A stretch of DNA of 64,000 nt from Ianthella basta. Taxonomy: Eukaryota > Porifera > Demospongiae > Verongiida > Ianthellidae. Under the pieces are notes generated by a model, which was given only the letters and a program-made list of their open reading frames with translations, was not told the origin of the DNA and did no database searches. Position numbers and translations under genes: made by a program. Where the stretch lies: contig OZ025874.1 of the NCBI GenBank assembly GCA_964019415.1, positions 4,336,196 through 4,400,195 on the forward strand, in the 5' to 3' direction. Shown here one piece after another: positions 1 to 64,000 of this stretch; the first letter of the stretch is position 1; each line of letters begins with the position of its first letter.

Positions 1-278
1 CAGTCACCATATAGCCAGCGAAGCAAGAACAAACCGCAGAGCATAGGAATCGGATGCGCTCTGTAGAGTGTAGTCTTCAGCCAACTGTAGCGGGCCCGGG
101 TGTGAGCTCGTATACGTACAGCTACAACCTATATTCCACACCGGTAGTATTACAGCTCAGGGGGATATATATCAGAGCAGGAGCAGTGATTGATCATATA
201 GGAGCGCTAGATTGTACTGGAGCTAGCTGGCTATATATAAACTATTACAGTTTACGCTGGTGCACAGTGGGAAGAGCA

Positions 279-1310
279 ATGAGCGCAGTAGCGATGCTAG
301 CGGACAACGGTACGGCGAATGTAACGGAGTATCGTTTCCCAATTCCCGACTTTGTTGCTTACAACGTGATCATGCTTGTGGTCTTCGTGATACCCGTGTC
401 TGTGGTGAACACTCTGACGGTCTTTATCGTCCTCTTGGACAAGAGTACACCCGTTCCAATTCGGATCGTCATTGTCAACCTCCTTGCAGCCTCTCTCATT
501 GTCATCCTTGGGCTGTACCTGGAGCACCTCACGGCGCTGGTCCTCATAAGCGGAGAACAACCACTGCCTTCTGCTGGGTTTTGCTCCTTTGCCATCTGGT
601 TGCTTGCAGGAGGGGGAGCATGCAGACTTGTGTTTACTGCTGTTTTTTCAGTGGTTGTGTTTGTGATGGTAAAGGGTAGTTCGAAGGCGATAAGCAAACT
701 CGGCTTAAGCATTTCTCTCACCATTCTTTGGATAGTGGCCTTCCTGCCAAATGCTCCAATTCTCATTCCCTACCTTGCTGGTGAAATATATCTTGGTGGT
801 GCTGCATGTTTCCCTCAAGTTACAAATGCAACTACGAATTTGATCTTTTTATTGGCTTGGGCGATTGTCTTTGGCATCATCCCCTTGGTCATCACCATCA
901 CTATGCCTCTGGTCACCATATGTTACTTGCAGCAGCACAGCATTAGCGGAGATGCGAAATTCAAGAAGGCCATGGTGAAATTCGCCCTATTTCTCATTCT
1001 TGGTATTCTCTTCAACTTCTTAGGACAGGTGGTGCCACCTCTAATAGTTCGCAGCACTAAGGATCCTTCCATGATCTATCTGGCATTTACCCTAATGAAC
1101 CTCTCTCTCATACCCACACCTGTCCTCATCTACATCTACCTTGGTGGAGTGAGGAAGAAAGCAAAGGAAATTCTCCTCTGCTACGCCATCAGATTCAGAG
1201 GTGAAAGTGCTCACGAACGATCTAGATCAACTGGGTCTGTCCTGTCCAAGCGAGGAGGTAGTATGCTCACTAAAACACAGACAAATACCAGCATCAAGCC
1301 CAATGTATAA
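279..1310 (+). CDS. 7TM receptor, rhodopsin-like (paralogue A)
   Basis: Single-exon ORF of 343 residues from the ATG at 279. The frame is open back to 54, but similarity to the second receptor gene begins just before 279, so I use this start. Seven hydrophobic helices are visible: TM1 begins AYNVIMLVVF, TM2 has IVNLLAAS, TM3 starts after a conserved Cys (FCSFAIWLLAGGG), TM4 has LWIVAFLPNAP, TM5 FGIIPLVIT, TM6 FNFLGQVVPP and TM7 NLSLIPTPVLIYIYLGGVRKKAKEIL-like. The short N-terminus has N-x-T sequons (NGT, NVT). The TM7 TPVLIY resembles the class A NPxxY box and is followed by a basic helix-8 segment. There is no DRY at the end of TM3 and no Asp in TM2. It is probably a plasma-membrane G-protein-coupled receptor of a divergent class A family; ligand unknown. 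A close paralogue lies at 9429-10484. Confidence 0.8.
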   Translation: MSAVAMLADNGTANVTEYRFPIPDFVAYNVIMLVVFVIPVSVVNTLTVFIVLLDKSTPVPIRIVIVNLLAASLIVILGLYLEHLTALVLISGEQPLPSAGFCSFAIWLLAGGGACRLVFTAVFSVVVFVMVKGSSKAISKLGLSISLTILWIVAFLPNAPILIPYLAGEIYLGGAACFPQVTNATTNLIFLLAWAIVFGIIPLVITITMPLVTICYLQQHSISGDAKFKKAMVKFALFLILGILFNFLGQVVPPLIVRSTKDPSMIYLAFTLMNLSLIPTPVLIYIYLGGVRKKAKEILLCYAIRFRGESAHERSRSTGSVLSKRGGSMLTKTQTNTSIKPNV

Positions 1311-1531
1311 CTGTACTGTAATGTATTGCCGTTTCTCAATACCATCATTACTGTTATGTTTGTTTGTATCATACTATACATCCCATTGCCATGACAACGT
1401 GCATGTATTCGGTGCACCTAAAATTCATACATGCATTGCTATCCTTCGCGCGTGCATGTATATTCGACAGGTGCACCCCTGGGCACCTCGCGCTATATAT
1501 TATGTAGTCGCGTGAACATTTATACGGAGAA

Positions 1532-1720
1532 TCATTGGTAATGAACAACATAATGAGAATACACTATACTTCGCAGTTCTGTTCTTAGAGGGTCTATGTT
1601 CTGTTCTTGCTGTTCTTTCGGCTCAGTGGCCTTCTTCGGTGGTAGTTGGCAGGCCTTGAAGACAGCGTGACGTCCGCGACCTGGAGCAGGCTTGGCAGTC
1701 TCTTCTTCGGCGGCTTCCAT
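1532..1720 (-). CDS. Small basic ORF, doubtful
   Basis: A 62-codon ATG ORF on the minus strand. Its 5' half has protein-like composition (Glu/Ala then Pro/Lys/Gln rich: MEAAEEETAKPAPGRGRH...). It lies in a locally GC-rich patch (1600-1900). I do not recognise a family. It could be a first coding exon of a gene I cannot trace, or chance. Confidence 0.15.
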   Translation of the reverse strand: MEAAEEETAKPAPGRGRHAVFKACQLPPKKATEPKEQQEQNIDPLRTELRSIVYSHYVVHYQ

Positions 1721-2654
1721 AGCGAGTAGTCTCTGCGTACTTCAGTATGCTGAGTTTGGTGTCGCTAAGCTCTCCCTAAGGTCTCGCGAAATCGAGGTGG
1801 ACCTCCTTCTGAGACCTTGCAGCCGCAGAATTGTAAGTTTTTCAGAGTAGTATCGGCACTGTAGGCTTTCTCCGCCATCTTTAGGGGCCAAACTCGCTAG
1901 CAAGAACGCGGACGTCGTCAGGAAGACTTGAATTTGACTTGCTATTAGCGAATCATTAATTCATTGGGATGTATAATTGGTAAATTTCGATACAGGATGT
2001 GAGCTCAGCCTCACGATATGATATCATTTGTTGGCAGATAGGCAGCCTCCTGCACTATGCACTGGATCACATCAGCTCCTTCACTGTCCCCAGCTGCAGG
2101 AATACACATTCCTATCGTGAGTGGTTAGGCATGTACATCAATGTGATTCATATGTTTTGTGAAGTGTGGTAGCGCCATGGTTGTGAGTTAGTATATGCGG
2201 CTACAGCTTAATTTACATATTGTAAAAAGTACAGAAAATGGAAATAATAAAAATATTCTACATAAAACAGGATGTATAGGGATGGCATAAAAGTACAGAA
2301 ACAAGTATGCTGCTATACAGTGAAGAATTAACATCTCTATACATTCAAGGAAGACATATCGCAGTTCTTGCCCAGGCAAGTTTTATGTTCCTGGTAAGTG
2401 CTTATGTACTTCCTCATCAAAGTTACGCATGCAGAGGGATGCAGTGTGGAGCACCTGCACCAAGGCAGTCTTGAGCATAGATCTGTAGAATTCTGCTGCA
2501 TGCATCATTCTATGCAGGTGAAGGGACACTTCTACCTTGGACATGCGAAAGGAGCTTGGCTGGCCCACTCTGGCCTCCAGGAGGGCAGTGAGCAAGGCTA
2601 TGGGAATGTCGATCCCTCAGTGTCTCTGGCTATGGCCCCTCATACCTGACTAAC

Positions 2655-2840
2655 TTGTTCCAGTCAGCTGCAAGTATTCACCTGCACAGGACAAGATCTG
2701 CCTCTTCTGGAGGTATCCATCTACCTCAAGTTAGAACAAAGATGGGGAAGAAGTCTTATGCATACAGGGGAGTGAGCATCAGGTGGAATGCCCTTCCACC
2801 AGGCTTGAGAACAGGCAGAGCCACTGCCATCTGTTCACAT
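2655..2840 (+). mobile_element. LINE C-terminal fragment
   Basis: The plus-strand translation HRTRSASSGGIHLPQVRTKM, then GKKSYAYRGVSIRWNALPPGLR, matches the pattern at the C-terminus of many LINE reverse transcriptases: a basic stretch, 'P-x-x-x-T-x-x-G-x-x-S-x-x-x-x-G', then 'WN-x-L-P'. No RT core is in frame upstream, so this is a truncated relic. Confidence 0.5.
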
Positions 2841-3329
2841 CTATTGACCTACATTATATTGTTATTTCTGTTGGCTATAGCTACATGATTATCTGGTACA
2901 GCTATAGCTAACTGAATGACTACATATAACTACAGTACTAGTATCCTAATTTTAAAGTTAATTGAGTCCATGTGTAAGTATAATTATGTATGTGTCTCTG
3001 CATGAATGTTTTGTTTCTTAATTGTACTGTGCTTGGTCCTTGCAAAGTAGCCTTTTGGCTAAAGGTCTTTCCAAGGTAAAATAAGATTGATAGCTTGATT
3101 CTTCTCTGGACAATCGATCTCCCCAGCATGCCTAATATATAACTTCCACGAAAGTAAAATAAGATTCCCAGTCCCAATGGCCATTGCCTCCTATGCATTC
3201 AATTCGCTCAAACATGTACGTAGTTGCAGTGAAGACCTGAAACTCGCATCCTGCATGACTGTTCTTCCCTCATGCACCCCAGGTGCTTCATCAGATAGAG
3301 GCAACCTCATCCTTTGAGAGGAAGGCACC

Positions 3330-3960
3330 TCACAAGGGGACCCCTCACTATGGCTTTGTATGCCATTAGCAGAGTACCCTCATCAACAAGCTCATGATCA
3401 GTGGTGATGAAACCTGTGCAGGCATGGTATGACAATGTATTTGCACGTGGGACAGTGCCAGATCTCTTCAGATGGTGGTACAAGCTACAGTCCATCAGCC
3501 CACTGTTCAGTTACCATCCCAACCCCTGTAAGACAAGGCTAGAAGTCAGTCGCATACATAATTATGCATGCTCACACAATCATGCCCCTGAAGAGTGCTT
3601 TCAAAGAATAGGCATTAACATAACCACCAACAGCCTAAGACACCATGCAGTTGGTGTAACCCTGGACTGTAATCTGACTACTTTGCAGATTCTTTCATTT
3701 CTGATTAAGTCATTGCCCGGGCTAAGGAGGTAAAAAGACTCACTGAGTATGTCAAATGCCACCCCCAAGCTGCAAACACTATTTCACCCAGGGAGTTGAT
3801 GGTGGTGAAATTGATGGTGGACTTATCCAGAATTGACAGGGACACAATCCTTCCGATTAGCAACATTGATAGGGACCTACTGCCCCTAGCTGCATGCCTT
3901 GGTATACCTGTCCTGACAGAAAACACTGAGAGTCACCACAGTGCACGCATCTTGGTGATG
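3330..3960 (+). mobile_element. Degenerate reverse-transcriptase-like relic
   Basis: Plus-strand frames encode ...VQAWYDNVFARGTVPDLFRW, then WWYKLQSISPLFSYHPNPCKTRL, and further on INITTNSLRHHAVGVTLDCNL. The 'WW..L...GP.FGY.PN..KT.L' plus 'NVTT.G..YLG' layout is one I associate with the post-catalytic part of invertebrate retroelement RTs. The frame changes near 3720 and no catalytic YxDD survives (the position reads WYDN). Function is lost. Confidence 0.45.
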
Positions 3961-4058
3961 GCTCCCCTCATTGATCCCTTCTGTTATAAGCACCAAAACT
4001 ACCCCACCCATCTGGAGCAGAGGCAGAGGAAGACCAAGGCATGCACAATCCAACGAAC

Positions 4059-4975
4059 GGAATTCCCCTCTGCTATCCCATCAGAGGCAAAGCATAGGAG
4101 TCTCAGACTGTAGTAACAGGCCAATGTCTGTACTGTCCAAACAAGAAAGATTAATGATGTGAAATGCACCAAAACACCAACCGCACTTAGCATTACAAGT
4201 CATGATCTTGCACTATGCATTGCCATGCATGCAGTGCCACTGCATACATGGCAATGTTATAGTTAATATATGCATTATACAAAGAAAGGAATGAGCTCAA
4301 GAGTGCATGACAGACACTAGTGTAGCTAGTCTACATGTGCATAGCTCATACTATGTGTCTTGGGATAGATATGATATATTGTTAGGATCTGTGGTGCATT
4401 AGCAGCATGACATATAGCTATCTAGCTTCAAAGACACCTGCCCCTTTCTTCTGCTTGTAGAAGTTATGCAATTGGCTTAAGACACACACACACACACACT
4501 TAAACAAATCCCTATTGATCTTTGTCAGCATAACCACTATAGTCTATAATGGGCTAGGCTATGCAAACACATGAAATGTACACCTTGCATGGGAAACACA
4601 AAGGGTATATCATAGTTGTGTGTTGGGAATGTCAAGTACCACATGAGTCTGAAATTGATACACAGTGTATGTTCATACCTTCATGCTATCTCCTTCACCG
4701 GATTGAACTCACTAATTAATGCCAGCTGCTAGCAGGGAAGGGAAGGTTAACCTTGTTAGCTGCACAAATCATGATCATGGATGTCCTGTAGCTAGATTTT
4801 TTGCATGTTCCCACCTGTAGGTAGCTATCAAGCATGCTATATACTTGCACTGCTCTTCATTCACACACTTGTTGAGTAGCAGAGCACCTGGCCACATATC
4901 CATCGAGCCATGCATAACACTATGCCATGCATTTCCTCAACACCTTTGCACACCAAAATGTGTCATAATTATATT
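4059..4975 (+). pseudogene. 3' remnant of a third 7TM receptor gene
   Basis: The sequence from about 4059 matches the C-terminal coding end of the receptor gene ending at 10484 (a 'CTATCCCATCAGAGGCA' stretch, then the 'CTGTCCAA.CAAGAAAG' and 'ACACCAAC' stretches). It then matches that gene's 3' flank for about 800 bp, for example 'GCATTAGCAGCATGACATA' and 'CCCTTTCTTCTG'. The membrane-spanning part is missing and replaced upstream by retroelement debris. The reading frame is interrupted by stops. The flanking similarity resumes near 6725 after a LINE insertion. Confidence 0.7.
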
Positions 4976-4984
4976 CAATTCAAT

Positions 4985-6395
4985 TCAATTACTATTAGCG
5001 TGCACCATGCCACATGGTAGCACTAGGACTCACTGCTGTCCAATGTAGCACACACAAACATAAGAAACATCACGTAGATAGTTAGTTGATGAGTAAATCA
5101 GGATATCTGTGCCATAGCTAACAGGAAAAAGTATTGTGCCGTTGTGACTACAACAGGAGGGGGAAAGAGATGAGAACAACACACAGAGTCTTAATTACAA
5201 CTTGCCAAACCGAGCATACCACACTGACATAATAGCGGACAAAATGTTGTAGTTCCTACAAGCAAGGGACAGTAGGTGAGCTGTGCCTTCTGCATCTTCT
5301 GTGTGTGATTGGACTTCAGGCAACAATGGCTGTCGATGGCTGTTCCATGCTGTACATCTCAGAAGCCAATGCGTCACATCTTCCACTTCATTTCTGGTAC
5401 ATGCACTCCTTGCACAGCCTATCCTCTCTCTTCACTCCCTGCCACCTGCCTGTCTCCACCTAAAAAGCCACTGTGCCTCCCCTTAGCTTCAGCAATATAC
5501 CCTCCTCTCCCTCTTTGCCTTCACATCCGCACAAGAAGACTCCTCACCACACTCAACAATCCTCCTCAACATTGACAACTTCGGTTTCATCTCCAAATCC
5601 TTGCCCATTCTGCCCTCACCCTTCGCCATGCAACACTCTCCAGCATACCTTTCAACTCCACCTCTGACATGTTCTGTACCTGCTCAGCACCAACCTCTTA
5701 CCAACCAAATTCCCTACAACAATTCAGCATCTTCTGCATCCAACTGCCCTTGCCATATTTTACTGCCTTCACTGCCACTCTCCTCAGTATTCTTCCCTCA
5801 TACACTTTGCTTGCCAGCACTTTGAACCAAAAAAGGGTGCATCGCATTCTTGCTAACCACACCATTGGCAGATCCCCCATTCCTAATAACAGTGACACTC
5901 TAGGGTGCAGGGTTCCAACATCAAAGAACATCCGACTTGCCCTCAGTTGTACCTGCATGGTCCACAGCTTTTATATTCTGAGAGCACCCCCAAATCTCAG
6001 CTCCATACAGCATGGAGAACTCCATCAGCGAACTCATCAGCTTCTTGAATGTCCCAATGCCTATATCTCCAACTTCTACTCTGCACCGCTGAAACCAAGC
6101 CCCCAAGGCCTTCTTCCCTGCCACTACTTTGTCTTGTATCATCTCCTTAAGGTCCAAGTGCTCATCTATCACACACCCCAAGTACTTGTAGCAGCTCACC
6201 ATTGGAATCTCCTCACCATCGATCATGTATCTTATCTCATTTCTCATCATTTTTTTCTTCCTGATGTGCATGATACCACACTTGGCAGCATTAATCCTGA
6301 TCCCCCAATCCTCACACCACTGCACAAGTACATCTAGACTCTTTCTTAATCCCTCTTCGTCTGAGGCCAACAAGGTGGTGTCATCTGTATATCAT
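4985..6395 (-). mobile_element. 5'-truncated LINE, degenerate RT
   Basis: On the minus strand the RT catalytic box reads YTDDTTLLASDEEG (about 6390-6350). It is followed by VQWCEDWGIRINAAKCGIM and YKYLGCVIDEHLDLKEMI, a standard LINE RT thumb pattern. The C-terminal part (5386-5195) has EDVTHWLLRC, the Cys-His motif near LINE ORF2 ends. The frame breaks more than once. The 3' end abuts a short (AATTG)n-type tail at about 4972-4992. The element sits inside the 3' flank of the receptor remnant, splitting it. Shorter copies of the same family lie at 37411-38137 and 56651-57374. Confidence 0.8.
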
Positions 6396-6440
6396 GCACA
6401 CCTCCCTTTTTGCATGCGTTGCCTCATATATCATATATGT

Positions 6441-7433
6441 GAATTTTCATTTGCCAGTATCACAGCATACAAACAACCACTGCCATCCCTACATAGACAG
6501 CACTACTGTGCTGTCTGCTGGTAAATGAGGCCACACATGCAAAAAAGAGAGGTGTGATATGCACACGGCGTATGCCATAATGATATTACATAGCTATATA
6601 ATTATGTAAGAGACCCTTACAGTGCATGGTGGGGTAAATCAGATTTGCAGAGTCTAGCTGTGAAACCACAGCAGTGCCACTTTCACATGAAGTGTACAGG
6701 CCAATCATTATATATTATAATTATATCGCCTGTGGAGCGGTACATAAGTGCATGAGGAGGCGTTCATTCACCATAGTTATCCAACAAATACATCTTGTCC
6801 TCCCTGATACCCTGACCTACAACTCAACCAAATCCAGCTGCATCAGTTCACTCCTTTTAATATCTGGGTAGGTGGCCATGGGTGAGACAATATTAAACAT
6901 TACTCTTAACTGTGCCACCATATTATATTATAGTACATATGATATTTTCCAGAGCCTATAGCTATAGTTCATGCGGCAAGTCGTGCACTGAATTTTGAGA
7001 ACACAGAAGAAGAAGATTAGGAAGAAGACGAAACATGAGAAAAGTCGAGGGAGCTCTCTACATGTAGACGCACATTCGCTCGGAAGCTAGGTTAGCTATA
7101 TGCTCTGTCCATGCAGTCCCCGCTTCTTTATATGGGAAGCTTTGTTTGCCGGTTTTTGGTCCTATTCAGGAGTAGCAGGAATTTTCGTTTGCCAGCATTA
7201 CAGCATACAAACAACCACTGCCATTCCTACATAGACAGCACTACTGTGCTGTCTGATATATGAGGCCACACATGCAAAAAGGGAGCTGTGATATGCACAC
7301 GGCATATGCCAAAATGATATTACATAGCTATATAATTATGTAAGAGACCCTTACAGTGCATGGTGGGGTAAATCAAATTTGCAGACCCTAGCTGTGAAAC
7401 CACAGCAGTGCCACTTTCACATGAAGTGTACAG
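6441..7433. repeat. Direct repeat pair and interspersed repeat
   Basis: About 255 bp at 6441-6699 recur at 7179-7433 in the same orientation with few differences. Between them, 7010-7175 matches the reverse complement of 31620-31750. The start of the second copy matches 31570-31610 inverted. This is therefore part of an interspersed element also found in the centre of the 29-33 kb foldback. No coding potential recognised. Confidence 0.7.
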
Positions 7434-9428
7434 CTAGTCACAATAGCCAGGAAGCACAGAACAACCAAATGTATGTAAGGTGTGTAGGAGATGCCTCGCA
7501 AGATGTTGAAATTATATCTATACTCTAATGGGTACTTGAGTGTAAAGTGGTTGCTAAATGAAATGTAGGAATGTGGGCCAGAGCCATAATAGTAACATTG
7601 TTACAAGCATTTATGTAAGTATAACAGTGTAGTAGACAGGAATCTTGGGCAGTTTTATGCTGCACCTATATATCCCCTGTGTGTACATAGTTCTCGCACT
7701 TTGTGCACCACTTCATTCTGCATGCATTCGATCACTCCCAATCTCTCCACACACCTCAGGCATTCAGATCCAAAGCATGCGACCAAAACAGGCTAACTAC
7801 ATTTTTTCTGGCATCTCCTGTTGTAGCCACCATCTCCATGCAAACTTACAGTTGTTTCTCTGGTTCCCTACTCTCGTAACATCAGTCCTCGATGTCATAT
7901 TCAGCATCACATACGTAGACATATGTCTCCATGGGGAGGAGGGCTGTTGAGAATGTGTATGCAGATCAAAGTGACATGTGGTTGAAACACAGCTGCCGTG
8001 TGTCCGGCCACTTTGCTCTAATGCATGCATGCCTAGTGCCACTGTGTGTATGTATCCATACCCAGCATTGAGTGTATTTTGAGATGTATAGATGCTTTGT
8101 GTTAGGAACATCATTGGGGATACCCTGTGTATGTGTTTGTGACCAGTTCATGAACTGACGGAAAGTGAGCTATTTACACATCAGATAGCTGCTATAATTA
8201 TATTATACTTTTTGTGCTATGCACTGCTCTGTCAAGCGTGCACTATACAATGCAGATCTAGATCTTGTGCTACACAAAACCAGGGTACAAATTAACCCAA
8301 TGAGGCGCTGTCAAGTGCAATCACATAGCTACAACATAGATATAGTCCACAAAAACAATCAAGCTGAGTCAGCCAAATCTTGCAGTCCACATTCGGTAGA
8401 TCAGCTGGGCCTTCTCACGTTCTTCGCAAGCTAAGGCTGTGATTGCAGCAGATTGGATATCTGCTGCAATCAATTGGATATGTGTATGCATATAAGGAGT
8501 ATGTCAGAGAAAATGGCTTCTGGATTTCAAGGAGGAAGTAGCAGCATGCTAAAGTGGATTGATAGCTTTAGAGTAAGAACCTTGACAATAGCACTGATCA
8601 CAGCTGTGATCAGTGACAGCTGACATAACATATGAAACAGCACTAGGGTACAAAGTGTATTCGATCCCCACAACCCCACCCCACACATAGTGTAATTCAA
8701 ACCCCGAATTTCGAATTCATCTCCAGTTCGAATTCACAGGCTTTATCAGCTGTAGCTATACAAACTGCTTGGAGATGAGTTTTGTGTGTATCTGAAACAT
8801 TATATAGGATGGATTAAGTCTGTTACATATTTCTTTAAGCATAAAATTGTCGATCTTTAGCAATGCAGCTTATGCACCTCTATGCTGAGTAAATGCTCTA
8901 CTCTTCTCTCACTGGCACTATTGCACCTTCAGCTAGAGCCTCATGCAGTATGAACCACATAAGATGCTGTTTGCTCCCAGCAAGCAGGCCAGCTGGCTGC
9001 GTGTAATTCCTATTTCCCATTCCACAAAAATATCATTGCAAACACTAAAGTCAGCAATGCATTTCTTAGTAAACGATTGAGCACACAATTAAGCAATATC
9101 AAGCTATAGCTGTACCGTATCTGTGGTCACTGCAAGAATGCAAAAGTACAGTGCGCAGGCATCTCAGAGCAAGCTAGCTAGCACTGCATAGACAGCACGG
9201 TACTGATAGCAGCCCCATAGGGCATAAAATAAACGCCCTCAATTCCGCTGAGCTACCACATTACGTCACGCAAGAGGATCATTTGTGGTATTCGAGCCGA
9301 CAGAGTTCCAGGTTGACTGTAGATACGACGTAGCCCAGACCCACTTCAGACTGATCATTGCGTCTTTGTTAATAAAGTTTACGCTGGTTGTCAGAGTCGA
9401 AAAGAGCAGTGCCTGAGTGAGAGCAACA
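7434..9428. other. Intergenic, no gene seen
   Basis: No coding exon recognised on either strand. The last about 70 bp (from 9360) resemble the sequence before the ATG of the first receptor gene, so they are probably the 5' UTR of the receptor gene that follows. Confidence 0.5.
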
Positions 9429-10484
9429 ATGGAAGCGAACAATAGCACAGCCGCCACGGAGGAGCACTTTGCATTTCCCAACTTTGTTGCTTACAACGTG
9501 ATCATGCTTGTGTTCTTTGCGATACCTGTGTCTGTGGTGAATACCGTAACTATCGTTGCTCTCCTCTTGGACAAGACTACAGCCGTTCCAATTCGGATGG
9601 TCATTGTCAACCTCCTTGCAGCCTCTCTCACTGTCATCCTTGGGCTGTACCTGGAACACCTCACGTCACTGGCCCTCATAGGCGGAGAACAACCACTGCC
9701 TCCTGTTGGGTTTTGCTCCTTCATGATCTGGTTGCTTGCAGGAGGGGGAGCATCAAGGCTGGTCTTCACTGCCACATTTTCTGTGGTTGTGTTCATAATT
9801 GTAAAGGGTGGTGCGAAAGCAGTTAGCAAAATTGCTCTCGCCATTTCTCTCGTATGTCTCTGGATTGCGACCTTCCTGCTAAGTTCCCCAATCTTGTCTC
9901 CATTTATCGTAGGTACGCAACATGTGGGCGAAGCTGCATGTTTCCCTGCAATAACTAAGGGAGTTACAAACACTGTAGCGAATACTGCTTTTGTAATGGT
10001 GTGGGCCATTATATTTGGCATCATCCCCTTGGTTATCACTGTCACCATGCCTCTGGTCACCATATGTTACATCCAGCAGCATAGCATTAACAAAGAGTTG
10101 AGATTCAAGAAGGCTATGGTCAAATTTGCTCTATTCCTCATCATGGGCATTCTATTCAACTTTTTAGGACAGGTTGTGCCACCTGTGTTACTTGCTCTTG
10201 CTAGTGAAAGTGTGCCGAGTACATCTCTGGTCTATCTGGCATTTACCCTAATGAACCTTTCTCTCATACCCACACCTGTCCTCATCTACATCTACCTGGG
10301 TGGAGTGAGAAAGACAATGAAGGAAATTCTCCTCTGCTACCCCATCAGAGGCAAGAGCATGGGAGTGAGTCTCACTGTCTCAGAACACAATAACAGGTCA
10401 GTACTGTCCAAGCAAGAAAGTCGTCAGAATTTCACCAAAACACCAACTACACTCAGCATTGCAAGTCACGACCTTAAGCTATAA
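9429..10484 (+). CDS. 7TM receptor, rhodopsin-like (paralogue B)
   Basis: Single-exon gene of 351 residues from the ATG at 9429 (MEANNSTAATEE). An upstream in-frame GTG is not a plausible start in a eukaryote. It shares the full seven-helix layout with the gene at 279-1310, often with identical runs in TM1 (FVAYNVIML), TM5 (FGIIPLVIT) and TM6-TM7 (FNFLGQVVPP, NLSLIPTPVLIYIYLGGV). N-glycosylation sequon NNS is near the N-terminus. TM3 has the conserved Cys but no DRY, and TM7 has TPVLIY in place of NPxxY. The cytoplasmic tail is Ser/Thr-rich. It is a tandem duplicate in the same orientation about 9 kb away, with the dead third copy between them. Ligand and coupling cannot be inferred. Confidence 0.82.
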   Translation: MEANNSTAATEEHFAFPNFVAYNVIMLVFFAIPVSVVNTVTIVALLLDKTTAVPIRMVIVNLLAASLTVILGLYLEHLTSLALIGGEQPLPPVGFCSFMIWLLAGGGASRLVFTATFSVVVFIIVKGGAKAVSKIALAISLVCLWIATFLLSSPILSPFIVGTQHVGEAACFPAITKGVTNTVANTAFVMVWAIIFGIIPLVITVTMPLVTICYIQQHSINKELRFKKAMVKFALFLIMGILFNFLGQVVPPVLLALASESVPSTSLVYLAFTLMNLSLIPTPVLIYIYLGGVRKTMKEILLCYPIRGKSMGVSLTVSEHNNRSVLSKQESRQNFTKTPTTLSIASHDLKL

Positions 10485-11525
10485 ATTATGCATGCATGCA
10501 TGCATTGCCATGCAGTGCCACTGACTACATTATGTATTATAGTCATCATTAATATTTTTGCTAACTTTTATTGTACGAGTAAAGGAATGAGCTCAAGAAG
10601 AGTCCTGCAGCTGGTTGTATCAGTAAGAGTGCATGGCACTGTATATCTATAGTCTATATATGGTGTATCACTATGTCTATAAGGATAGGTCCAATTGGTG
10701 ATGCTAATTGCATTAGCAGCATGACATAGCAAATTTAAAAGACACTTGGCCCTTTCTTCTGTTTGTGGAAGTTATGTAATAGACTTGACTCATACAAACA
10801 CCATAATTATGTCATCCCTGATGATCTTACATGCATACATATGACTTTGTCAGGGTAACCTAGGCTAATGGGCTGTATATAGACTAGCTATGTAAACACA
10901 TGAATGTACACCTTGGGAAACACAAAAGGGTATACAGTTGTGTTGGGAATGTCAAAATACCACATCAATTGAACCTTGATATACATTGTATCTTCATAAT
11001 CATGCTTCATCCTTCACCAGATTCAACTTGGTAATCTGTGCCAGCTGCCTAGCTCAGTAGCTACTATCTAGGAGGGGAACGTTCGCCTTGTTAGCTAGAT
11101 CCCATCTCTAGGCAGCTACCAAGCATGATATATCTTGCACTACTCTTCATTCCGGCACTCTGGTCGGGTATCGGTGCACCTGGCCACGTGCCCATTGAGC
11201 CATGCATAGCACCAGTCAGTCCATGCCTCGCATTTCCTCGACGCCTTCGTCACGATGAAATGCGGAATGTCGTCTGCGGACCGGTGCGTAAGTGAGGAGG
11301 GGTTGGTTCACTGACTATCCAACAACACAAGTTTCGTGCTCTCGGATATTTGTGTTTGCTCCATCTTATTAAATGCTTCCATCTGAGAAGGAAAGTTGGC
11401 AATGTTAACGGTATTACGAACTGCATCCATTGTAGTACATAAGTGAATCAGAGCCTGACTCAGCAAGTCACTGGACGTTGAGGACGCTTTGTGTTCTCAA
11501 TTATGACCTTGAGTTTCTGAACAAC
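10485..11525. other. 3' flank of receptor B
   Basis: Non-coding. About 800 bp of it are similar to 4200-4975, showing that the receptor duplication included the 3' flank. No gene seen. Confidence 0.5.
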
Positions 11526-11610
11526 TCTAAACCTTAGCCTCGCGTAGCCAGTCCCTATTTCATCGCCCCCGCGGAAAATAGGGACTGGGTACGCGAGGCT
11601 ATCTAAACCT
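11526..11610. mobile_element. 67-bp hairpin MITE with 9-bp target duplication
   Basis: The core 11535-11601 is almost one perfect hairpin: TAGCCTCGCGTA-CCAGTCCCTATTT and its complement, around a short GC-rich centre. It is flanked on both sides by the identical 9-mer TCTAAACCT (11526-11534 and 11602-11610). Perfect inverted repeats plus a 9-bp duplication are the mark of a cut-and-paste DNA transposon derivative. A 9-bp duplication is typical of Mutator-like elements. Confidence 0.85.
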
Positions 11611-11893
11611 ACCCGAGCGGCCATCTTACGTTTACGTCATACGGATGGTAATCAGATTACGCCATGACATAAAATGGACGTCATCTTAGACCAGAAAGCG
11701 AAAGCACCTCGACTACCCAGCCATTTTAAGATGGTCAATTTAAAAACCAATGTGTCTTTGCATTATCACGTGACATACACACTACGCGCATGCACCAATC
11801 CACAATACTCTGTACATACATGCATGTACTTGTGAATGTGCATTTCCAAAGTGTGATACAAAAGGGTACTTGCATGTCAACACGATAACTCCA

Positions 11894-14509
11894 TTACACA
11901 GCTCCGCGCATGACAACAGCCACAATGTGATCTTCCTTAGACGGTTCAGGCCCTAGCTTTGGTGCCACCTTGAGCAACAAACTGTGTGCAAAGTCGCACG
12001 GTGGAAAAGCATGCAAAACTCCAGCCACGTTGCCACTTTCCAATGCTTGCTCGCTGCTGCCACCCTCGACTGAATCATGCTCACCAAGTGACACAATACC
12101 TGCAGCCTCCTTCTGTCTCAAATACGAAACAAGGCTCTTTAGTGGGCGGTACTGAGCTGTTTCTGAGCTACCTTCAGGAGAATTTGAGTTGGAAGGCATT
12201 GAGCCAGGGAGAGCAAGTAAGAGGCAGTGCCCCTTTGGTCCAGCACTTGCAATGCGTTTATTCACTTCATCCAGTCTTGGTTGCTCAAGTCGTAGCCTCT
12301 GTGTTATCTTTAAAATAGGAACAGCATCATCCTTGGCCTTCACAAGCAACTCAGCAATAGTTGGGTCACCTCCAATGAGCAACATCCGACAGGGAAAAGC
12401 TGTGTTCTTCAGGAGCAAGTTACCACGCCAAGTTACGGGGAAACTCTTTGCAAAATCAGAGAGGCTTTCAGCAGTCAACACAGGCAGAGTACCCTGCTTG
12501 AAATCCTTCATCAAATTGTCACTCTCAGGGGATGAAGGCTCGGTGATATCAGTAAAAACACGTTTGCTGGAATTCTCAGACTCGTTCTTGGATTCACCAG
12601 GGCCATTGTCTTTGCTTCCATTGCGAGCAGAATCACTGACAACATCTTTTCTCCTTCCTTCCCTCTCTGTACGTCCGCCACCATTACTACTAGAAAGCAA
12701 CTCTGCTACTGACTTGTGTCTACTTCCACCAAGTGACACACGGCTGTCTCCCTTCCACTCACTCCAATCACTAGGCTCTTGTCGGCGTTTGTGAACGCCA
12801 CTACCTGCACCATCACCACTATGATGGTGGTCTCTTGCATGGAAATCACGCCTCCCTTTATCATGGTTGTAGCCACTGAAGCTATTCCGTTTGTGATCAC
12901 TGTGGTTTCTCCTCTCTACCATGTCGCTCCCACCACCACCCCCAGGATGATACCTGGGAGCTGGACTGGTACTCCTCACTTGGGCCTCATAACGGGCCTC
13001 TGCATCACGGGCCGAGTTGAGGTGGGCCCTTAGATCACGGTCAGGTGAACGAGACAACCTCTCATACAGTGCTTTCCTGCGCTGACGTGAAGAGTGGAAG
13101 GCAGGTTCCTCCCTCTGGCCAAATCTGTCCTGTTGCTGATCAAAGGAGTGTCTTCTGGGCTGCTCTGGAAAGACAGGTGAACCTTCCAGTATTGTTGATG
13201 ACCGGGAAATTTCCATTTTCAACCAATGGCCACTCTTTAGCTGAAGGTTCTGCAACGTCTGCACAGCAATAAGAGCTGCCTCGTAGTCCATAAAGTAGAC
13301 ATAGCCATGGTCATCTCGATCCCGGTAGTCAACACGCTTCACAATGCCAAACTGGTCACACTTCTTCTCCACTTCAATCATATCTTCAATACCGGAGAGA
13401 TTCCCTACCCACACCTTGGTGGCAGGAGTCCCTTTACCATAACCAACCCTCAGTCGATGACTTCCCCAGTAGCGATCCTGCATCTCCTCCTTGGCTGTGA
13501 TGGCATCCGTGATGGTCATAAACTTGACAAATGCATAAGCAGTTGCACCAGTGGTGGGACACTTGATGTCTACGCTTTCAATGCGCCCGTATCTCCCAAA
13601 CACTTCCCTCAACTCACGTTCAGACACATTTGTCTCTAGGTTGCCCACAAATAGAGTCCTTGTTGCGGATGGATCAGGATCTGAGAACGATTTCTTCAGA
13701 GGGGCACTTCCCATCATTGGTGGAGGTGGGCTACCATGCCTCAGACCAGAGCCATGTCTCACTGGCTCTCTGCTGTCCCTCAAAGATGTAGAAGGGCTTC
13801 TGGGAGAGTGCAAGTAGTCATCATGGCTGTGATTGTGGTGGGACGGGTGCTGATGATGATGTGATGATGGTGGCGGTGGATGACTGTGGGGTTTCTGGGA
13901 GACATTGATCTTGTTCAGAGTTGATCGTGACCACTCAATTCTCATGTTCCTCCCAAACACAAGCTTGTCCTGTAGGTCCCGCTTAGCCTTCCGGGCATCC
14001 TCCTCTCTGGTAAAGTTGACATAGGCATGTCTGTCACGGTTCTGCCCCAAGACTTTAACCTCAATGAAACCAAATCTCCGAAATTCATCGAATAAAGCTT
14101 GATACGTTTCCCTCTCATTGTACTGGTAGTTGAGGTTACCAATGCGAAGAGAAAACTCAAACTTTTGAAATGGTTTGCTGTTGGAGATGTGGTGATTGCC
14201 ACCTTTGGACATTGGTGGTGGTAGTGGTGGAGGTGGTGGACGCTCACCATATGAGGCAATATGTCTTGGTGGTGGGGAGTGTGGTCCACCTTTCCTGGCT
14301 GCACTTGGAGATACAAAGTGTGAGGTACTCTGATGGATCGGCTTCCCAATGCGATCATCCACAAAAGGAGACCGCGCTGATCGCCCCCCATAGCCATGTG
14401 GAGGAGACAGCCCCGGAGGGGACAGTGAGTGACGGGGTCTCTTTCCCTTGTGGTGATAAGAAGGGCTGACTGAGCGCTTGAAGGCGTACTTCCTATCCCG
14501 TCCGTCCAT
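11894..14509 (-). CDS. RBM15: RBM15/Spenito-like RNA-binding protein
   Basis: Intronless minus-strand gene of 871 residues, starting at the ATG MDGRDRKYAFKRS (14509); upstream in-frame codons offer no ATG. RRM1 is at about 116-196 (LRIGNLNY, HAYVNF), RRM2 at 282-360 (TLFVGNL, AYAFVKF) and RRM3 at 363-436 (KVWVGNL, HGYVYF). A long Arg/Ser/His-rich low-complexity linker follows. A SPOC domain occupies about 688-871 (FPVTWRGNLLLKNTAFPCRM ... HCLLLALPG ... HIVAVVMRG). Three RRMs plus SPOC in under 900 residues is the RBM15/Spenito arrangement rather than the giant Spen/SHARP. Family members act in the nucleus, recruiting the m6A methyltransferase complex and affecting splicing. The gene is head-to-head with MDM1, 752 bp apart. 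Confidence 0.93.
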   Translation of the reverse strand: MDGRDRKYAFKRSVSPSYHHKGKRPRHSLSPPGLSPPHGYGGRSARSPFVDDRIGKPIHQSTSHFVSPSAARKGGPHSPPPRHIASYGERPPPPPLPPPMSKGGNHHISNSKPFQKFEFSLRIGNLNYQYNERETYQALFDEFRRFGFIEVKVLGQNRDRHAYVNFTREEDARKAKRDLQDKLVFGRNMRIEWSRSTLNKINVSQKPHSHPPPPSSHHHQHPSHHNHSHDDYLHSPRSPSTSLRDSREPVRHGSGLRHGSPPPPMMGSAPLKKSFSDPDPSATRTLFVGNLETNVSERELREVFGRYGRIESVDIKCPTTGATAYAFVKFMTITDAITAKEEMQDRYWGSHRLRVGYGKGTPATKVWVGNLSGIEDMIEVEKKCDQFGIVKRVDYRDRDDHGYVYFMDYEAALIAVQTLQNLQLKSGHWLKMEISRSSTILEGSPVFPEQPRRHSFDQQQDRFGQREEPAFHSSRQRRKALYERLSRSPDRDLRAHLNSARDAEARYEAQVRSTSPAPRYHPGGGGGSDMVERRNHSDHKRNSFSGYNHDKGRRDFHARDHHHSGDGAGSGVHKRRQEPSDWSEWKGDSRVSLGGSRHKSVAELLSSSNGGGRTEREGRRKDVVSDSARNGSKDNGPGESKNESENSSKRVFTDITEPSSPESDNLMKDFKQGTLPVLTAESLSDFAKSFPVTWRGNLLLKNTAFPCRMLLIGGDPTIAELLVKAKDDAVPILKITQRLRLEQPRLDEVNKRIASAGPKGHCLLLALPGSMPSNSNSPEGSSETAQYRPLKSLVSYLRQKEAAGIVSLGEHDSVEGGSSEQALESGNVAGVLHAFPPCDFAHSLLLKVAPKLGPEPSKEDHIVAVVMRGAV

Positions 14510-15261
14510 CGCGTTGCTCAAGGAAGTGAGTCTAAAGGAACAAACAAGAAGACAACTATCACCCAAACCTTCTGATCAGAGGCTTTCAGATACAGATCAA
14601 AAGCGGAACGACACTACTTCTGATAGCGGACGCAACACTGGACCGGCCACAGACAAAGCTAGCTAGTCCAATGCTGAATCCCAATGCTGCGTGCTAGTTA
14701 CACTGCGACTCCGCGTCATCACAGGCCACAGAGATTGGAGAATCTACGCTCCGATTACACTTCCCACAAGGACTCATCGGCAACACAGGAGACCCTTGAT
14801 CGCTTAGAAGCAACAAAACTTATAGTGCACACAATAAGAGAGCACTGCCACTCACATGAACACAAAGTTCCCCTCTTCTCTGCTGAGCTTACGAGCAACT
14901 TGAGAGCTACGCAACTCTTCTTAGGAACTTCGTTTCAACGTCTACCAATCATCCAGAAATACAAAGGAGCAGCAAGGATCATTAGAAGATAAGAAAATAG
15001 GGCGTACAATCTCTTTGCTGGGTCTCCGTCTTGAAGTACAAAAACCAAGCATTTATTCAATCTTCCCAACAGCCTGGCGTGGCCCAACGCCAGACGACAC
15101 GACTGCGCATGCGTGAACTCCTGGTATTCTAAGATGAATTTCATTAACAGCTCATGAATACATTTAATTTCCATGGCGACGCATACGTCATGAAAGTGCA
15201 GCCTTGTAACAAAATGGCTCCCTGAAGTGCAGGAGTTGTCCAGTTTGTAAACGCCTTCAAC
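14510..15261. promoter_or_regulatory. Shared upstream region of RBM15 and MDM1
   Basis: The two divergent genes are separated by 752 bp with no credible ORF, so this should hold both promoters and 5' UTRs. TGCGCATGCGT at 15104-15114 matches the NRF-1 consensus at all but one position. NRF-1 sites are common in bidirectional housekeeping promoters. No TATA box stands out. Confidence 0.4.
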
Positions 15262-18200
15262 ATGCCTTCGATACCAGTAAGTTCAATCTACATCTGTTAT
15301 GGATTATATATTGCTCTGAAATCTAAGCTTATTGATGACAGTTCCTTTATTTCTGTTCTGGGCGCACTCTGCTGGTGATGTAGCTTAGAATTGTAAACAC
15401 TTGAACACCCTTGTCTTATTCTATTGTATCGAAGCACATTTTCGGAATCCTTCCCTACCCTTAGTTTGCACCATGTGCTAGAACATGCAACAAAATACTG
15501 ATTCGCAGTCATTTTTGAAGAACCGATTCTGTGTAGTTTAGTAAATGTTGTCTTTTAAATACAGCTCCAGTCAGAGTACCAGAGATCCTACAAGAACTTT
15601 GCATTTGTTGAAGATGATGATGCAGAAGGTCAAACGTGGCGGGGCACTGCAGGGCTGAGCTCTATGGACCTCGCAGTCACAAGAGAGCCTGCTTTGCAGC
15701 ATCGCAAATACTCTCCTACTAAGAGGCAGCAGCAGCAAAGGAAGACGCCACCTCTGTCGCACACTGTGGATGCACTGCTGGACCCAGGGGATGGCATTGG
15801 CAAGAGCAGAAGCCAGGTCAAGGTGTGTGACATGGTGGTGGCTTTGCTGCTTGTATATTTCTAGCATAGGTAACTTGCATAACATGTTTTCACAGCAACA
15901 GCTATGGGGCTTGGTTACATGAGACTGTTTTAGTTAACAGTATGCATACACAGGACTAGTTGAGCGACCACCTGTACAGTGCATGTGTTAGTTGGGGGCT
16001 GTATCCCTATTTGAATCAGCTGTGAAGTCAGTACTAACTTTACATATGTGTATATGAAGGATGCTAAGTGATCCATTAAACAGGGCTGGTTTATCTAGAA
16101 GGCTGACCCTACTCCTCTTACCGTTGGGTGCAATTTCTCTAACAGAAACGCTACAGGACAGATGAGGTCATGCCTGCTACATACATAGGCTATGCTGGTA
16201 TGTGATTCACCACCTCTGCTGTTGTGAAACAGTCACTCTGATACCTCTGATGATGGGGCTGTATAAAACTCATATAGATGGGTATAATTGACACCCTTGG
16301 CAAAGTAGCTGGCATACGTACACTTGTCCTAACATCATGTAATGGCATTTTACAAGCTCACAGTGGAATCACGAAATGGGCTTTCAACTTGACCTGTTTG
16401 AGCCATGAAGTCCTTCTCCAACAGTAGAACAGTATGATCATCAGTTCACCAGTGTGACTTGCACTGTGTACATTATATGTACATTATTCACTAGCTGTGC
16501 ATGTGACATGTGCCATTATATGACAGTCAGTTACAGTGATGGCATGCTCTGTGTACATAACAATGAATGAGCCTCATTCCTTGCATTGCTCTGTGTAGGA
16601 GGATAAACTGCAGCGACACCGCCTTGGCTACAGTCTCGGGTTGACGGCACCAGAGAGGGGACAGCTCCTATCTGAGTATGGCCTGCAGTACACCTGGAAG
16701 GACACCCAGGGCAGCTCTCCTCTCCTGGCAGCAGAGAAGAGCAGGCTCAGGACTGGTCCCCAAAGGAGGGAGGGATGGGTGGGGAAAAGGTAACACTTGT
16801 ACATACTTGCATGTACAGTACTCTGTCTTGCTGTGGTCAGTGTTGGAACCCAGTAGCAAACAGTGGATGTGTCTAATGCGGAGTTGAGTCTATATACCTT
16901 GGACCATTGGCTAGATGTGCTGTTGTCTTTGCTGTTCTATTTGTTTGTTAGTTTTGGTCAGAGAACGAATGGTCACCACTCTTGTGGACGCCACAACGAG
17001 GAGGAAGTGGCTGGTGAGAAGGTTAATAGACAGGAGGGTGGTGTTCACGGTGAGAGGAGGAGCAAGCAGGGACGTGTGCAAGGGGTTCGCAACCAGAGGA
17101 GAGAGGAAGATGGTGTAGACATAGAAGAGAGAAGGGAGAGACAGATGCCTTCAGGTCTGCAAGAGGAGGGAGAACAAGAACCAATTGCAACAGGTATGCC
17201 GGTACTGAGTGTTTGTGTTCATATGCATATGTGCGTATGTTTGGCAGGAGGAAATGTATAGCGTGCATACGTAGATGGGTGTACTGGACGTATGTGACTC
17301 CTCTCTGCACCTTTGTCACAGTGGAGCATGATGGAGTACATGGAAGGGGTCGGAAGAGGCACAAGGAGCAGTGTCGAAAGAAAAAGAAGAAAGAAGCAGG
17401 GAAGCACCATGTGACCAGGATTCCACTCAGCACAGAGTACAGAGATCAGTACAAGAAGTGGCCAATTGTCACTCCAGACAAGGTGGGGTTAGTGGCAATT
17501 ACTCTCTTTATTGGCTTCCAGAGAGCAAAACAGAAGCCACACTGACAGACCTCTCCCACCACCAGTTCTTCTCATGACTACATTAAAGGGCCATTCCAGA
17601 TGTTTGTGATCTTAACCTCAGCAGTTTCTCTATGACATGGAATCTGCATGACTTAACACCACATACAGTTGTTCCCATGTGTTTTGTGTTCCTTTCTACC
17701 ATTGGCATGTACTCCTCCTTCCCCCTATGTGTAGGGTGTTGCCCCAGTGTCAAGCCTGCTTAAAGGTATGTGCTTATTCCTTTTGTACATGATCATATTC
17801 TGTGTATGTATGTATGTATGTATGTATGCTGGTATGTGTGCATGGATTCTGGTGTGTCAGCTGTAGCTTTTTTGAATGTTACCTGGCTATTTCGAAATTA
17901 CCTTATCAAGTGATTTAGTTGCAGCACACAAACTTTCTTGCCACCATGCAAAGCAAGAAAGCAATTCCTATAAATCTATACGCATACGTACATGTCAATG
18001 TTATTTCCATCGTTCTGCAAAGTGTCACATTCGTTACTGTTAAGTTCCCAATGGCTGAGGATGTACATCAGTGAACTGTCCGCAATACCACAGTACATAA
18101 ACACAGCCTTATAAACATTGTGGAACGTTTGTAGCGGCATGCCAGTACATGCCAGTACCTTGTAAGGGTTTGTTGCAGAATGTTCCAAAGCTACATACTA

Positions 18201-18678
18201 AATATGAACACCATGTAGTGTTGTGGTACGTAATTACAACATACTGGTAATTTATTACGATTACAATACTTGGTAATTTCAAAAAAACAACTTCCATTGC
18301 CTTACACTATCAAAAGTACGTAATTGATTCCCATTGCAACTACTGGTAGAAATCTAGTGATATAACTATCACAATACAATACCATGCAAGTAATAATAAA
18401 AAATCATGCGTGACTGGAAAGGGCAATATAGATGGTATGCAATCATGGCATGGGTTATCATTGCAACTGCTTGAAAGCAATTACAAATACATGCATTAAC
18501 TTTACTTGGAATAGCCATTCAGATCCATATATAGTAGTGTTTCAAAGTTCTTTGGAAACATGCAACATCTTAGTGGAATTAAATCTTGCCTGCCTGCCTG
18601 AACATGCTCAACTAGTGCAGATGTAGCTTATGCAGAGAATACCTGACAACCTAGGTTGCAAAAGTAGGGTAAACGGGT

Positions 18679-18709
<31 letters not shown>

Positions 18710-21700
18710 GTATCCTTCAAACATCTAAGAGACTTCAGGACAAAGGAGGAAGAATCTAATTGTGTGTAATTGTGTAATTAGGTATCTATTACATGAATGT
18801 AATCAACTACCATTACCATTACTTTAGCAAAAATTTCTCAATTCCAATGAAATTCTGATTACCAAGAAAAGTGTAATTACTTACAGTCAATTACAATTAC
18901 ATACATATACCCAAATGTGTAGGTTCCCTGTATGGTACACTAGGAACACACAAAAAGTCAGTGAGAAGGAGGAGAGTGTGCAATAGCTTGTTGCTTTGCT
19001 TGCAAAACGGCTGCCCCTTGAGTTAGCTCACACAGGTCTTTCGAGAAAGCTAGAGAGTATGTTAATTAATGTATGTCTAGATTCAATGAACAGATGAGAG
19101 AGGGAAAATTTGCCACACAGCTGGCACTTGACTTACGTATGCGCTAACGTCAAGTCATGACTTAATAACAGATCCAACCAATGTAGAGCTGGAGAATTCT
19201 GTGAGGACTCATCAGATTTGTATGTAGCTGCTGCTTTGCTCTTCTTCACCATCTATGCGACCTTCAGCTGAAAGTTGCAGGAATCTCCCATGGACATTCC
19301 TGCTGCAGTACAGACTGCGTTTGATCACATGCTGTAATTCAGTTAGCCCTGAGCCTCCAGCCCACGCCTCAGCTGGAATAAAGACTTAGTGTGTTAATTC
19401 ACCTGGCGTCAATTCAGCCCAACCTCTATAACTTCACTGAGCACAGCACTGTCTGAGTATGTCAACTACAATTTGGTACTGTGATTATGCAAGAGGCCAT
19501 ATTGGCAAGTGTAGGCTTGACCATGATAATGTACAGATACTTGTAGTTTAGAGGATGTTACGTATAGACTGTATTTGTATGATTATGTAGACTAGCTGAA
19601 TGCCCGCCCTTCGGGTGGGTTCCTAGCATATTGTTTAAAATTGGAGCGTTTAACCAATCAAAACCGTCCATTTAATTGGGAGCATTCCGTAGACTTGCTC
19701 CGTAAGACTCCGTGCTTACATAACTTACTTATGTTAATCCATTTCGTCTAAAAGAGTTCAGCGGCGAAGGCGCTGACCACCTTAGGTCACCCCCCATATT
19801 GCTGTGATATACTCTTCCAAGTTTGGCGAAGATTGGTGGTAAATTGAAAGAGTTTCTGGAAAATATATGGCAGGGACCGTGAAAGTGGCAAGAACTCGGA
19901 CAGAACAACCTTAAACCAAATTTCGGCTCGGTGAGGTTACTCACAGTATGCCTCTTCGTAATCCTACGAAATTTCATGACATTTTGTCCAGAATTGGAGA
20001 TTATCCTGAACAACGAAAATGTGCATTTCGTTTATTATAATATGTGGGGTTCAAATAAAGGCTTAAACCACTTGCTATGTGCCTCCATTCCCCTCCCATA
20101 GGCATCCCTCCTGCTCTCCTCCCTCCCGCTGGCTCCCCTGCAAAGCTCCACAGCCCCTCTGACCGCAGACTGCAGAGACACTCCCCCGTCAAGATAGACT
20201 TGCCAGTGGTAAAGAGGTGCGTGTGTGTTGTGTGTGTGTGTGTGTGTGTGTGTAATATGTCAGCTTGGTGATGGTAGCATGTATGATTGTGTACTGTGCA
20301 TGTACCCTTACGTATGTGTTGGATGTTACATATGAAGGGTTAGAGTACACATGTGTATGTACTGTAGTAGTACAGTGCTTCGAGGTTCCTTGTCCTGATC
20401 GCGATTTGAAGTCTGCACTCGATCACGTGGCACGTAATAAATGAGCGTCACGAATCGTTATTTCGTATTTGAAATTCGAATTGCGTAAGCACTCTCAGTG
20501 TACAAAGAGTGCTCACGCAATTCGAATTTCGAATACGAAATGACGAATCGTGACGCTCATTTATCACGTGCCACGTGATCGAGTGCAGACTTCAAATCGC
20601 GATCGGGACAAGGAACCTCGAAAGCACTGTAGTAGTGTATGTAGTAATGACTTTCTTGTGTTATGTGCAGTGTCCCTCGCTGCTCCGAGTACCAGTCAAA
20701 TTACCAGTCACCAACTCGCAGAAACTACATCAACGGAGCTTGGATGGGAGCACCTCGGCCAGAACTGCTCATGGAGGTGAGGGTGAAGGGTAAGAAGTGA
20801 GGGTAAAGTGCAAGGAGTGAGGGTGAAGGGTAAGAAGTGAGGGTGAAGGGTAAGAAGAGAGGGTAAAGTGCAAGGAGTGAGGGTGAAGAGAAGAAGTGAG
20901 GGTGAAGTGCGTGATACATAGCATGTGTTCCTTTGGCCTGAGGACTATAGCAACTTCATAATTTGTTTTGTCTCAAAGCATTTCATTGAAGCCTTCTATT
21001 AATGTCTATCTGCAGAAAGACGAGTCTCCAGAATTGGCCGAGGATGGTACAGCTTGGCTCAATCAGGTAAGAAAGCTAATTTGAGTGAAAGATGAATTAA
21101 TTGGCACCTCCTCCTGAATTCATTTTGATTAACGTCTCTACACACACACACCACACGCACTGTAGACTGCAGAGCTACGGGAGAAGTGCAATGAGTACAA
21201 GAAGCGCTCCAGGGGCACCTTCTTCTCCAGAGACTACCTAGACTGGTTGGAGTCTCAGCAGCAGGACCTCCTAGAAACAGCTTCCAATGGGCTTCTCTCC
21301 TCGCTGTCATGTGAATCTTCATGCTCATGTCCCACTGAGAGCAGCCAGGGTGGTGAGGAACAGCTGGAGGTGAGTGGGCATGGGTGAGTGAGTGCACTGC
21401 ATTCTGCTCTAATTCATGCTGTTTCCTTATGCTGAAGGTTGAAGATATTGAAGATCCAGTGGATGTGCCACCTCCTTCACGGCCTCTTCCTCCCAGACCT
21501 GATCTTGACCACTTGTCCTCCCCACAACCAAGGCCACAACTCACCCACTCCCATCAATCACCACCTGAAGAACCGCACACCTACCACCGTCGCCCAGCAG
21601 TCAGAGAGCCACACACCCACTTCCGCAGCAGCCCCGCCCACTCTGATGATGGTTCTGATGATGCCAGCAGTGCTCCATCCTCTCAAGTTGGAGAAGAATC

Positions 21701-22508
21701 CCTCCCAGCTGAGGAAGACGTTCCCCCTCCTCACATTCAGAGAGATAGGAGCCGCCCATTCACTACAGGTGCAGTGAGACTCCCCACACCTGAGCTGAAG
21801 GGCGGTGAGGAGAGGTGGGGTCAGAGACATCACCTAAACCGAACCACACCCTTTGCAAACACACTGTTTTCACCTAGTAAGGATGTGCATGAGCACAAGG
21901 TGGCAAGAACAGCCCCAGTCAGTCCAAAGTACAGGAGGGATATGAAGAGCAGGGCTCCCATCTTCCCCACTGACACACCTCAATCCCAGAGAGTTGATGT
22001 TGGGGGTAGCTCACATCAGAGAAATGTTGGGAAGACTCATTCACATAAGGAGCACAAGAAGGCTAAAGACACAAGGAGGGCCACCACACTGAAAGAACAT
22101 GTACCTAAGACTGTGCCACTGGACTTGGCGAAACTGCAGCAGAAGCATTACCGTTCTTCCTCTGCCAAGAAGAAGGGAAGCAGAAAGTCAACATACGTTA
22201 GACAAACTCAGGATGGCCCAATATGCACAGTGTGTGGTGTCAACCTAGACCCCCTGGCTGCTGCAGCCCAGCGCAGACAGGCTTACACAGCAGCAGCACA
22301 CCCGGCTCCCCATGTGAGTGACTACCGCACACTGTACACACAGGACGGCTCTCCTCAGCTGCGTGGCACTGCCGTGAAGGAGCACAGGGGTGATCATGCT
22401 TCTCCTGCCCTAGAGTCAGTGAGCAGTCTGTCCGTGAGTAGCTGCTCTGTGGCCTCTGAAGTGCTGGAGCGGGCCAGAGAGAGGAGGGACCACTTCTGGG
22501 GGGAGTGA
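15262..22508 (+). CDS. MDM1: MDM1-like centriole/microtubule protein, 11 exons
   Basis: Inferred exons: 15262-15276, 15565-15822, 16599-16789, 16964-17193, 17322-17482, 17735-17765, 20102-20216, 20671-20776, 21016-21066, 21166-21369 and 21438-22508. Phases agree throughout and give 810 residues; vertebrate MDM1 is about 700. The diagnostic MDM1 microtubule-binding repeats are present: SEYQRSYKNF in exon 2, SEYGLQYTWK in exon 3, TEYRDQYKKW in exon 5 and SEYQSNYQSP in exon 8. So are AGLSSMDLAVTREPA after the first repeat, ELREKCNEYKKRSRGTFFSR (exon 10), VRLPTPELK in exon 11, and the C-terminal LERARERRDHFWG. MDM1 family proteins bind microtubules and limit centriole duplication. The 31-nt exon 17735-17765 and the acceptor of exon 4 are the least certain. 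Large introns carry MITEs and satellites. Confidence 0.88.
18676..18710. repeat. (GT)n-(G)n tract in MDM1 intron
   Basis: A run of GT dinucleotides passes directly into about 18 consecutive G. A (TATG)n run is also present at about 17811-17828 in the same large intron. Confidence 0.9.
19590..20040. repeat. Probable interspersed repeat in MDM1 intron
   Basis: This block begins with a CCCGCCC-TTC-GGGTGGG hairpin at about 19603-19620. Its composition differs from the surrounding AT-rich intron, it has no exon signals, and it ends in an AT-rich tail (TTTATTATAATATG). It looks like a short retroposon or MITE, but I find no second copy in the window, so the family is unassigned. Confidence 0.35.
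20362..20635. mobile_element. Foldback MITE in MDM1 intron
   Basis: Two arms of about 125 bp (about 20371-20495 and 20505-20626) are near-perfect reverse complements around the centre 'TCAGTGTACAAAGAG'. The arms contain CACGTG-rich sequence and mirrored 'CGAGGTTCC' near their ends. The 9-mer CTGTAGTAG is present on both sides (20362-20370 and 20627-20635) and may be the target duplication. Arm ends are blurred by overlap with this 9-mer. Confidence 0.75.
20777..20910. repeat. 20-bp minisatellite at an MDM1 splice donor
   Basis: Six to seven imperfect tandem copies of a 20-bp unit (GTGAGGGTGAAGGGTAAGAA and variants). The array starts exactly at the donor of the inferred MDM1 exon 20671-20776, so every repeat carries a donor-like GTGAGGGT. 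Confidence 0.85.
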
Positions 22509-22763
22509 GAGGAAGCAGATGACCATTGACCCATTCTATAGAAAGTTTATAGTCATTTCCACAAAGCAGTTTTATTCTTGTATGGCAGAAATATGTTTTA
22601 GAACTGGTGTTTATATTGTGACATTGTATAGGTAGGAATTGTAGCTTTTGCAAGTTATGAACTGTCGTTTTCATTCACTATACATGTACGAACGTTAACA
22701 TTACATTAGATCCTCCGACGTGGGCGTGTCTGCACGTGCTTTGTGGGGATGGAATGCAAGAAA

Positions 22764-23100
22764 ATGGCTGCTTGTTTGGGCGATCACGAACGCTGGGCCA
22801 AGGCCTTGATGGACGCCCTTCCTACTGCGGAATTGAGCTTTGATGTGAATCCATTCCTTTCGCAACTTCGAGATGAGAAGGTTTTGGGTCCGTATGAATA
22901 TGCAGAGGTGACGAAGCCCGGCATTACCAGGATCGACCAAGTGAGGATGGTGTTTCGCACAGTTGCAAGAAAAGATACCGAGTATATTAAGAAGTTCGTA
23001 GAGATTATTGACGTTCCTGGAAAGGCGCATTGGGCAGAACTGATAAGGGAGCAATTAGAGCCTGCGCCCATGGACCAGCTGGACCAACCACTACCTGAAG
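22764..23100 (+). CDS. CARD-domain exon (founder copy)
   Basis: The ATG at 22764 opens a 112-codon exon ending in phase 1 at the donor GTGGGT (23101). The translation (DHERWAKALMDALPTAELSF ... GPYEYAEVT ... RIDQVRMVFRTVARKDTEYI ... HWAELIREQ) has the hydrophobic periodicity of a six-helix CARD. It is about 80% identical by eye to the CARD exons of the two CARD-phosphorylase genes at 36896 and 56137. It lies 255 bp after the MDM1 stop. Both duplicated copies also follow a piece of MDM1, so this is the founder arrangement. No phosphorylase exon is recognisable downstream before the tandem units. A possible next exon is 23260-23427 (NRVENLADILTRCSGLLQSK), but its acceptor is weak. It may be a solo-CARD gene or the 5' part of a broken gene. 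Confidence 0.65.
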
Positions 23101-25787
23101 GTGGGTGTGGGGTGTGCGCCTGTCACGTATTAAATTCTTTATGGCATAGCTAGATTATTTTATGTTGGTCTACCATAACTAATAATCTCGTGCACCAGCC
23201 ATTCTGAGTGGGGGCTGGTGCGTGAGACTAGACTAAGAGTTGTGTGTGTGTGTGTCCAAACAAAGCTTCTTTGGAATAGGTTGGTTCTCCAATACCAGCT
23301 TCACAACAGGGTTGAAAACCTTGCTGACATTTTGACCAGATGCTCTGGTCTTCTTCAGAGCAAAGATGACCAGAGCAAGAAGTTGAAAGCTTCTTTGGTT
23401 ACGATACAGCCGGAATCTGAACTATGATGACTTTAGTCCGAAGTAGTATTACTTCAGACAGTTCCTTCTCGACAGTCTAACGTTCCAACAGTAGCTGACA
23501 CAACCACCTTCTTTTCGATCCATAATTAGGCACTCTTGATCTACATGTCTGCAGAGCTTAAAGGCCACACTGTTCTTGGCTGCAGAGAACAGTGTGTCTG
23601 TTTTATGATGGCGGCCAAACTAAGATGCCACGCGCTACTCTTTACTTCTCTCCTCCACCTCTGAATTTGTTCATCATTGTCAAGTCATTCACAAAACCCT
23701 TTAGTATCAATGGCTTGTTCTTCTTCAGTGGCAAGATAACCCAAGCACAGCTTGTCCTTGTTCTGTTTTAGGCTCATTGAGAGTTTTTCGCTGGTAGTGT
23801 AGAGTTTTACCTGCTACTATTAGAGCTCCTTGCATCACCTACCTTCCCTCTTGTCGGAATGCATGGCAAGTTGTGTAGCATTTCACTTGCTATTAAGCTC
23901 AATCCGCACCGCAACTCTGTCGAGGAATTTGAACTGTCAATTTTACTTCAATCAATCACATGGCCTGCATGCCAACACCAATACAACACATAGTCTGACT
24001 AGCCAGGCTGCTACATTGCCTCTATATTTGAAGTACTCTGTAAAAATTAATGGAAAGTAGCGGTCTGGCTAGTGAGGCTGTGCAACACAATGTCAGAGAA
24101 GCTGCTGCATCATTGCTCACAATTGATGTAGATTGGCTTCACCGCTTGTACGTAGCTTGTGGAAAGCTACGACACCCAGTTCCTGCTCCAACTCTTTGGT
24201 CTCGATATAATCACTCGTTCTGCGGACCAGCTCACATTTCTTCCCAGTATTTGTAAGCCCCTTCTCCTTGAGGAATTCCTTTAGCTGTTCCACCATTCAC
24301 AATGAAGGAGGAAAGCACTTCAGGCCCATACACTTGATCAAATACACCATTTACGTATGTTTGGTTGCAGCAGTTCACACCTTGTCCACCGTCGACTCTT
24401 ATGACCCCAAGTGGCCGGGGCAATGCGTATCCTTTATTCAATGGTAGACATGTGTACAGTCACATTAGACTAGCAGCAGAGCCCACTGAAGGCAGGCCTT
24501 GTAGCTAGTTGTCTATGACTGATGTTGCTGCATCATTGCCATCCGATGTTGGTTCATCCTGTCACACTCCAGCAACTCCCATGCCCGCAAAGTGTGAAAT
24601 GCACAAAATACAGTATTTGCATAGGTACTCCGTATTAAAGTTGGATGGTGAGCTGCACCTGCTTTTTGAGCTACGGGTCACATCAAGCATGACTTTGTGC
24701 ACTATTTTATTTCTTGTCTGTGTGTGTGCTGAGCGCCTACTTTTCCCATCTGCGTACATACAGTACATGTAGGTGCTGTTGGCCAGCCCCAGCAAGTACA
24801 TGCATCTCTGCAGCACAACAGACCCCATAGGTGGGAACAGAGGCGAGACCTGTTCGGAAAGACATTGTATGTGGACCACCATACCACCAGCTGCAAGCTA
24901 CCACAACCACTCCCCCAAGGGTATGTTACACAGCAATCCACGCTATAAAGGCTTCCCATCTTCTTCTGTGCACTGAAGACTGGGATCTGTCACTGTGTGT
25001 GTGTGTTACATTACATGCATGAGGTGTACTGTGTGTACATACTGTACTAGACATGGATATCTTCAATTAGGGATTGAACCAACTCTTTATATAAATGTGT
25101 GCTGGTGTACGTAAGTACAAGATGAGGGACAGTGTACGTGCAGATGTTTACACAATGATATACTGTGAATGCCTACTTTCTACGTGTGTATATATGTTGT
25201 CACATATAGGCAACTAGATCGCGTCAGCCTGCCTTCAGCCTTTGTCAGCTGCATGCAAAAACATTTTTGCATGCAGCTGACGAAGGCCTACATGACTTAA
25301 ATGTCCTGTAATCAGTTGTTGATTGATTCTGCTATGTCTTTGCTTACGATCTACTCTCCTCCTATATTGAACAACGTAGCAATGAGCCTCCACCACATCA
25401 TGTTGGCACATGTATTTTGTCACACATGGCAGGCCTTGGTATATTCACATTGTTTTCCAAATAAGAGAGAAACTGATATAAGATGAGGTGCTGCTTGAAA
25501 CAGAATAATGTACAGGATTGAGATTTTATTCCAGAGCAGTTAATGTTGCCTTCATACTATTTATGCATTGCATCTGAGACTGGTGAAACCTATATTGAAT
25601 GATTACCTGGCAGTTTGTAAAATTTTGTTTTTTGTCCTTCAAACATTGTATGCAGTCAATGTATCCATTGTACACCCCACACCCACCCATGCTCTTGCAT
25701 ACGCACATTCACACAGTTTGAAGTACATGCAGTTCACCGATGTCAGTGTGCACCTCGTGGACCACAATACAATGTACTTTAGTGCTT
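23101..25787. other. No clear gene
   Basis: No domain-bearing exon recognised. Short frames near 24050-24260 (plus) and 24232-24441 (minus) look slightly protein-like but match nothing I know. The palindrome at 25236-25288 (arms with TCAGCTGCATGCAAAA and its complement) is the only clear structure. Confidence 0.4.
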
Positions 25788-25807
25788 CGGAGCTTCCTTT
25801 TACTCAG

Positions 25808-28800
25808 ATGCCAGCACAAGTGCAAGACAATCAAGAAGGAGCTGTGCCCAACAGAAGGGGTGAGAGGGTACACAGTGGACTAATGCAACATGTGTGCAAT
25901 AGGTGTACCCAAATGCATGCAATCTGTGTGCTTTCAATAACAGGATATAATTATTATTCTGTTTTCATTGCTTTTCTTCAAACTAGAATTGTGCAGTATA
26001 TGCACTTGTATTGTATGACTCCAGGGCCTCCATCACAATAATTTCATGCATATCTGATTCTCATGCATGCAATGTGGTCTTTAGAACAATGCCATAAATA
26101 TTGTCCTTTACCAATAATAATTTTAATATGCTGGTCATGTATATTGGATATCATTCCTCTGGGGTTTCCTTAGAAGAATATGCACCATTTGATCACTAGT
26201 AATATTTTATATGTTTGACAGATTGGCATACATACGTATCTTATCCTACTCCTATTTCAGCAGGTTTGAGGACATGCATATTCATTTGCATCATTCATTA
26301 CTACTAGACTACAGGATCCTTCCATGTGCATAATTATATAATGCTAACTGTGCATGCACATGCACATTCCTTAAACCTGAGCTAAAGGAATTAAGACAAG
26401 ACCTATGTCAAATTGCCTATAGAGATTACATACAGTATACCAACAATCAAATGAACCAAGCTGTTTCTTCCAGAAAACTGTGAGGACTAATATCTGTTAG
26501 TGTAGTGAAAGTTTCCTTTAAAATTTAAAGTCATTTATAGGAATAGTCTTTTGTACTCTCTCTTTACTGCCCCCCCCCCCCCCCTCACTGACCCAGGTGG
26601 TGACAGATTAACAGGATTCACTCAAGATGATTGCCTACACCTGTACCAGAAAGCCATTACCAGCAACCCCACAATCAACCTCCACATTGGCAAAGCAATG
26701 ACAATAGGCCCCCCTCGAGTTGGAAAGACATATCTGCGTTACCTTCTCCTTGGGATGCCACCACCAAACAAGTGCTTTAGCACATCTGTGATGAAAACTG
26801 CAGAAACTGTCCACATTACTCTTTTGGCAGGACACCCAAATGAGGAGGTACATCATGAGTCATCCAATGAAGAAGATCAAGAATCATCTGACGAAGAAGA
26901 TCTAGCTCAGAGATGTGGCAATAGGGGATGTATTACCACTGACTTTTTTGGCCTCACCTCTGAAGACAACAAGTGGGTTCTTGTGAATGAAGGCAGTGCA
27001 GTACAGAGCTTGCTGACGTCTTTAGCAGCAGTACATACACCCTTGAGGTCTAGTCAGGAAGGGACCACTAGTGCACAGCAAGTCACAGAGGTCATCTCAG
27101 TACCCAGCCGTCCTACTTCTGACTCCAGCACCCCACAGGAATTGTTTAACCTCCTTCAACATCCTGATTTACGTGATGTAAAATTCCCCGATGCAAAAAT
27201 ACTGCAATTTCTAGATTGTGGAGGACAGCTAGCATACCATGATATCCTCCCAGTCTTCACTACTAACCCATCAATCTACCTCCACGTGTTTAACCTCACA
27301 AAAGACTTGATGGAATGCCCTACAGATCAAATTTTTATTGAAGGTGATGAGCAAGAATCCTATTCCCAAGCCCTCTCACCAGTCTCCACTGCTCAGATGA
27401 TTACTCGTTCAGTGATTGCGATCAGTTCTCTCAAGAATATGAAGGGAAAGCTGCCACAGGAAGTCTTGCAGAGTGAACCTTCTGAGCCTTCTGTGATGCT
27501 GGTGGGTACCCACCTCGATAAGCTGGAAGAAAAGTATGGAGCAGGCCCTGACACATTAAAGAAAACAAAAGAAATAGACAGTACATTGCAAGAAGCACTG
27601 AAGTCAGAATGTCTGGAAGAGATGGTAGTTAAGAATGGCAAACATTCACTCCCAGCCATGTTCTTCCCTGTCAACAATAGGTTGTTTGCTGAGGAGAATG
27701 GTGGTCAGGGTTCTGAGCTCAGTAGGCATGCCATGAAATGCCTCAAGAGGAAAATTAGCAGGCAAACTCATGTGCAAGTAAAGGTCCCTGTCAAGTGGTA
27801 CCTGCATCAGCTGGTGGAGATGAGCAAAAGTGGGAAGGAGCGAAGGCCAGTGCACAGGTACAAAGAGTTGTACCAATCATGTCAGAAGCAACTGGTTGTC
27901 ACTGATGTGGGTGAATTTCACACCATGGTCACCTACTTCAGCGCCCTGGGCCTCCTTGTTCACCTGTGTGGTGAGGATGTGGAGCACACAGAGGAGAGCA
28001 CCTGCTTCGTTTTCACTAGTCCTTCATACCTGTTTGAAAACATATCCAAGCTCTATCAGGTCCAGTTTCTGGATGAGGACAGATGCCAAGGTGGTCTGCT
28101 GAGCCTAAAGAGGCGAGGAATACTGACCGAAAAGTCACTTCAAGATCTGCGAGTGGATGATGCACACCTGAAGCACAGGGACTTCATGGGTGTCCTGGTC
28201 CAGCTTTTCATTGGAGCAGAAGTCGGAGAGAGAAGCAAAGACAAAAGGAAGGAGCTTTTTATCCCCTCAGTGCTGATGCTACCAGCAAGAGGCCATCTGA
28301 ATGCCTGTCATTCGAATCCACAGGAGACTCTACCACACTTTTCCCTTACATTTGAGGGTATGTCATTTGTGCCATGTGGTGTCTTCACTGGAGCAATTGC
28401 TCATCTGCTGTCTGTAAAGGAATGGAATGTATCAAAAAAGTCCATTTCTCGTATACATATACCATTTGCTGTTGGAGCATGCGATATCGTTCACCTGTTT
28501 GATTGTGCCACCCACATCAGGGTAGAGCTGACAGTTGGTGATCAGCAGAACACACAGAAATATAGGGACATCATTCTGGATGCATTTGCCGAATCATACT
28601 GCTTCATCTTCCACTGCAAGACCGGCAAAGATTGTGAAACTTCATCTTGCAAGGAGTGCCACTCTAACCCATTCCTTGTCCTCGGACTGCCCTGTCCTAC
28701 TTGCAAGCCTGAGGCTAACCACATTGCCGTGCTACGTGTAGAAGATGGTGACCCTCAGACAGTTCGCTGCCAGGAAGCATTTGCTAGTCTCAGTGATGGG

Positions 28801-31800
28801 CAGAAGCTATTGTTCCAGAACATGGAGCATTATGTAAGTTTATTTGGCAGGTTATGATGAACTAGTATTGCATTGTGGATGATGTCGCCACCACTGACCT
28901 GGTCTGGTGACATTTTTACATCCTTCTGCATACCTTGTTGTGTCACCACCTTGAAAGAGTCACTCACAAGCATTACCCTGACAGAGAAAGTTGGGGAACC
29001 ACCACTACCACTCCTATTACTCAGTGCACAAATTGGTGTTTTATGATTCCCCTTTCTACACTGCACACTGTACCGAATGTTATATAATGCACTGTGCTGT
29101 GTTTGCTGCAGGCTGTTATTCCCGATCAGCACACCCTGTCAGGGGCTGGAGTCATGGCACTCGCACACAGTGGAGAGGAAGGTACACATAAATACACCCA
29201 GCAGTGCACTAATAGTACTAGCAGAGAGGTGCGCCTTTGGCACACTTCTCTGCTCTGGGGCCCGACGCCAGTGCTTCTGACACAATGAAATTTCAACACT
29301 GGCTAGTTATGAACCCCTTTCACACGACCGCACTAATTCGGATTAAAAAAACAGATTCGAACCTGGATCGAGTACCGATTGCATTCACACGACGACTTGT
29401 AGAATTTTCCGGAAGTGTAGAAATCGTATTATAAGGTACCGTTTAATGTAGTTGGCAGCGTCGATGTCGTTTCAGCTATGCTAGAGGAGATAGCACAGGC
29501 AGCAGGCCAGACGACAGTGTACAGGTACTATACAGAGGTGTTGCAGGAGCCATACAAATGGAAACAGTATTGCGCACCACGTTTGCCATGGCTCATTGTC
29601 TGCTTCAGGTTACATGGCTAGACAGAACGCAGTGGGTTCAGCACAAGGGCACAGCATAGTGTCTTTGGCCCAAATGTCCAGCACTGTTCCATCTGGCAGT
29701 CTCTCCACATGTTATTACGTTCTGCCATTTTTAACCCGGATTACAAGTGGGTCAAACCACCTAAGCCAGGTGGGTTCGACCCACTTGCTAATCCAGGTTA
29801 AACCGCTCATGTGAACGCAACTAATCCAGATTTGACCCAGATCTAGCACTTTTTAATCCAGGTTAGAGGTCTGTGTGAAAGGGGTTATAGAGTAGCATGC
29901 CACTGACTCCTGGTTGTTTCTTTGAACTGACTCTTGGTTCTTTTATTAAGCTGATTCCTGGTTGTTCCCTTAGGCCGACTTCTGTTGGCTCCTTTGAGCT
30001 GACTCCCCTTGAGTTGGCACCTGGTCATTCCCTTGAGCTAACTCCTAGCTGTACCTTTGAGCTGACTCTCTCTGAGCTGGCTCCCAGTACGTCTCTTGAG
30101 CTAACTCCTGATGATTATCGTTTGAGTGTTGGTCTTCGAGCACTGAAAGTTGTTGACTGCTTCTGAGAGCTCTCAGCATCCCTCAATGCGTTGATCTCTT
30201 GGATAGTAACAGTGTTTGGCTTAACTTTCAGCCTATTTGCATTGCAGCGAAGGACATTGTGATGATGTCATCAGATCATTATGCAATTGTTGACCTGGAT
30301 AACTTGAGCCCATCCTTTCGCCATCAAGCCACTTTCTTTCTCCCATGTGGAAGCTTTCTGCTACCTAGTTTATGTCACCCACAACCTTCTACTCAAAAAT
30401 GATAGCAAGAAGCTGTCGCACCATATCCCCAGGAGGAGGTGTGTAACAAACAAATTCGCTGCAAATTCTGTAATCTAGTTTGCTTTCCCCGTAAAACAAA
30501 AATGGCATCCCATAGTTACATATGGCGAAGCTTCGGATAACCTTCATTTTGCAAGCCTTGCTCAAAAAATACACTGAGGACACCCTCAAGATGGCGCTTA
30601 GAAATTCAGACTGCGTTCGCTGCAAATCCTTTGGTCAGTTTCGGAGGTTGCGAACAAAATTGGCCTAGCTCCATTATAATAAGATGCTTCGCTGGATGCA
30701 GCTGCTGACAGAACAATGTTTCAGTACTACTTGGCGAATATAAAACATTGTGTGGGCGAGCAGGAGTATATATGCATGCAGGGACATGTTGGTAACTAAG
30801 TAATGACTGAGACAGCAGGATTAGCATTAAGGTATGCCATGCAATGTCAGACTGTGTAACTGCAAGTGCACAATATATACAAGAAATAGACCAACGCAAA
30901 GGCTACAGCGAGCAAGGCTGAGTAAGAGAAGGTAGCCTAATGGTAGCAAAGCTGCAGCACACCTCTAACCTGGCCTGTGCAGTCCTTGTAAAGCCAAGTG
31001 GTCCAGTGCACCCTCACTCACAATCCTGACAGGCACGCCGTCCAGCGGAAGTTGAAGTATGCGAAGCTCTACTGGACCGATGCAACTTCAGCGACAACGA
31101 GCAAGAGAACCATCAAACGACAGCACACTTCGCGCCTGCCCCACTTAGTCCTTGTGCAGCCAGCCCGAAGCTGTATCTGCTGTGCACTTTGGCCTTTTGT
31201 GCTGTACAATACAGTGTGTCTTGTGTACAAAATCATGTCTGATAGCACAACGGCGATGCTTGTATAACGAATGGGTACTGGTATAAATGACTTTCAGCTG
31301 CCATACATACGACACAGGGAAAGCAGACGCTGCATAAATAGATGGTATGGTAGGTAGGAGAGGTACGGTGTGTGTTGTGTGTAGACACCTCGCCCAAAAT
31401 GTGTTGCAGTACTCCGGTGTGCCCAAAATATTATGCTAAAACCTTCCCTCTGTGGCCCAAAATGGCACAAACAAACAAACTTCGGCCACAGACAAAGCCC
31501 CACCCAAAGCGTTGAGTCGAGCTACCTACCGATTTGTATAAGGGGCTAGCAAAGCGAGCCCCCAATCAGATGGTTGCTTGTATGCTGTAATTCAAATGAA
31601 AAGTCGCACTACACCTAAATATGACCGAAAACCGGCAAACGAAGCTTCCCATGCAGAAGCGGAGACTGAACAGAGATATACTAACCTTGCTTCCTAGCGA
31701 AGGTGCACCTACATGTAGAGAGAGACTTTTCCCATGTTTAGTCTTCTTCCTCTTATACTTATTCTTCTTCTTTGACAGCTGTAGCACACAAACCAAAGCG

Positions 31801-34087
31801 ACCAGGAGAATACTTCTCGCACCATATTGCATTAATTTTGGCTGGCTGCATTCCTTTGTAGGTTAGAATGCGGTGCAATTTAGTGTGGAAGATGGCGCTT
31901 GCCATGACTCCCCACCGTGTTGCTCGGCCAAGCGGGGCAGACGCCATTTTCAAATTATGTAATTCAACCAGATGAAACCAGCATGACTGGTGCCATTGCG
32001 AGCAGCTGCGTACAGCTTCCGGAGGCTCCTACTTCTGTTGTTTTGCTCCACAGTGGAATTCTTTGCCTTGCTCAATGAATTAGCGTGGCATTTGGCTTGT
32101 GGAATGAATTATTTACAATGTTATTACAATTTCTCAAATGCAAACTGCAGCTATTTATATCAGAAGCTACACAAGGAAGTTAAAATGGCTATATCGTGCC
32201 TCTTAACTCATGCTTCAAAAAGTGCAGAAACTAGACATAATAAAAATTTCTACAAGAATTGTAAGGATGTAGGGATGGCATAAAAAGGACAGAAACAAGT
32301 AAAGGCTATTACACTGTGGAGCATTTACCATCGTCCCTACAGTCAAGGGTGTAGGACTATATACGGTGTGACATTGTTGCATGTTGGGACCATGGTTAAT
32401 GCTCCACTGTGTAACAGCCTATACTTGTTTCTGTCCTTTTTATGCCATCCCTACATCTTATTATAATGGAGCTAGGCCGATTTTTTGTCTGCACTAATCT
32501 CGGAAACCATGCAGAGGGTTCGCAGCAAACGCGGTCCGAATGTCGAAGCGCTTTCCGGAGGGTGTCCTCGGCTGGTTTCTTCTGCGAAAGCTTGTGAAAT
32601 GAAGGTTTCGCGCCAACTCGCCATACGTTACTTTGGGACGCCATTTTTGTTTTACGGAGGAAAGCGAAGTAGATTACGGAATTCACAGCTAATTCCTTTG
32701 TTACAAAACTCCTCCTGGGGAGATGGTGTGACCGCTTCTTTGCTGTCGTTTTAGCACAATGTAGAAGGCTGTGAGTGACATAAGCTATCTAGCGGAAAGC
32801 GCCGTCTTACGCGAGTGAAAGCGGCTCGATGGCGAAAGGATGGGCACAAGTTATGCGGGTTTTAGGCTTGCGCAATGATCTCATGACGTCATCATAATAC
32901 GTTTCGTCCAAACAAAGCAATTTGCAATCGTTGCAGTGCGCATATGCCGAACATTCAGGGCAGCACCGGACTAACCAAGACGTCAAGACATTTAGGGATG
33001 ATGAGAGCTCTTAGGAACCGACGACAACTGTCAGAACTCCAAGACCATCACCCAACCTTCACTCACAGGAGTCAGCACCAGGAGAAAAGCAGGAGCCAGC
33101 TCGAGGGGAGTCAGCTCAAAGGACCAACCAGGAGTCAACTCAAGAGGACAACCAGGAATCAGCTCAAAGGGGCCATCATGAGTCAGTTCTGTTTAATTTG
33201 GAGGGCAATACAAGACACTTGGCCTTGCAGAAGGTGATTCATGGTGGACGAGGAGTCAGCTGCGTGCAACTCTATAGCTAGCTAATTGCAACTGCAGCGT
33301 CTATAGCTATTACTCAGTAGCCAAGTTTGGAAGTGCTTTGCATCAGAAGCACTGGCATCAGAAGCACCTGCGCTGGGTGCCAAAGCAGAGGAGGGCGCCA
33401 AAGGCGCCCTTCTCTGCTAGTCCTTACAATTTTTGTAGAAAATTTTTATTATGTCTAGTAGATATTTCCTCATTCATATCCTTTCTCCTTGTCATTAGTA
33501 TGTACACCTCCTTACCTCTCTTTCTTCCTGTTGCATGTGTTAATATTCTTAGGCTGGTGACTTTAAGTTTGGCGTTTCTGCTCTCCACATGCTGTATAGG
33601 TGGTTCCATGGCTCAAGTATACAAGCCACCACACGTCCTCTCCCTCCATTCCACTGCTCCACCAGTACTGCCTATTGGGACTGCTTCAACTGGATCAGCA
33701 GCACTACCTCAGCAAGTGCAAGGCACCATTACGACTGCACCAGGTAAAGATGTAAACAGCTTATGAAACCAGTGAAGCAGACTTGCACATTATGTGTGTG
33801 TGACTAACGTAAGCTAAGATTTTATGGGGGTTCTTTCCAGAAACTGCTGTAGCCTCAGTTTCAGTCCTGAAGAGACCACCTGCCCATGAGGACACGCCTA
33901 CCTGCAAAATGAGGGTCGTCACAGATGAGACTGCACCAGAAGGTATTACTCACTGGATAGTTAGTTTGATGTAGCAGTTGAATGCAGACACAGATGTAAA
34001 CACAAATGTACATGCACCAAACACAGACACACAATCACACCTGTACGCTCATGTGCACACAATGCTCGCACATATCAACATTCACAC

Positions 34088-34154
<67 letters not shown>

Positions 34155-35069
34155 AACGTAATGTAACTGATAGCATGTACACAACACAGTCTGTGTATTT
34201 CTGTGTACTGAGAGTGGTATCTTGTTTTTTGCCAATAGACCTGGCTATGTTCCATTGTGTGCATATAGTTGGCTGGTAGCATATCATCTTCCTTCTCACT
34301 ACTACATGTATTAGGTGATTCTTGCTAGACTACAAGATGATTGCTGCATGGAATCGATCAAGAAGGAAAGAGTTCTAAGTATAATCGCAGCCAAGCTGTC
34401 ATTTCAAAGGTCTATGGACAGTAACAGCACCAATTGTGTCTCTCTTCTGCATGTTGCTATTAAGGTCTTCGGACATAGCCCCCCTTCCATCGGGCCTGGC
34501 TGCGATTATGCTTAGAACTGTCTTCTGTGTCAGGTGGTTCCATGGCTGCAGTGCATGAAGTCCCCTCCCTCTATTCCACTGCTGCCCCTCCCCAGGTGGG
34601 GCTACTGCAGTTGTTTCACTGTCCACTACTGAAGGACAAGTGACTGGTGTACAAAATATCACCCACCCAGCAGGTAAGCACATTCAAATGAAGGTTCTGT
34701 TATCATCATAATGTACATGATCATATTGTGCAAATGGTAATAATCACTGGATATTATTGAATATGAATTTAATGTTGTGTTTCTATGACAGATGTGATAG
34801 AGGCCCTTGAGCATCAAGTTGACACAAGGTGGAGACATTTTGGCACTTTTCTTCGTTTTGAGCCATCACTGATGGACATCATTGATAGTAACAATAACAA
34901 GAGTGTCACTGACTGTATGCTAGACCTAGTCACCAAGTGGGTGGAGCACTATGAAGGAACTGGTGGCCTCCCTCGCACATGGCAGACTGTGTTGAAGGCA
35001 GTTAAAAATTCAGGGTGTGGGCTGCTGGCAGATGAACTGGCAATGAAGTATGGAGTGACCCTCACATAG
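25808..35069 (+). CDS. Roc-COR GTPase with C-terminal Death domain, copy 1
   Basis: Inferred exons: 25808-25859 (MPAQVQDNQEGAVPNRR), 26597-28833, 29112-29181, 33600-33743, 33841-33942, 34596-34673 and 34792-35069, with matching phases and 986 residues. Exon 2 holds the Roc GTPase: P-loop GPPRVGKT (residues 55-62), G3 DCGGQLAYHD (from about 224) and G4 THLDK (322-326). G1 and G3 are about 160 residues apart, with an acidic insert. A COR-like region and a Cys-rich tail (CKECHSNPF, CPTC) follow. After a Ser/Thr/Pro linker, the last exon encodes a Death domain (VIEALEHQVDTRWRHFGTFL ... CMLDLVTKWVEHYEGTGG ... LADELAMKYG). It is probably a cytosolic signalling switch. A 10-nt deletion breaks the exon if the ancestral acceptor at 34534 is used (stop at 34641); the acceptor ending at 34595 restores the frame. 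An upstream exon may exist. Confidence 0.75.
29219..33420. mobile_element. Large foldback element in the Roc-COR/Death intron
   Basis: Left arm 29219-30690 and right arm 32456-33420 are inverted copies. TAGCAGAGAGGTGCGCCTTTGG at the left end mirrors the right end. The left-arm Ser/Leu-like array 'ACTCCTGGTTGTTCCCTTGAG' is mirrored at 33060-33190, and 'CCTAGCTCCATTATAATAAG' is mirrored at 32456-32480. The left arm is interrupted by a separate MITE at 29312-29886. The centre holds a second palindrome (32240-32455). No transposase ORF is recognised. Unit 2 keeps the left arm but has lost the right arm. Confidence 0.75.
29312..29886. mobile_element. MITE with AACCCCTTTCACAC termini (copy 1)
   Basis: The left end AACCCCTTTCACAC and right end GTGTGAAAGGGGTT are inverted, and 'CTAATTCGGATTAAA' is mirrored by 'TTTAATCCAGGTTAG'. 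An internal hairpin is centred on CCACCTAAGCCAGGTGGG near 29765. There is no ORF. It is nested inside the left arm of the foldback. The equivalent copy lies at 50483-51058. Confidence 0.8.
34083..34152. repeat. (CA)n microsatellite
   Basis: About 34 CA repeats in an intron. Unit 2 has only a short degenerate CA run at the same place (about 53373-53386), so the array expanded in unit 1 or collapsed in unit 2. Confidence 0.95.
34371..34519. mobile_element. Short inverted-repeat element beside a splice acceptor
   Basis: AGTTCTAAGTATAATCGCAG at 34371 is mirrored by CTGCGATTATGCTTAGAACT ending at 34519. The interior shares the 'CATTTCAAAGGTCTATGGACAGTAA' and 'CCATCGGGC' type sequence with the SINE tail at 38370-38460. 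It ends 14 bp before the exon acceptor at 34533. The copy in unit 2 is at about 53610-53754. Confidence 0.65.
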
Positions 35070-35299
35070 CGGTGACTGTCATCACACAAGCCGCAGGGAC
35101 AAGCTTAATACTGTTCTCATCTTGTGCTTGCCTAACTTTGTTAACAATACAGGCAGTTGTGATTGTATCATTCCTTTGAATCAGAGTTTTGTAGAGACAA
35201 ATCACGTCATCTTTATACAGACTTTGTGGAAATAGCAAAGGGCACGCCCCTGAAAATGGCCACACTCAGGGAAGGCTGAAGCTAGTTTAGACATATGTC

Positions 35300-35737
35300 T
35301 GCATTTCTCAAGTGTGTCTGAAGGAGCATGCACCCAAGACTGTCCCACTGGACATGGCGGAACTGCAGCAGAAGCATTATCGTTCATCCTCTGCCAAGAA
35401 GAAGGGAAGCAGAAAGTCAACATACGTTAGACAAACTCAGGATGGCCCAATATGCACAGTGTGTGGTGTCAACCTAGATCCCCTGGCTGCTGCAGCCCAG
35501 CACAGACAGGCTTACCCAGCAGCAGCACACCCAGCTCCCCATGTGAGTGACTAGCGCACACTGTACACACAGGACGGCTCTCCTCAGCTGCGTGGCAGTG
35601 CTGTGAAGGAGCACAGGGGTGATCATGCTTCTCCTGCCCTGGAGTCAGTGAGCAGTCTGTCCGCGAGTAGCTGCTCTGTGGCCTCTGAAGTGCTGGAGCG
35701 GGCCAGAGAGAGGAGGGACCACTTCTGGGTGGAGTGA
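35300..35737 (+). pseudogene. MDM1 C-terminal fragment, copy 1
   Basis: Over 95% identical by eye to the last about 420 bp of MDM1 (22090-22508), including the ADERARERRDHFW-type end (LERARERRDHFW). The frame opens only at about 35312, because all upstream exons are absent. The Tyr-Arg-Thr codons of MDM1 (DYRTLY) are hit by a TAC-to-TAG change (stop at 35552-35554). It was carried along when the MDM1 3' end plus CARD block was duplicated. Confidence 0.9.
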
Positions 35738-35923
35738 GAGGAAGTAGATGACCATAGACCCATTCAAGTCATTCCACAAGGCCGTCTTTATTCTTGTATG
35801 GCATAAATATCTTTTAGCACTGGGTGCTTATAATATTATTATGTAGAAATATAGCTTTTGCAAGTTATGAGCTGTCACGTTCTTATCTTCTACCATACAC
35901 ACTTCCCTGAAGTCATCTGTATA

Positions 35924-36840
35924 GGGCAAGGAGAAACGGCGGAAATGCTCAGAAATGTCGTCCCAATCCATAATCAAGCCCAACCCACATGCCAAACTCC
36001 ACCCACAAATAAGCCCCACCCACGTAAAAGCCTCACTGAACAAATCCACCCTACAACAAGAATAAACTCAAACTCAAACTCCAATGTAACAATACAACAC
36101 AAATAGTCAAGGAACACTTTGAAGGAGGCAGCAAGAGCCTGCTTATGTGCTGGGAGTAGTGCTGTGGCAATGGCACTGGGGATGATGAGGTGCCACTGTG
36201 GGTCGAACTGCGGCCACACAGACCAAATACATGGCAGATGCAGGTGGTAGTATGCGTTGCCGAACCGTGATTGTGGAGCAGGACTACCAGGCAGTGTGAA
36301 TGACCTCCACTCGCTCCTTGTGCATGATGCATAGGTCGCCAGGGGGATTGATTGGGTTAGGGTAGCGCTGCTTGCATCCAAAGCATACACTTATGTTGCC
36401 TCGTATGAAGGCAAGCATGAAGGGGTGCCTGACAGAGCCTGGGGTGGAATGCCAGCTGTGCCCACCTGCTGCTGAGAGCTAAAGACTTGCACTGAAGAAG
36501 GGGTGCAGTACCCTATTACATCATGGGTTAGCTGAGCATGCTTTGTGCAGTCCTGCCTATACCCCGCTCCACCCTGTCCATAGCTATCTGTGTTATCACT
36601 AGATACACCAGTGCAAGCCATGGCCAGACATAGCGTACATGCTTCTTTTGATGTGCTTCTTGTGACTAAATTGTACAGCTGAATATAGGGTGTAGGGTTG
36701 CTTAGGGTGGATTTGTTCAGTAAGGCTTTTACGTGGGTGGGGATTACTTGTGGGTGGAGTTTGGCATGTGGGATGGGCTTGATTATGGATTGGAATGACA
36801 TTTTGAAGCATTTCCGCCATTCCGCCGTTTCTCCTTGCCC
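35924..36840. mobile_element. Non-autonomous Mutator-like element (copy 1)
   Basis: A 917-bp element with long terminal inverted repeats of about 130 bp, starting GGGCAAGGAGAAACGGCGG and ending with its exact complement. It is flanked by identical 9-bp ATCTGTATA (35915-35923 and 36841-36849). It separates the MDM1 fragment from the CARD exon. The founder locus (22509-22763) lacks it. No transposase domain is visible in the internal frames. The 9-bp duplication and long terminal repeats point to the Mutator group. Confidence 0.9.
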
Positions 36841-36895
36841 ATCTGTATACCCTGCCCCGAAGGTGGGCGTGTCTGCACGTGATTAGTTAACTACA

Positions 36896-39739
36896 ATGGC
36901 TGCTCCGGATGATCGCGAACGCTGGGCCAAGGCCTTGAAGGACGTTCTTCCTACTGTGGAATTGAGCTTTGATGTGAATCCATTTCTTTCGGAACTTGAA
37001 AATAAGATTTTGGGCCCGTATGAATACGCAGAAGTGACGAAACACAGCAATAACAGAATTGACCAAGTGAGGCTGGTGTTTCGCACAGTCGCAACAAAGG
37101 ATACCGAGTATATTAAGAAGTTCGTAGAGATTATTGACGTCCCTGGATCGAATCATTGGGCAAAAATGATAAGGGAACGAGTTGATCCTGCGCCCTTGGA
37201 CCAGCTGGACCAACGACTACCTGAAGGTGTGTGGATGTGGTGTTATATAATCCTCGTCACGTATAATGCAGTTCTTCGTGATATACATTATAGTTTGTTT
37301 TGGTCTACCATGGCCTACAGTTGTGTGTGGCCTTCTATAATCGTAGCCCTAATTGCCCGGCATATGTGTGCATAGTGTATAAAGTGTTGATGGAATTCAT
37401 GCAGTTGCTGTTTTTTGTTTTTTTGTTTTTTAACGTGCACCATGCCACATGGTGGCACTAGGACTAGGACTCACTGTGGTCCAATGTAGCACACACAAAC
37501 ATAAGAAACATCATGTAGATAGTTAGTTGATGAGTAAACCAGGATATCTGTGCCATAGCTAATGGGAAAAAGCATTGTGCCATTGTGACTACAACAGGAG
37601 TAGGAAAGAGTTGAGAACAACACATAGAGTCTTAATTTAAAACTTGCCAAACCGAGCATACCACATTGACATAATAGTGGACAAAATGTTATAGTTCCTA
37701 CAAGCAAGGGACAGTAGGTGAGCTGTGCCTTCTGCGTCTTCTGTGTGTGACTGGACTTCAGGCAACAATGGCTGTCGATGGCTGTTCCATGCTGGACATC
37801 TCAGAAGCCAATGTGTCACATCTTCCACTTCATTTCTGGTACACTCCTTGCACAGCCTATCCTCTCTCTTCACTCCCTGCCACCTGCCTGTCTCCACCTG
37901 AAAAGCCGCTGTGCCTCCCCTTAGCTTCAGCAATACCCTCCTCTCCCTCTTTGCCTTCACATCTGCACAAGAAGACTCCTCACCACACTCGACAATCCTC
38001 CTCAACATTGACAACTTCGGTTTCATCTCCAAATCCTTGCTCCATTCTGCCCTCACTCTCTGCCACGCAACACTCTCCAGCATTCCTTTTAGCTCCGCCT
38101 CTGACATGTTCTGTACCTTCTCAGCACCCACCTCCTGCCTGTATTTACTTGATGTTGAGTAATCATGGGTGAGAACACAACATGCAGTAAGGGGCCCAAT
38201 AAATGGGGCTCCTATGGACCAATGACAGATATTAATCTTGTCTAATCAAAGACACAATCACCAGCCAATTTCCAGTGGACATTGTAGCTCAGTGGTGGAG
38301 CACTGGCAGCTTATGCCAGAGGCCCTGGATTCAACTGCCAATGGTGCCACCTTTTTCCGTGTCCTTTGCCATTTCAAAAGTCTGCAGGCAGTAATGGCCC
38401 CAACTGTATCTTTTATTAGACACAGTCAGTCTTCTGATCATAGGAGCCCCATCCATCGGGCTCCTCACTGCATTGTTAAGGTTACAATAAAGGCCTGGAA
38501 TATTCATCTTGTAAGATTTGATGAAATCATGCTTGAAATCAGACGACAGACATGGGCTGAAAGGCAGGTTCTTGGCTCACTGTTTATGTGCACGCTGCCG
38601 TACTCTGAAGAACGGAGACGTGTTGGCCTCGGCAATTGCTGAGCATAGCTTTTGTCCAACCACAAGGTGGACCTCTCTAAGGCCACAGTAGTCGATGCAT
38701 ACCCTCACCCATTGGGTGGTGTATAATGTTAATCATTCATACATATTTATACACAGCTCCTATATCTAACTTATATTTCTGTATCCTTATAATGTGTGTC
38801 ATCCTCCTATTCCATGCAGGTCATGAGGAGACTGACAACCCTGGGCAGCAGCAGTCAAAGCCACAGATAGCGATCATAACTGCCAACGAAACAGAGCAAA
38901 ACGTTGTGAAGCGCTATCTTAAGCTCGGTGACAGTGGACGCGTGTGGGAAGGACTAAAAGACTATGACTGGAACCAAGATCCATTTCTGCAGAAGAAGAA
39001 AGTTAAAGTTGAATTTGTTCATGAGGCAGACACTTATCAGATGTTTGCTATTGGAGGAGTGACTGGTGTTCATGTGAAGTGCACTAGAATTGGCCCTGGT
39101 GGTGCCAAAGAGATTACCTCTGAACTGCTGCAACTGGCTACCAAAGAAAAGTGGCCATTGAAGGTGATATTCGTGGTTGGCTGCTGTGGGGTGTCCATGA
39201 GTGATGCCAAGAAGGAGAACTGGCGTGGCACTGTTCTTCTATCTGACCAGCTAGAGGACTACCTTGACAGTGGAAAGGCTGAGGAGAGTGGACTTCAAAC
39301 AAAGTCCCGAACGTACTCCTTGAAAAGTGTGTGGCCAAACAAGCTATCCGAAGAAACCATTGTACGACCAGATGTGGAGGAGGAGAGCTACAGGGACATC
39401 CCTGTGGAGAAGGTGGTCAAGTACCTGTCTGGGGCACTAGTCATTAAATCAGAAGAAGAGGGAAATAAGTATCGTGGTAGTTGTGCAATGGTGGGCATTG
39501 AGATGGAAGGCTCTAGCGTGTACAGCACTGTGCAAGAAATGCGGAGTAAAGTGGACGTAGTGGTAGTTAAAGGCATTTCTGATTACGGCGGTAGAGACAA
39601 GAATGAGGACGTCAAGTCAGTGGTATTTGGCAAGGAGACAGAAGGGAAGGTTAATGACAAAGCTCGTCAGGAAATTGCAGCATTTCATGCCATCACCCTT
39701 GTGACCCGGTGTGTGGCCAGCAATGCGAAACACCTCTAA
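36896..39739 (+). CDS. CARD-nucleoside phosphorylase fusion, copy 1
   Basis: Two exons, 36896-37226 and 38820-39739, joined in phase 1, give 416 residues. Exon 1 is a CARD-like death fold (about 5-100: RERWAKALKDVL ... GPYEYAEVT ... RIDQVRLVFRTVATKDTEYI). Exon 2 is a PNP/UDP phosphorylase-MTAN fold: an N-terminal strand PQIAIITANE (125-134), VIFVVGCCGVS, ribose-binding VGIEMEGSSV (E338/E340) and the KGISDYGGRDKN loop whose Asp365 occupies the catalytic acid position. Such domains split nucleosides (N-glycosidic bond). As effectors in bacterial defence and in fungal NLR-like proteins they are thought to act on nucleotide pools. CARD suggests recruitment into a signalling oligomer. Start context is ACAATGG. 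A LINE and a SINE sit in the intron. An intact near-identical copy lies at 56137-58979. Confidence 0.85.
37411..38137 (-). mobile_element. 5'-truncated LINE (copy 1)
   Basis: Minus-strand frame of 164 residues (38131-37637) containing VLLKLRGGTAAFQVETGRW, then LCKECTRNEVEDVTHWLLRC, the C-terminal Cys-His region of a LINE ORF2. The 3' end is followed by a poly(A)-like tail (T-rich 37411-37431 on the plus strand). Same family as 4985-6395. It lies in the CARD-phosphorylase intron in the opposite orientation and is shared by both units. Confidence 0.85.
38281..38470 (+). mobile_element. tRNA-derived SINE (copy 1)
   Basis: TAGCTCAGTGG (38285-38295) fits a pol III A box and GGATTCAACTG (about 38327) a degenerate B box. 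Between them a 5-bp CTGGC/GCCAG stem with 7-nt loop resembles an anticodon arm. An unrelated tail follows (to about 38470, including CCATCGGGCTCC). It is too decayed for a functional tRNA. Confidence 0.55.
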
Positions 39740-40119
39740 TTTGGATGGTGTGCTCAAGATGAATTGTCTATAATACTTATTGTAGCTATGTGACTTGAGA
39801 CAGTATAGTAAGTGGTGACTGTAGCACTATAATACACCATCACTGGTGAGGCAGTGTTATTCAACAAAGCCTCATTTGTTACATACACGTATAGCTTCTA
39901 TGAAAAATCTACACTATTTGTAGTGACTTGTATATTACTGTCTTCCCAAACTCTGTACTTTGTGTAAAATTATGTTTCCCAATTGTGCAAGCGTATACTA
40001 TTCCATGCCATAATATATAACATGCATAACCAGCTAGACGCCATGCATGGCACATATGAATCGTACAGATGAATCCCAAACTTGAAATCATTGCAGCTAT
40101 GTATATGGATCGAGTCAAC
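39740..40119. other. 3' flank of CARD-phosphorylase gene, no gene seen
   Basis: Non-coding, AT-rich and shared with unit 2 (58980-59340), where it differs by several small indels. Confidence 0.5.
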
Positions 40120-41560
40120 AGCCATCCAGCTGGACAACAAGACAGCTCATGCAAACACAGGGTGAGCTCCATCCTAAGTCAACCAAACCCTAAGAGCAAC
40201 CTCACCAGGGGGCTGAATGAGTCACTGAGAAGCCTAGCTACAGGAAGATGAGAACACTGTCATCCTCCTGGTGGACAATGGAAGTGCAACAGCTGTCATG
40301 AACCGAGCAGACTATGTAGCGAAGATGGAGAATTTGCTGAAAGATGCGTGACGCCTAGAAGAACCTAGGTGACGCAGGACCCCACCAGCAGAATGGAGAA
40401 GAGGACCAATCTCCACTACCATCAAACAGTATGAACAGAAAGGCCACATCACACAAGCAACAGATGTACCTTGCCCAACGGTTCTCAACTCCACCGCAGA
40501 TCCATGGCTTGCCAAAGACACACAAGGAATGGACCTCCCTCAGACCTATAATGGCAGTAATAGGATCACCCTCACACCTACTGGGTTAGAAATTGGGTCC
40601 TTTCACCACTGGCAGGTAAGGGTCACTCACATGTGAGGAACTCTGCAGACTTCATGTAATGAATCCACCAGACATCCTTTGCAGACACAGATGTCATGGT
40701 CAGCTTTGATGTTGTGAACTTGTTTGTCAGTGTCCCAGTGGATGAAGCCCTCCAGGTCATCTCCAACCAACTGCAGCAGGACAAGACTCTCAGAGGTAGG
40801 ATGAGCATCCCCATTCCAGAACTTTGCCACGTACCTCATGGAACAGTGCCTGGGGTCCACTTACTTTCAGTTTGGTGGATCCTTCTTTGAGCAGTTGCAA
40901 GGAGCAGCAATTGCAATGGGCTCACCACTCTCACTTATTGTGGCGAACATTTTCATGGAAGACCTGGAGACTTGAGCTCGTGCTTTGGAGACGTCCCTAT
41001 GCAAACCCAAGTTGTGGCTTAGGTATGTAGATGACGTCTTTGTCATCTGGCCCCACAGAGACCACCTCCTGAAGACCTTCCACCAACACCTCAACAGACA
41101 AAATTCTTCCATTCAATTCACTGTGGAAGGGAGTCAGAAAGCAGGATTGCCTTCCTTGATATCAAGCCAAAGAGGAGGGGGACATCCACCCTGACTTCTG
41201 TCTTCCACAAGAAGACACACACAGACTAGTGGTACCTGAACTTCCAGTTACATCACCCTGCCAAGGTGCTCAGAGGAGTTGCTCGAGGATCAGAGCTGAG
41301 GCTTGTAATGGACACAACTCCCTCCTCCTGTCTCCCCTCTTGACTACCTCACCAAAAACGTCCCACCCCTCATGACTGTCCCCATCTTTACTCACTCCCC
41401 GTTTCACAGCCATTACGGCACTCCACTTTACACATTATGCAATTTCCTGCCAGCTATATGGCATCCACTGACACACCCACCTTTATTTAATGAGTCACAC
41501 CTTATCAGTTTTGTATTACAGCTGAAGATCTACAGATCGAAACATTATGTAACCCATTGA
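40120..41560 (+). mobile_element. Penelope-like element RT remnant (copy 1)
   Basis: Broken plus-strand frames carry Penelope-type RT motifs: KTHKEWTSLRPI-like near 40515, SFDVVNLFVSVPVDEALQVI (40700-40760), and LRYVDDVFVIWPHRDHLLKT with the catalytic YVDD at 41024-41035. The 'F..HLN.....I.FT.E' continuation follows. Frameshifts and stops prevent a single ORF. I see no GIY-YIG endonuclease domain downstream. The element is shared with unit 2 (59360-60830). Confidence 0.75.
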
Positions 41561-42314
41561 TTGTGATGCTGTGCTTAAAAGCTCATCAATTTACCCATTT
41601 CATGAAACATTGAAGTAACACACAAGCTAACTGATACACAATACTAGTGCTGGATAAAGATATGAGGCAAACGTGGGTTATTATAATGTAATGGGAGACA
41701 TTAGCCGTATAGACCTATAATTTGTGCAGCTATAGTAGCTACTAGTGTTAGCGAGGGGGAAACTTTAAATGTGCCATGAACTAATGATCAAGTGAAATCA
41801 ACTAGGATGTAAGTACATGGCTGAAACGGCTGTAGTCATAAATGAAATTTATATATATAAGCATTCAAGCATCGATGATTGAGACATACATATCACAGGC
41901 TCATCTGGCCAATGAACAACTGCTGATCATCATTCATCAGAAGAGGTGATGTGGTGGAGGCTCATGCTATGGCTAGTGCTAAACAAACTGGGTTAGCAAT
42001 GACAAAAGTCAGTGCCACTCCATGTCTCGGAGACATTTCGACTTGAGGGTCTATTGTGATTGACAAACAGACTCAAAATCAAGCCGGAGTCTCAATTAGT
42101 CTTTTGCTATGATCACAAATGCCATGTAACAACTATCACATGTAACATGCACGCAAATATATGTTGCAAATCTAAGCAACAAACTATAGCTGTACTATAT
42201 ACTGCAGCGTCGACCAGCTGGTGTCAGGTAGACTACTGTACTGTGAAGTCTATTGCACTTGCGCCATTTTATATCACAAGAGTGTCACATGTATAACATC
42301 ACAGTGCTGACCTG
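41561..42314. other. Intergenic, no gene seen
   Basis: Non-coding and about 93-95% similar by eye to 60840-61522. It separates the Penelope remnant from the DIRS-like insertion. Confidence 0.5.
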
Positions 42315-42330
42315 CGGTTGCTTGAAATGC

Positions 42331-43257
42331 CTACGGATTTATAGTCTCGTCCCCAGCCCCACTTCCGCAAAAGGTTGCTGCACCAATCCTGAATGAGTGG
42401 CCAGAGTACCCTGTTGGATCGATGCCAGCTGCTGTGAGAGTTGACCTCAGGGGGCTAACCAGTTTGGCTCGTGTGAGTGGCTGACGGTCCTCTGTCTGGA
42501 ATAGTGGACCCTGGTCAAAACCCCGTGCCACCAAGTACGCGAGCATTGCTGCTATCGGACACAACTCGTTGTTGGTCCTGCCGATGAATAGATTGATGCC
42601 CTGCCGTGCCTGGTCAGTCTTGGAGCCTTTAAGCAATATTTGAATTAGCGAGGGGCTCTGCAAGTCATCCACCGCGATGTCCATGGGGGTCAAGTGCCAT
42701 GCTGGGTCAAATGAGTTAACCGATGGTGATGTCATCTCACCTGACCTCAGGAACGCGAAGAATCCTAGACAGCATGCCGACCACAGCATCACGTTGTCCC
42801 ACTTGTGTGGTTCCTGGTCCAATGCTGCCTTGACTCTCCTCAGGACGTACGGTGTTATGGGAAGGCGTGTGTCCTTCACTTTGGGTTTTGACCTCTTTAG
42901 CCCTCTTAAAGCTAGTTGGAGCCGCAATGCGCCTGCCAGTGGATCCCCAAGCCCCTGTACAATGTGCATGTGACGGATGGCCGAGAGATAGAACCTCACT
43001 GAGCTGTGGGCTAGGCGTAACGAGAGGTGAGCGACGAACAGGATCAATATGGATTCTCGAGCTGGCAGTGGGGATACTCCCATACAGTGGCAGAACTGCA
43101 TGAATTCTGACTGGCCGACCCGGTAGGCCTTGCGAGAGCTCGGTGCTAAGCTGTCCCTGATGAGGTCCTTAGCCACTCCTTCCAGGCCGGTGACGTCCAC
43201 TCCGGTTGCCGGTTTGTCAGAAAGCTCCACAAGGGGGATGGGACCGGTGTAGGGCAT
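42331..43257 (-). pseudogene. Tyrosine recombinase of DIRS-like element, C-terminus missing
   Basis: 308 codons. SSRKAYRVGQSEFMQFC is the core-binding start. The catalytic domain shows Arg in LRSGEMTS, Lys in LLKGSKTDQ and the HSFRIGAAT box (His-x-x-Arg). The ORF then ends after GAGDETINP, inside the terminal inverted repeat. The usual 'W-S-D-A-Y-x-x-Y' segment carrying the nucleophilic Tyr is absent. The recombinase would therefore be inactive. It overlaps the end of the RNase H frame (43478-43146) in another frame, as is common in these elements. Confidence 0.85.
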
Positions 43258-44584
43258 CTGTGCACCTGGGGAGTTGCCTCGAAGAAAACCTGCATGTGGT
43301 TACCAGAGACAGCATCAGCTGGAGTGTTGGAACTCCCTGGGATGTGCTCAGCCCTCAGTTTAAAGTCACACCTAGCACAGAAAAAATGGATGCACCGCAG
43401 TAAGTGCATTAAGACGTGGTCTTTGCATGACTGGGCTGTGATCACTTGGACCACAGCCATGTTGTCGCACTGGACCAATACCTGTTGGTGACACCATTCT
43501 GGGCCCCAAACGGCACATGCAACAGCGATGGGGACTAACTCTTTAGCAGCAATGCTCTGTGGGATCCATTCTTCATCCCATGAATGCTGTAGCCATGCCT
43601 GTCGCCAGACTGCGCCACAGCCCCATGCACCGGAGGCATCTGAGGAAAAGATGACAGTCGGAGTCCATTTTGGATTGTGGCCAAGTCAGCTTGGAATTCG
43701 GCATCCAGCTTGACCCAGTGGTCTGGGTGTCTTGCCTTCGTGGATAGATCTATCATGCGCCTTAAAAAGGCTCGGCCTGGGTGCACCACTTTGCAGGCAT
43801 GTGAGAGCTTCCCCACTAGTGACAGTAATTCACGTTTCTTGCAGGCTTTCTTGTACTTCCACAGCCTGATCAGTGCCTTCAATTCCTCCAGCTTTTGCTC
43901 GGGCAGGCGGATCTCCCTACGCTCTGTATCCAATACGATGCCCAAGAATGTGAGTACTGCCAATGGGCCTTCGATCTTCTCCCTCTTCAACGGCACCCCT
44001 AGCCACTCACAGGTCCTCAATATTAACTCTAGGTTGTCCCTGCATTCTGTGGTATCCGGTTGGCCCATTGTTAGAAAGTCATCGATGTAATGTGTGCTCC
44101 ATGACACACCCTGTTTGAGGAAGGTCCATTCCAGTGCATCAGCAACTGCTGTAAATATCTTGGGGGATGACCTGAGCCCAAAGGGGAGGGTCAAATCAAG
44201 GTAAACCTTTCCATCCCAGCTCATGCCCAGTAGGTGACGATCTTCTGGGTGTACCGGGATATTCCGGAAGGCGTGAGCTATGTCAACTTTGGCCAGCATG
44301 GCGCCTGGGCGTAGTCCCAAGATATGGGCAATAGCTTGGTCCACGGTTGGATACTGTACTGAGCATAACTGAGGGTTGATCCCGTCGTTGACACTCCTGT
44401 GAGGTGGTGAGGATAGATCCAGGATCAGGCGCCACTCTCCATTCTTCTTAGGTATCACCCCAAATCTGCTCACCTGCACTAGGGGGACTTCTGATCTCAG
44501 GAATGGCCCAGCAATCCTACCCGCTGCCAGCTCAGTGGCTAGGTACTGCTCTACTGGCCTGGGATTCCTTGCGGCTGATAACAT
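43146..44584 (-). pseudogene. RT and RNase H of DIRS-like element
   Basis: The RT frame (44584-43535) has SRFGVIPKKNGEWRLILDLS, AKVDIAHAFRNIPVHPEDRH, LPFGLRSSPKIF and the catalytic THYIDDFLTMG. The connection region (KKRELLSLVGKLSHACKVVHPGR) follows. RNase H continues in a different frame from about 43640: FSSDASGAWGCGAVW, then MVQCDNMAVVQVI and AEHIPGSSNTPADAVSG. The frame change inside RT-RH near 43640 is a disabling indel unless recoded. Confidence 0.85.
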
Positions 44585-46253
44585 GATAGTGACGATCTCC
44601 TACTGCTGCTGTACTGGTACCCAATGTGGAAGCCATTTGACAGGCCTGAGACAACATAGGCAGCTAGGGCCTGGTCTGGGTGCTGGCGTAGGAGGCCTTC
44701 CCAGCGGTGTGGGAGTAATGGCATGACAATGTGGGAGGCTGATGAAGGGATTGAGATGAGGTGTTCGGGTGTAGGCTTGCAACTCTCTAATTGAATCAAC
44801 TGGTTAGTGTCTATGTGTCCTATACAAAATAACTCATCTGTATTCATTGGAGGTGCTGTTTCTCTAATTGGGTGTTGACAGGGGCCATCAAAAGGTTCCC
44901 AGTGGGTAATCAGGTCTGGATCATGTGGAAAATCATGGTTTACTACAACTGACTCTATCTGCTCACTTCCGCGGGCCTCCACGAGGCCCCCTCGCGGAAA
45001 GGGGGGGCTTGGGTTGTCTGAGGCCGTCTCTGCTAAACTTCTGGTCACTCTGCACACTTTAGCTGGGTGTCCTGGTGAGTGGCAGTCCATGCAAATATGA
45101 TTAGATTTGCAATGGAGCCGTGTGCAGCGGCTGAAGTTCCATGCCCTGCAGATCTCGCCCAAGATGGAGTAGGGAGCAGTTGCTCTCTGACGGGCAGCTC
45201 TTGACCCCGTAGCCACCTCGCTGGGCCCCTCTGGGCCCCCATCTTTCGTGGGGGACGGGACAATTGCCAAACCACTGGCGCCCTTTGATAACTTTGCACT
45301 TGTGAAATAGTTGGTCCAAAGGGATGCCTCTACCTGTGACCATTGAGTCAGCCTGTTGGCTGCTGCCAACCGTCTGAAGTGGGCATCGTATGCCAGCCAC
45401 GGGGTCCCTTCATAGTCAAGACTGGCTTTTGTGATCATTGATGAGTAGCCGAGGAGGTCCTGCACACGCTCGGGGTGCTTGAGAGCCATTACACTGATGA
45501 CCGAGTTGAAGCAGACCACCCACTGCTGGATTGACGTAATCCTTTTCGGTTCCTTGGGTTTGTCTCTGTTTGACATCAAGTCCCTCAGTGTTACCTCAGG
45601 GGCTCCCAGCCTGCTGGGAAGCAGCTCGCTTAGCTCAACAAATTACCCCTTCCAAATCTTTTCAGCTAGCTTCCTTGGGACTGGGGGGGAGTGGATACCC
45701 ACGGGGACTGCCTCGTTAGACAAGGGGGCAGGAAGTGGTGGAAGTAGGCTCGATAGGGGTGTCATCGGCTGGAGCCCTGAGCCATGTTCCACAGTTGCTG
45801 GGCTGCCCAGGCTCATGATCGGGGTGAGGCTGCTACTGCTCGCTGGACCCGCTGTGGGCACCGCCGACATCACTGGCATGCCTGCCAGAGCAGTGGTTGG
45901 GGGCAACAGACCCCCACTGGGCATGCTAGCTACCCCCCGCTACCCACTGGGAACGTACCATTGGGAGTTGTGCTGGTTGGGGCTGCTTGAGTCGCCAAGC
46001 GCTGGTCCACCATCTCTCTGAGGTCGCGGGTCGCGTCTGCGACCGCTGCTCTCACCGTGTCTTTCACCAAGGTCTGCACTAGCTGCAACGCTCTCTGGTT
46101 TTCCTCCGTCAGAGGTCGTTGCTGCGCCGCCGTGGGTGTGGGGGCCCCTTCGGGATTCTCTGCCATCGTTGCCGGACGCGTGCTCAACAATGAGTCAGTT
46201 CTGTTGGCTTGTGGGTTGCCCACCTTCGCATAGAGAACAGCTTGGCCCGCCAA
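44551..46253 (-). pseudogene. Gag-like ORF of DIRS-like element, frameshifted
   Basis: Three consecutive frames (46253-45930, 45924-45643, 45579-44551) reconstruct one gag-type region. An N-terminal coiled-coil-like part (ENQRALQLVQTLVKDTVRAA) is followed by a Pro-rich linker and a C-terminal Cys/His cluster (CRAWNFSRCTRLHCKSNHIC, then C-x2-C-x4-GH-x4-C as CMDCHSPGHPAKVC). Breaks lie near 45927 and 45640. Confidence 0.75.
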
Positions 46254-46474
46254 CGCTGAGCACGTGACCCCTGCCCCTCTGCACGTGCAGCTGGATGCTT
46301 GCCGGACCCTACGTGTTAACGACCTTTAACCCATTAAAGTGTCATGACGTCCCGAAAGAGTGCGTATTTCATTGGTCCAAATGACTAGCACGTGAAATGC
46401 CTAATCCGTAGGCGTTCCAAGCAACCGTAAATCGACAGTGCCAAGAATAGACATCTCTTATCTACTCTTGACAG

Positions 46475-46631
46475 TACCAAGAATCGCTAGCATTCGTGGA
46501 ACAGAGCCTCTAAACTATATAGCGATACAAAAGAACTGTGATACGGACTATACTCAGTTCTTCCAATCCAAAATAACTGAATGCCTTGATACCGTTAGGA
46601 GTTAACGAAGAAGAAGACGCTTGCTACTCCA
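46475..46631 (+). promoter_or_regulatory. 5' flank/UTR shared by chimera and RING-NYN-CCCH gene
   Basis: 157 bp directly before the ATG at 46632. The same length is conserved (about 93% by eye) before the ATG at 62507 (62350-62506). It should contain the 5' UTR and core promoter of the RING-NYN-CCCH gene and, in unit 1, of the chimera. No TATA box is obvious. Confidence 0.5.
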
Positions 46632-49600
46632 ATGACTGAGAGTCTTCCTCCGTATGAGATCGGGTGCGTAGAGTGTGACAAGGTATGTGTTGGGGAAAGG
46701 ATTACCTTGGATTGCAGCGAGCATCATGTGTGCATGAAATGCCTTCCAAAGCGTGCGGAAAGACTGGGTAGTGATGTGGCTTCGTGCGTTGCTTGTCGTA
46801 ACTCCCGTGCTCGTGCGCTCTCGCGAGACACCTCTCCGGTAGATGTAAAAGATAACGTCTCGATTTTTGTGAATGATTCACATTTATGGATAGAAGGTAA
46901 GAAAGCCAGAAAATTCACTCGGGAGCCCCCCTTTGCTCAGATGCCAGCACAAGTGCAAGACAATGGAGAAGGAGCTGTACCCAACAGAAGGGGTGAGAGA
47001 GTACACAGTGGACTAATGCAACATGTGTGCGATAGGTACCCAAATACATGCAATCTGTGTGCTTTCAATTACTGGATTTAATTATTCTGTTTTCATTGTT
47101 AATTCTTCAAACTGGAATTGTGCAGTACTTGCACTTGTAATATTATGTATGACTCCAGGGCCTCCATCACAGGAATTTCATGCATATCTGATTCTCACGC
47201 ATGCAATGTGGTCTTTTGTACAATACCAAAAATATTGTCCTTTACCAATAATTTTAGTATGCTGGTCATGTATAACGGATATCATTCCTCTGGGTTTTCA
47301 TTAGAAGAATATGCACCATTTGATCACTAGTATTATTTTATATGTTTGAGAGATTGGCATACATATCTTATCGAACTCCCTTTTCAGCGGGTTTGAGGAC
47401 ATGCATATATATACATTTGCATAATTACTATTAGACTACAGGATCCTTCCATGTACATAATTATATAATGCTAGCTTTGCATGCACATGAACATTCCTTT
47501 TAAACCTGAGCTAAAGATATTAAGACAAGACCTATGCCAAATTGCCTAAAAGGTTACGTATAGCAACAATCAAATGCACCAAGCTGTTTCTTCCAGAAAA
47601 CCATGAGGACTGATAACTCTTCTTAGTGTAATGAAAGTGAACATTTATAGGAATAGTCTCTTGTATTCTCTCTTTACTGCCCCCCACCCACCCCCCCACT
47701 GGCCCAGGTGATGACAGATTAGCAGGATTCACTCAAGATGATTGCCTACATCTGTACCAGAAAGCTATTACCAACAACCCCACCATCAACCTCCACATTG
47801 GCAAAGCAATGACAATAGGCCCCCCTCGAGTTGGAAAGACGTATCTGCGTTACCTTCTCCTTGGGATGCCACCGCCAACCAAATGTTTTAGCACGTCTGT
47901 GATGAGAACTGCAGAAACTGTACACATTCCTCCTTTGGCAGGACACCCAAATGAGGAGGTAGATCACAAGTCATCCAATGAAGAAGATGAAGAATCAACT
48001 GATGAAGAAGATCTAGCTCAGAGATGTGGCAATAGGGGATGTATTACCACTGACTTTTTTGGCCTCACCTCTAAAGGCAACAAGTGGGTTCTTGTGGATG
48101 AAGGCAGTGCAGTACAGAGCTTGCTGAGGTTCTTAGCAGCAGTACATACACCCTTGAGGTCTAGTCAGGAAGGGACCACTAGTGCACAACAAGTCACTGA
48201 GGTCATCTCAGTACCCAACCTTCCTACTTCTGACTCTAGCACCCCACAGGAATTGTTTAACCTCCTTCAACATCCTGATTTATGCAATGTAACATTCCCC
48301 GATGCAAAAATACTGCAGTTTCTAGATAGTGGAGGACAGCTAGCATACCACGATATCCTCCCAGTCTTCACTACTAACCCATCAATCTACCTCCATGTGT
48401 TTAACGTCACAAAGGACTTGATGGAATGCCCTACAGATCAAATTTTGATTGAAGGTGATGAACAAGAATCCTATTCCCAAGCCCTCTCACCAGTCTCCAC
48501 TGCTCAGATGATTACTCGTTCAGTGATTGCAATCAGTTCTCTCAAGAATAGGAAGGGAAAGCTGCCACAGGAAGTCTTGCAGAGTGAACCTTCTGAGCCT
48601 TCTGTGATGCTGGTGGGTACTCACCTCGATAAGCTGGAAGAAACGTATGGAGTAGGCCGTGATACATTAAAGAAAACAAAAGAAATCGACAGTGCATTGC
48701 GAGAAGCACTGAAGTCAGAATGTCTGGAAGAGATAGTAGTCAAGAATAGCAAACATTCACTCCCAGCCATGTTCTTCCCTGTCAACAATAGGTTATTTGT
48801 TGAGGAGAATGGTGGTCAGGGTTCTGAGCTCAGTAGGCGTGCCATCAAATGCCTCAAGAGGAAAATTAGTGGGCAAACTCATGTACAAGTAAAGGTCCCC
48901 GTCAAGTGGTACCTGCATCAGCTGGTGGAGATGAGCAGAAGTGGCAAGGAGCGAAGGCCAGTGCACAGGTACAAGGAGTTGTACCTATCATGTCAAAAGC
49001 AACTGGTTGTCACTGGTGTGGGTGAATTTCACACCATGGTCACCTACTTCAATGCCTTGGGCCTTCTTGTTCACCTGTGTGGTGAGGATGTGGAGCACAC
49101 AGAGGAGAGCACCTGCTTCGTTTTCACTAATCCTTCATACCTGTTTGAAAATATATCCAAGCTCTATCAGGTCCAGTTTCTGAATAAGGACAGGTGCCAA
49201 GGTGGTCTGCTGAGCCTAAAGAAGCGAGGAATACTGACTGAAAGGTCACTTCAAGATCTGCGAGTGGATGATGTACACCTGGAGCACAGAGACTTCATGG
49301 GTGTCCTGGTCCAGCTTTTCATTGGAGCAGAAGTCGGAGAGAAAAGCAAAGACAAAAGCAAGGAACTTTTTATCCCCTCAGTGCTGATGCTACCAGCAGG
49401 AGACCATCTGAATGCCCATCATCCGGATCCACAGATAACTACACCACACTTTTCCCTTACTTTTGAGGGGATTTCATTTTTGCCATGTGGTGTCTTCACT
49501 GGAGCAATTGCTCGTCTGCTATCTGTAAAGGAATGGAATGTATCAGAAAAGTCCATTTCTCGTATACATATACCATTTGCTGTTGGAGCATGCGATATTG

Positions 49601-52600
49601 TTCACCTGTTTGATTGTGCCACCCACATCAGGGTAGAGCTGACTGTCGGTAATCAGCAGAACACACAGAAATATAGGGATATCATTCTGGATGCATTTGC
49701 CGAATCATACTGCTTCATCTTCCACTGCAAGACCGGCAAAGATCGTGAAACTTCATCTTGCAAGGAGTGCCACTCTAACCCATTCCTTGTCCTCGGACTG
49801 CCCTGTCCTACTTGCAAGCCTGAGGCTAACCACATTGCCGTGCTACGTGTAGAGGATGGTGACCCTCAGACAGTTCGCTGCCAGGAAGCATTTGCTAGTC
49901 TCAGTGATGGGCAGAAGCTATTGTTCCAGAACATGGAGCATTATGTAAGTTTATTTGGCAGGTTATGATGAACTAGTATTGCATTGTGGATGATGTCGCC
50001 ACCACTGACCTGGTCTGGTGACATTTTTACATCCTTCTGCATACCTTGTTGTGTCACCACCTTGATTGAGTCAGTCACAAGCATTACCCTGACAGAGAAA
50101 GTTGGAGAACCACCACTACCACTCTTATTACTTCAATGTTAACTGGTTTAGGCTCCACCCGGCAGAGCAGAACAGTTCAGTGTTAGGCGGATCAGTGCAC
50201 AAATCGGTGTTTTATGATTCCCCTTTCTACACAGCACACTGTACCAAATGTTATATAATGCGCTGTACTGTGTTCACTGCAGGCTGTTATTCCCAATCAG
50301 CACACCCCATCAGGGGCTGGAGTCATGGCACTCGCACACAGTGGAGAGGAAGGTACACATGAATACACCCAGCAGTGCACTAATAGTACTAGCAGAGAGG
50401 TGCGCCTTTGGCACACTTCTCTGCTCTGGCGCCCGACGCCAGTGCTTCTGACACAAAGAAATTCCAACACTGGCTAGTTATAAACCCCTTTCACACGGAC
50501 GCACTAATCCAGATTAAGAAACCAGATTCGAACCTGGATTGAGTACTGATTGCGTTCACATGGCAATTTGTAGAATTTTCCGGAAGTGTAGAAATTGTAT
50601 TATAAGGTGCTGTTTAACGTATTGTTGGCAGCGTCGATGTCGTTTAAGCTATGCTAGAGGAGATAGCATATGCAGCAGGCCAGACAACAGCGTGCAGGTG
50701 TTGTACAGAGACGTTGCAGGAGCCATACAAATGGAAACAGTATTGCGCACCACGTTTGCCATGGCTCATTGTCTGCATCAGGTTACATGGCTAGACAATG
50801 CAGTGGGTTCAGCGCAAGGGCACAGCATAGTGTCTTCGGCCCGAATGTCCAGCACTGTTCCACCTGGCAGTCTCTCCGTATGTTATTACGTTCCATCATT
50901 TTTAACCCGGATTACAAATGGGTCGAACCCACCTAGGCCAGGTGGGTTCGACCCACTTGCTAATCCAGGTTAAACCGCTCGTGTGGCGCAACTAATCCGG
51001 ATTCAACCCAGATCTAACACCTTTTTAATCTAGGCTAGTGGTCCATGTGAAAGGGGTTATAGAGTAGCATACCGCTGACTCCTGGTTGTTTCTTTGAACT
51101 GTCTCTTGGCTCTTCTATTGAGCTGATTCCCGGTTGTTCCCTTAAGCCAAATCCTGTTGGCTCCTTTGAGCTGATTCCCCTTGAGTTGGCTCCTGGTCAT
51201 TCCCTTGAGCTAACTCCTAGCTTTACCTTTGAGCTGACTCTCTCTGAGCTAGCTCCCAGTACGTCCCTTGAGCTAACTCCTGATGATTATCGGTTGAGTG
51301 TTGGTCTTCAAGCACTGAAAGTTGTTGACTGCTTCTGAGAGCTCTCAGCATCCCTCAATGTGTTGATCTCTTGGATAGTGACAGTGTTTGGCTTAACATT
51401 CAGCCTTTTGCATTGCAGCGCTTGCAAATTGCAGTGAAGGATGTTGTGATGATGTCATCAGATCATCATGCAATTGTTGACCTGGATAACTTGAGCCCAT
51501 CCTTTCGCCATCAAGCCACTTTCTTTCTCCCATGTGGAAGCTTTCCATTACATAGTTTGTCACCCACAACCTTAAACTCAAAAATGATAGCAAGGAGCTG
51601 TCACACCATATTCCCAGGAGGAGGTGTGTAACAAACAAATTTGCTGCAAATTCTGTAATCTAGTTTGCTTTCCCCGTAAAACAAAAATGGCATCCCATAG
51701 TTACATATGGCGAAACTTCAGCTAACCTTCATTGCAAGCCTTGCTCAAAAAATACACTGAGGACACCCTCCAGATGGCGATTAGAAATTCAGACTGCGTT
51801 CGCTGCAAATCCTTTGGTCAGTTTTGGAGGTTGCAAACAAAAATTGGCCTAGCTCCATTATAATAAGATGCTTCGCTGGATGCAGCTGCTGACAGAACAA
51901 CGTTTCAGTACTACTTGGCGAATATAAAACATTGTGTGGGCGAGCAGGAGTATATATGCATGCAGGGACATGTTGGTAACTAAGTAATGACTGAGACAGC
52001 AGGATTAGCATTAAGGTATGCCATGCAATGTCAGACTGCGTAACTGCAAGTGCACAATATATACAAGGAATAGACCAACACAAAGTTAACGTGTCTACAG
52101 CGAGCAAGGCTGAGTAAGAGAAGGTAGCTGAATGGTAGCAAAGCTGCAGCACCCTTCTAACCTGGCCTGTGCAGTCCTTGTAGAGCCAAGTGGTCCAGTG
52201 CACCCTCACTCATGATCCTGACAAGCACGCTGTCCAGCGGAAGCGGAATTATGCGAAGCTCTACTGGACCAATGCAACTTCAGCGACAACAAGCAAGAGA
52301 ACCATCAAGCGACAGCGCACTTCGCGCCTGCCCCACTTAGTCCTTGTGTAGCCAGCCCGAAGCTGTATCTGTGCTTCAGTTTCTGCCTGCCGGCTGTGCT
52401 CTCTGGCCTTGCCTGGCCTTAGCTAGCCGAAGCTGTATCTGTTGTGCAGTTTGGCCTTTTGTGCTGTACAATACATTGTGTATCTTGTGTATAAAATCAT
52501 GTTTGATAGCGCAACGACAATGCTTGTATAACAAATGCATACTGGTATAAATGACTTTCAGCTGCCGTGCATACGACATAGGAAAAGCAGGTACGGTAAA

Positions 52601-54319
52601 AAGGACAGAAACAAGTAAAGGCTGTTACACTGTGGAGCATTTACCATCGTCCCTACAGTCATGGGTGTAGGACTATACGGTGCGACATTCTTGCATGTAG
52701 GGACCATCGTTAATGCTCCACTGTGTAACAGCCTATACTTGTTTCTGTCCTTTTTATGCCATCCCTACATCCTTACAATTTTTGTAGAAAAATTTTATTA
52801 TGTCTAGTAGATATTTCCTCATTCGTATCCTTTCTCCTTGTCATTATCATGTACGTACACCTCCTTACCTCTCTTTCTTCCTGTTGCATGTGTTAATATT
52901 GTTGTCTGGTGACTTTAAGTTTGGTGTTTTTTGCTCTCCACATGCTGTATAGGTGGTTCCATGGCTCCAGTATACAAGCCACCACACATCCTCTTCCTCC
53001 ATTCGACTGCTCCACCAGTACTACCTATTGGGTCTGCTTCAACTGGATCAGCAGCACTACCTCAGCAAGTGCAAGGCACCATTATGACTGCACCAGGTAA
53101 AGAACTATACAGTTTATGAAACCAGTAAAGCAGACTTGCACATTATGTGTGTGTGACTAATGTAAGCTAAGATTTTGTGGGGGTTCTTTCCAGAAACTGC
53201 ACAGACGGGGCTGCACCAGAAGGTATTACTCACTGGATAGTTAGTCTGACACTGTGATGTAGTGGTTGAATGCAGACACAGATGTAAACACAAATGTACA
53301 TGCACCAAACACAGACACACAATCGCACCTGTACGCTCATGTGCACACAATGCTCGCACATATCAACATTGACACACACACACATATACACATGGTAGTG
53401 TAATGTAACTTATAGCATACACTGCACAGTCTATGTACTTCTGTATACTGAGAGTGGTACCTTGGATTTTGCCAATAGACCTGGCTATGTTCCATTGTGT
53501 GCATATAGTTGGCTGGTAGCATATTGACTTCCTTCTCTCTACTACATGTATTAGGTGATTATTGCTAGACTACAAGATGATTGCTGCATGGAATCAATCA
53601 AAAAGGAAAGAGCTCTAAGCGTAATTGCAGCCAGGGTGTCATTTCAAAGGTCTATGGACAGAAACAACATGAATTTGTCTCTGTTCTACACATTACCTTA
53701 AGGTCTTCGGACGTAGCCCCTTCCATCGGGCCTGACTGCAACTATGCTTAGAACTCTTCCCTTCTGATGTGTTAGGTGGTTCCATGGCTGTAGTGCTTGA
53801 CATCCCCTCTGTCTATTCCACTGCTGCCCCTCCCCCACTACCTCCAGGTGGAGCTACTGCAATTGTTTCACTGTCCGCTACTGAAGGACAAGTGACTGGT
53901 GTACAAAATATCACCCACCCGGCAGGTAAGCACATTCAAGTGAAGGCTCTGTTATCATAGCGTACGTGATCATATTGTGTAAATGGTAATGATCACGGGA
54001 TATTATTGGATATATGAATTAATGTTGTGTTTCTATGACAGATGTGATAGAGGCCCTTGAGCATCAAGTTGACACAAGGTGGAAACATTTTGGCACTTTT
54101 CTTCGTTTTGAGCCATCACTGATGGACATCATTGAGAGTAACAATAACAAGAGTGTCACTGACTGTATGCTAGACCTAGTCACCAAGTGGATGGCCCACT
54201 ATGAAGGAACTGGTGGCCTCCCTCGCACATGGCAGACTGTGTTGAAGGCAGTTAAAAATTCAGGGTGTGGGTTGCTGGCAGAGAAACTGGCAATGAAGTA
54301 TGGAGTAACCCTCACATAG
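46632..54319 (+). CDS. Predicted chimera: RING::Roc-COR::Death (Roc-COR/Death copy 2)
   Basis: Exon 1 (46632-46992) starts as the RING-NYN-CCCH gene: RING-HC with Cys12, 15, 28, His31, Cys34, 37, 52, 55. It keeps the first NYN strand (NVSIFVNDSHLWIEGKK), crosses the duplication junction at about 46905-46918 without a stop, and enters MPAQVQDNGEGAVPNRR, the first known exon of the Roc-COR gene. The two ATGs are 309 nt apart, so the fusion is in frame. Later exons: 47708-49944 (P-loop GPPRVGKT, G3 DSGGQLAYHD, G4 THLDK, COR, Cys-rich tail), 50283-50352, 52953-53096, 53194-53222, 53776-53925 and 54042-54319 (Death domain). The 29-nt exon shifts the frame (stop at 53791-53793). Skipping it restores the frame and gives 1079 residues. 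It may instead start at the ATG at 46941. Expression is unproven. Confidence 0.6.
50483..51058. mobile_element. MITE with AACCCCTTTCACAC termini (copy 2)
   Basis: Counterpart of 29312-29886 at the same intron position, with the same inverted ends. It predates the tandem duplication. Confidence 0.8.
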
Positions 54320-54544
54320 CGGTGACTGTCATCGTACAAGCCACAGGGACAAGCTTAATACTGTTCTCATCTTGTGCTTGCCTAACTTTGTTAACAATAC
54401 AGGCAGTTGTGATTGTATCATTCCTTTGAATCAGAGTTTTGTAGAGACAACTCACGTCATCCCTATACAGACTGTGGGAATAGCAACACCCCTGAAAATG
54501 GCCACACTCAGGGAAGGCTAAAGCTAGTTTACACACATGTCTAC

Positions 54545-54978
54545 ATTTCTCAAGTGCGTCTGAGGAGCATGCACCTAAGACTGTCCCACTGGACATGGCG
54601 GAACTGCAGCAGAAGCATTATCGTTCTTCCTCTGCCAAGAAGAAGGGAAGCAGAAAGTCAACATACGTTAGACAAATTCAGGATGGCCCAATATGCACAG
54701 TGTGTGGTGTCAACCTAGATCCCCTGGCTGCTGCAGCCCAGCACAGACAGGCTTACCCAGCAGCAGCACACCCAGCTCCCCATGTGAGTGACTAGCGCAC
54801 ACTGTACACACAGGACTGCTCTCCTCAGCTGCGTGGCAGTGCTGTGAAGGAGCACTGGGGTGATCATGCTTCTCCTGCCCTGGAGTCAGTGAGCAGTCTG
54901 TCCGCGAGTAGCTGCTCTGTGGCCTCTGAAGTGCTGGAGCGGGCCAGAGAGAGGAGGGACCACTTCTGGGTGGAGTGA
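54545..54978 (+). pseudogene. MDM1 C-terminal fragment, copy 2
   Basis: Nearly identical to 35300-35737, sharing the same TAC-to-TAG stop after HAPHVSD-like coding (PHVSD, stop at about 54793-54795). The shared lesion shows that the fragment was already dead before the tandem duplication or has been homogenised since. Confidence 0.9.
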
Positions 54979-55164
54979 GAGGAAGTAGATGACCATAGAC
55001 CCATTCAAGTCATTCCACAAGGCCGTCTTTATTCTTGTATGGCATAAATATCTTTTAGCACTGGGTGCTTATAATATTATTATGTAGAAATATAGCTTTT
55101 GCAAGTTATGAGCTGTCACGTTCTTATCTTCTACCATACACACTTCCCTGAAGTCATCTGTATA

Positions 55165-56081
55165 GGGCAAGGAGAAACGGCGGAAATGCTCAGAAATGTC
55201 GTCCCAATCCATAATCAAGCCCAACCCACATGCCAAACTCCACCCACAAATAAGCCCCACCCACGTAAAAGCCTCACTGAACAAATCCAGCCTACAACAA
55301 GAATAAACTCAAACTCAAACTCCAATGTAACAATACAACACAAATAGTCAAGGAACACTTTGAAGGAGGCAGCAAGAGCCTGCTTATGTGCTGGGAGTAG
55401 TGCTGTGGCAATGGCACTGGGGATGATGAGGTGCCACTGTGGGTCGAACTGCGGCCACACAGACCAAATACATGGCAGATGCAGGTGGTAGTATGCGTTG
55501 CCGAACCGTGATTGTGGAGCAGGACTACCAGGCAGTGTGAATGACCTCCACTCGCTCCTTGTGCATGATGCATAGGTCGCCAGGGGGATTGATTGGGTTA
55601 GGGTAGCGCTGCTTGCATCCAAAGCATACACTTATGTTGCCTCGTATGAAGGCAAGCATGAAGGGGTGCCTGACAGAGCCTGGGGTGGAATGCCAGCTGT
55701 GCCCACCTGCTGCTGAGAGCTAAAGACTTGCACTGAAGAAGGGGTGCAGTACCCTATTACATCATGGGTTAGCTGAGCATGCTTTGTGCAGTCCTGCCTA
55801 TACCCCGCTCCACCCTGTCCATAGCTATCTGTGTTATCACTAGATACACCAGTGCAAGCCATGGCCAGACATAGCGTACATGCTTCTTTTGATGTGCTTC
55901 TTGTGACTAAATTGTACAGCTGAATATAGGGTGTAGGGTTGCTTAGGGTGGATTTGTTCAGTAAGGCTTTTACGTGGGTGGGGATTACTTGTGGGTGGAG
56001 TTTGGCATGTGGGATGGGCTTGATTATGGATTGGAATGACATTTTGAAGCATTTCCGCCATTCCGCCGTTTCTCCTTGCCC
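55165..56081. mobile_element. Non-autonomous Mutator-like element (copy 2)
   Basis: Same 917-bp element, same long terminal inverted repeats and same ATCTGTATA duplication (55156-55164 and 56082-56090) as at 35924-36840. By eye it is more than 99% identical, so it was copied with the segment and did not insert independently. Confidence 0.9.
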
Positions 56082-56136
56082 ATCTGTATACCCTGCCCCG
56101 AAGGTGGGCGTGTCTGCACGTGATTAGTTAACTACA

Positions 56137-58979
56137 ATGGCTGCTCCGGATGATCGCGAACGCTGGGCCAAGGCCTTGAAGGACGTTCTTCCTACTGTGG
56201 AATTGAGCTTTGATGTGAATCCATTTCTTTCGGAACTTGAAAATAAGATTTTGGGCCCGTATGAATACGCAGAAGTGACGAAACACAGCAATAACAGAAT
56301 TGACCAAGTGAGGCTGGTGTTTCGCACAGTCGCAACAAAGGATACCGAGTATATTAAGAAGTTCGTAGAGATTATTGACGTCCCTGGATCGAATCATTGG
56401 GCAAAAATGATAAGGGAACGAGTTGATCCTGCGCCCTTGGACCAGCTGGACCAACGACTACCTGAAGGTGTGTGGATGTGGTGTTATATAATCCTCGTCA
56501 CGTATAATGCAGTTCTTCGTGATATACATTATAGTTTGTTTTGGTCTACCATGGCCTACAGTTGTGTGTGGCCTTCTATAATCGTAGCCCTAATTGCCCG
56601 GCATATGTGTGCATAGTGTATAAAGTGTTGATGGAATTCATGCAGTTGCTGTTTTTTTGTTTTTTTGTTTTTTAACGTGCACCATGCCACATGGTGGCAC
56701 TAGGACTCACTGTGGTCCAATGTAGCACACACAAACATAAGAAACATCATGTAGATAGTTAGTTGATGAGTAAACCAGGATATCTGTGCCATAGCTAATG
56801 GGAAAAAGCATTGTGCCATTGTGACTACAACAGGAGTAGGAAAGAGTTGAGAACAACACATAGAGTCTTAATTTAAAACTTGCCAAACCGAGCATACCAC
56901 ATTGACATAATAGTGGACAAAATGTTATAGTTCCTACAAGCAAGGGACAGTAGGTGAGCTGTGCCTTCTGCGTCTTCTGTGTGTGACTGGACTTCAGGCA
57001 ACAATGGCTGTCGATGGCTGTTCCATGCTGGACATCTCAGAAGCCAATGTGTCACATCTTCCACTTCATTTCTGGTACACTCCTTGCACAGCCTATCCTC
57101 TCTCTTCACTCCCTGCCACCTGCCTGTCTCCACCTGAAAAGCCGCTGTGCCTCCCCTTAGCTTCAGCAATACCCTCCTCTCCCTCTTTGCCTTCACATCT
57201 GCACAAGAAGACTCCTCACCACACTCGACAATCCTCCTCAACATTGACAACTTCGGTTTCATCTCCAAATCCTTGCTCCATTCTGCCCTCACTCTCTGCC
57301 ACGCAACACTCTCCAGCATTCCTTTCAGCTCCGCCTCTGACGTGTTCTGTACCTTCTCAGCACCCACCTCCTGCCTGTATTTACTTGATGTTGAGTAATC
57401 ATGGGTGAGAACACAACATGCAGTAAGGGGCCCAATAAATGGGGCTCCTATGGACCAATGACAGATATTAATCTTGTCTAATCAAAGACACAATCACCAG
57501 CCAATTTCCAGTGGACATTGTAGCTCAGTGGCGGAGCACTGGCAGCTTAAGCCAGAGGCCCTGGATTCAACTGCCAATGGTGCCACCTTTTTCCGTGTCC
57601 TTTGCCATTTCAAAAGTCTGCAGGCAGTAATGGCCCCAACTGTATCTTTTATTAGACACAGTCAGTCTTCTGATCATAGGAGCCCCATCCATCGGGCTCC
57701 TCAATGCATTGTTAAGGTTACAATAAAGGCCTGGAATACTCATCTTGTAAGATTTGATGAAATCATGCTTGAAATCAGACGACAGACATTGGGCTGAAAG
57801 GCAGGTTCTTGGCTCACTGTTTATGTGCACACTGCCGTACTCTGAAGAACGGAGACGTGTTGGCCTCGGCAATTGCTGAGCATAGCTTTTGTCCAACCAT
57901 AAGGTGGACCTCTCTAAGGCCACAGTAGTCAATGCATACCCTCACCCATTGGGTGGTGTATAATGTTAATCATTCATACATATTTATACACAGCTCCTAT
58001 ATCTAACTTATATTTCTGTATCCTTATAATGTGTGTCATCCTCCTATTCCATGCAGGTCATGAGGAGACTGACAACCCTGGGCAGCAGCAGTCAAAGCCA
58101 CAGATAGCGATCATAACTGCCAACGAAACAGAGCAAAACGTTGTGAAGCGCTATCTTAAGCTCGGTGACAGTGGACGCGTGTGGGAAGGACTAAAAGACT
58201 ATGACTGGAACCAAGATCCATTTCTGCAGAAGAAGAAAGTTAAAGTTGAATTTGTTCATGAGGCAGACACTTATCAAGTGTTTGCTATTGGAGGAGTGAC
58301 TGGTGTTCATGTGAAGTGCACTAGAATTGGCCCTGGTGGTGCCAAAGAGATTACCTCTGAACTGCTGCAACTGGCTACCAAAGAAAAGTGGCCATTGCAG
58401 GTGATATTCGTGGTTGGCTGCTGCGGAGTGTCCATGAGTGATGCCAAGAAGAAGGAGAACTGGCGTGGCACTGTTCTTCTATCTGACCAGCTAGAGGACT
58501 ACCTTGACAGTGGAAAGGCTGAGGAGAGTGGACTTCAAACAAAGTCCCGAACGTACTCCTTGAACAGTGTGTGGCCAAACAAGCTATCCGAAGAAACCAT
58601 TGTACGACCAGATGTGGAGGAGGAGAGCTACAGGGACATCCCTGTGGAGAAGGTGGTCAAGTACTTGTCTGGGGCACTAGTCATTAAATCAGAAGAAGAG
58701 GGAAATAATATTCGTGGTAGTTGTGCAATGGTGGGCATTGAGATGGAAGGCTCTAGCGTGTACAGCACTGTGCAAGAAATGCGGAGTAAAGTGGACGTAG
58801 TGGTAGTTAAAGGCATTTCTGATTACGGCGGTAGAGACAAGAATGAGGACGTCAAGTCAGTGGTATTTGGCAAGGAGACAGAAGGGAAGGTTAATGACAA
58901 AGCTCGTCAGGAAATTGCAGCATTTCATGCCATCACCCTTGTGACCCGGTGTGTGGCCAGCAATGCGAAACACCTCTAA
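56137..58979 (+). CDS. CARD-nucleoside phosphorylase fusion, copy 2
   Basis: Exons 56137-56467 and 58057-58979, phase 1, 417 residues. The CARD exon encodes the same residues as copy 1. The phosphorylase exon differs at a handful of positions (MFAIGG to VFAIGG, one extra Lys in DAKKKENW, NKYRGS to NNIRGS) and keeps VGIEMEGSSV and KGISDYGGRDKN. Both copies are therefore open and apparently functional. The substitutions avoid the ribose-binding Glu and the catalytic-loop Asp. The intron holds the same LINE (56651-57374) and SINE. Predicted role as for copy 1: a CARD-recruited nucleoside phosphorylase or hydrolase. Whether it cleaves purine nucleosides, MTA/SAH or pyrimidine nucleosides cannot be told from the motifs. 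Confidence 0.85.
56651..57374 (-). mobile_element. 5'-truncated LINE (copy 2)
   Basis: Counterpart of 37411-38137, with the same open C-terminal frame (57367-56873) and T-rich tail on the plus strand. Confidence 0.85.
57517..57710 (+). mobile_element. tRNA-derived SINE (copy 2)
   Basis: Counterpart of 38281-38470. The A-box-like TAGCTCAGTGG begins at 57521, and the anticodon-arm loop has one change (GCTTAA). Confidence 0.55.
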
Positions 58980-59359
58980 TTTGGACGGTGTGCTCAAGAT
59001 GAATTGTCTATAATACTTATTATAGCTATGTGACTTGAGACAGTATAGTAAGTAGTGACTGTAGCACTAATACACTATCACTGGTGAGGCAGTGTTATTC
59101 AACAGTCTCATTTGTTACATATACAGTACGTATAGCTTCTATTAGAAATCTACACTATTTGCAGCAAATTGTATATTACTTTCTTCCCAAACTCTCTAAT
59201 TTGTGTAAACTTGTGTTTCCCAATTGTGCAAGCGTATACTATTCCATGCCATAATATAAAATAACATGCATAACCAGCTAGACGCCATGCATGGCACAAG
59301 TCATATGAAACAGATGAATCCCAACCCTTGAAATCATTACAGCTAAATACGTATATGGA

Positions 59360-60830
59360 GCCAACAGCCATCCAGCTGGACAAGAAGACAGCTCAACATG
59401 CAGCTCATGCAAACACAGGGTGAGCTCCATCCTAAGTCAACGAAACCCTAAGAGCAACCTCACCAGGGGGCTGCATATGAGTCATGATCACTGAGAAACC
59501 TGCTACAGGAAGATCAGAACACTGTCATCCTCTCTGCGGACAATGGAAGTGCAACAGTTGTCATGAACTGAGCAGACTGTGTAGCGAAGATGGAGAATTT
59601 GCTGGAAGATGATGCCTACAAGAATTCGAAGGTGACGCAGGACCCCACAAGCAGAATGGAGAAGAGGACCAATCTCCACTACCCTCAAACAGTATGAACA
59701 GAAAGGCCACATCACACATGCAATGGATGTACCTTGCCCACCGGTTCTCAACTCCACCACGGATCCATGCCAAAGATACACAAAGAATGGACCTCCCTCA
59801 GACCTATCGTGGCAGTGATAGGATCACCCTCACACCTACTGGGTAAGGAATTGGCCAGTGTCCTTTCACCACTGGCAGGTAAGGGTCACTCACATGTGAG
59901 GAACTCACAGACTTCGTGCAACAAATCCACCAGACATCCTTTAATTGCAGACACAGATGTCATGGTCAGCTTTGATGTTGTAAACTTGTTCACCAGTGTA
60001 CCAGTGGATGAAGCCCTCCAGGTCATCTCCAACCAACTGCAGCAGGACAAGACTCTCAGAGATAGGACGAACATCCCCATTCCAGAACTTTGCCACCTCG
60101 TGGAACTGTGCCTGGGGTCCACTTACTTTCAGTTTAATTGGCGGATCCTTCTTTGAGCAGTTGCAAAGAGAGCAATGGGCTCACCGCTCTCACCTATTGT
60201 GGTGAGCATTTTCATGGAAGACCAGGAGACTTGAGCTCGTGCCTTGGAGATGTCCCAATGCAAACCCAAGTTGTGGCTTAGGTATGTAGATGACGTTTTT
60301 GCCATCTGGCCCCACAGAGACCACCTCCTGAAGACCTTCCACCAACACCTCAACAGACAAAATTCTTCCATTCAATTCACCATGGAAAGGGAGTCAGAAG
60401 GCAGGATTGCCTTCCTTGATATCCAGCTGGAGAGGAGGGGGACATCCACCCTGACTTCTGTCTTCCATAAGAAGACACACACAGACTAGAGATACCTGAA
60501 CTTCCAGTTATATCACCCTGCCAAGGTGCTCAGAGGAGTAATACAGTGCTTGAGGATCAGAGCTGAGGCTTGTGATGGACACGACTCCCTCCTCCTGTCT
60601 CCCCTCTTGACTACCTCACCAAAAACGTCCCACCCCTCATGACTCTCCCCATCTTTACTCACAGCCCCTGTTTTCACAGCCATTACGACACTCCACTTTA
60701 CACATTATGCAATTTCCTGCCAGCTTTATGGCATCCACTGACACACCCACCTTTATTTAATGAGTCACACCTTATCAGTTTTGTATTACAGCTGAAGATC
60801 TACAGATCGAAACATTATGTAACCCATTGA
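59360..60830 (+). mobile_element. Penelope-like element RT remnant (copy 2)
   Basis: Better preserved than copy 1. One frame (59734-60156) holds MPKIHKEWTSLRPIVAVIGS, GKELASVLSPLAGK and SFDVVNLFTSVPVDEALQVI. The YVDD box is at 60283-60294 in another frame, followed by FTMERESEGRIAFLDIQLER. Still frameshifted and dead. Confidence 0.78.
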
Positions 60831-61522
60831 TTTTGATGCTGTGCTTAAAATCAGTTTACCCATTTCAAGAAAGATTGAAGTAACACACAAGCTAACTGAT
60901 ACACAATACTAGTGCTGGATAAAGATATGAGGCAAACGTGGGTTATTATAATGTAATGGGAGACATTAGCCGTATAGACCTAAAATTTGTGCAGCTATAG
61001 TAGCTAATAGTGTTAGCGAGGTGAAAACTTTAAATGTGCCATGAACTAATGATCAAGCGAAATCATCTAGGATGTAAGTATATGGCTGAAAAGGCTGTAG
61101 TCATAAATGAAATTTATATATACATAAGCATGCAAGCATCGATGAGTGAGATATACATATCAGGCTCATCTGACCAATGAACAACCGCTGATCATCATTC
61201 ATCAGAAGAGGTGATGTGGTTGAAGCTCATGCTATGGCTAGTGTTAAACAAAATGGGTTAGCAATGACAAAAGTCAGTGCCACTCCATGTCTCGGATACA
61301 TTTCGACTTGAAGGTCTATTGTCGTTGACAAACAGCCTCAAAATCAAGCCGGAGTCTCATTTGGTCCTTTGCTATGATCAAAAGTGCCATGTAACAACTA
61401 TCACACTTAACATGCACGCAAATATATGTTGCAAATCTAAGCAAACTATAGCTGTACTATATACTGCAGCATCGACCAGCTGGTGTCAGGTACACTACTG
61501 TACTGACAGGTCTATTGCACTT

Positions 61523-62271
61523 TAGTCTGGCTTGCTAGACCGTCCCGTAAGCGCCCGGTAGGCGTGGAAGGGAAGGGACGGTCTAGCGGCAGTATAGATT
61601 AGATAACACTTTGCATTATCCTGCCAATTATTACGTCGCACCTGTCTAGTACCGGCTGATCATGGAGGAGTCCTTCGAAGGTGTATCATTTGCTTTGAGT
61701 GCACTGCGCAAGTCAATGTCGGTCCTAACGAGACGTCAGAAGGAAGCCTTGAAGAGCGTCATCAGCCGTAAGGATACGTTTGTAAGCCTGCTGCCGAATC
61801 ACTGGACATGGGAAGTCCATCATATTCGAGTGCTCGCCGCATTGTTGCGAGTACTATGGAGGAATGTTCGGCACTACCTTCTGTGTTGGTAGTGCACTCT
61901 TTGGCCGCATTACCGCGTTGTAACAACCTTTGCAGAGGCACGGAGCTCCATTGTTTCTGACTTCGGCGCTGCAGTTAAATGCTACGAGCTGCGAGAGAGC
62001 CTCCACCAGCTGATGTTAGCGCGCCTCGCTTAACCAAGTAGTACGGTTGCTCTACGGAGCCAATGCAAAGATAGCAGCAACGATCCGGCTCCGAACTCAT
62101 CGCACATGCTTGCCCCGTCTTCTTCAATCGTCAATGAATACTATTACCCGGGATTCCGGGGAAACGGATCTGATTGGTCGAAAGGTGTTATTTAATCTAT
62201 ACTGCCGCTAGACCGTCCCTTCCCTTCCACGCCTACCGGGCGCTTACGGGACGGTCTAGCAAGCCAGACTA
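61523..62271. mobile_element. 749-bp inverted-repeat element carrying a RecQ-like ORF fragment
   Basis: Ends TAGTCTGGCTTGCTAGACCG and its complement, within terminal inverted repeats of about 75 bp. The 9-bp ATTGCACTT is duplicated at 61514-61522 and 62272-62280. Unit 1 has the empty site at about 42250. The internal ATG ORF 61662-61892 (SVLTRRQKEALKSVISRKDT then FVSLLPNHW) resembles the 'L-x-x-x-Q-x-E-A-L-x-x-x-x-x-x-K-D-T-F-V' start of RecQ-type helicases just before the Walker A motif, which is lost. Likely a Mutator-like non-autonomous element with a captured gene piece. Confidence 0.85.
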
Positions 62272-62506
62272 ATTGCACTTGCGCCATTTTATATCACAAG
62301 AGTGTCACGTGTGTGACGTCACAGGGCTGAACCTGCCTGTTAAAGGAATTACCAAGAACCGCTAGCATTCGTGGAACAGAGCCTCTGAACGATATAGCGA
62401 TACGAAAGAGCTGTAATACGGACTGTACTCAGTTCATCCAATCCAAAATAACTGAATGCCTTGATACCGTTAGGAGTTAACGAAGGAGAAGGCGCTTGCT
62501 ACTCCG

Positions 62507-64000
62507 ATGGCTGAGGCTCTTCCTCCGGATGAGATCGGGTGCGTAGAGTGTGACAAGGTATGTGTTGGGGAAAGGATTACCTTGGATTGCAGCGAGCATC
62601 ATGTGTGCATGAAATGCCTTCCAAAGCGTGCGGAAAGACTGGGAAGTGATGTGGCATCGTGCGTTGCTTGTCGTAACTCCCGTGCTCGTGCGCTCTCGCG
62701 AGAAACCTCTCCGGTTGATGTAAAAGATAACGTCTGGATTTTTGTGGATGATTCAAATATATGGATAGAAGGTAAGAAACTCAGAGCGAAAGTACAGAAT
62801 CTGAAGACAGCGGAAGATCCAAGAGCTAGAATCGACATTGGACGGCTAACGGACGTCGTCGCTAAAGGCAGGAACGTGATTAAAGGCACTCTCTACGGGT
62901 CCGAGCCGCCCAAGGTCGACACGGTGTGGAACAAGATCCGGAGGATGGGCTGGGTAGTTCCAGCTCCGAAGAAAAGAAGCTTGATTACCGGCAAAGAAAA
63001 GAAGGTTGATGCTCAATTGGTGGCTGATGTCACCGAGCTGGCTTGCACAACTGACGAGTCAGAACGAGGCACAATTATCATCATTAGCGGTGATTCGGAC
63101 GCGACTCCTGCAATTGAGAAGGTCTTGCGATATCAGCCATGGTGTATTGAAGTGTGCATGTGGGACTCCGCCATTTCAAAAGACCTGAAACTCTACGCCA
63201 AAACCAATCGAGCTATATACCCAGACCTTACTAGGAGATTTCGCGTGGAGACCCTGGATTCACGTCTAGATCACTGCATGTTCACCGATTATCGGTTTGT
63301 TCCTAGCCGTAGCAATCGCGAACTACTGATGCAGTGGGCTGTAGTCTTCACCCTTTTGCCGGATGCTGCGTTTCGTTACAAGGGTCGTACTCGTAATCGC
63401 CATTCAGAACAGCACTTTAACACCATCCTGAGCAACTTGACACAGTGGCCTTTCAGGTATTACCTCATGATAGACAAAACCAGCAGTGAGGCCAACAACC
63501 TTGTAGTTGTTTTCAGCCCGGTACAGGGAAAGGATTTTGACATGGCTGGCCTCCTTTGCGACCTGAAAGGAGCTGAAGAGAAGATGGAAGCACTCCAGGC
63601 CAGAAAGATTAGGACATTCAAGCAAGTTGCTCAGGAAATGAAGTACAAGGAAGTACTATACCTGCATCGTCAAGTCAGCCCTGGCCTTCGCCTGACAGAT
63701 CTCTACAAGGAAATTGAAACTATGGCCCCAGATACAAGATCATTTGCTGCTGGCAGTGATGATAAGGAAGATGGAGAAACAGAGGAATGGCAAACAGTAC
63801 AGGAGTCCAAATCAAAAGTTAAGAAGCCTTTCTTTTCTGAACACTGCAGATTCAAATTTAACTGTAGGCATGGTAATCGGTGCAATTATTCCCACACGCT
63901 GGAAGAATATGAATACTTTCGGAAGAATGGTGGGAAAGGTAAACCAACTCGAAAGACAGCTCTCTGTAATCTCTTCGCCAAAGAGTGCTGTAAAAGCTCA
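62507..64000 (+). CDS. RING-NYN-CCCH protein, 3' end outside window
   Basis: Open from the ATG at 62507 to the window end, 498 codons without stop or intron. RING-HC finger: Cys12, Cys15, Cys28, His31, Cys34, Cys37, Cys52, Cys55, an exact C3HC4 spacing. The NYN (PIN-like nuclease) domain spans about 76-240: WIFVDDSNIWIEG (D81, D82), KKVDAQLVADV (D168, D174) and IIISGDSDATPAI (D196, D198), the usual acidic metal-binding set. A middle region of unknown fold follows (240-410). Then a CCCH zinc finger, C-x5-C-x5-C-x3-H (HCRFKFNCRHGNRCNYSH), at 447-463, and the start of a second (CNLFAKEC, 487-494) cut by the window. Prediction: an RNA-binding endoribonuclease with E3 ligase potential, recalling Regnase/ZC3H12 (NYN plus CCCH), but with RING first and a LabA-like NYN signature. 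Confidence 0.87.
   Translation, partial: MAEALPPDEIGCVECDKVCVGERITLDCSEHHVCMKCLPKRAERLGSDVASCVACRNSRARALSRETSPVDVKDNVWIFVDDSNIWIEGKKLRAKVQNLKTAEDPRARIDIGRLTDVVAKGRNVIKGTLYGSEPPKVDTVWNKIRRMGWVVPAPKKRSLITGKEKKVDAQLVADVTELACTTDESERGTIIIISGDSDATPAIEKVLRYQPWCIEVCMWDSAISKDLKLYAKTNRAIYPDLTRRFRVETLDSRLDHCMFTDYRFVPSRSNRELLMQWAVVFTLLPDAAFRYKGRTRNRHSEQHFNTILSNLTQWPFRYYLMIDKTSSEANNLVVVFSPVQGKDFDMAGLLCDLKGAEEKMEALQARKIRTFKQVAQEMKYKEVLYLHRQVSPGLRLTDLYKEIETMAPDTRSFAAGSDDKEDGETEEWQTVQESKSKVKKPFFSEHCRFKFNCRHGNRCNYSHTLEEYEYFRKNGGKGKPTRKTALCNLFAKECCKSS

Follow-up and report, generated by a model that had tools for sequence, protein, structure and literature searches.

In-frame joining of RING codons to a Roc-COR/Death gene at a tandem-duplication boundary in the sponge Ianthella basta: a putative chimeric gene

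A tandem duplication in the sponge Ianthella basta has set the start of a RING-NYN-CCCH gene in frame before a Roc-COR gene, and the resulting junction is real. It lies in a window of 64,000 nt, the whole stretch of DNA analyzed here (assembly GCA_964019415.1, contig OZ025874.1, positions 4,336,196 to 4,400,195 of the forward strand), which holds a tandem pair of 17- to 21-kb units, each with Roc-COR, Death, CARD-like, PNP, and RING sequences (Table 1). RING codons 1 to 91 continue in frame, via 11 to 17 nt, into sequence 5' of the second Roc-COR exon. That the duplication brought this about, as the initial annotation had proposed, is borne out by the homologies of the units and by a second, slightly different sequence. 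A tentative reading of the sequence, which we hold to be a serious possibility somewhat short of probable, is that a young chimeric gene here expresses a predicted RING/Roco fusion protein.

Table 1. Features of the two tandem units and their boundary (window coordinates)
Feature	Position	Strand	Remarks
CARD-like exon upstream of unit-1 Roc-COR	22764..23102	+	Phase-1 donor 23101
Unit 1	25789..42315, then on at ~46474-46904	+	With Roc-COR, Death, CARD-like, PNP
Unit-1 Roc-COR	26602-28854	+	
Unit-1 Death	34773-35066	+	
Unit-1 CARD-like	36911-37228	+	
Unit-1 PNP	38681-39736	+	
Unit-1 motifs	42286..42301	+	CACATG / TAACATCA
Retrotransposon, possibly DIRS-like	42316..46472	-	~4.16 kb; Pfam RT domain
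Retrotransposon inverted repeats	42315-42339 and 46403-46427		25 nt
RING-gene leader 5' of ATG, retained	46475..46631	+	93% identical to 62350-62506
RING-NYN codons 1-91	46632..46904	+	N-tail 1-8, C3HC4 finger, truncated NYN start 66-91
Candidate donor AAG/GTAAGA	46897..46898	+	RING codon 89, phase 1; top-scoring donor in ORF
Junction filler	46905..46921	+	Between RING homology and Roc-side homology
Unit 2	46922..64000	+	Roc-COR, Death, CARD-like, PNP, intact RING-NYN-CCCH
"First Roc-COR exon" of the initial annotation	46941..46992	+	MPAQVQDNGEGAVPNRR+G; weaker donor GGG/GTGAGA; unmatched in paralogues
Candidate acceptors (two, same phase)	47708..47726	+	Exon start 47708 or 47726 (after CAG)
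Unit-2 Roc-COR exon	47726..49944	+	Intact; candidate donor TAT/GTAAGT at 49945
Unit-2 Death-domain region	54023..54319	+	Candidate acceptor, exon start 54042, phase 1
Unit-2 CARD-like; unit-2 PNP	56152; 57918	+	
Intact-copy upstream motifs	62306-62321		CACGTG / TGACGTCA; counterpart of unit-1 pair
Intact RING-NYN-CCCH gene	62507-64120	+	3' end outside window; one open frame, 537 aa

Identity to the intact RING copy extends to 46904 (BLAST alignment to 46910) and unit-1 homology on the Roc side begins at ~46922, so the filler measures 11 to 17 nt, in agreement with the earlier figure of about 14 nt; an origin as a templated insertion was rejected, the window holding no match of at least 11 nt. 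As first reported, the ATG at 46632 and the in-frame ATG at 46941 lie 309 nt (103 codons) apart, and no stop interrupts the boundary, the frame being open from 46632 to a stop ending at 47081. The exactness of that spacing was dropped as evidence, since phase alone agrees in 1 of 3 joins; phase together with an open frame occurred in 0.13 (13%) of simulated joins, so the in-frame state is unremarkable. These frequencies suit a reading in which the RING stub is a silent relic, the unit-2 Roc-COR gene uses another first exon, and the in-frame join is coincidental, which we nonetheless judge rather unlikely.

The same 149-aa junction ORF is encoded by P0241, an ENA contig of 1166 bp, at 98% identity over its full length and with three amino-acid differences. 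This contradicts an assembly error that fused two unrelated stretches, a refutation that the initial annotation had envisaged. Near-identical tandem units can mis-assemble in principle, but the divergence between these units is mostly 4 to 10%, one near-identical tract excepted, and they are therefore separable in assembly; we regard such an error as very improbable.

The RING part keeps all eight ligands of a zinc finger (C12, C15, C28, H31, C34, C37, C52, and C55), whose spacing, C-x2-C-x12-C-x2-H-x2-C-x2-C-x14-C-x2-C, is that of a C3HC4 finger, and these ligands are present in 42 to 46 of 48 homologues, the remainder being mostly gaps. The claim of a complete C3HC4 RING thus stands as regards spacing, ligands, and conservation, while the profile and fold searches leave the RING assignment tentative: Pfam RING gave no match up to E=1 for the 149-aa ORF or up to E=10 for the intact protein, and TRIM30 RING, the top fold match of the finger, was weak (E=0.69) and stood among other zinc fingers. 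RING-type Pfam matches appeared in two amphioxus relatives, weak and below threshold (best E=0.017). A proline is usual between the last two cysteines of a RING finger; it is absent here, and an E3 ligase role is only putative.

The junction shows hints of having been kept by selection. No amino acid is changed in finger codons 11 to 56, whereas 8 of the remaining 45 codons are changed (P=0.0025), and in P0241 0 of 65 codons are changed versus 5 of 26 (P=0.0014), the finger codon boundaries for both P values having been picked after the data were seen. The adjoining NYN stub has decayed, with loss of W77, D81, N84, and I85 (conserved in 35, 45, 47, and 45 of 48 homologues, respectively), and this contrast with an unchanged finger speaks against a silent relic. 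Codons 1 to 91 as a whole, with 9 replacement and 3 silent changes, look neutral (P=0.71), as such a relic would. Gene conversion between the units is plain at 35.4 to 39.8 kb, and conversion could equally keep a finger unchanged.

Downstream of the junction, the unit-2 exon encodes a Roc GTPase and COR in tandem, i.e., a Roco protein. All 28 PDB matches at E≤0.001 in a Foldseek search were Roco, LRRK1, or LRRK2 chains, with sequence identity to the fold-matched structures of 11 to 17%; the Pfam Roc matches of both window copies fall below the cut-off. The ORF carries GPPRVGKT, DSGGQ (DCGGQ in unit 1), and THLD, which we take to be the P-loop, DxGGQ, and THxD motifs of Roco proteins. Comparison of the copies showed that the unit-2 exon is intact and constrained at the sequence level. 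It has no stop and 0 indels in 2256 nt, versus 26 indels in 2923 aligned nt of intron (3087 if an indel-free 164-nt stretch is added), a rate at which about 9.5 to 10 indels would be expected in the exon for one neutral copy. Polarized changes number 25 silent to 32 replacement (omega ~0.56, P=0.022), and zero unit-2-specific changes fall in 145 columns conserved at ≥95% (P~0.001). Fifteen of the 26 intron indels sit in one 772-nt stretch.

How such an exon would be entered bears directly on whether a fusion protein is made. The GT at 46993 is a phase-1 donor, and the phases of the proposed 46993-to-47708 splice do agree; however, a better path probably exists, since matrix scoring puts donor 46897 ahead (7.0 versus 3.5) and the family's conserved acceptor is 47726. 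With short matches elsewhere left aside, colinear blastn matches to paralogue Roc-COR exons start at or inside 26611 in unit 1 and 47718 in unit 2, so the acceptor CAG/GATTC at 47726 fits better than 47708. Nor could 46941..46992 be upheld as an established first Roc-COR exon, its peptide being matched in 2 of 102 rows, both duplicate copies (150 of 156 candidates scored). A native first exon common to the paralogues was likewise rejected: tblastx of the region upstream of the unit-1 Roc-COR and three ~9- to 10-kb paralogue upstream regions gave matches only within the near-identical pair L008/L009. While a lack of a shared first exon in those three regions is compatible with a silent RING relic, between 46905 and 47640 the sole ATG open to a phase-1 donor scoring at least 3 is the one in the RING frame, which argues against it. 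The open frame of the Roc-COR exon has no ATG 5' of the family-conserved part.

That same ATG, at 46941 (MPAQVQ...), is the basis of another reading, in which a promoter was captured and no fusion protein arose: a transcript that starts within the RING leader, downstream of it, or in the retrotransposon would be translated from 46941, and the RING part would then be an untranslated leader or relic. This ATG shares the frame of the Roc exon and lies 5' of a usable phase-1 donor, the RING codons look neutral as a whole, and the unit-2 Roc-COR is constrained although unit 2 has no counterpart of anything upstream of unit-1 position 25789. On the other hand, the ATG at 46632 comes first and in frame if the transcript contains it, the finger is unchanged in both the window and P0241 while the stub decayed, and the 46941 exon is unmatched in paralogues; we think capture of this kind improbable, though worth considering. 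The Roc-COR gene may also have another promoter, a non-coding start, or a multi-exon start.

The retrotransposon, whose DIRS-like character is our own possible reading, splits the RING leader from its promoter region in unit 1, and CACGTG / TGACGTCA of the intact copy is altered there (the difference being unpolarized). An interrupted promoter region with altered motifs would suit a silent relic, and, with the neutral-looking 91 codons, weighs against a fusion. Favoring the fusion are the junction ORF with its amino-acid differences in a second contig, the finger unchanged despite NYN decay, the intact Roc-COR, the lack of a rival ATG with a usable phase-1 donor between them, and the variability of this N-terminus among relatives.

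For the chimeric gene, we propose that one duplication break fell inside the NYN part of the RING-NYN-CCCH gene and the other just 5' of the Roc-COR exon, and that their joining gave a gene transcribed from the retained RING leader and translated from the ATG at 46632. Splicing would run from donor 46897 (most likely) or 46993 (less likely) to 47726 or 47708, all of phase 1, and the product would be a Roco GTPase headed by a C3HC4 finger at its N-terminus and followed, further on, by a Death domain. The Death region ends at 54319, as first annotated, and gives a Pfam Death match below the cut-off (E=0.024, 15.2 bits versus 22.6); since the Roc donor is phase 0 and the likely Death acceptor phase 1, a further linking exon is needed if the candidate Death exon is included in the same transcript, which we infer would then encode RING, Roc-COR, and Death together. 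Transcription and splicing as predicted would yield a RING on a dimerizing Roc-COR switch, presumably part of an immune or cell-death type pathway, where it would serve ubiquitination or assembly. The fullest version, a young, expressed, and selected RING::Roc-COR::Death gene encoding a putative GTP-switched ubiquitin ligase of a Death-domain pathway, in which the RING replaced an N-terminal partner, we consider doubtful. Before the unit-2 Roc-COR, the RING stub occupies the position held by a CARD-like exon in unit 1. A CARD::Roc-COR protein in unit 1 is itself unproven, because there are only 4 CARD-like matches genome-wide and the fourth (on C9) has neither Roc-COR nor PNP within ~5.6 kb downstream.

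Among known systems, the predicted fusion resembles DAPK1-type Roco proteins in joining Roc-COR with a Death domain, the domain that marks DAPK1 among Roco groups in one review (PMC6337361); in DAPK1, by the same source, a kinase precedes Roc-COR, whereas the fusion would have a C3HC4 finger there. With animal-type Roc-COR relatives of variable N-termini (P0121-P0240, the best 120 of 483), it shares the same exon, homology from the phase-1 acceptor, and the conserved HYVS end, read at donor 49945 as HY/VS, conserved at the protein level, and as HY/GTAAGT in both window copies. Where visible, the N-terminal partner in these relatives is an AIG1 GTPase (P0139, P0140), and a C3HC4 pattern occurs in none of the 120 listed, mostly exon-sized frames that would hide partners on other exons; no Roco protein carrying its own RING came up among these 120 or in the literature listings searched. 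The RING-NYN-CCCH proteins (P0001-P0120, the best 120 of 140, amphioxus members included) are the source of the finger and first NYN residues, but the fusion is without nearly all of the NYN nuclease and without the CCCH part. If expressed, it would be a Roco protein with its own RING and an early case of Roco/Death immune-type genes gaining new N-terminal effectors, which would take no more than one duplication, introns of the same phase, and a splice donor already in place. Chimeric genes arise at tandem-duplication breakpoints in Drosophila yakuba (PMC5460883); those chimeras involve another organism and other genes, and ours is known from DNA sequence, but in both cases the body of one gene comes to lie behind another gene's 5' end through a duplication break.

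The window lies at C7:4336196-4400195 in a 209-Mb, 96-contig genome. Its self-alignment places unit 1 from 25789 to ~46904, broken by a retrotransposon, and unit 2 from ~46922 to past the window end. The two units mostly differ by 4 to 10% outside one near-identical tract of ~4.4 kb (35421-39820 and ~54660-59060) that spans the CARD-like and PNP exons, where all 11 400-nt windows differ by <2% (0 to 1.8%) and 4 are identical, a sign of recent gene conversion between units. Upstream of the unit-1 Roc-COR exon, 22089-23176 shows homology in two places, to 35318-35876 and to 36863-37311, and carries a CARD-like exon with no PNP exon after it; it may represent the stub of an older duplication and a CARD::Roc gene. 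An insert specific to unit 2 (61522-62272) lies upstream of the intact RING-NYN gene; its inverted ends of 91 bp match at 98%, and it has a short target-site repeat.

Positions of protein matches within the window and, in the last row, of Roc-COR matches in long open frames
Feature	Position
CARD-like exon	22764
Roc-COR, unit 1	26602
Death, unit 1	34773
CARD-like, unit 1	36911
PNP, unit 1	38681
RING stub, last before unit boundary	46632
Roc-COR, unit 2, first after boundary	47710
Death, unit 2	54023
CARD-like, unit 2	56152
PNP, unit 2	57918
RING-NYN-CCCH, intact, unit 2	62507
Long-frame Roc-COR matches	C5:1286722, C5:565293, C18:5635768, C1:12074219 (G000)

The initial annotation proposed that a RING stub at the unit boundary runs in frame, through about 14 nt of filler, toward the second Roc-COR gene. 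The intact RING gene is a single uninterrupted frame encoding 537 aa, in which Pfam recognizes an NYN domain (E=2.9e-10); the unit-1 copy aligns with this gene through codon 91 (46904), followed by 11 to 17 nt of filler and then homology to unit 1 from 25789. The frame from 46632 stays open until a stop ending at 47081 and includes the ATG at 46941, 103 codons downstream, so this description holds. Used as a protein-search query, the 149-aa junction open reading frame (ORF) gave two matches among 23 candidates: P0242, its unit-1 counterpart, and P0241, a 149-aa protein from a 1,166-bp contig that is 98% identical across its whole length. The junction in P0241 is identical, and the only differences (residues 2, 4, and 8) each agree with the intact gene. 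Because this separate contig has the same junction, the junction is genomic, an assembly artifact being very unlikely, and is present in either another haplotype or a very close relative. The N-terminal tail of P0241 could derive from chimeric assembly of the short contig, but its junction could not.

By a splice-donor matrix, two phase-1 GT donors in the RING frame score >3, and a phase-0 donor at 46683 scores 5.6. The donor first proposed, 46993 (GGG|GTGAGA), is indeed phase 1 but scores only 3.5, versus 7.0 for 46897 (AAG|GTAAGA). Similarly, the proposed acceptor at 47708 is in phase, as is one at 47726, yet family homology points to the latter: CAG|GATTC (47726) is likely the family exon boundary, because colinear blastn matches to paralogue loci begin no further upstream than 26611 in unit 1 and 47718 in unit 2, short matches elsewhere being set aside. 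Every pairing of these donors and acceptors keeps the frame (chance of a phase match, 0.33; of phase plus a frame open to the weaker donor, 0.13). The Roc-COR open frame from 47641 has no ATG ahead of the conserved region, so some upstream exon is required. Within 46905-47640, the RING-frame ATG at 46941 is the sole ATG from which the frame stays open as far as a phase-1 donor with a score ≥3; unit 1 (25300-26560) has three, with a common donor at 25860. The phases of the Roc-COR donor (0) and the likely Death acceptor (1) differ, so at least one further exon must link the two. Between Roc-COR and Death, at 52953-53097 and 53776-53926, lie two candidate exons that resemble each other (both phase 1-1, GGSMA... 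to ...PAG), possibly a repeated linker domain.

The Roc-COR exon is constrained in unit 2, and its dN/dS between units is 0.365. Polarized with the paralogue locus L008, changes number 20 silent and 22 replacement in unit 1 and 25 and 32 in unit 2; when the transition bias is set from introns, the respective omega values are 0.48 (P=0.015) and 0.56 (P=0.022). The exon has no indels in 2,256 nt versus 26 in 2,923 aligned intron nt (3,087 nt with a 164-nt indel-free row included), and of 145 columns conserved at ≥95%, unit 2 departs at three, all common to unit 1. Its AlphaFold model, built on 69 sequences (67 of 483 search matches used), has a mean pLDDT of 70.7 and pTM of 0.78, and each of its 28 PDB matches at E≤0.001 is to a Roco or LRRK structure. 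For the Death region, the Pfam match is below threshold and divergence (3 silent, 6 replacement) is too small to discriminate.

The RING stub overall is neutral-like (3 silent, 9 replacement), with silent and replacement changes of 0 and 4 in codons 1 to 8, 2 and 0 in codons 9 to 65, and 1 and 5 in codons 66 to 91, where the NYN part has lost W77, D81, N84, and I85. The zinc finger is spared relative to the rest (P=0.0025; P=0.0014 in P0241; boundaries chosen after seeing the data), a pattern that purifying selection acting on it, or else gene conversion confined to this stretch, could explain; the two silent differences, with no replacements among two changes (P=0.08), mildly favor selection. 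The finger has C3HC4 spacing, with ligands retained in 42 to 46 of 48 homologues (48 of 140 search matches used). The RING part has no profile match in Pfam, and its fold match, from a model with mean pLDDT 65.8, is weak.

The intact RING copy has CACGTG and TGACGTCA ~190 to 200 nt upstream of its ATG. In unit 1 these are CACATG and TAACATCA, separated from the retained 157-nt RING leader by an insert of ~4.16 kb (42316-46472, minus strand) with a Pfam RT domain. The insert reads as a DIRS-like retrotransposon and its other ORFs as gag-like and recombinase-like, the latter with no Pfam match. Elsewhere in the genome, its long relatives reach at most 94% identity over a 1-kb probe, eight copies matching ≥800 nt at 89 to 94%. 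Of the arguments against the original RING promoter driving expression, this insert together with the differing motifs is the strongest.

Roc-COR belongs to a large family in this genome (at least 105 match rows, from 60 of 257 candidates scored), whereas RING-NYN does not. It accounts for five rows: the intact gene, its stub, and, on C19, three relatives at ~40%. Some Roc-COR matches sit in open frames of 2,374 to 2,678 residues, versus the usual ~800. No C3HC4 pattern occurs in the 120 Roc-COR relatives listed (of 483), most of which are exon-sized frames. In relatives P0139 and P0140, the N-terminal partner of Roc-COR is an AIG1 GTPase. These two (and P0141 and P0165 by precomputed Pfam) carry an N-terminal AIG1/GIMAP-type GTPase and the Roc-COR GTPase within a single ORF and so encode double-GTPase proteins. 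The CARD-like exon upstream of the unit-1 Roc-COR has a phase-1 donor, as do both CARD-like exons preceding PNP. This suggests that phase-1 introns may be the route of N-terminal partner exchange here, and that RING may have replaced CARD in unit 2.

The unit 1/unit 2 junction is real, and several independent hints make a functional RING-Roc-COR chimera plausible. No such protein appeared among the papers listed by literature searches on Roco or Roc-COR together with RING. A Roco review describes LRR, kinase, and DAPK-type death-domain groups (PMC6337361); the words RING and ubiquitin are absent from its main text, as is RING from that of a further paper. Chimeric genes arising from tandem duplications have been described in Drosophila yakuba (PMC5460883).
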